From positions 1-27,414 of the IMG/VR virus record IMGVR_UViG_3300022926_001291: DNA of 27,414 nucleotides. The stretch is one strand, 5' to 3'. This stretch comes from a virus. Below are positions 1 to 27,414 of this stretch, piece by piece; position 1 is the first letter of the stretch; each line of letters starts with the position of its first letter. The notes under the pieces were generated by a model. That model made no database searches, was not told the origin of the DNA, and saw nothing but the letters and a program-made list of their open reading frames with translations. The translations under genes and the position numbers were made by a program.

Positions 1-445
1 ACGCAGTACCTTTAATCATTTCTGATTTAACTCTACGTCCTGTCAGTTGATCAAATAAGTTTGCTTTTTCTAATTGCTGTTCAATACCAAATGATTTACC
101 AACTCCTGGAGGGCCTGCTACGATCATAGCACGAATGTCTCCACTTAATACTGCTTTGGTCATGTCATCTAGGATTGAAAACCGTTCAGCAATACGTTCT
201 ATTACCTGTTCATCTGATTCTTTAGGCTGTGCTGATTCTAAATAATCTTGACCTTCTACTAGCTCATAATCAGTTGGACTAGTCACCGAAACTCGTATCT
301 TATCTTTGCCGAACATTCCGGTGCCGTCCACAGTGACAAAACCACCTTTTGAACCAAGTTGAAACTGTTTAATTAAAGGAAATACTTTATCTTGAATTAA
401 TTGATTGCGATATGTTCCGCTTTTGATTTTTACAAAACTTTCCAT
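1..445 (-). CDS. AAA-type ATPase, N-terminal part (cut by window edge)
   Basis: The reading frame is open for 148 codons from an ATG at 443-445 to the window's left edge, so the C-terminus is missing. Residues 109-118 form a textbook Walker A P-loop (AGPPGVGKS), which marks an AAA-family ATPase. Residues 1-105 carry no motif I recognise and may be a substrate- or partner-binding region. Walker B and the sensor residues would lie outside the window. The start is supported by a Shine-Dalgarno sequence (TTAGGAGA) just upstream and by a consensus promoter at 510-538, giving a leader of about 58 nt. T4-like marine phages carry several AAA proteins (helicase, clamp loader and others). Nothing visible here identifies it as gp44, gp41 or Dda, so the specific role is unknown. 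Confidence 0.75.
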   Translation of the reverse strand, partial: MESFVKIKSGTYRNQLIQDKVFPLIKQFQLGSKGGFVTVDGTGMFGKDKIRVSVTSPTDYELVEGQDYLESAQPKESDEQVIERIAERFSILDDMTKAVLSGDIRAMIVAGPPGVGKSFGIEQQLEKANLFDQLTGRRVKSEMIKGTA

Positions 446-509
446 TGATTGTCTCCTAAGTTTTTACCGTTTACTAAAAAGTGTTTACCCATCTTCTTAG
501 TATTTGTAT

Positions 510-538
510 ATTATACTATCTATTTTTACAAAAGTCAA
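510..538 (-). promoter_or_regulatory. sigma70-like promoter for the AAA ATPase gene
   Basis: On the minus strand, TTGACT (533-538) and TATAAT (510-515) are separated by exactly 17 bp. Five other promoters in this window have the same architecture, which argues for phage early promoters read by unmodified host RNA polymerase. Confidence 0.8.
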
Positions 539-546
539 CCATTTTA

Positions 547-882
547 TTATATCAAATCCTTTGCTTCAGTGCCACAAATTAATTCTTCTAGTCTAAGAAT
601 GTTATCAACATCAATGCCTAGATCACCAACATTGTGTTGTAACGCAAGATCGACTACCTGCTGTTGATTTAAACAGGCCGTAAAATAGTCTTTGTTGCTT
701 ATTGCCTCATTGGCTTTATTTTGTAAGACTAGCATTGTGTTTAGATAATCTTTAACATCAGCGTAATACTCATCTGGAGTTGGAACGTTACGCAGGGTAA
801 AAAATATTACTGCTATACCTAACACAGCAACAATTAAAACAATCTTGTCCATTGTGTTTGGACTTGGCATTTTTAGTTTCAC
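547..882 (-). CDS. small membrane-anchored protein, unknown
   Basis: This 111-residue protein has one hydrophobic segment at about residues 13-29 and a soluble, acidic, probably helical C-terminal part. It looks like a single-pass membrane protein, probably with the bulk of the chain on one face of the inner membrane. The chosen start is a GTG at 880-882, because AAGGGG lies about 8 nt upstream; the alternative ATG at 870 has no comparable ribosome site. A consensus promoter (919-947) precedes it by about 30 nt. I recognise no family. Its early-type promoter and small size fit an early host-takeover function, but that is inference. Confidence 0.7.
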   Translation of the reverse strand: MKLKMPSPNTMDKIVLIVAVLGIAVIFFTLRNVPTPDEYYADVKDYLNTMLVLQNKANEAISNKDYFTACLNQQQVVDLALQHNVGDLGIDVDNILRLEELICGTEAKDLI

Positions 883-918
883 TTAGATTCCCCTTATAAT
901 ATTTTATCTAATAATATT

Positions 919-947
919 ATTATAGGTTCTTTTGGATTATCTGTCAA
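919..947 (-). promoter_or_regulatory. perfect sigma70-like promoter
   Basis: On the minus strand, TTGACA (942-947), a 17-bp spacer and TATAAT (919-924) match the bacterial housekeeping consensus at every position. It drives the small membrane protein at 547-882. Confidence 0.85.
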
Positions 948-1019
948 CCAAAAATTTATTTAAGGAATGTGATTGGGAATGACCTTATGAGTAAGGAGAT
1001 TTTTGTAACAAGAAAAGAC

Positions 1020-1181
1020 CTAGTCGCAGTCTGACCAGGCTTCAATCATACGCTGAACACATGATTTTTCATTATCTATTGTGTTAGCACATACTTCTTT
1101 TTGTTCTGCTTCTTTTTGTGCTTTTGTTTCTTCAGCTAACTTTGCTAAAGTAACTAGGCCACTAGCATTATAGTTTGCCAT
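1020..1181 (-). CDS. 53-residue hypothetical protein
   Basis: A short frame runs from ATG (1179-1181) to TAG (1020-1022). It begins MANYNASGLV, continues into a Lys/Glu/Ala-rich stretch likely to be helical (about residues 13-30), and ends with a Cys-containing tail (Cys31, Cys41, Cys52). AAGGTGA sits 5-6 nt before the ATG, a good ribosome site. It lies between other small minus-strand genes with no competing frame. A late-type box at 1233-1240 is about 50 nt upstream. I recognise no family. Confidence 0.6.
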   Translation of the reverse strand: MANYNASGLVTLAKLAEETKAQKEAEQKEVCANTIDNEKSCVQRMIEAWSDCD

Positions 1182-1225
1182 TGTATTCACCTTTTGGGTT
1201 AAAAATAATTGTTTGCCTTGTGAGC

Positions 1226-1405
1226 TTATTGATATTTATCTTTTTGTGTTTCCTCTTTATATTTTGTTTTTAAAAACCATTTCCATTTATTAAAATAATC
1301 CTGTGGATTGCCTGTTACCTGTCTATGTTCCCATTGTTCAACTTCATCTTTATACTCAAACCACTTTTCATAAACATAATGTCTAAACTCTGAGTTCTTT
1401 GGCAT
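1226..1405 (-). CDS. 59-residue hypothetical protein, aromatic and charged
   Basis: The frame runs from ATG (1403-1405) to TAA (1226-1228). The product is rich in Trp, Tyr, Lys and Glu (for example FEYKDEVEQWEH near the middle) and has no membrane segment. GAAAGGAA about 5 nt upstream of the ATG is a plausible ribosome site. The gene starts 11 nt after the stop of its neighbour (1417-1710), so the two are probably co-transcribed. No family recognised. Short soluble proteins like this are common in the early regions of T4-like phages. Confidence 0.6.
   Translation of the reverse strand: MPKNSEFRHYVYEKWFEYKDEVEQWEHRQVTGNPQDYFNKWKWFLKTKYKEETQKDKYQ
1233..1240 (-). promoter_or_regulatory. candidate T4-type late promoter box
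   Basis: GATAAATA on the minus strand differs at one position from the T4 late consensus TATAAATA. It lies about 50 nt upstream of the 53-residue gene at 1020-1181. It also falls inside the last codons of the preceding gene and the sequence is AT-rich, so a chance match is possible. Confidence 0.3.
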
Positions 1406-1416
1406 TTAAATTCCTT

Positions 1417-1710
1417 TCAATTATTTTGTTGGTCTGTATTATCTTCTTCTTTACCATGTTGCTCTAACTTATCTGTCGGTAGATATCTACGCACACCTTC
1501 TTCATCAGGTGCTGGTTCTATACTACTTTCCCAACCTCTCAGTCCTTGGAACTCTTGACTGCCGTCATGTTGTTTTGGATTTACTTCTGGTTTAAGGCCT
1601 AGAGGATTTAACCAATGCTGATACCAATTATAATAATAAATTGGCAAGAGAACTATTAATAGTATATAAATGACCTTTTTGATTTGGTAGTAAGTTTTAT
1701 CTAAAAGCAT
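1417..1710 (-). CDS. small single-pass membrane protein, unknown
   Basis: This 97-residue protein has a short basic N-terminus, one strongly hydrophobic segment at about residues 11-27, and a polar, charged tail rich in Asp, Glu and Gln. The predicted topology is one membrane anchor with a roughly 65-residue soluble tail. The start at 1708-1710 is the only Met before the membrane segment, but no Shine-Dalgarno sequence precedes it. The promoter at 1717-1745 places the expected transcription start almost on the AUG, so the message may be leaderless. It sits directly downstream of the cell-wall hydrolase; a role in lysis or envelope function is possible but unsupported. Confidence 0.65.
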   Translation of the reverse strand: MLLDKTYYQIKKVIYILLIVLLPIYYYNWYQHWLNPLGLKPEVNPKQHDGSQEFQGLRGWESSIEPAPDEEGVRRYLPTDKLEQHGKEEDNTDQQNN

Positions 1711-1716
1711 ATTATG

Positions 1717-1745
1717 ATTATACCATCATAATATAAAAAAGTCAA
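1717..1745 (-). promoter_or_regulatory. sigma70-like promoter, possibly giving a leaderless mRNA
   Basis: TTGACT (1740-1745), a 17-bp spacer and TATAAT (1717-1722) lie on the minus strand. The -35 box abuts the stop codon of the hydrolase gene. The -10 box ends 6 nt before the ATG at 1710, so initiation is expected at or within a few bases of the start codon. Confidence 0.8.
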
Positions 1746-2312
1746 CTAATTAGGAAGTCGATAAAAAATATGGTAATCTATTTTGGCTACAAGTTCTTTA
1801 GATTTACGCCAACGTGGTTTAACGTAGGTGGCATGAAACCAATAGGTATCATGAGTAACAACGGTTAACTTATGATAATCTCTTATGGCTTGCCATGCTA
1901 TAAGAAATACTGGATTTGATTCTGATATTTTTAATTTTGGATTAGTGTTATACTCACAGCGCCACGAAAATTGACAAACTTCTTTGTTTCTAACCATGTA
2001 TCTTTCGTTGACTACTCCACATATGGTATTTGGAAACATGTTGCTTTCTACTCTGTTTAAGGTAACCTGTGCTACTGCTAGTTGCCCCTCAGGACTTTCT
2101 CCTCTGGCTTCATAATAGATATTACGAGCAAGGCAATCAATTTCTTTAAAGAGTCTTTGTTGTCTGGCCATCTCTTCAGTTGCTTGGATATGAGCCAGTC
2201 TGGTGTGTACTGTAATTTCAGGGTTACCGCCTAACACATTGTGTTCTATTGACGCTGTAGCAGTAATAACCAACAATACTACAAGAGATATAAACTTAGC
2301 AAATACTGTCAA
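1746..2312 (-). CDS. cell-wall hydrolase, SleB/Hydrolase_2 type
   Basis: This 188-residue protein matches the SleB-like cell-wall hydrolase family, which cleaves peptidoglycan glycan strands. Residues 60-90 carry the hallmark region, including YYEARGE (66-72, with the presumed catalytic Glu68) and a following AVAQVTLNRV. A further conserved-looking FSWRCE lies at 115-120. Residues 1-22 form a hydrophobic signal or anchor segment, so the enzyme probably acts in the periplasm. The start is TTG (2310-2312), chosen because AAGGAG lies 6 nt upstream; no in-frame ATG fits. It may act as a lysin or help envelope entry or exit. A holin is not evident next to it, although the small membrane protein downstream is a candidate partner. 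Confidence 0.85.
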   Translation of the reverse strand: MTVFAKFISLVVLLVITATASIEHNVLGGNPEITVHTRLAHIQATEEMARQQRLFKEIDCLARNIYYEARGESPEGQLAVAQVTLNRVESNMFPNTICGVVNERYMVRNKEVCQFSWRCEYNTNPKLKISESNPVFLIAWQAIRDYHKLTVVTHDTYWFHATYVKPRWRKSKELVAKIDYHIFYRLPN

Positions 2313-2338
2313 GATTTGCTCCTTTTTTATTCTGTTTT

Positions 2339-2363
2339 ATTATATATTGCCATATCTATGGCA
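2339..2363 (-). promoter_or_regulatory. inverted repeat next to an isolated TATAAT box
   Basis: A near-continuous palindrome (TGCCATATCTATGGCA, 2348-2363) sits immediately upstream, on the minus strand, of TATAAT (2339-2344). No TTGACA-like -35 is present at the usual distance; the palindrome occupies the spacer. It could be an operator or activator site for the hydrolase gene, which starts 27 nt further on. The function is inferred from position only. Confidence 0.35.
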
Positions 2364-2377
2364 GTTTTAGTAGCACT

Positions 2378-3214
2378 TTATTCTAAGTGCAGTGCTGTGG
2401 GATAGATTTCTAAAAATGCTTTTCGATTAGTGTCCCATACATTATATAACGTATCATCCTCGTCATCTGAATCATTGATAGCAACTTTAAGTTCACTTAG
2501 TGTAGTAAGTTCTTTAAAAAAAGTATGATACTTGTGAGGCACTGTTTCATTGGTATGTGTCCACCCTATACTTTCTAATTCCATCATATCAATATAACTA
2601 GGAATTAATCTTTCTATTAAGAATGTAAAGTTAGGTAACGTTTTATCATAGGCATAGTTACTGCGACCAGCACCAAATACTTCTTCGTTAAACACCGGAT
2701 CCTTGTCTGCTTCTGTAAAAAGTTGACGACTAAAATCCATAAATCCTGTCCAGAACTTTGAATTACCTACCACATAGTTAGCAAAGACATTTTTACGTTT
2801 GTCTATAATGTAATCACGCACATTGTAGTCATAGCCCAACTTGCGTAAAAATTTATTACCTATATCAGATATATTAGGATGATATATATCACCTTGTTGC
2901 CAACTGTTGGCAAATACTGCTTCATTGACAATACAAGGATTAAACAGATAGACGTCATACCCAGGATTGCTTTCAATAAAATCCAAGGCTTGAGATCCTT
3001 CTAATCCTGTCTTTTGTTTGAACTTCCAACTAACAAATCCCCAATAGTCTAGATTCTTTTCTAAAATAGTTTCATGTTCCTGATCCCAGTTATACCACTC
3101 ACGCAGTTCTGGTCTAGGATTTGCTGTGTTGTCCAAAGGTGTAAACGCTGGATCTAAATGTTCTTTAAGTTCTTCTTTAAAGTATATTTGATAAATCTCT
3201 ATGTTTGTTGACAT
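2378..3214 (-). CDS. hypothetical protein of a surface-sugar cluster, possibly glycosyltransferase-related
   Basis: This 278-residue soluble protein is rich in aromatic residues, with stretches such as YWGFVSWKFKQKTG (about 57-70) and YDVYLFNP (about 86-93). The VYLFNP segment resembles the end of a Rossmann strand in glycan enzymes, but I see no DxD or nucleotide motif that would prove transferase activity. Its N-terminus overlaps the end of the upstream glycosyltransferase gene by 38 nt, which implies tight co-expression and a shared pathway. The ATG at 3212-3214 is used. It may be a glycosyltransferase of an uncatalogued type or an accessory subunit. Confidence 0.6.
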   Translation of the reverse strand: MSTNIEIYQIYFKEELKEHLDPAFTPLDNTANPRPELREWYNWDQEHETILEKNLDYWGFVSWKFKQKTGLEGSQALDFIESNPGYDVYLFNPCIVNEAVFANSWQQGDIYHPNISDIGNKFLRKLGYDYNVRDYIIDKRKNVFANYVVGNSKFWTGFMDFSRQLFTEADKDPVFNEEVFGAGRSNYAYDKTLPNFTFLIERLIPSYIDMMELESIGWTHTNETVPHKYHTFFKELTTLSELKVAINDSDDEDDTLYNVWDTNRKAFLEIYPTALHLE

Positions 3215-3965
3215 AATATTCTAAGTCCTTGGTTAAATCTCTTGCTCGAGGAATCCATTCTTTTTCTAATCTATAAGTTAATGTTTCTTTGTTTGTTATA
3301 TGATGAAATCCAAAATTACGCTGTCTATCTACCAATGGTATTTGGGTTTGAATCTGTAGTTTACGATCTAACTGTCCTTGGTCAAATGGCGCCCAACCCC
3401 AATATAGTGTTACTAATTTATCAGTATTGTATCCATTGAAATGTCTCCCTGGTGCCATACACTCTCTTGTTGAATGTATCGGATATTCATAAGGAGTGTT
3501 ATGTATGCTACGAGCTCTTCGTTCCAAAAATTGTTGATCCCCATCTTTAAAACTAAACCCATGATGATACTGTTCATACAAAGGAAAGTCAGGATTGGCT
3601 ACCTGTGAACTATAGTTCACGTCTATCATAAATATGCTAGGTACCAACCACTGTTTAGGATTAGTGTCATCATCTAATATTGAATAGTCACCTATCAGTT
3701 GTTCTGTAACATTCAAACATATACGCCAACCTTCGATTGATTTTTCTATGTCCGACACTTCTGTGTCTATATTGTCTGCTTGAAAGTCTGGGTTACGACT
3801 AGTAACTATGTCCCAGGTAGGACATATTTCTCGGATGATGTCTACAGAATGGTCAGTGGAGTGATAGTCAATCATTATACCATGATCAAAGATATCCTTG
3901 TGATGATTTAAGAACCAAGGTAGCATCCATTGTTCATTGTAAAAATGACAGAGTAAAGTTTTCAT
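3177..3965 (-). CDS. glycosyltransferase, GT92/GT2-like
   Basis: This 262-residue protein opens with the pattern typical of GT92/GT2-like transferases: a first beta strand, then HFYNEQWMLPWFLNHH (7-22), then a DYHSTDHSVDI segment (33-43) that corresponds to the DxxSxD nucleotide-sugar-binding turn. These enzymes move a sugar from an NDP-sugar to an acceptor in the cytoplasm or at the inner membrane face. A likely catalytic region is the DVNYSS segment (about 114-119) and the aromatic HHGFSF segment. The start codon overlaps the upstream methyltransferase stop (TAATG arrangement). The context of methyltransferase, epimerase and dehydratase suggests transfer of a modified deoxy sugar; donor and acceptor are unknown. 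Confidence 0.75.
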   Translation of the reverse strand: MKTLLCHFYNEQWMLPWFLNHHKDIFDHGIMIDYHSTDHSVDIIREICPTWDIVTSRNPDFQADNIDTEVSDIEKSIEGWRICLNVTEQLIGDYSILDDDTNPKQWLVPSIFMIDVNYSSQVANPDFPLYEQYHHGFSFKDGDQQFLERRARSIHNTPYEYPIHSTRECMAPGRHFNGYNTDKLVTLYWGWAPFDQGQLDRKLQIQTQIPLVDRQRNFGFHHITNKETLTYRLEKEWIPRARDLTKDLEYYVNKHRDLSNIL

Positions 3966-5176
3966 TAGTCTACGGTAACTTTAGGAAAGTATCTTAAGAA
4001 CTTGTCGTTTGGATTGTCACGTTTGGCTTTGATCTTACTTGTGATCTCATCAAAGAAGTTCCATGCTAGAGGTATGAATATCATTGACTCATCCTCATAC
4101 TTGTCAAGTTCACTAATTGGAACTACAGGTATGTGACTGCCTGGACAATACTTGCCCTGTTTAAGTGGATTGTCATCTATAACAAAATCAAAGTACAAGT
4201 TGCCTGCGTTGATCAGTGTCATGCCCTTGGCGGCCGCACCATAACCAACTATACGATAGTTAACACGATATTCTTTAATTGCTTCTTGTAATTGTTCTAG
4301 TACTCCATAACACTTCTGAGCATACACGTCATATGTTTGTAAATCCTGTAGTCCATGGCCTTGTTCTAGTCTAAGTACATCTTTAACGTTGCCTGGGGCT
4401 GGACGTTTCTTAAACACAAACACATAACTGGTACCGTGTATAGGAGTTTTCTCAACGTTGATTAAGTGTAGCCCAGCACGTTTAGCCAGTTCGTTCATTG
4501 AATTAGCATTGAAGAAACTGAGGTGCTCATGATAGATAGTGTCAAACTCATTGTTCATAACCATGTTGGCTTGGCTAGTTTGTACAAATAGTACTGAATC
4601 TTCGTGCATGATATCTCTACACTGCTGTAAGAACTTAACAGGATAACTGTTGTGAGCAAACACATTCTGTGCGTTGATGACATCTATATTCTTTGCTTTA
4701 AGACTGTCTACATATTCGTCTGTAAAGTAATCACAGATAACTTCATGATTCTTAGAACTTAATTCATACAAGTTTTCAGCAGGGTCAACTCCGTAGGTAG
4801 TAAAGCCTCTGTCTTTGAATGAGTCTAACTGTGTGCCATCATTACAGGCAATGTCTAACACTGTGTTGGGCTTGTTGACAAAGAACTGTTGAGTATAATC
4901 TACAAACCAATCAAAGTATTCCTTTAATGTTTTACTAGTGCCACTGACATATAGATAGTGTTTGAACAGCAAGTCTGGGTTAACAGCATGACTCAACTGT
5001 AAGTGTGTACAATCTTCACATAGGTTTAATCGCAATGGAAATGTTAATTCTGGATCGTCAGGATCATCAATGAATGAATTTGCCATTGGTTGTTCATTAA
5101 AGTCAAGTGTCAATTTTAATTTGTCACTACCACAACACAAGCATTCTGTTAAATGTTTAGCGTTATCAAATTCCAT
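3965..5176 (-). CDS. NDP-sugar C-methyltransferase (class I SAM-dependent)
   Basis: This 403-residue protein has the full three-part layout of the sugar C-methyltransferase family (TcaB9/TylCIII type). The N-terminal zinc-binding module has Cys12, Cys15, Cys53 and Cys56. The SAM-binding Rossmann domain has DIACNDGTQL (108-117) and a GVDPAENL turn (129-136). The signature YHEHLSFF lies at 215-222, and a C-terminal domain has GYGAAAKG (311-318) and a DDNP segment. The family transfers a methyl group from S-adenosylmethionine to a carbon of a 4-keto sugar nucleotide. The substrate would fit the 4-keto product of the RmlB-like dehydratase at 6872-7903. It overlaps its upstream neighbour by 11 nt. 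Confidence 0.87.
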   Translation of the reverse strand: MEFDNAKHLTECLCCGSDKLKLTLDFNEQPMANSFIDDPDDPELTFPLRLNLCEDCTHLQLSHAVNPDLLFKHYLYVSGTSKTLKEYFDWFVDYTQQFFVNKPNTVLDIACNDGTQLDSFKDRGFTTYGVDPAENLYELSSKNHEVICDYFTDEYVDSLKAKNIDVINAQNVFAHNSYPVKFLQQCRDIMHEDSVLFVQTSQANMVMNNEFDTIYHEHLSFFNANSMNELAKRAGLHLINVEKTPIHGTSYVFVFKKRPAPGNVKDVLRLEQGHGLQDLQTYDVYAQKCYGVLEQLQEAIKEYRVNYRIVGYGAAAKGMTLINAGNLYFDFVIDDNPLKQGKYCPGSHIPVVPISELDKYEDESMIFIPLAWNFFDEITSKIKAKRDNPNDKFLRYFPKVTVD

Positions 5177-6104
5177 AGTTTGGTTCCCAATTATAAATCA
5201 TATAGTTATTTCTATGATGAATTGTAGATTCTTTATATCTTTCATTTAACGAGTCAATTATTGATTCAACCGTTTCATTAAATTTAAATTCATATACCTG
5301 TTCAAATTTTGTAGTATCAAGTGAAAAGTCATATGCTTTTCCTTTGTTGCCATGATCTTCTACTTTTACATTAAGTTTTTTAGCAACCTTAACAGCAATA
5401 TTTTCAACAGTATCATTGAAACTTGCAAGATTATAAATACCGAGACTTGGTTTACTAATACAAGTATCAATAGCTCTACATAGATCCTCTATTCCTAGTA
5501 TTGCTCTACTGATATGTTTATTGAATACCTGAATACTTTCGCCACGTTGTACTGTTTCGTACATAGCATTAATCATAACATCACATCTTAAATTTGGTGA
5601 CCAACCGTTGACTGTACCAAATCTTAATCCAATAACTCTTCTACCTTGTATATTTGCCAAGGTAGCCTGTTGGTCTAAGGCATACTTAGTAACATCATAA
5701 TTGTTTATAGGAAGAAAGTTAAGACTTTCTTCAATATGTTTTTCTCCCGGTACACTGTTTCCATATACACTGGCACTACTAGCATAGATAATCAACTGTC
5801 TACGTGATGTCTTTTTTAACAATTCTACAAAGTTTGAAACATTGTTTAACCATGGACTAGTTATAGGCCCTTCACATGATTTAACTGAACTATGTCCTGC
5901 TAATACCACTATCACATCATATTTTTCTAATTCTTTAGCGGTATACTTTTGATAATCTCTTCTGTCGATATTCGCATCATGTTGGTACCAACACATATCA
6001 TTGATATCTACTTCGTATTTTTCTGACTGTGCAGAAAGAACTTGAGATAATCTACTACCAACATACCCCAACCCACCTAATATTAATACAGATTGTTTAT
6101 CCAT
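5166..6104 (-). CDS. NAD-dependent sugar epimerase/dehydratase (extended SDR)
   Basis: This 312-residue protein has the extended short-chain dehydrogenase signature: a GGLGYVG dinucleotide-binding loop at 10-16, an LAGHSSV segment (68-74), the catalytic Ser in SSASVYG (109-115), and the YxxxK pair Tyr136/Lys140. Such enzymes epimerise, reduce or dehydrate NDP-sugars with bound NAD(P). The length and motif spacing are normal, so it should be active. It lies between the dehydratase and the C-methyltransferase genes and probably acts on the same sugar nucleotide; whether as 3,5-epimerase, 4-reductase or 4-epimerase cannot be read from the sequence. The ATG is fused to the upstream stop (TAATG). 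Confidence 0.85.
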   Translation of the reverse strand: MDKQSVLILGGLGYVGSRLSQVLSAQSEKYEVDINDMCWYQHDANIDRRDYQKYTAKELEKYDVIVVLAGHSSVKSCEGPITSPWLNNVSNFVELLKKTSRRQLIIYASSASVYGNSVPGEKHIEESLNFLPINNYDVTKYALDQQATLANIQGRRVIGLRFGTVNGWSPNLRCDVMINAMYETVQRGESIQVFNKHISRAILGIEDLCRAIDTCISKPSLGIYNLASFNDTVENIAVKVAKKLNVKVEDHGNKGKAYDFSLDTTKFEQVYEFKFNETVESIIDSLNERYKESTIHHRNNYMIYNWEPNYGI

Positions 6105-6862
6105 TAATCAATAATCATCATTCCGTTGGGGGCAATATTCCCAACTAGGCCTACTGTTTCCAGTTCAACTAATTTATCTTTAGGAACAAATCTACTCATT
6201 GAATGTTCAATATCAATATATTGATTGTTGTTAAAAACAGACATCATGTTATTACTAATATTTTTGTACAACTCAATTGTTTCATCTAATAGTCCTGGTG
6301 TAAATGACCAAAGCCTAGTTTGTAACAGCGTTTGCGTCCTAGTTACCACAGGATCAATCCAGGCAGGTTGTGCTTTTTTAAAAACATACTTGTCCTTGGT
6401 ATTTTTATTACTAAAATTATCAAAATTAAACTGTTCTGTTACTTTGTATCGTCCACTAAGTTTAAATATGCGATCACTATTTTTAATTTCGTTAATCAGT
6501 TCATCATCTGTTTTAAAATGGTTTAATGTTTTTAAAAGACCAAATGTTTCCATTGCGTTTTTTCCAATGTCATAATTACTAACATTCTGATGAAAAAACT
6601 GCATATCAGGATCTTCTGAATTATCAATATAATAATCAACAAACTCTATTAACTCATTTAATTCTTTACTGTCATCATTTTGAATTTCATCCTTGCTGTT
6701 ATCTATTAAAACTGTAACAGCATTGGGTATAAACTCTTTAGCACTTTTTGCCGTTTCGAGTGTTTGTTCTATTCTTTGCTGAGTATTATAGATACCGTAA
6801 TTGGTATATATTGCTGATGTTATTAGTACTATATTTTTACTTTTTTTACTTTTTTTACTCAT
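6104..6862 (-). CDS. hypothetical protein, possibly WavE-like glycosyltransferase
   Basis: This 252-residue protein has a basic, repetitive start (MSKKSKKSKN) encoded by three copies of a 9-bp unit. A beta-strand IVLITSAIY (11-19) follows, then a FKLSGRYK segment (about 153-160). A KxSGRY pattern of this sort occurs in WavE-type lipopolysaccharide proteins and related glycosyltransferases, so a glycan role is plausible, and its neighbours support that. I see no membrane segment or signal peptide. It lies 9 nt downstream of the dehydratase gene and ends fused to the epimerase start. The assignment rests on one short motif and on context. Confidence 0.5.
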   Translation of the reverse strand: MSKKSKKSKNIVLITSAIYTNYGIYNTQQRIEQTLETAKSAKEFIPNAVTVLIDNSKDEIQNDDSKELNELIEFVDYYIDNSEDPDMQFFHQNVSNYDIGKNAMETFGLLKTLNHFKTDDELINEIKNSDRIFKLSGRYKVTEQFNFDNFSNKNTKDKYVFKKAQPAWIDPVVTRTQTLLQTRLWSFTPGLLDETIELYKNISNNMMSVFNNNQYIDIEHSMSRFVPKDKLVELETVGLVGNIAPNGMMIID

Positions 6863-6871
6863 TATTATCCT

Positions 6872-7903
6872 TTACTTACAACGTAACCATCTTTCGTTTG
6901 CTAGTGTCCATTCAACAACCTGACCAATACGTTCAGTGAGTGCTACCTTTGGTTCCCATCCTAACTGTTTCATATATTCACCACTTAACGCATAACGTAA
7001 ATCATGTCCTGGACGTGCTGAGTGGAAGTCAACCATTTCATACTTTAATTCTTTGCCCTGTGCGTCAGCAATAATTTGAGCCAATTGTAGATTATTAATT
7101 TCTTCAGCACCTACTAGATTAAACTTAGGGCATTTAGCATCACCATAGTCTGGTTCAAGTTTACTAGCATCAATATCTAACAAGAAATGTAGAGCTTCTG
7201 CGACGTCAGCGGCATGAATATAAAAACGACTTCCTGGAATAGTTTTTGTGCTATCACTGTGGATAGTAATTGAATCACCGTCATTTACTTTACGAATACA
7301 CATTGGTATATATTTTTCTGGGTGCTGTCTTTGCCCAAACACGTTCATAGTGTGTGTAACAAAAATTGGCATCTTATAGGTATTTTCCCAAGCAACTGCT
7401 AGTTCTTCGCCACCTGCTTTAGTTGCTGAATATGGATTTGATGAATTGTAACGATCACGTTCACTATAATTAACACCTGAGGGTGCTGGCCCAAACACTT
7501 CATCTGTTGAAAAGTAAACAAAGCGTTCTAGGTTATCTATTTTACGAGCATATTCAAGTATATTTGCTGTACCTACTACATTGTCTTGTACAAACTCTAA
7601 TGGGTGTGTGATAGAACGATCTACATGACTACCTGCGGCCAAGTGTAAGACAATATCAATTGGTCCAATATCGTTAGCTACCAGTGGATTAATTTCTGCT
7701 CGTAAATCATGAAATACTACTCTGACTCGTTTTTTAATTTCAGGCGTAAACTCCTCCATCATGTCGTAGACACGATTAAGATTACCAGAAAAGTCTAGTC
7801 TATCTAAACTAACAATATTCCAGTCTGTATTCTCTAAAATATGATGTATGACATGATGACCAACAAATCCTGCGCCGCCTGTTACTAAGACGTTTTTTGA
7901 CAT
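6872..7903 (-). CDS. NDP-glucose 4,6-dehydratase, RmlB-like
   Basis: This 343-residue extended SDR has GGAGFVG at 9-15, HLAAGSHVDRS (87-97), the catalytic triplet Thr133-Asp134-Glu135 within STDEVFG, and Tyr158/Lys162 (YSATK). The TDE triplet separates 4,6-dehydratases from ordinary epimerases. The reaction converts NDP-glucose to the 4-keto-6-deoxy sugar, the usual entry to deoxy-sugar pathways. The length matches RmlB. Its product would feed the methyltransferase and epimerase encoded next. GGAG lies about 8 nt upstream of the ATG, and a late-like box (7932-7939) lies 28 nt upstream. dTDP-glucose is the commonest substrate in the family, but CDP or GDP sugars cannot be excluded. Confidence 0.87.
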   Translation of the reverse strand: MSKNVLVTGGAGFVGHHVIHHILENTDWNIVSLDRLDFSGNLNRVYDMMEEFTPEIKKRVRVVFHDLRAEINPLVANDIGPIDIVLHLAAGSHVDRSITHPLEFVQDNVVGTANILEYARKIDNLERFVYFSTDEVFGPAPSGVNYSERDRYNSSNPYSATKAGGEELAVAWENTYKMPIFVTHTMNVFGQRQHPEKYIPMCIRKVNDGDSITIHSDSTKTIPGSRFYIHAADVAEALHFLLDIDASKLEPDYGDAKCPKFNLVGAEEINNLQLAQIIADAQGKELKYEMVDFHSARPGHDLRYALSGEYMKQLGWEPKVALTERIGQVVEWTLANERWLRCK

Positions 7904-7931
7904 TGATACTACTCCACTTTAGTTGACTAGG

Positions 7932-7939
7932 TATTTATT
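7932..7939 (-). promoter_or_regulatory. candidate late promoter box upstream of the sugar block
   Basis: AATAAATA on the minus strand resembles the T4 late -10 box (TATAAATA) and lies 28 nt before the dehydratase ATG, in the short gap after the 53-residue gene. It is a one-mismatch hit in AT-rich DNA, so evidence is weak. Confidence 0.25.
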
Positions 7940-7943
7940 TAAA

Positions 7944-8105
7944 CTACTCGCCAGCGTTAACAACTTTGGCTTCTACATAAGTTCTGATAAATTTCATGGC
8001 TTTTCTACTGGTATCAAATACATACTCAATAGCATCATCATCTTCAGGCGTTAATATTACAATAAAGCCGTTGTTGGCTTTTCTAATTTCAATTGAATCA
8101 AACAT
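7944..8105 (-). CDS. 53-residue hypothetical protein
   Basis: The frame runs from ATG (8103-8105) to TAG (7944-7946). AAGGAAAT lies about 5-10 nt upstream of the ATG, and a promoter (8136-8165) lies just before that. The protein begins MFDSIEIRKANNGF, then has FIVIL followed by an acidic EDDDAIEYVF stretch and a basic helix-like C-terminal part. The alternating strand/helix look suggests a small folded alpha-beta protein. It is probably the first gene of the operon running into the dehydratase. I recognise no family, although small proteins of this type are frequent in marine T4-like phages. Confidence 0.65.
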   Translation of the reverse strand: MFDSIEIRKANNGFIVILTPEDDDAIEYVFDTSRKAMKFIRTYVEAKVVNAGE

Positions 8106-8135
8106 ATTATTTCCTTATTAATTGTATACTAGTAT

Positions 8136-8165
8136 AGTATAACAAGATTCAATACAATAAGTCAA
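8136..8165 (-). promoter_or_regulatory. sigma70-like promoter after the ahpF terminator
   Basis: TTGACT (8160-8165), an 18-bp spacer and TATACT (8136-8141) lie on the minus strand. Its -35 directly adjoins the U-tract side of the ahpF terminator, so the ahpCF unit ends and a new unit (small gene plus surface-sugar block) begins within about 50 bp. Confidence 0.75.
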
Positions 8166-8188
8166 CAAAAAACGCCATTTCTGGCGTT
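8165..8188 (-). terminator. Rho-independent terminator of ahpC-ahpF
   Basis: A perfect 7-bp stem (8171-8177 with 8182-8188) closes a TTTC tetraloop; on the minus strand the final bases of the stem run into a six-T tract. It starts about 20 nt after the ahpF stop codon. On the plus strand the hairpin is followed by CTTTTT, so it could stop antisense transcripts as well. Confidence 0.88.
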
Positions 8189-8209
8189 CTTTTTAACCGT
8201 TTTTGGCTA

Positions 8210-9736
8210 TTAATGTCTAATTAAGTAGTCAAAAGCACCAAGCCCTGCGTTAGCACCTTCGCCCATAGCAATAATGATCTGTTTGTAAGGAATGTCAGTA
8301 CAGTCACCAGCGGCAAATACACCAGGCATTGAAGTAGCGTTGTGTTTGTCTATCTCGATCTCACCCCACTTGGTCAATGCCACTGATCCTTTTAACCAAT
8401 CTGTGTTAGGCACCAGACCTATTTGAACGAACACACCGTCTACGGCTAGTTCGTGTCTTTCATCTGTAGCACGATCAACATAGGTCAATCCAGTGACTTT
8501 TTCCTTACCTTTAATCTCTTTTGTTTCTGCGTTTGTGATAACAGTTACATTGTCTAAACTGATCAATCTGTTAACTAACACAGCGTCTGCTTTTAATTCC
8601 TCACCATATTCAATCACTGTAACGTGATCAACGATGTTGGCAAGATCAATAGCGGCTTCCACACCTGAATTACCGCCACCTACAACTGCCACAGGTTTAC
8701 CAATGAACAACGGTCCGTCACAGTGTGGACAGTAGGCTACGCCCTTACCGTTGTATTCTTTTTCACCTGGAACTCCCAACTGCCTCCATCGAGCACCCGT
8801 TGAGAGTATAACTGTTTTAGAGTGGAGTTCTGCTCCGTTCTCTAGTGTAACTCTTATTTTACCTTCAACACGTTCAATCTTCTTGGCACGCTGATGATGC
8901 ATGACATCAACAGGATAACTCTTAACGTGTTCTTCTAGTTGCTTAACTAGTTTAGGTCCTTCTGTTGCTTGTACTGATATAAAGTTTTCAATACCTAGAG
9001 TATCAACAACCTGTCCGCCAAATCTATCAGCAACAATACCTGTTTTTAATCCTTTACGTATTGTGTAGATTGCTGATGACGCACCAGCTGGTCCACCACC
9101 TACTACTAGGACATCAAATTCTGTTTTGTCGTTTAATTTTTCTGCTTCACGTGACTCAGCATTAGCATCTAACTTACGTAAGATCTCATCAAGTTCCATA
9201 CGTCCTTGATCCCATAACTCGTCATCTTTAAACATCATAGGAACTGACAGCACATTCTTCTCTTCCACTAACTCTGGATACAGAGCACCGTCAATCACAG
9301 TGTGACTTATGTTATGATTTAAGAACGCAATGGTATTAAATGCCTGAACAACGTCAGGACAGTTGTGGCAACTTAGACTAACATAGGTCTCAAAGTTGCC
9401 CTCAACTGGTAGTCGTTTAATTTGTTCTTTGGTCTCGTCATCTAACTTCATTGGATAACCGCCTGCCCATAGCAAGGCAATTACAAAGTTAGTAAACTCA
9501 TGACCCAATGGTATACACGCAAAGGTAATGCCAGTGTTACTAATCGTAAAACTAGGTGTACGATCTAACTCGTTCTTAATTAAAGTAATGCGTGGTTCTA
9601 TTGTGTGTATTTCTGTCAATAGATCCAACATCTCCTTGCCTTTATCTGACTCATCTACTGAGTAGTGTATGACAAACGGATGTTCTATCTTACCCAGATA
9701 CTCTGTTAACTGTGCTTTTATCTTTGCGTCTAACAT
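8210..9736 (-). CDS. ahpF: alkyl hydroperoxide reductase subunit F (peroxiredoxin reductase)
   Basis: This 508-residue protein is full length for AhpF. The N-terminal double thioredoxin fold carries the redox pair Cys123/Cys126 (CHNC). The thioredoxin-reductase-like part has the FAD site GGGPAGAS (213-220), the redox pair Cys336/Cys339 (CPHC), the NAD(P)H site GGGNSGVE (353-360) and the FAD-closing AAGDCTD (475-481). It passes electrons from NADH through FAD and the two disulfides to AhpC. All key residues are present, so activity is expected. Its ATG shares one base with the ahpC stop (TAATG), implying translational coupling, and a terminator follows. Finding this pair inside a T4-like phage region is unusual. 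Confidence 0.95.
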
Positions 9737-10299
9737 TAAATTTTACCTACTAGATCTAAACTTGGTGTTAAGGCTTCTTGACCTGCTGACCAGTTTGCTG
9801 GACATGCTTGGTTTGGATTTGCTCTAACGTGTTGTGCGGCCATTACTTTACGCACTAGGTCTTTGGCACTTCTGCCAATACCTAAATCATTTACTTCTGC
9901 TGTTTTAATTATGCCATCTGGGTCAACAATAAAAGTACCACGTAATGCTAGTCCTTCTTCTTCAATCATAACATCAAAGTTTCTTGCTAGTGTACCTGTT
10001 GGGTCACCTAACATTGGGTATGTAATCTTTTTAATTGTGTCACTGGCATCGTGCCATGCTTTGTGTGTGAAATGTGTGTCAGTTGATACTGAATATACTT
10101 CTACACCTAGGTTTTGTAGTTCACTGTAGTGATCTGCTACGTCACCTAATTCTGTTGGACATACAAATGTAAAGTCTGCTGGGTAGAATACAAACACTGC
10201 CCATTTGCCTTTTAAGTCCTCTTCTGTTACTGTTTTAAATTCACCGTTGTGAAATGCTTCTGCTTTAAACGGTTTTACTTGTGTGTTGATTAAACTCAT
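9736..10299 (-). CDS. ahpC: alkyl hydroperoxide reductase C, typical 2-Cys peroxiredoxin
   Basis: This 187-residue protein has the length and motifs of bacterial AhpC: the peroxidatic Cys47 inside FVCPTE with Pro40 and Thr44 of the active-site PxxxT, and the resolving Cys166 in ACPANW near the C-terminus. It reduces hydrogen peroxide and organic peroxides in the cytoplasm and is re-reduced by AhpF, encoded directly downstream. TAGGAGAG 6-8 nt before the ATG is a strong ribosome site. An isolated TATAAT (10335-10340) and palindromes further upstream are the only visible control elements. A protective role during infection or a role in sustaining host metabolism is inferred. Confidence 0.95.
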
Positions 10300-10334
10300 T
10301 TACTACTCTCCTATTAATATATATTACTTATAAG

Positions 10335-10340
10335 ATTATA
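10335..10340 (-). promoter_or_regulatory. possible -10 box of ahpC
   Basis: TATAAT on the minus strand lies 36 nt before the ahpC ATG, but no TTGACA-like -35 is found 16-18 bp upstream. It may need an activator (a middle-type promoter) or may be chance in AT-rich DNA. Confidence 0.35.
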
Positions 10341-10418
10341 CTATTAATTATCACTTTTTAATAGGTTTTACTTATACAAATTTTAAATGGAGGTAATAAA
10401 TTTTGTTTATGGTTTTTT

Positions 10419-10443
10419 GGTAAATTTACCTATATATTTAGGT
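10419..10443. repeat. overlapping palindromes in the ahpC upstream region
   Basis: GGTAAATTTACC (10419-10430) is a perfect 12-nt palindrome. It overlaps a second inverted repeat, ACCTA-N6-TAGGT (10428-10443). Perfect palindromes of this size in an intergenic region suggest an operator, here between ahpC and the predicted RNA. No regulator is identified. Confidence 0.35.
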
Positions 10444-10474
10444 ATTGCTTAGAAATGTTGCTAAATATTTTTAT

Positions 10475-10577
10475 AGGGACAGTGCTTTATTTCAGAACTA
10501 CACCCAATCTTGAATGGCCTCTATATATTATGCCATATAATAATTTCAGGATCTGCAAATACACTGTCCTTTTTTTA
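10475..10577 (+). ncRNA. predicted structured RNA ending in an intrinsic terminator
   Basis: A long-range inverted repeat (10475-10484 with 10562-10571, ten pairs) closes a region whose interior continues to pair. The second stem is 10489-10496 with 10552-10560 (one bulged C). The third is 10508-10514 with 10545-10551. The tip is either 10526-10531/10537-10542 or 10515-10518/10532-10535. Two pairs (G10476-U10570 and U10510-G10549) are G-U wobbles only on the plus strand; they would be A-C mismatches on the minus strand. Seven T residues (10570-10576) follow the closing stem on the plus strand. Together these favour a roughly 100-nt plus-strand RNA. No clear promoter is visible, so expression is unproven, and no known RNA family is recognised. 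Confidence 0.45.
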
Positions 10578-11021
10578 TTCTACTCTTTCCCACGTTGAAT
10601 CACCTAACTTTCTAACTGTAGCAATATATTTATAATTAGGTGGTGGATTCCCACTCCAGTCATTTGGACCTAAAATGCTTAAAATCATTTTATTTTTTGT
10701 AGTATCTTCTACTAGATAATAATGCTTACCTATAACTATAACAAATCCAAAATCTGAATCTAATACCCAGTCAGTTATGTGTACTCTATCAACAACATCT
10801 TTGGCTTGTTGTTGTACTAGTTCTGCTTGTTTCATTATCAACTGCCATTGTTCGTTGAGTTCCGACAGTTTTTGATTAGCATGTTCTCTAGCAACAATTT
10901 TATTTGTATCTTTTAATTCTCTAATTGCTAAAGGCGCAAACTTAGGAGCGCCTACATTTGTTGGATATGGCGTTGATGCTGGTAAGTCTGTTACTAAATC
11001 AGGTTTTTTCTTTTTAGACAT
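10575..11021 (-). CDS. DUF2452-family protein
   Basis: This 148-residue soluble protein resembles the DUF2452 family. The order is a low-complexity basic start (MSKKKK), a TPYPTNVGAPKFAP segment (about 17-30), a glutamine-rich helix (about 50-75, likely coiled coil), then a beta-rich C-terminal part with KHYYLVED and a WSGNPP turn, ending in a TWERVE tail. Proteins of this family occur in bacteria and some eukaryotes and have no assigned function that I know. It overlaps its upstream gene by one base (start fused to the glycosyltransferase-like stop). Its stop codon overlaps the T-tract of the predicted plus-strand RNA. Confidence 0.7.
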   Translation of the reverse strand: MSKKKKPDLVTDLPASTPYPTNVGAPKFAPLAIRELKDTNKIVAREHANQKLSELNEQWQLIMKQAELVQQQAKDVVDRVHITDWVLDSDFGFVIVIGKHYYLVEDTTKNKMILSILGPNDWSGNPPPNYKYIATVRKLGDSTWERVE

Positions 11022-12097
11022 TACAGTAAATGATTAGTAAACCAATCTTGTGGAGCGGAATTATTGTGATCAAATTCAATATCAAAGCATTTCATTGGAA
11101 CACGAGTTGCTGATAAAAATGAGGCATTTCTTGCTTGGTGTAATTGAGTTATATTTTGATCTAAATTAACATCAAACTCACTGATATGATCTTGCCAAAA
11201 TAAAGGAACATCTTCAGTACACCATCTAAAGTCAGCACCATTGGCACTAACATTGTATAACCACTCAGCCGCTGAGTATAAATTAATCCATCCGTCTTTC
11301 CTGTCAGGGTATCCTACACGTACTTTTAGCTCCTTTTCAAAAAATCCTTCTGGTACATATAAAGGAGGTACTATGTTATCGCATCCTTTACCTACATGAC
11401 TGTAGCCTTCATAGTGTCGAACAATTTCTTTAGTTGGGGCATAGACAGTACTAGGACAATTATAGCCATGGTAAGCACCTAGGTAATCGGGCTTGAACAT
11501 TAGAGCATCGCCATAATCTCGTTCCCAGTACTGCTTTAGCCTTCCTGCTTTGAGAATCATTATACCATCAAATGTTTCCCAATTAAACTTAATAAAATTT
11601 TTATCTGATGTTAGTTCACCTTTAAGGTGATAACTCATACGCATCTGTTCTGGCCAATGACTATAATATACTAAAGCATTGGGATCAGGATCGTTATTTA
11701 ATGTTTGTATTGCTGAATGAATTATGTTTAAATCTGAATCTAAGAATATGTGATCATCGTTTGCGGCCAACCATACCAGTTCATTAGGATCTGTCAACAA
11801 TTCATCCATGTTCTGTCGCCAGTCACGACCAAAGTCGTTTCTCTTCCATTTTAATTGTAGTTTTTCCTCTGGAAACAGTTCATAGATGTATTGTTCTAAC
11901 TCAGCCTGCCTGTGTGCTAGTTCAGGAGCCAGGGTGATATAGAAAGCATACTTTGTGACTACAGGATCTAATGCCCGTGTACTAGCCAGGCAATATTTAA
12001 ATACATCAAAGCGTTCTGGATTAGGCATCCAGGCACCACGTGTGTATGGATAACCCATGCGAACATCAGTTATCTTAACATTGAATAATACTATCAT
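11021..12097 (-). CDS. glycosyltransferase-like protein of the second sugar block
   Basis: This 358-residue protein begins with an IVLFNVKIT strand, then has a KYAFYITLAPEL segment (49-60). It carries a likely metal or nucleotide-sugar motif AANDDHIFLDSD (111-122), equivalent in position to the DxD of GT-A folds. No signal peptide or membrane span is seen, so it should act in the cytoplasm. The tail from about residue 250 has no recognised motif. It overlaps the aldolase gene by 4 nt (ATGA) and the DUF2452 gene by one base. It probably transfers the sugar made by the preceding genes; the family assignment is from fold-level pattern only. Confidence 0.6.
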   Translation of the reverse strand: MIVLFNVKITDVRMGYPYTRGAWMPNPERFDVFKYCLASTRALDPVVTKYAFYITLAPELAHRQAELEQYIYELFPEEKLQLKWKRNDFGRDWRQNMDELLTDPNELVWLAANDDHIFLDSDLNIIHSAIQTLNNDPDPNALVYYSHWPEQMRMSYHLKGELTSDKNFIKFNWETFDGIMILKAGRLKQYWERDYGDALMFKPDYLGAYHGYNCPSTVYAPTKEIVRHYEGYSHVGKGCDNIVPPLYVPEGFFEKELKVRVGYPDRKDGWINLYSAAEWLYNVSANGADFRWCTEDVPLFWQDHISEFDVNLDQNITQLHQARNASFLSATRVPMKCFDIEFDHNNSAPQDWFTNHLL

Positions 12098-13077
12098 CTT
12101 AAATTTTGAGTATATGTGTCAAAGATATCATACATAACACTATCAACTTCTGCTTGCCAGTTGACACCTTGACTTTCTAGTTTTTTAATTATATTTTTGT
12201 ATTCTTTAGATTTGAAACAGTAATGACCTGCTACATTAACTCGTTGTGTAGCATCTGAAGATTTAGTCCATTTAGACCAATTGTTACTTTTTATAACGAG
12301 ATTATGAAACTTTTCCCATTCTTTTGTAGCATATTTAGAGCTTAAAATTCTTAACAATTTAGTCTGTGCTACTCCAAGTTGTGGTGCTATGTTTAAAGCA
12401 TGTACCCCAGCATCTTGACGCATCTTAACTTCCGCTGGTGTAAGATAATCAGCATTATGTTCCTTTAGTTTTACTCCATTTTCATTAGCAACCTGTACTA
12501 GTTCAACAGCGGCATCATAATTGAACTCACCTGCTTGATGATCTTCATGACATAGGCTTCCTGTCTGTGCTACCACTGTGTAGATGTTTGGCATGTTCTT
12601 AGCAAAGGCAACATCTTCTTTGTATTTGATCTTGCCTGCGGCTACACCTACATTTTCTTCAGTGCCAAATTCAAAACGTACATTAGGATTAAGTCTTAGG
12701 GCAAATTTAAATAGTTCTTCAGCAACACCATATGTATCTTCAACTCTGCATGTGTCAATATGTATCAAATCAAAACCTTGCTCAATATCATAGGCAATAG
12801 TTTTTTTAGTTGCTTCAATAGCACGATACAATGATAAATCTTTTTCTGAATCTAAGAAGTACGGTCCGCAATGATCTCTACATATCCATAAGTTTTCTGT
12901 AGGTAATGTACTTAATAGTTCTCGTAATTGAGGTGTTGTCATCACATAGCCCGACTCAGCATCTACTTGATTACGACTAGCAATTATCATCAATGGTTCC
13001 ATATAATTCTCAGCATACGTAGCCATTGACTTTATAACTTCTGGACTCATTGGCCCAAAACCTAATCTAAAATTCAT
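12094..13077 (-). CDS. GatZ/KbaZ-like class II aldolase-type protein
   Basis: This 327-residue protein resembles the non-catalytic subunit family of D-tagatose-1,6-bisphosphate aldolase (GatZ/KbaZ), which has a TIM-barrel fold. The clues are LGFGPMSPEVI near the start, a strand followed by CRDHCGPYF (about 65-73) matching the family's GGDHLGP region, DLIHIDTC (about 103-110), FEFGTEENVG and a later VVAQTG strand. It is shorter than typical GatZ (about 420 residues). It is flanked by a HAD phosphatase, a sugar nucleotidyltransferase fusion and a glycosyltransferase, so it probably supplies or rearranges a phosphosugar for surface glycan synthesis. True substrate and whether it is catalytic alone are unknown. 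Confidence 0.7.
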   Translation of the reverse strand: MNFRLGFGPMSPEVIKSMATYAENYMEPLMIIASRNQVDAESGYVMTTPQLRELLSTLPTENLWICRDHCGPYFLDSEKDLSLYRAIEATKKTIAYDIEQGFDLIHIDTCRVEDTYGVAEELFKFALRLNPNVRFEFGTEENVGVAAGKIKYKEDVAFAKNMPNIYTVVAQTGSLCHEDHQAGEFNYDAAVELVQVANENGVKLKEHNADYLTPAEVKMRQDAGVHALNIAPQLGVAQTKLLRILSSKYATKEWEKFHNLVIKSNNWSKWTKSSDATQRVNVAGHYCFKSKEYKNIIKKLESQGVNWQAEVDSVMYDIFDTYTQNLR

Positions 13078-13537
13078 GTTCTATCCCCATTTTATCCATT
13101 ATATAAACACAGGCATCTAGTACAGCACCTTGACCTCCTGCTCTAGGAGTGACATAGTCGGCATTAGTAATGGCAGTGCGCCAAGCCTGTGCTGGAGCAA
13201 TACCTAATCCTACATAAGGAAATATCTTAGCATCATAAGGACCATCGCCCATAAACACTGTTTCTTCTGGATTTCCTTTGTTTAATACAAAATCTAATCT
13301 ATCTGCTTCTTTAACACATGTCAATGGAAACTTCATATGTGTTACTATACGACTTTCTGTAATTGGCCAACCTTGACGATCGGCTGAGATAAATTCTATT
13401 TCAATTTTGTCTCTAAGAAATTTAAGTCCATCATGATCATAGTTGCCAAACGCTTTAAACGGTTTGCCATCTGGTCCCCAGTACAACATACCGTCATTGA
13501 GTACTCCATCCACATCTAATATAAATCTTTTATACAT
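13067..13537 (-). CDS. HAD-family phosphatase, KdsC-like
   Basis: This 156-residue protein is a compact HAD phosphatase. Motif I is DVDGVLNDG (8-16, nucleophile Asp8 and acid Asp10), motif II is the Ser of ISADR, motif III lies around the Lys of the VKEADR segment, and motif IV is GDGPYDAKIF (about 97-106). This is the layout of KDO-8-phosphate phosphatase, a capless enzyme that works as a tetramer. It probably dephosphorylates an intermediate between the aldolase and nucleotidyltransferase encoded on either side. Both neighbours overlap it (11 nt and 8 nt). KDO itself is not implied, because no KdsA or KdsB homologue is seen. Confidence 0.85.
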   Translation of the reverse strand: MYKRFILDVDGVLNDGMLYWGPDGKPFKAFGNYDHDGLKFLRDKIEIEFISADRQGWPITESRIVTHMKFPLTCVKEADRLDFVLNKGNPEETVFMGDGPYDAKIFPYVGLGIAPAQAWRTAITNADYVTPRAGGQGAVLDACVYIMDKMGIEHEF

Positions 13538-15071
13538 CTAATACCTTTGAAAAATGTAATTGTGCTAACGCTATTAGGAATTTGTCAAATGGTGGTTCAT
13601 GTAGTGGACTCATATTTAAATATATTATAGGAACTAGCATTTTAACTTTTTTCCAATTCAGATTGTTTTTAATTGTCCAGGAGTACAACACATCCTCATA
13701 GTGTTTAACATTTGATATACTAGGACATTCTAAAGTAACATAGTCATCTTTTTCATGATAGCTATAACGCTCATGTTTGATATCTTTATAACTTTGATGT
13801 AGCCCACCTAACATCTTACCTAGGTCATAATATTGATCACCGTATAAACTTCCACCAAAATCAGTACGCCAATCAATGGCAGTAAATTTATCTGTTGTAG
13901 AGTTGTAGATTGTATTGTCGAAATGTAGGTCACCATGTACAAATTTCCAACTAACTTCACTACATAACCAATCCCAATCTATTTTAGCAAGATATTGATC
14001 TATGCTTAAGACTTCTTTACCATTTACTACGCAAGGTTCAGACCAATCGGCATATTTAACTCGAAACATTTCAACACGTTCCATTGTTTTATCATGATAA
14101 AACTTCCAACAAATTTCCTTAGTAATGTCCAGTTCAGGAGCATCTTTCCATAATGTTGTTTCGCACCAAGTTAACATTTTATCAAACACTTCTGGAGTAT
14201 ATTGATTATAAACAATATCTCCATTGGCAAAATCATGTATTAGAAAATTTCCTGCTTGTTCAACATTACTAGGCATAGCCGATGCGTTAACATTAGCACG
14301 TTGTACACGCTTTTCTGCTTGTTTTGTTTCGGTCCAAAATTTAATAATTTTTTTATTATCGTTGTAGAATAATTCATTAGGTTTAGGAAAACTAACATCA
14401 GTAAGGTCTGCTGTTAATTCTTCCCATTTTTCATAAGTTCCAAAATCTTTCCACTGTCTAATAGTGTGTGCTTTTAGATCTAACCCAGCAAATCCTTCAT
14501 ATGTTTCTTTAGCATTTCTTAATTTAAGATTATCTAAATAACTATCATCTTTAGCATACATTAATCCAACAAAAGCATCTACAGCAGATTTACTTGCTAC
14601 TTTGTTTTCAACATTGACTATAGTTTCTCCATCACGTTCAATCCAACAATAGTCTTGAGAAATACTACTATCGACTGGATGTACTCCAATCCAATTATGA
14701 TCTAGTTTGTCCTTATAGTCAAACTCAAATAAGGTATCGCAGGCCAGCCACATAAAGCCACCACGTATATGTTCTTCACACATCTGTATTGTTGTAGCAG
14801 GTCCTGTGTCGCCTTCAGCATAATTATCAATATCAACAAATACAACATTTTTATCTTTGTGTACAACACTGACATAGTCTTTGATATATTGACCCATATG
14901 ACCACAAGCAATAACAAACTTTGTTGTAGTATCAAACTTTTCAATTATATGACTGATCAATGGTTTATTATCATAAGGAATTAATGCTTTAGGAACCATA
15001 CGACTAAATGGACCCATTCTACGTCCATATCCAGCGGCTAATATTAAAACAGTTAAACTATTGTTGCTCAT
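13530..15071 (-). CDS. fusion: sugar-phosphate nucleotidyltransferase + APH/choline-kinase-like kinase
   Basis: This 513-residue protein joins two enzymes. Residues 1-230 form a nucleotidyltransferase with LILAAGYGRRMGPFS (9-23), PKALIP (27-32) and a CDTLFEFD metal-binding strand (111-118). Residues 270-513 form a phosphotransferase of the APH/choline-kinase class with the catalytic HGDLHFDN (379-386) and the metal-binding Asp400-Trp401. The pairing resembles LicC plus LicA or combined kinase-nucleotidyltransferases that activate a sugar or alcohol as an NDP derivative. The start is ATG 15069-15071: a TTG 12 nt upstream sits directly against the GGAAGGA ribosome site and would be too close. 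It overlaps the cupin gene by 14 nt. The substrate is unknown. Confidence 0.85.
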   Translation of the reverse strand: MSNNSLTVLILAAGYGRRMGPFSRMVPKALIPYDNKPLISHIIEKFDTTTKFVIACGHMGQYIKDYVSVVHKDKNVVFVDIDNYAEGDTGPATTIQMCEEHIRGGFMWLACDTLFEFDYKDKLDHNWIGVHPVDSSISQDYCWIERDGETIVNVENKVASKSAVDAFVGLMYAKDDSYLDNLKLRNAKETYEGFAGLDLKAHTIRQWKDFGTYEKWEELTADLTDVSFPKPNELFYNDNKKIIKFWTETKQAEKRVQRANVNASAMPSNVEQAGNFLIHDFANGDIVYNQYTPEVFDKMLTWCETTLWKDAPELDITKEICWKFYHDKTMERVEMFRVKYADWSEPCVVNGKEVLSIDQYLAKIDWDWLCSEVSWKFVHGDLHFDNTIYNSTTDKFTAIDWRTDFGGSLYGDQYYDLGKMLGGLHQSYKDIKHERYSYHEKDDYVTLECPSISNVKHYEDVLYSWTIKNNLNWKKVKMLVPIIYLNMSPLHEPPFDKFLIALAQLHFSKVLDV

Positions 15072-15531
15072 GTTCAGAATCAATCCTTCCGTGCCCTCTG
15101 TTCGCAGAGTCTTCTAATCTAATCACGTCATCTAACTGTGTAGTACTTGCTTCAGTATAATGTAAATCTTCATGAGCTACCATACGATGAATAGTATTTG
15201 GTGGAGTATGAAACACAGCACCTGGCGCTAGTTCTTGTGTAACTAGTTCACTTTTAATCTGTGCTATTTCTTGTTCAGTATATCCACCATCAAGAAAACG
15301 TTGGCAATCAAATGGATCAGGATGGTACAATAATGCTCCGTGGCCTTGATGTAAATGTATGGACTCAGATTTATATTGATGAACTTGTAAACTTGTTACA
15401 AATCCTGCTCGTAGTATTAATTCTTTAAGAGCAAAAGGATATATGTCACTGCCGGGCATTAACCATGTTTCTTGCCCCCACGGTTTGTGTACGACGTGGC
15501 AGTCTTCAATTCGATGGAATTCTACTGTCAT
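15058..15531 (-). CDS. cupin protein, sugar-phosphate isomerase-like
   Basis: This 157-residue single-domain cupin opens with VVHKPWGQETW (13-23), a motif of the C-terminal cupin of mannose-6-phosphate isomerase/GDP-mannose pyrophosphorylase enzymes. It then has LILRAGFVTSLQVHQYKSE (38-56) and IHLHQGHG (58-65), which supply candidate metal ligands (His and Glu). The later FHTPPNTIHRM segment gives the second cupin motif. A stand-alone cupin in a sugar cluster usually acts as an isomerase or epimerase, or binds a sugar phosphate. An isolated TATAAT (15551-15556) lies 20 nt before the ATG. It is the first gene after the acyltransferase and is overlapped by the fusion gene. Confidence 0.7.
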   Translation of the reverse strand: MTVEFHRIEDCHVVHKPWGQETWLMPGSDIYPFALKELILRAGFVTSLQVHQYKSESIHLHQGHGALLYHPDPFDCQRFLDGGYTEQEIAQIKSELVTQELAPGAVFHTPPNTIHRMVAHEDLHYTEASTTQLDDVIRLEDSANRGHGRIDSEHEQQ

Positions 15532-15550
15532 TGTTGATTTACCTAGGTTT

Positions 15551-15556
15551 ATTATA
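15551..15556 (-). promoter_or_regulatory. possible -10 box before the cupin gene
   Basis: TATAAT on the minus strand lies 20 nt before the cupin ATG. No -35 match is present, so it could be a weak or activator-dependent promoter, or a chance hit. Confidence 0.25.
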
Positions 15557-15580
15557 TATGTATTTAACTTATTTTAATTT

Positions 15581-16285
15581 TCACAGATTATTTCTGAACG
15601 CTACTCTATTTCTTAATATTGCTGTAGTATTTGGTTTTAGATCTTTATTAACCAGAACATGAGCATGTATTTTACAGTCATCGCCTATAGTAACGTTTTC
15701 TTGTTTTGAACTATGTCCATTTAATACTGTTGCTCTTGTGCCTACATAAACATTATTACCTAAAATAACGTTACTCATCAGATACGCACCAGCAGATAGT
15801 ATACAATTATCACCTACTTTTGTGTCTGTAGCAATACCAGAATTGTCTAAAAAGTTACAGTGTTCCCCTATTTCAACTCCGCCTCTGATATTAACATTTC
15901 TGCTGATAAACGTGCCTTGACCAACTTTTACATTTTTACTTAACATACTCTGTGGGTCAATTAATGTGTGGCATTCTAACTTGTTGTCTTTAATAAATTT
16001 CATATGTTGTAATCTTAACTGATGCCCATTTGCTACAGTAGATTCTACATTACTATTACCATCCCAAAATGTACCAATAAAGAACTTAGCATCTCCAAAT
16101 TTCTTTGGATTTTCTATTAAATCAAGTTCACTACCAAGACAAGGCAATCCTCCTACGCTGTCTACTCTTCCAGCATATAGTTGATCAACAAAACCAAGCA
16201 CTGGTATTTCTAATGCGTCACAGGTTTCAGTGATCCAATCCCAGGTTTGTCTAGCACCTATTAATACTAATGGTTGTTTTTTCAC
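15581..16285 (-). CDS. PglD-like sugar O/N-acyltransferase (left-handed beta helix)
   Basis: This 234-residue protein has an N-terminal Rossmann-like sugar-binding part (PLVLIGARQTWDW, residues 5-17) and a C-terminal hexapeptide-repeat acyltransferase domain with turns such as KNVKVGQGTFIS and VIGNNVYVGT-type repeats. This is the PglD/NeuD layout: the enzyme transfers an acetyl group from acetyl-CoA to an amino or hydroxy group of an NDP-sugar. The start is GTG 16283-16285, because GGAG lies 9 nt upstream; a TTG at 16300 would place that GGAG inside the gene. A consensus promoter lies upstream (16325-16353). No aminotransferase is visible nearby, so O-acetylation may be more likely. Confidence 0.82.
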   Translation of the reverse strand: MKKQPLVLIGARQTWDWITETCDALEIPVLGFVDQLYAGRVDSVGGLPCLGSELDLIENPKKFGDAKFFIGTFWDGNSNVESTVANGHQLRLQHMKFIKDNKLECHTLIDPQSMLSKNVKVGQGTFISRNVNIRGGVEIGEHCNFLDNSGIATDTKVGDNCILSAGAYLMSNVILGNNVYVGTRATVLNGHSSKQENVTIGDDCKIHAHVLVNKDLKPNTTAILRNRVAFRNNL

Positions 16286-16316
16286 TGATGTTAACTCCAA
16301 CGGTAAATATAGTTAT

Positions 16317-17117
16317 ATGTTTAAATTATACAGCCTAATAAAGAACTCGTCAAATTATTCTCAAACACTTTATATACAAACAGCGATGTATATAACTGTT
16401 TTGGTAGGATTAATCACAAATTTTAATTTTGGTTTATTACTAGTAGGTCTGATATTAGGATGGTTATTATTTTGTTTTGGTGTAAGCATTAGCCTACATA
16501 AATTTATCAGTCATCGTTCGTTTGATGCTCGAAACAGATTTGTTAAATTACTATTACTATGGTTAGGAACACAAACTACTCTAGGTAGTCCCATTGGTTT
16601 TGCCGCAGGACATAGACAACACCATTTAGACAGTGATGGCGACACTGATCCATTTAAGTTAGAAAACAATATGTGGCATAATATCAAATTATGGTTTTAT
16701 CGTTTTCCTTTAAACACTATTAGCCCCAGACTAGTTAAAGACTTATCAAAAGATCCAGACTTTAAATTTTTTCATAAAAACTATTGGAAAATTTGGAGTA
16801 TACTACCAATTACAATATTAATTATTAGCCCTGTATATTTTGTTTACTTTTTTGCTATTCCGGTTGTTTATTGTTTTGTGGGTATGAGCTATGTTACTGT
16901 TGTTGCTCATTCTAAAACATGGCAACGACTTTTCCGTGGTACCAATGAATTCAATGATCTGGATGACAGTTGGGACAGTAACTTCTTTACTTACTTGTTT
17001 GCTGGCGAAGGATTCCATCACGCACATCATGTTGATCCAACTCAATATGATTATGGAAAAACAAACAATAGATTTGATTTTTCTGGAACTGTTATAGAGA
17101 AATTACTTAAAGACTAA
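16317..17117 (+). CDS. membrane fatty-acid (acyl) desaturase, plus-strand copy
   Basis: This 266-residue protein has the three histidine boxes of stearoyl-CoA/acyl-lipid desaturases: HKFISH (61-66), HRQHH (99-103) and HHAHH (234-238). Hydrophobic segments at about 24-57, 75-92 and 160-192 match the usual membrane layout. These di-iron enzymes add a double bond to a fatty acyl chain in the inner membrane. The start MFK matches its paralogue on the other strand. No Shine-Dalgarno sequence precedes it, and a longer frame opening at a GTG (16230) would run into the opposing acyltransferase gene, so it was rejected. This is the only plus-strand gene in the window; its stop interlocks with that of the paralogue. 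Confidence 0.85.
   Translation: MFKLYSLIKNSSNYSQTLYIQTAMYITVLVGLITNFNFGLLLVGLILGWLLFCFGVSISLHKFISHRSFDARNRFVKLLLLWLGTQTTLGSPIGFAAGHRQHHLDSDGDTDPFKLENNMWHNIKLWFYRFPLNTISPRLVKDLSKDPDFKFFHKNYWKIWSILPITILIISPVYFVYFFAIPVVYCFVGMSYVTVVAHSKTWQRLFRGTNEFNDLDDSWDSNFFTYLFAGEGFHHAHHVDPTQYDYGKTNNRFDFSGTVIEKLLKD
16325..16353 (-). promoter_or_regulatory. sigma70-like promoter for the acyltransferase and cupin block
   Basis: On the minus strand, TTGACG (16348-16353), a 17-bp spacer and TATAAT (16325-16330) form a promoter. It lies inside the first codons of the oppositely oriented desaturase gene, an overlap that could cause interference between the two directions. Confidence 0.72.
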
Positions 17118-17935
17118 ACGTGATATTTTTGAGAATATTCAGATTTCTCTGGTACACGACCAATTAACTTAATCATCCAGAAACCTAAATCCCAATCTCT
17201 TTCAGTAAATTTATTACTAGCCGCACCTGGTTGTGTGTGATGATTATTATGATTACCATCGCCAGGAACAAACACTGATGCTATCTTACTATTAAAAGTT
17301 AAGTCAGTGCTAGGAAAGTTTGTATAACCAATCCACTCATACAAGTATCTATTATGTGCTAACACAGTAATATAACTAATAGCCTGGAACGCATAGATAA
17401 TTGGCAAGAAGTAAAAGTATGTTGCCACCTTAGGTGATATTAAAAATAAGATTAAGAACCAACCTAGATTTATTTTAAAATAATGTTTGTGAAAAAACTT
17501 ATGATCTTTATCAATTGATAAGTCTTTTACTGTTCTTGGGTTGATATGATATGTTGGGAAGTAGTAGAACCATAGTCTAACGCTACGCCACCAGCCACCG
17601 CCATTGATGTTGGGTGAATGGGGATCACCTTCGTGATCAGAATAATTATGATGCTTACGATGTGTACATGCCCAACTAATATTTGAGCCTAAACTTAACA
17701 CAGTTGATGAAAACAACATCATTATTTTAAAGAATCTATTCTTTGGTTCAAATGATCTATGGCTTGAGTATTTGTGTAATCCACAGGCCGCACCTATTAG
17801 GAATATTATCCAACTATATCCTAATCCTACTAGTAACCATAGCCAATCAAAGTATAATATAATACCTGTTAGGAGTCCTATATAGGCAAATGCCTGTAAT
17901 AATTTAACTTTAGTATCGAGGGTAAATTTAAACAT
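17114..17935 (-). CDS. membrane fatty-acid (acyl) desaturase, minus-strand copy
   Basis: This 273-residue protein is a paralogue of the plus-strand desaturase, with the same box order: HKYSSH (54-59), HRKHH (92-96) and HNNHH (229-233). Membrane segments lie at about 12-50, 70-90 and 156-195. The boxes are intact, so it should bind the di-iron centre. It follows the tRNA genes on the same strand, beginning 24 nt after tRNA-Glu, so it may be read from the tRNA promoter. A TATAAATA late-type box lies 7 nt before the ATG. Its stop (TAG) and that of the plus-strand copy (TAA) share bases. Two divergent copies may act on different positions or chain lengths; this is inference. Confidence 0.87.
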   Translation of the reverse strand: MFKFTLDTKVKLLQAFAYIGLLTGIILYFDWLWLLVGLGYSWIIFLIGAACGLHKYSSHRSFEPKNRFFKIMMLFSSTVLSLGSNISWACTHRKHHNYSDHEGDPHSPNINGGGWWRSVRLWFYYFPTYHINPRTVKDLSIDKDHKFFHKHYFKINLGWFLILFLISPKVATYFYFLPIIYAFQAISYITVLAHNRYLYEWIGYTNFPSTDLTFNSKIASVFVPGDGNHNNHHTQPGAASNKFTERDWDLGFWMIKLIGRVPEKSEYSQKYHV

Positions 17936-17942
17936 AGACTAT

Positions 17943-17950
17943 TATTTATA
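17943..17950 (-). promoter_or_regulatory. perfect T4-type late promoter box before the desaturase
   Basis: TATAAATA on the minus strand matches the T4 late consensus exactly and lies 7 nt from the desaturase ATG. In T4 the start site is about 5-7 nt beyond this box, so transcripts would start at or near the AUG. Chance occurrence in AT-rich DNA is possible. Confidence 0.4.
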
Positions 17951-17958
17951 TATAAAAT

Positions 17959-18034
17959 TGGTACACCCAAGGGGATTCGAACCCCTGTTGCCGCCGTGAA
18001 AGGGCAGTGTCCTAGGCCTCTAGACGATGGGTGC
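17959..18034 (-). tRNA. tRNA-Glu (anticodon UUC), CCA encoded
   Basis: This 76-nt cloverleaf has the acceptor strands GCACCCA/TGGGTGT, discriminator A and an encoded CCA at 17959-17961. The anticodon loop CTTTCAC gives UUC, read for GAA/GAG. The T arm is AGGGG-TTCGAAT-CCCCT, and the D-loop and variable loop are of ordinary length. The first acceptor pair is a G-U wobble. It is the last of three tRNA genes in a cluster. Confidence 0.95.
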
Positions 18035-18041
18035 CTATAAA

Positions 18042-18117
<76 letters not shown>

Positions 18118-18125
18118 ATATAAAC

Positions 18126-18215
18126 TGGCGGAAGTGGTAGGATTCGAACCCACGGACCAGTTTCCCGGTCGACGGTTTAGTAAACCGTTGCTTTAAGCCG
18201 CTCAGCCACACTTCC
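18126..18215 (-). tRNA. tRNA-Ser, long variable arm, apparent anticodon ACU
   Basis: This 90-nt type II tRNA has the acceptor GGAAGTG/CACTTCC, discriminator G (as in bacterial tRNA-Ser) and an encoded CCA. The D arm is GCTGAGCGGCTTAAAGC, and a 14-nt hairpin forms the variable arm. The anticodon stem ACGGT/ACCGT encloses TTACTAA. By standard numbering U33 is followed by A34-C35-U36, so the anticodon is ACU, reading the AGU Ser codon. Bacterial AGY-reading tRNA-Ser normally has GCU, so this is one base different. It is the first gene after the tRNA promoter. Confidence 0.9.
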
Positions 18216-18223
18216 ATATTTAA

Positions 18224-18252
18224 ATTATAACAATCTAAACATAGAAAGTCAA
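18224..18252 (-). promoter_or_regulatory. sigma70-like promoter of the tRNA cluster
   Basis: TTGACT (18247-18252), a 17-bp spacer and TATAAT (18224-18229) lie on the minus strand. The predicted start is within a few bases of the mature 5' end of tRNA-Ser (18215), so little 5' processing would be needed. Confidence 0.85.
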
Positions 18253-18263
18253 CTAATTTTGGC

Positions 18264-19637
18264 TTAACTAAAACTAAATGCTAATTTTCCTTGAACTCTT
18301 GATGAATAGTAGTTCTTACCACCATCTACTAGAATTTTACCTTCAAAGTTTGGAGGATAAACTGCTTTGAATCCTTTGAGTACTGCGTCTTCACCTTGTT
18401 TACTCATTGCTGTGTAAACTTGAATAATTGACGATTGGTTTAATAATGCTAGAGCACCACGAGTAAATTCTGGATTCTTATTAATTTCTTTTGCTACAGT
18501 CTTAGCCACAGCGGCCATGATAGCATATCCAGTATTGAATCCCTTAACTTCATTGTTGACTTTAAATCCTGATAGCAATCTACGAGCATCTTCACTGATG
18601 CCGTCAAAATCTGTTTTACCTGTCTTAACATATTCATCAACTTCTTGACTGAGTTGATCATTGATGCCCGGCATATCTAGTGCCTGTCCAATTTTAAATG
18701 GACCGTCTTTAGCAGTGTTCTCAGCAATCAGTTTAACTATACTAACTGTGTATTCTGCTGATTTTACTAATTCTGAATTGCCTTCTTTTTCTGCTTTTAC
18801 GTAAGCGTCATATAAATTCTTTGCTGATGCCTTAGCACCGGAACCGCCTTTTGAACTAATGCCAATTTCCTGTCCGTTGGGTGCAATTAAGAAACTATCA
18901 CACAAGGCCGCATTCATTGCCATTGGCCACATCATTTTACAATTAGACCAGTTAGCACCATCTGCTAATACTTGTCTTGCTTCTTCTGCTTGTCCTAGAA
19001 TAACTCCACCTTCTAAAGCTACAGGTTGCATAATCTCACCAAAGTAATCACGTATAGCTTCCATTTGATCAGCCATACCAGGAAATACTATATCAGCTCT
19101 ACCTTGTGCTAATTTCTGTAAGTTTTGTTTAAATATTTCTTTAACTGAATCTGGAGAGTTTTGAGTAACTGTGCCAATAACTTGATCAGTTGACATAAAC
19201 TGATTTTCTGTTTTAATTAAATTCTGTGGATCGTAACCTGCTTGTAATTTTGTAGCCCCTTTAGTTGCTAGGCTCCATCCTGATGGTACTTCTTTGTTTG
19301 ACCATACACTCAGCATGTTATGTTTTGTTTTTTGTAGGTATCTACCCCATAACATAACACCACCTTCTCTATCATTTAGTACAGCAACAGCAAATGCTAA
19401 ACTAGCGTTGTTTGAAGCATTTACCCATTGTATTTTAGTTTTCATATCGCTTTCATATTTTGCGACAAATTGATCACGCTCATCTGTGGTTAAAAATTTA
19501 CCATCATTTGAATCTGGATCAGGGTAGTAATCAATGCGTTGGAATTCTGCTTCTTGTCCATTTGTGTTAACAAACTTGTCGCCTTCTATACGACCAAATA
19601 GACCTTTTGCTTCTGTAATAAATTGGTTAGCTCTCAT
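18264..19637 (-). CDS. large hypothetical protein, phage type
   Basis: This 457-residue soluble protein has no membrane segment or signal peptide. It starts MRANQFITEA, a style of N-terminus I have seen in several marine T4-like phage proteins. A distinctive central segment is GQEIGISSKGGSGAKASAKN (about 253-272). The strand followed by a Ser-Ser-Lys could be a degenerate PD-(D/E)XK-type nuclease core, but this is a weak analogy and I do not claim nuclease function. The ATG (19635-19637) is preceded by a late-type box with 7 nt spacing and no strong ribosome site. It is the gene just upstream of the tRNA cluster. I recognise no family. Confidence 0.65.
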   Translation of the reverse strand: MRANQFITEAKGLFGRIEGDKFVNTNGQEAEFQRIDYYPDPDSNDGKFLTTDERDQFVAKYESDMKTKIQWVNASNNASLAFAVAVLNDREGGVMLWGRYLQKTKHNMLSVWSNKEVPSGWSLATKGATKLQAGYDPQNLIKTENQFMSTDQVIGTVTQNSPDSVKEIFKQNLQKLAQGRADIVFPGMADQMEAIRDYFGEIMQPVALEGGVILGQAEEARQVLADGANWSNCKMMWPMAMNAALCDSFLIAPNGQEIGISSKGGSGAKASAKNLYDAYVKAEKEGNSELVKSAEYTVSIVKLIAENTAKDGPFKIGQALDMPGINDQLSQEVDEYVKTGKTDFDGISEDARRLLSGFKVNNEVKGFNTGYAIMAAVAKTVAKEINKNPEFTRGALALLNQSSIIQVYTAMSKQGEDAVLKGFKAVYPPNFEGKILVDGGKNYYSSRVQGKLAFSFS

Positions 19638-19644
19638 AGTTAAG

Positions 19645-19652
19645 TATTTATC
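19645..19652 (-). promoter_or_regulatory. candidate late promoter box, 7 nt from the ATG
   Basis: GATAAATA on the minus strand lies 7 nt before the ATG of the 457-residue protein. The spacing is the same as for the desaturase box at 17943-17950. Confidence 0.35.
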
Positions 19653-20412
19653 TACGTTCGATATCTACTTCATCACATCCAATGCCGAATTGTATTTCAA
19701 TGATATGACATGGTTCTGTAAAAGGATTAGTAATTTTGTGCCAACGTTCCATAGGAACAACGTATTCATCATGCTTATGTAAATCCTTAAACCATGTTGT
19801 TGCGTTATCTTCAAATTCAACTCTACATTGTCCTTGTGCTATATGCCATAGTTCTTGTCTACAGAAATGTCTCTGCATTGATAAACTTTTTCCCGGCATT
19901 ACTGTAAGTTCTTTTACTTTAGTTGTAGTTACATCATGTAATACACGATAGTATCCCCAATCACGTTCTGTTTTTGGTGCTTTCCATTCTTCTAATATCC
20001 AACTAGATGAATTTAATTTATTATCACCTCCAACACCAAATACAAATTCTACAGTAGGATCATTTTTAAAATGTTCGAGTTCAGGAATATTACCTCTGGT
20101 TCTATCGCCACCGTTGGCAAATATTATTTGACTGTTTGGGTATAACATCTTAGCATTGTTGATTGCTTCAATAGCAGTATCGTCAGTATCATCAAACAGA
20201 AAACAGTGTTCTACATCTTTAAGACTTTTTAGTATAGGAATTCTATCAGTGCTAGGCATAAAAGGACGACCTTTTTTGCGTGTTAACCAAGCATCACTAT
20301 TAACTCCAACAATTAGCATATCCCCTAATCGCCTTGCTGAGTGAATATATTCAATGTGTCCTTTATGTAACGGATCAAACCCTCCCGTTACAATGACTAC
20401 TCTATTTAACAT
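19648..20412 (-). CDS. fusion: cytidylyltransferase (RfaE2-like) + cupin
   Basis: This 254-residue protein has an N-terminal nucleotidyltransferase of the HxGH class, GGFDPLHKGHIEYI (10-23, with His16 and His19), as in glycerol-3-phosphate cytidylyltransferase and the ADP-heptose enzyme HldE C-terminal domain. The later FANGGDRTRGN segment fits the second family motif. From about residue 150 a cupin domain resembles the one in type II mannose-6-phosphate isomerases (WGYYRVLHD, then SLSMQRHF). The fusion probably activates a sugar or polyol phosphate as a CDP or ADP derivative and adds an isomerase or binding domain. It overlaps the upstream methyltransferase by 11 nt. Confidence 0.82.
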   Translation of the reverse strand: MLNRVVIVTGGFDPLHKGHIEYIHSARRLGDMLIVGVNSDAWLTRKKGRPFMPSTDRIPILKSLKDVEHCFLFDDTDDTAIEAINNAKMLYPNSQIIFANGGDRTRGNIPELEHFKNDPTVEFVFGVGGDNKLNSSSWILEEWKAPKTERDWGYYRVLHDVTTTKVKELTVMPGKSLSMQRHFCRQELWHIAQGQCRVEFEDNATTWFKDLHKHDEYVVPMERWHKITNPFTEPCHIIEIQFGIGCDEVDIERR

Positions 20413-21313
20413 ATCTTCGTTTTGGTGGTTTTAATATACCAGTTGGTTTTAACACTGTTTGATCTATAGATCTGTGATCAGGTCCTTGATATTTTGACTC
20501 ATTTGATTTTGTAACTGTTCCCTGGTTACCTTTTATTGTAGGCTCTCCGGCTTCTTCGGGAATAACTGTACGTTGTGGTATCCAATCTATGTAGTAATTT
20601 TCTTTATCTAACCATGGCATAATTATGTCTTCTTGTTTCAAGTACCCATTTGCCTGTATACTAGCAACAATGCTTGGATTTAATAATTCTTTATCTACCA
20701 GATCAAACCACGTGGTAGTTTTTGGGTTCATTGGTTCAATTTCAGTTTTATAAACAGCCATTTTAATCCATGGATCATTGAATTTTTTTAATAGGTATGC
20801 ATCTCTACAATCAAATCCATTGACTGCCAGCATGTAAATTAAGTTAGTGGGTGTAAAATTATAAAAACAATTATTATATGTTCTACTATAATATCTATTG
20901 TCGACAACTCCGCTATGTTGCGGGACATGCAATACTAACATGCCGTTAACTGTCATTTGTTCATTCCAAAATTTCAAAGTTTCAATTGGATTCGTACTGT
21001 ACTGTAAACTGTCATGAGCCCACATTAAGTCAATACTAACTGGTAAAATTCGTTGTTCTGTGAAATCTCTGTTAACTTTTTTAATATTTGGTAAATCTGG
21101 AACTTTGTCTAAATTAGATTGTTTGATATCTACAGCGTAACATTTAAAATCATACGGTTCAGGTGGATCATCTTGATTTTCCAATGTTGCCCACCAAGTA
21201 ATGTCGTGCCCTGCTCCACAGCCCATATCACATATTGTGTCTAAACTTCCCAAAAAGTTTTCATATCCGTAGAGTAAGTTAAGCGAATGTTGTGAATCGT
21301 GCGGATTAACCAA
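20402..21313 (-). CDS. SAM-dependent methyltransferase, class I
   Basis: This 303-residue protein has the class I SAM-binding site DMGCGAGHD (about 30-38), followed by an acidic turn in YAVDIKQSNL and a later DLMWAHDSLQY (about 115-125). A proline-, lysine- and threonine-rich tail follows from about residue 250. It uses a TTG start (21311-21313), supported by GGAGG 9 nt upstream and by the absence of any early in-frame ATG. Its start overlaps the UvsY-like gene by 8 nt. The substrate is unknown: small-molecule, sugar or protein methylation are all possible. The fold is clear; the substrate assignment is not. Confidence 0.75.
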   Translation of the reverse strand: MVNPHDSQHSLNLLYGYENFLGSLDTICDMGCGAGHDITWWATLENQDDPPEPYDFKCYAVDIKQSNLDKVPDLPNIKKVNRDFTEQRILPVSIDLMWAHDSLQYSTNPIETLKFWNEQMTVNGMLVLHVPQHSGVVDNRYYSRTYNNCFYNFTPTNLIYMLAVNGFDCRDAYLLKKFNDPWIKMAVYKTEIEPMNPKTTTWFDLVDKELLNPSIVASIQANGYLKQEDIIMPWLDKENYYIDWIPQRTVIPEEAGEPTIKGNQGTVTKSNESKYQGPDHRSIDQTVLKPTGILKPPKRRYVK

Positions 21314-21761
21314 TTGATGCGTCCTCCATACCTGCTGTACGCAGTCTAGTAATATGCCCTAACATGAAGTTCTTGCTTTCAAGTCCTTTCATAACTCCTA
21401 ACCATTTGTTACGTAATAGAGCTACTTCGTTAATAATAGTTTCAAAGTCAATGACTTCATCTTCTCCGTCCACATATTTTTCGGCGTCTCTCGACGTTAA
21501 TGCTCTGTTGTAGGCTTCAAGATATTTTTGAAAGTGTTTACGTCTAATTTTACGCAACTGTATGTTAAGAAAGTTTAATACTGCTTCAATTTCCTGTAGT
21601 TGATTAAACCTGTGTTCTGTAACTCCTGGTAATCCACCTAAGGATTTTTCAATGTTGCCGTGTACTCCAATTTCACGTTTAGCAGATTCTAACTCTGCTT
21701 CATAGTGAGCAATCATGTCTGGAATTGCGCCTAGACTAGCAACTACTTTACTATACCACAT
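21306..21761 (-). CDS. uvsY: probable UvsY-like recombination mediator
   Basis: This 151-residue, mostly helical, charged protein lies directly after UvsX, separated only by an 81-residue gene. Its C-terminal half resembles T4 UvsY in spacing and residue class: a basic helix ending in HFQKYLEAYNRAL, an acidic DGEDEV turn, and a GLESKNFMLGHITRLRTAG tail comparable to the KSRGFAIKHIQDMR region of T4 UvsY. UvsY loads UvsX onto gp32-coated single-stranded DNA, and both partners are encoded in this window. The similarity is from memory and not strong, so it could be another small accessory protein. Confidence 0.5.
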   Translation of the reverse strand: MWYSKVVASLGAIPDMIAHYEAELESAKREIGVHGNIEKSLGGLPGVTEHRFNQLQEIEAVLNFLNIQLRKIRRKHFQKYLEAYNRALTSRDAEKYVDGEDEVIDFETIINEVALLRNKWLGVMKGLESKNFMLGHITRLRTAGMEDASIG

Positions 21762-22006
21762 TAATAATCATCACTTCCGTAGTCAACATCTTCATCATCA
21801 GGATCTTCTTCCTCTCCAAGGTATTCGTGTACTGCTCTACCTAAATAGGAATCTGTTCCGCCAAAAGTTTTTAAATCCTCATCACTTATTCCTGAATCAG
21901 CAACAATGGCAACTGTATGATCAGCGGCCGCTTGTCTGTCTTTTGATGGGATATATTCTTTAGCCGTTAGCCACATATCACTAAGAATATCAACATCTAT
22001 TGTCAT
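21761..22006 (-). CDS. small acidic phage protein next to uvsX
   Basis: This 81-residue protein has a strongly acidic C-terminal tail (EEEDPDDEDVDYGSDDY), a short helix-forming start and a glycine-containing middle. Its ATG follows GAGGATTAAGCAGA, a good ribosome site, and lies 5 nt after the UvsX stop. It overlaps the next gene (TAATG). The acidic tail might interact with DNA-binding proteins or mimic DNA charge, but there is no proof. No family recognised. Confidence 0.7.
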   Translation of the reverse strand: MTIDVDILSDMWLTAKEYIPSKDRQAAADHTVAIVADSGISDEDLKTFGGTDSYLGRAVHEYLGEEEDPDDEDVDYGSDDY

Positions 22007-22011
22007 TCTGC

Positions 22012-23142
22012 TTAATCCTCTGTTACTTCGTGGACATCACCGTGTCCATCAACTGTTAATTTTATTGTTTCTTCTACTGCTGGTTCTACTGTTTCTTCTT
22101 CAACATCATTACTTAGTCTTTTTAGGCTAGAACTTATTTCTTTCATAGCGATGTCTAAGCAACCTTCTTCATTGTTTTCCCATGCTTTACGGAACTGTTT
22201 AATTTCTGTTCCATCAACTGTGGTGTATACTAACCTGTTACCTTCTTTTTTAAGTAGTCCCTTGCCTTCTAGCATATCAGTTAGTCCTGAGTAAGGATTC
22301 ATACCTGTTTCATATGGAATCTTAACCTGTACTGATTCAAAAGGTTTAGCATATCTAGTTTTCATAACTTTACATGCGGCTCTGATACCTTTAACTTCTG
22401 ATATCTTGTTACCATCTTCATCTTCTTTTAGTTTTAGTTTACGCATAGCAACTACAATTGATGAAGCGTAGATAAAGCCTTGTCCACCTGATATCTTGTC
22501 ATCTGGATCAAACATATCCTGTGAAGCATAAGTATGGTTAGTACATACCAAGCCTACGTTGTGTGAGCCAATCATGTTAACAGTATTACGGACCAATGAA
22601 GTTAGTGCCTTAGGCTTACGACCCATATCACCTTTCATATCACCTTTTTGGAACTGATCCACATCTGTTGGAGTAAGTAACATACCTAAACTATCAATAA
22701 CAAACATCACTTTAGGACGTTCTTCATCTGGTAGTGTTTTATAGTCTTTCATAAATTCACTAATTGTTTTAGCAACGTCATCAATCATAGCCATGTTTAG
22801 TTTTAGAAGTTTATCTTCTGAAACATCTACACCTAGTGCTGTTAACCAAGATTCATCTAGTGCGTTTTCTGTATCAATTAATACAACATAGATACCCTGT
22901 GCCTGTGCTGATTTGATAATGTTACCTGAACAAATATATGATTTACCTGCACCAGATTCACCAGCAAATACTGTAACTTTACCTAGTGGAATACCACCAT
23001 TGAAGTCACCACTAATCAAATAGTTTAGTGTGTAGTTACCTGTTGATACCCAGTCAGTTGGATCGTTAAATCCAATACCAAGTCCATCAATGCTTTTAGT
23101 TAAAGTTTTACGAAACTTTGAAACGTCAAACGGTTTTGCCAT
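22012..23142 (-). CDS. uvsX: UvsX, RecA-like recombinase
   Basis: This 376-residue protein has a RecA fold with Walker A GESGAGKS (61-68), an ATP-binding Walker B region FVIDSLGM (147-154), a further GQGFIYASS segment, and an N-terminal region typical of T4 UvsX rather than bacterial RecA. It forms filaments on single-stranded DNA and drives strand exchange for phage recombination-dependent replication. The length is close to T4 UvsX (391). GAGGG lies upstream of the ATG at 23140-23142. It begins 2 nt after the radical-SAM stop, so it is probably read from that cassette or from a promoter beyond the visible consensus. The C-terminal tail is acidic, as in UvsX. Confidence 0.9.
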   Translation of the reverse strand: MAKPFDVSKFRKTLTKSIDGLGIGFNDPTDWVSTGNYTLNYLISGDFNGGIPLGKVTVFAGESGAGKSYICSGNIIKSAQAQGIYVVLIDTENALDESWLTALGVDVSEDKLLKLNMAMIDDVAKTISEFMKDYKTLPDEERPKVMFVIDSLGMLLTPTDVDQFQKGDMKGDMGRKPKALTSLVRNTVNMIGSHNVGLVCTNHTYASQDMFDPDDKISGGQGFIYASSIVVAMRKLKLKEDEDGNKISEVKGIRAACKVMKTRYAKPFESVQVKIPYETGMNPYSGLTDMLEGKGLLKKEGNRLVYTTVDGTEIKQFRKAWENNEEGCLDIAMKEISSSLKRLSNDVEEETVEPAVEETIKLTVDGHGDVHEVTED

Positions 23143-23144
23143 AA

Positions 23145-24296
23145 TTATGTGCCCTCTAATAAATCATAAAATTCTTTGAAAATCTTTCTACTATTTACGC
23201 CTCGTCTTTGATCCATTTTTGTTATTTCCTCTAAACATCGTTTAATATTTTTTTCTGCAGGCGTATTAATATATTGTAACATGTTTTTTAAACTGTTTTC
23301 AAGTAAAAAACCTGGTTTTTTATTTAACCACAGTTGAATATCAGACTTTACTAAGTCTAACATATTATTTGGTAAATGTCTAATATTTAGGTAAAATGGA
23401 TTAGCCAATGGACCAACAATAAAACTATTATTATGAAATTTTAAAGTTTGTAAAAAATTAATACAAGTAAAAATTGATCTAAAATTTAATAGATGATGTA
23501 ACATATTAAATGATACTTTATGATCTAATGTTCTTACTATGTTTAGATTATCTAAAAACTCTTGCCAATTACCACCATACCTCACGTATTCAAATTCTTC
23601 TTCAATCTCGTCAATACTAATTATCCAATGTACATTTTTAAACTGACATATTAAATCAAATACAGGTGTGCCTGTTTTACTTAAATTAGTATTAACTCTA
23701 AGATTAACATTAGGATTACGTTTAAGTAATTCCCTTAATAACATTTCGTTTTCTTTCATTAGTAGTGGTTCACCGCCTGCTAGATAAACGTGTTTAAGTT
23801 GATGTGCATTATCGAATACTAACTTTTTAAGTTCTGCTACACGCTCAGGTGGTGGTTCTTCTACTTTTATTTTTAGTTCGTGTGCAAGTTTACTTGAATA
23901 CTTTGGACTACAATACATGCAGGCTTGGTTACAGTTATTTGACCAACGTATATCTATCTTGTGTAAACTAAAATTATCAATTTGATCATACAATGTATTA
24001 TCAACTGTTTTTAGTTCTTTAAGATAAAATATACGATCACTGATCATATCGTATCCTTTTTTATCCCCTTCTAGATTATAACAGACATTACATCCTAGTC
24101 CAGGTTTATTATCAAGCATATTTTTTTTAGTTTCTGTGTTTTCTGCTAGTATGTCATGTATACCTTTATCTTTAAGGTTACCTATAGGTCTTTGGCTACG
24201 GATACAATTAAGAACATCTCCGTTAGAATTGTACATAAAACCGGTCCAGGGTATAGGACAAAATTTATTGTTAGTTAAGTAATCTTTAGGATTCAT
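23145..24296 (-). CDS. radical-SAM enzyme, twitch/SPASM-like
   Basis: This 383-residue protein has the radical-SAM cluster motif CNQACMYC (122-129) and a GGEPLL motif (172-177), which hold the 4Fe-4S cluster and SAM. Additional Cys at 13, 31, 69 and 72 precede the core and probably bind a second cluster in an N-terminal SPASM-like part. Such enzymes start radical reactions by reductive cleavage of SAM. The start is ATG 24294-24296; a TTG 12 nt further upstream lies directly against the AGGAG ribosome site and is rejected. It overlaps the SDR gene by 11 nt. No precursor peptide is seen next to it. Confidence 0.8.
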   Translation of the reverse strand: MNPKDYLTNNKFCPIPWTGFMYNSNGDVLNCIRSQRPIGNLKDKGIHDILAENTETKKNMLDNKPGLGCNVCYNLEGDKKGYDMISDRIFYLKELKTVDNTLYDQIDNFSLHKIDIRWSNNCNQACMYCSPKYSSKLAHELKIKVEEPPPERVAELKKLVFDNAHQLKHVYLAGGEPLLMKENEMLLRELLKRNPNVNLRVNTNLSKTGTPVFDLICQFKNVHWIISIDEIEEEFEYVRYGGNWQEFLDNLNIVRTLDHKVSFNMLHHLLNFRSIFTCINFLQTLKFHNNSFIVGPLANPFYLNIRHLPNNMLDLVKSDIQLWLNKKPGFLLENSLKNMLQYINTPAEKNIKRCLEEITKMDQRRGVNSRKIFKEFYDLLEGT

Positions 24297-24831
24297 TGGT
24301 GTAATCAACTCCTAAACTTAACTCGTAAACTTTTAATGTTGGGTCAATACGTTCTAGTGTGTCAACTACTTTTTCTGCCCACACATCAACATTACATGCT
24401 CTAGGTCCACTATGCTCACCGGTTAATACTTCGCCTGGCTTAATCAACACCAGTTGCGGCCATTCCTGTCTGTGTGCTAGGTCCCAGTGTGCAGTCTCTA
24501 ATGCCTGTTTTTGATTTTTATATTCAAGCATGTTTGCTTCGTCGACTAACGGATTTAAGGTCATCATGGTGCTGATGTTTATGATCTGTTTACCGTTAAC
24601 ATCGCGCCAACGTCTTGATATTTCAAACAACAATTCTGTTTGTGCGTATCCTGATTGTGCATTGTTAATAAACCAATCACAAGGCTCAATTTGGTCTGCT
24701 ACCTTAGGTAAACTACGAATGTTATAGCCATTACGACGACTAAGACCCACAATTTCATGTCCACGTTGCTCGTATTGTTTGGCCAGTGCCTGACCTATGC
24801 CTGCTGAATGTCCGGTAATTGCTATTTTCAT
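24286..24831 (-). CDS. short-chain dehydrogenase/reductase
   Basis: This 181-residue protein has the SDR nucleotide-binding motif TGHSAGIG (6-13), NNAQ (about 55-58) in the place of the usual NNAG, and a Tyr-xxx-Lys pair (YKNQK, about 123-127). It is short for the family (usually about 250 residues) but keeps the core. It lies between two radical-SAM genes, with an ATGA overlap to the upstream one, implying a joint pathway. The substrate is unknown. Confidence 0.8.
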   Translation of the reverse strand: MKIAITGHSAGIGQALAKQYEQRGHEIVGLSRRNGYNIRSLPKVADQIEPCDWFINNAQSGYAQTELLFEISRRWRDVNGKQIINISTMMTLNPLVDEANMLEYKNQKQALETAHWDLAHRQEWPQLVLIKPGEVLTGEHSGPRACNVDVWAEKVVDTLERIDPTLKVYELSLGVDYTNES

Positions 24832-25826
24832 TGATAGTAATCTTTGTAATTGATTCCTCTTAGTTCATCTTGCTGTTCAATAAATGCCAATAACTGTTTT
24901 GTGTTATTTTCTAACGTGGCAATTTTATCTAACAACGGCAATACTTCTTGATTCTTACTCTGTAATAGTTTTTCTCGAGCATCTAGTGTTAACCAGTTTT
25001 TGTATCTAATGTCTAACATCTCAGGTTGATTTAATAATGCCCAACTGTGATCTAACCCATGTTCATTTTTAAAATCAATAATGTTAGCAAAGTTGCCTAC
25101 ATTTAAACTATTTACAGTTGTCCATAGATTAAGATTGTTTATACCCATGGCTTTATATTTCATTAGGTTACTATAAAACTTATCCCATTTAATTGGCCAT
25201 CTTACATAATCATGCACCTGGCCAATGCCATCAAAACTTACTGTGACTGTGACATGTATGCCTCGTTCTAGTAATGCTTCTAATTCGTTGATAACTAATG
25301 CACAGTTAGTGTTAATTCTTATGCTACGAACACTTTTAGGAGGGTCACGTAGTATGTCTCTATAATTTTTACTAGCACTAGGTTCCCCACCATTGATGTC
25401 TAAATGTACCACTCTATCTAAAGGTAATGCCCAAAATCTTTTACTGTTATCATATATCGGATAATGTTTACTAGCCAATCCGCCTATCTTTGTACTTAGT
25501 TCTTCACTACAAAATTGACAGGCTGAATTACACACGTTGTCTAATATGCCACCTACTGTGAGATAGTCTTTTTGCTTTTGTAGTTTATCAAACTTTAGAG
25601 CATTTAATCTAATACTAGAGTTAGATAGTTCTTCTGTTTGCTGACATCTAACACATTCTTTAGGCCATTGGTCCTTTTCAAATGTCTGTTTTAGATTGGA
25701 CATCCATTCACTGTTTTGCATTTCTTCGTATGAATCGAATGTTGGTTGATTAATCATATGTCCGCAACAACTTACTTTACCATCAGGATGAAACCTAACA
25801 AAATGATCTGGTCTAGGACAGTACAT
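24828..25826 (-). CDS. second radical-SAM enzyme, twitch/SPASM-like
   Basis: This 332-residue protein has the cluster motif CNSACQFC (99-106) and NGGEPSAS (about 144-151). Additional Cys residues at 3, 20, 21, 58 and 61 lie in an N-terminal part resembling the SPASM/twitch module, the same reversed order as in the neighbouring radical-SAM protein. This suggests the two are related by duplication. It overlaps the sulfotransferase-like gene by 14 nt and the SDR gene by 4 nt. The substrate is unknown; a peptide-modifying role is possible, although no precursor was found. Confidence 0.8.
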   Translation of the reverse strand: MYCPRPDHFVRFHPDGKVSCCGHMINQPTFDSYEEMQNSEWMSNLKQTFEKDQWPKECVRCQQTEELSNSSIRLNALKFDKLQKQKDYLTVGGILDNVCNSACQFCSEELSTKIGGLASKHYPIYDNSKRFWALPLDRVVHLDINGGEPSASKNYRDILRDPPKSVRSIRINTNCALVINELEALLERGIHVTVTVSFDGIGQVHDYVRWPIKWDKFYSNLMKYKAMGINNLNLWTTVNSLNVGNFANIIDFKNEHGLDHSWALLNQPEMLDIRYKNWLTLDAREKLLQSKNQEVLPLLDKIATLENNTKQLLAFIEQQDELRGINYKDYYQ

Positions 25827-26475
25827 CAGTTACTCCAACGATTGTGTTGCTTTTACCAATGGTTTCAAAAAATGCTGTTGGTTCTCTGTTCATAATATGT
25901 GCTAGTATCTGTTTACGTGTCCAACTGTTACCTATTAATCCTAACAACGCACGATCTAGTTTTTGATAGTGTTCATTTTTAATGTTGTTTTTTAGTCTTG
26001 TTATAGTTGCTTGGTCTAATATTTTATCTTCGTTACCAGGTATGGCATGTATTGAAGTATAGTCACTGATCTTTTCCATACCAACAAAATTAAATTTAGT
26101 ACCTTCGTCAGTATATCTAAATAAGTTAATCAACCAACTAAGTTGTGGAGCATAATGTCTATTTAAAAACAAATAGTTTTCAACAAAATATAAAATAGTA
26201 TCTTTTGAAAAACTAGGATATTCTGTAATTAAATTCCACACAAATGTATTAACACCGCTAATAAATCTTTCTTCCGGTTCTCTAATGATAACGTCTATAG
26301 AGTTAATACGTTTAAGTTGTTCATTAAATAATATTTTATATTTTTTTAAATGTGCTTCTTCGTATAAACTTGATCTACCATTTTTAAAAATAGGATAGAT
26401 GAACCGCTGTGAGGGTTTTATTTCTATTACCTCACAGCGATTAGGATAGATTACGTCGTCTAATCCGCTTAACAT
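25813..26475 (-). CDS. sulfotransferase-like protein
   Basis: This 220-residue protein shows the two phosphate-binding motifs of PAPS-dependent sulfotransferases: IFKNGRSSL (29-37) for the 5'-phosphosulfate loop and REPEERFISG (65-74) for the 3'-phosphate. NRHYAPQ (105-111) resembles the HxxPQ region of carbohydrate sulfotransferases. The protein is shorter than most members and lacks a membrane anchor, so it would act in the cytoplasm. It would transfer sulfate from PAPS to a sugar or other acceptor. It sits in one run with the radical-SAM and SDR genes between gp32 and uvsX. Confidence 0.7.
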   Translation of the reverse strand: MLSGLDDVIYPNRCEVIEIKPSQRFIYPIFKNGRSSLYEEAHLKKYKILFNEQLKRINSIDVIIREPEERFISGVNTFVWNLITEYPSFSKDTILYFVENYLFLNRHYAPQLSWLINLFRYTDEGTKFNFVGMEKISDYTSIHAIPGNEDKILDQATITRLKNNIKNEHYQKLDRALLGLIGNSWTRKQILAHIMNREPTAFFETIGKSNTIVGVTDVLS

Positions 26476-26493
26476 CTATATACTTAGTCTTGA

Positions 26494-27414
26494 TTAAGAC
26501 TTACGATTGCGAATCATCGCTAGGATGTCTTCAGCACGTTTGCTACCACTTTCACCTGCCGGTGTTTCTACTGGTGCAGTAGGAGTCGCGTCTGCTGTTG
26601 TTTCTTCTACTTTAGGAGCCTCAACTGCTGGTGCTGTTGTTGCTTCTTGTGTAGGTTTTGACTCTGCAGTTCCTGTTGCAGGTGCTGGTGTTGTAACTAC
26701 CTGAACGCCTCTTGGACGATAGTAATTACCCCAACGCTCAGCGTCATATGCCTGTCCATCCACAGATGCTTCGAACATCTCTTTCATAACTTTTAATTCT
26801 ACTTCGCTTGGTTTCTTAGGAAGGAAGTCGCCTAGGTTGTGAAGACCATATTGTTCAATAGCGCCACTTTCTGTAGCGTCTAGTGCTGATTCCTTACGTG
26901 ACCATTTTGAAGTTGAATAATCTGCATAACCACCTTTAGATGTTTTAGTAATAATAAAGTCTAAACCACCTTGGTAGTCTGTTGGTAAGTTTTCTAATTC
27001 TGGATCTAGTAAAGCCGCCTTGATCAAGTTAAAGATCTGTGGACTAATAATAAATCTACGAATTGGATTTTCTGGTGTTTGATCTTCAGTGATTGGGTTT
27101 TCTCTTACAAAGCCTTGGAATAGATATGATTTCTTTTTCCAATACTTACGACCCATATCCTCTAAACTAGGATCTTTGAACCAAGTTCTTACTTCTGCAA
27201 GAATAGGACATGCTTCACCCCACATTTCTACACATGGTACCTGTACCACAACTGGTTTACTATCTGCTGATCCTTTAACGCCAGCAAATGGTAAGTTAAT
27301 CATGTTACGTTCTACCCAAAAGAATGTATTGTCTGTGTTTGCGTCTGGTAAAAATCTAAGTTTGGCTGTGTCGCCTTCTTTAATATTCCAGTGTGCGTAG
27401 ATAGCGTTGTCGCC
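26494..27414 (-). CDS. gp32-like single-stranded-DNA-binding protein (N-terminus beyond window)
   Basis: The frame is open to the right edge, adding 37 residues before the first internal Met; the true start is outside. The sequence DTAKLRFLP followed by FFWVERNMINLPFAGVKG matches the core of T4-like gp32. The protein coats single-stranded DNA during replication and recombination with UvsX. In the T4 zinc region only two Cys are visible (PCVEMWGEACPI), so the zinc site of T4 gp32 appears altered. The C-terminal part has an Ala/Pro/Thr/Glu-rich linker and ends in a conserved-looking RAEDILAMIRNRKS helix rather than the acidic T4 tail. The stop is at 26494-26496. Confidence 0.85.
   Translation of the reverse strand, partial: GDNAIYAHWNIKEGDTAKLRFLPDANTDNTFFWVERNMINLPFAGVKGSADSKPVVVQVPCVEMWGEACPILAEVRTWFKDPSLEDMGRKYWKKKSYLFQGFVRENPITEDQTPENPIRRFIISPQIFNLIKAALLDPELENLPTDYQGGLDFIITKTSKGGYADYSTSKWSRKESALDATESGAIEQYGLHNLGDFLPKKPSEVELKVMKEMFEASVDGQAYDAERWGNYYRPRGVQVVTTPAPATGTAESKPTQEATTAPAVEAPKVEETTADATPTAPVETPAGESGSKRAEDILAMIRNRKS

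Follow-up and report, generated by a model that had tools for sequence, protein, structure and literature searches.

A conserved sulfotransferase, radical-SAM and reductase gene cassette of uncultured phages that may tailor a sulfated, sugar-like group

The window, meaning the whole stretch of viral DNA analyzed here (27,414 nucleotides, IMG/VR record IMGVR_UViG_3300022926_001291), carries four co-oriented, overlapping open reading frames on its minus strand, located between genes for a gp32-like protein and a UvsX-like recombinase. They encode a sulfotransferase (ST), a first radical-SAM enzyme (rSAM1), a short-chain reductase (SDR) and a second radical-SAM enzyme (rSAM2), and transcription runs from gp32 through ST, rSAM1, SDR and rSAM2 to uvsX. 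The genes and their conserved motifs, in this order, are:

26494..27414, minus strand: gp32-like ssDNA-binding protein, flanking core gene with its 5' end beyond the window (PHROG 1192, E 3.6e-52)
25813..26475, minus strand: ST, PAPS-type sulfotransferase, Sulfotransfer_2-like, 220 aa, first gene of the cassette
26365..26397, minus strand: ST 5'-phosphosulfate-binding loop YPIxKNGxSSL (K31 in 173/173 aligned lineage-A rows)
26254..26283, minus strand: ST 3'-phosphate-binding motif RxPxxRxxSG (R65/R70/S73; R65 and R70 invariant, 200 rows)
24828..25826, minus strand: rSAM1, N-terminal-twitch radical-SAM enzyme, 332 aa
25644..25820, minus strand: rSAM1 N-terminal twitch module (C3, C21, C58, C61; Cys invariant save a few gapped rows)
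25509..25532, minus strand: rSAM1 CxxxCxxC cluster motif (C99, C103, C106; invariant, 201 rows)
24286..24831, minus strand: SDR, short NAD(P)-dependent reductase, 181 aa
24793..24816, minus strand: SDR cofactor motif TGxxxGIG (G7, G11 and G13 invariant in all non-gapped rows)
24508..24522, minus strand: SDR catalytic motif YxxxK (Y104, K108; invariant, 189 rows)
23145..24296, minus strand: rSAM2, N_Twi_rSAM (NF033640), with 383 aa counted from the revised ATG start
23910..23933, minus strand: rSAM2 CxxxCxxC cluster motif (C126/C130/C133; invariant, 165 rows)
22012..23142, minus strand: UvsX-like recombinase, flanking core gene (PHROG 97, E 1.5e-72)

Neighboring cassette genes overlap by 14 b (ST/rSAM1), 4 b (rSAM1/SDR) and 11 b (SDR/rSAM2, counted from the corrected rSAM2 start), and the gap between rSAM2 and uvsX is 2 b. 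The rSAM2 frame was first called as 23145-24308, opening with TTG; because the Met at residue 5 of that numbering is invariant in 30 sequences, the start is most likely the ATG at 24296. Inside the cassette, promoters show no excess over shuffled sequences and terminators are marginal. An 81-aa frame located after uvsX (f0) was seen only in lineage A, to which the window belongs, and is unmatched in cultured phages.

The cassette is a conserved gene unit, organized in pairs, with its active sites kept and under purifying selection. All four genes are present in 119 of the 127 distinct gp32-uvsX intervals recovered. The first-pass annotation, which had described four overlapping enzyme genes at this place as one unit, is thus borne out, and the non-homologous gene order in relatives that it had named as evidence to the contrary did not occur. 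The order SDR-rSAM2-ST-rSAM1 occurs in 11 of the 127 intervals, showing that the pairs move as blocks, and SDR and rSAM2 are jointly missing from three; in most intervals these two genes are either adjacent or jointly absent (the exceptions being L047, L041, L197, L250 and L080). A gene for a probable 2OG oxygenase is added in 44/127. In a second phage lineage (B), the same genes lie beside those for a primase and a DnaB helicase, usually with an SGNH-like hydrolase. Since the cassette recurs in hundreds of viral contigs from uncultured phages, and since its genes have dN/dS values of 0.06-0.17, the arrangement is not due to chance. Cassette alleles appear, with good support, to have been exchanged while the flanks stayed conserved, a pattern that would suit a trait under diversifying selection.

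Among cultured phage records, ST and rSAM2 are unmatched and rSAM1 finds only Vibrio phage proteins at 22% identity; our literature search found no paper on the cassette, nor one relevantly joining sulfotransferase, radical-SAM and phage. A cellular origin was rejected, the scan of genome contigs having returned one phage-derived contig (in a Porticoccaceae MAG bin) and one weak radical-SAM match (21%). With no cellular homologue of the cassette found, no host pathway is mirrored, which counts against the idea that the enzymes serve host small-molecule metabolism and, in the infected cell, make or alter a sulfated metabolite of the host or a glycan of its surface, for instance to achieve superinfection exclusion. 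The other metabolic genes of the window, including desaturases and a peroxiredoxin, speak for this explanation, as does the probable host origin of PAPS, which follows from an APS-kinase-family match in one record only; we nevertheless regard it as improbable.

The window ST has no Pfam or NCBIfam match of its own and does not reach the gathering score of Sulfotransfer_2 (PF03567), a family matched weakly by 9 of 37 ST relatives (best E 0.0023). Its sulfotransferase fold is predicted with good support: the AlphaFold model (pLDDT 87.9) matches phage sulfotransferases in BFVD, including that of an uncultured Caudovirales phage, at E 3e-15 and TM 0.79-0.86, and its closest structures in the PDB are the heparan-sulfate enzymes 3-OST and NDST, a weak resemblance (best E 0.023, TM 0.33; probability 0.91 for 3-OST). 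A profile search against PDB sequences gave no match. The assignment as a sulfotransferase thus rests on the relatives' weak Sulfotransfer_2 matches, the predicted fold and the PAPS-binding motifs, and on these grounds the original sulfotransferase call stands. ST shares the PAPS-loop Lys, the RxPxxRxxSG motif and the predicted fold with Sulfotransfer_2-type enzymes (3-OST, NDST and the phage 'Sulfotransferase family'), but it is about 200 aa long, its PDB matches are weak, and the Lys is missing from some lineage-B members, in which the position (n=25) is K in 16, R in 8 and V in 1, the Lys being absent in 9/25. The gene is present once per record in the 13 lineage-A records scanned, with one tandem duplicate and one weak match as exceptions.

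Both radical-SAM enzymes consist of an N-terminal one-cluster (4-Cys) twitch domain followed by the CxxxCxxC core; the shared Cys-rich module noticed in the first-pass annotation is real and corresponds to this twitch domain. In rSAM2 its residues are C17/C35/C73/C76, conserved in 165 rows save for a few gaps. Against the NF033640 (N_Twi_rSAM) model, which has the same N-terminal 4-Cys twitch and radical-SAM core and a curated cut-off of 170 bits, rSAM2 scores 235 bits and passes, whereas rSAM1 scores 143 bits and is a relative, not a member, forming a distinct clade. NF033640 models a subfamily to which no reaction has been assigned, and it implies no sulfotransferase or SDR partner; to our knowledge, no reaction is known for the family. 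Failure of the two to align, named in the first-pass annotation as contrary evidence, did not occur (28% identity, tblastn E 3e-10). A simple duplication does not fit: in a quick tree each forms a separate old clade (SH-aLRT 100 each) and rSAM2 joins other phage N-twitch enzymes before rSAM1; on this tree a recent tandem duplication is rejected and the two are old paralogues. By fold, the enzymes nearest to rSAM1 include the peptide maturases SkfB and SuiB as well as MoaA and BlsE, while the twitch of rSAM2 matches that of BtrN, an aminocyclitol dehydrogenase.

The SDR matches the Pfam adh_short and Epimerase families weakly and has the Rossmann motif and YxxxK. It shares TGxxxGxG and YxxxK with classical SDRs but, at 181 aa (162-191 aa in relatives), is shorter than their about 250 aa. 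The catalytic Ser (S87) is present, its position being G in 17 of 189 rows.

Two optional partners accompany the unit in relatives, an SGNH/GDSL-like hydrolase and a 2OG-like oxygenase (f3). The latter assignment relies on an HxD..H..R motif and weak Pfam matches, because searches of f3, f9 and f7 against PDB sequences gave nothing convincing; f7 is a glycosyltransferase only as a guess. Further radical-SAM genes are abundant in these phages, with up to 15 N_Twi_rSAM copies per phage record, and other N-twitch arrays, read by eye, adjoin glycosyltransferase-, carbamoyltransferase-, amidinotransferase- and tail-fibre-like genes. Nucleotide-sugar dehydratases occur in 9/16 phage records and also in the window, which further encodes a sugar C-methyltransferase, an epimerase and a sugar nucleotidyltransferase/kinase.

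Most likely, the four enzymes jointly build or edit a sulfated molecule. One candidate is a phage or host protein or peptide, RiPP-like or structural, encoded away from the cassette, which the radical-SAM enzymes would modify, the 2OG oxygenase hydroxylate and ST sulfate on a side chain. SPASM/twitch enzymes are often peptide maturases, as are the SkfB and SuiB fold neighbors of rSAM1; two homologues of f3 give weak matches to the Asp/Asn beta-hydroxylase family, related arrays lie near a tail-fibre-like gene, and in pelagimyophages radical-SAM cassettes occur in the host-recognition cluster (PMC7029224). Against this, the cassette leaves no intergenic room, none of the short-ORF families around it occurs in both lineages, in line with the earlier remark that no precursor gene is visible, and the solved structures nearest to ST in fold belong to carbohydrate sulfotransferases rather than tyrosylprotein ones. 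On the short-ORF result, a precursor beside the cassette, as in a RiPP cluster, is rejected, and we judge a protein or peptide target possible, if unlikely.

Hypermodification of DNA is a further alternative, in which a base, possibly via a sugar, would be edited by the 2OG oxygenase, radical-SAM enzymes and SDR, and a sulfate cap would resist host restriction. The ssDNA-binding and recombinase neighbors in one lineage and the primase and helicase in the other agree with it, and an apparent exchange of alleles within conserved flanks is compatible with an arms race against restriction. We know of no sulfated DNA base, however, no DNA-modification family was matched within the cassette, and a thymidylate-synthase-type base enzyme occurs in just 1/16 records, many of them partial. 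In its favor, too, glycan hypermodification of DNA is known in phages, and is the subject of a paper cited in PMC12619734. This explanation appears rather doubtful.

We tentatively prefer, as quite possible though short of probable, a tailoring unit that oxidizes or reduces a sugar-like group and sulfates it with host PAPS; the reaction types, the sugar substrate and the destination of the product are inferred. The reading is favored because the pairs move as blocks and the set recurs in a second lineage, because catalytic residues are conserved under low dN/dS, because the PDB neighbors of ST are carbohydrate sulfotransferases (weak matches) and the rSAM2 twitch is BtrN-like, and because of the oxygenase, the hydrolase, the nucleotide-sugar genes and the genes that adjoin other N-twitch arrays. 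Against it stand the lack of a glycosyltransferase in the conserved unit, the peptide maturases near rSAM1 in fold, and the weak PDB matches and incompletely conserved PAPS-loop Lys of ST.

Such a unit would comprise two functional pairs, SDR-rSAM2 and ST-rSAM1, editing the C-H/C-O chemistry of the group before its sulfation. The CxxxCxxC cluster of rSAM2 would generate a 5'-deoxyadenosyl radical that takes a hydrogen from a carbinol carbon, and the single auxiliary cluster in its twitch domain would accept the electron, so that a ketone or a dehydrated intermediate results. SDR would reduce the resulting carbonyl with NAD(P)H, the proposed outcome being a net epimerization or deoxygenation, as with AprD4/AprD3 of the apramycin pathway, a radical-SAM dehydratase and NADPH reductase acting on a sugar (PMC5461906); the likeness lies in the pairing only, and that pair has no sulfotransferase. 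rSAM1 may carry out another radical edit, on the substrate subsequently sulfated by ST, and in many relatives the 2OG-Fe(II) oxygenase may add a hydroxyl and the SGNH hydrolase remove an acyl group. The product would probably decorate a phage-made glycoconjugate, either a virion glycan or a glycan on DNA; a point against the proposal is that the replication-gene setting in both lineages agrees no less well with a DNA or early target than with one on the virion.

Reports of sulfation in phages are rare, and most radical-SAM enzymes of phages lack an assignment. Campylobacter phages CP220/CPt10, with 11-12 radical-SAM genes (PMC2853527), and a T4-like marine genome with 12 (PMC5332604) are, like the present phages, unusually rich in such genes; neither text mentions a sulfotransferase, and so neither describes an ST-rSAM-SDR-rSAM unit. 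The present phages link a sulfotransferase gene, almost invariably found once per record, with two particular enzymes of a large phage radical-SAM family, a reductase and a pair of optional partners, and they do so in two genomic contexts. The cassette may, speculatively and less likely than not, make an undescribed kind of sulfated, radical-SAM-edited hypermodification of phage DNA or virion glycans, which hundreds of uncultured phages would maintain and which the swapping of alleles would diversify in an arms race with the host. As a small, defined gene set for reconstitution, it poses the question of what is sulfated and offers a first functional handle on the N_Twi_rSAM family.

The cassette is a conserved enzyme unit with intact active-site residues, comprising four overlapping genes on the minus strand, which lie between gp32 and uvsX in the window, a virus record of 27,414 bases, and encode a putative PAPS-type sulfotransferase (ST), two N-terminal-twitch radical-SAM enzymes (rSAM1 and rSAM2) and a short reductase (SDR) carrying TGxxxGIG and YxxxK. 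The best matches to gp32 and uvsX at the DNA level are in jumbo phages, among them PA5oct, CBB and 121Q (roughly 65-70% identity). The site between these genes can be empty, since only 78 b separates the adjoining gp32 and uvsX of Sinorhizobium phage Phosso. The start of rSAM2 is most likely the ATG at 24296 and not the TTG at 24308, as this Met is invariant in 30 sequences.

IMG/VR scans seeded with the cassette genes recovered 554 stretches with rSAM1 relatives, at least 393 with ST and at least 521 with SDR. After removal of duplicates, 127 distinct groups among the matches listed span gp32 to uvsX (lineage A); all four genes occur in 119 of the 127, a proportion that says nothing about how many relatives are cassette-free because of the seeding. 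Among these listed groups, ST-rSAM1 precedes SDR-rSAM2 in 108, the order is SDR-rSAM2-ST-rSAM1 in 11, three carry ST-rSAM1 only, and five lack either SDR or rSAM2 alone. From these patterns, the pair ST-rSAM1 acts as one module and the pair SDR-rSAM2 as another. In 44 of the listed groups, SDR adjoins f3, a family of 157-182 aa whose HxD..H..R pattern and weak Asp/Asn hydroxylase matches suggest a 2OG-Fe(II) oxygenase. At two SDR-less loci (L041 and L047), a 483-aa protein with no Pfam match, encoded downstream of rSAM2, reads like an AMP-ligase.

A search seeded with rSAM1 of L085, a 10-kb, phage-like contig that was assigned to a Porticoccaceae MAG and whose cassette adjoins a DnaB-like helicase, identified 28 contigs (L319-L346), several apparently duplicates of one another. 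In this lineage B, the order is SDR, often rSAM2, then ST and rSAM1, with f3 at one side and, usually, the hydrolase family f9 on the opposite strand. Family f9 is called SGNH-like from Lipase_GDSL matches in 8 of 20 members and conserved Ser, Asp and His residues. Where neighbours were tested, genes for DNA primase and a DnaB-like helicase are found upstream of the cassettes. That one set of genes recurs at two sites speaks for joint action of the cassette genes.

rSAM2 belongs to the N_Twi_rSAM family (NF033640, 235 bits against a cut-off of 170), and rSAM1 is a relative whose 143 bits fall short of the cut-off. Each combines four conserved Cys in the N-terminal twitch domain with a CxxxCxxC core, a pattern kept in 165 aligned rSAM2 rows and 201 rSAM1 rows, save for a few gaps in rSAM1; the rSAM2 twitch profile also matches BtrN. 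In a quick maximum-likelihood tree, rSAM1 sequences from both lineages form one clade and rSAM2 sequences a separate one (100 SH-aLRT each), and rSAM2 joins other phage N-twitch rSAMs instead of rSAM1 (support 87). The two are old paralogues.

The family search gave no direct match for the ST of the window, but Sulfotransfer_2 was hit by 9 of 37 relatives (best E 0.0023). The AlphaFold model of the window ST (pLDDT 87.9) matches a protein annotated 'Sulfotransferase family' from an uncultured phage (E 3e-15, TM 0.79-0.86) and further sulfotransferases of phages and giant viruses, and the top four hits of a PDB structure search are heparan-sulfate sulfotransferases, all weak (best E 0.023). The PAPS-binding residues are predicted from known sulfotransferase motifs. 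The PAPS-loop Lys is present in all 173 aligned lineage-A rows, and R65, R70, H107, Q111 and D174 are invariant. At this position, 16 of 25 lineage-B STs retain Lys, and the other nine, those of contigs L336 and L342 among them, carry Arg (8) or Val (1). ST is single-copy in these phages, except for one tandem duplicate and one weak match.

Cassette dN/dS is 0.06-0.17 in the close pairs where it was computable. Fourteen pairs in which gp32 and uvsX are similar were informative, some sharing contigs, so that about 11 are independent; in these, synonymous divergence exceeds that of both flanks for ST in 13/14, SDR in 12/13, rSAM2 in 11/14 and rSAM1 in 10/14 pairs. A general excess could arise if strongly expressed core genes diverge less at synonymous sites, but this does not account for the patchiness of the excess (in L055/L057, rSAM1 0.14 versus ST 0.60); we therefore infer that cassette alleles have been swapped by recombination between the conserved flanks.

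Phages rich in radical-SAM genes have been published (PMC2853527, PMC5332604), and rSAM cassettes were noted within the host-recognition cluster of pelagimyophages (PMC7029224). Large cassette-bearing records contain up to 15 N_Twi_rSAM, and their matches to Pfam Radical_SAM likewise reach 15, with tandem N_Twi_rSAM arrays away from the cassette in four (L313, L314, L315 and L316). Read by eye, the L314 and L316 arrays adjoin glycosyltransferase- and SGNH-hydrolase-like genes, that of L314 also lying near carbamoyltransferase-, amidinotransferase- and tail-fibre-like genes. Among 16 records, GDP-mannose-dehydratase-type enzymes occur in 9, thymidylate synthase in 1 and an APS-kinase-family match in 1, absences being weak because most records are fragments. 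The sole APS_kinase-family P-loop protein (G004, L316:6089-6520) lies near the N_Twi_rSAM array and may be some other kinase. The window itself encodes the following.

3177-7903: genes probably belonging to a sugar pathway (GT2-like, C-methyltransferase, NAD epimerase, GDP-mannose 4,6-dehydratase-like)
8210-10299: peroxiredoxin adjoining an AhpF/thioredoxin-reductase-like protein, on which the PHROGs label 'ribonucleotide reductase' is probably wrong
12094-16300: GatZ/KbaZ-like, HAD-like, sugar nucleotidyltransferase + APH kinase fusion, weak cupin and hexapeptide transferase genes
16230-17935: two neighbouring fatty-acid desaturase genes, opposite strands
17959-18215: three successive tRNA genes, Glu(ttc), Thr(tgt) and Ser(act)

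Our best guess, held tentatively, is a sugar-like substrate, judging by the fold of the sulfotransferase, its SGNH-like partner and the genes for nucleotide sugars; a peptide is a less probable candidate, and DNA and a host metabolite are each less probable still. rSAM2 and then SDR would act successively on a carbinol centre, a proposal based on the AprD4/AprD3 precedent (PMC5461906) and the BtrN match, while rSAM1 would make ready the substrate of ST, which would sulfate it with PAPS from the host.
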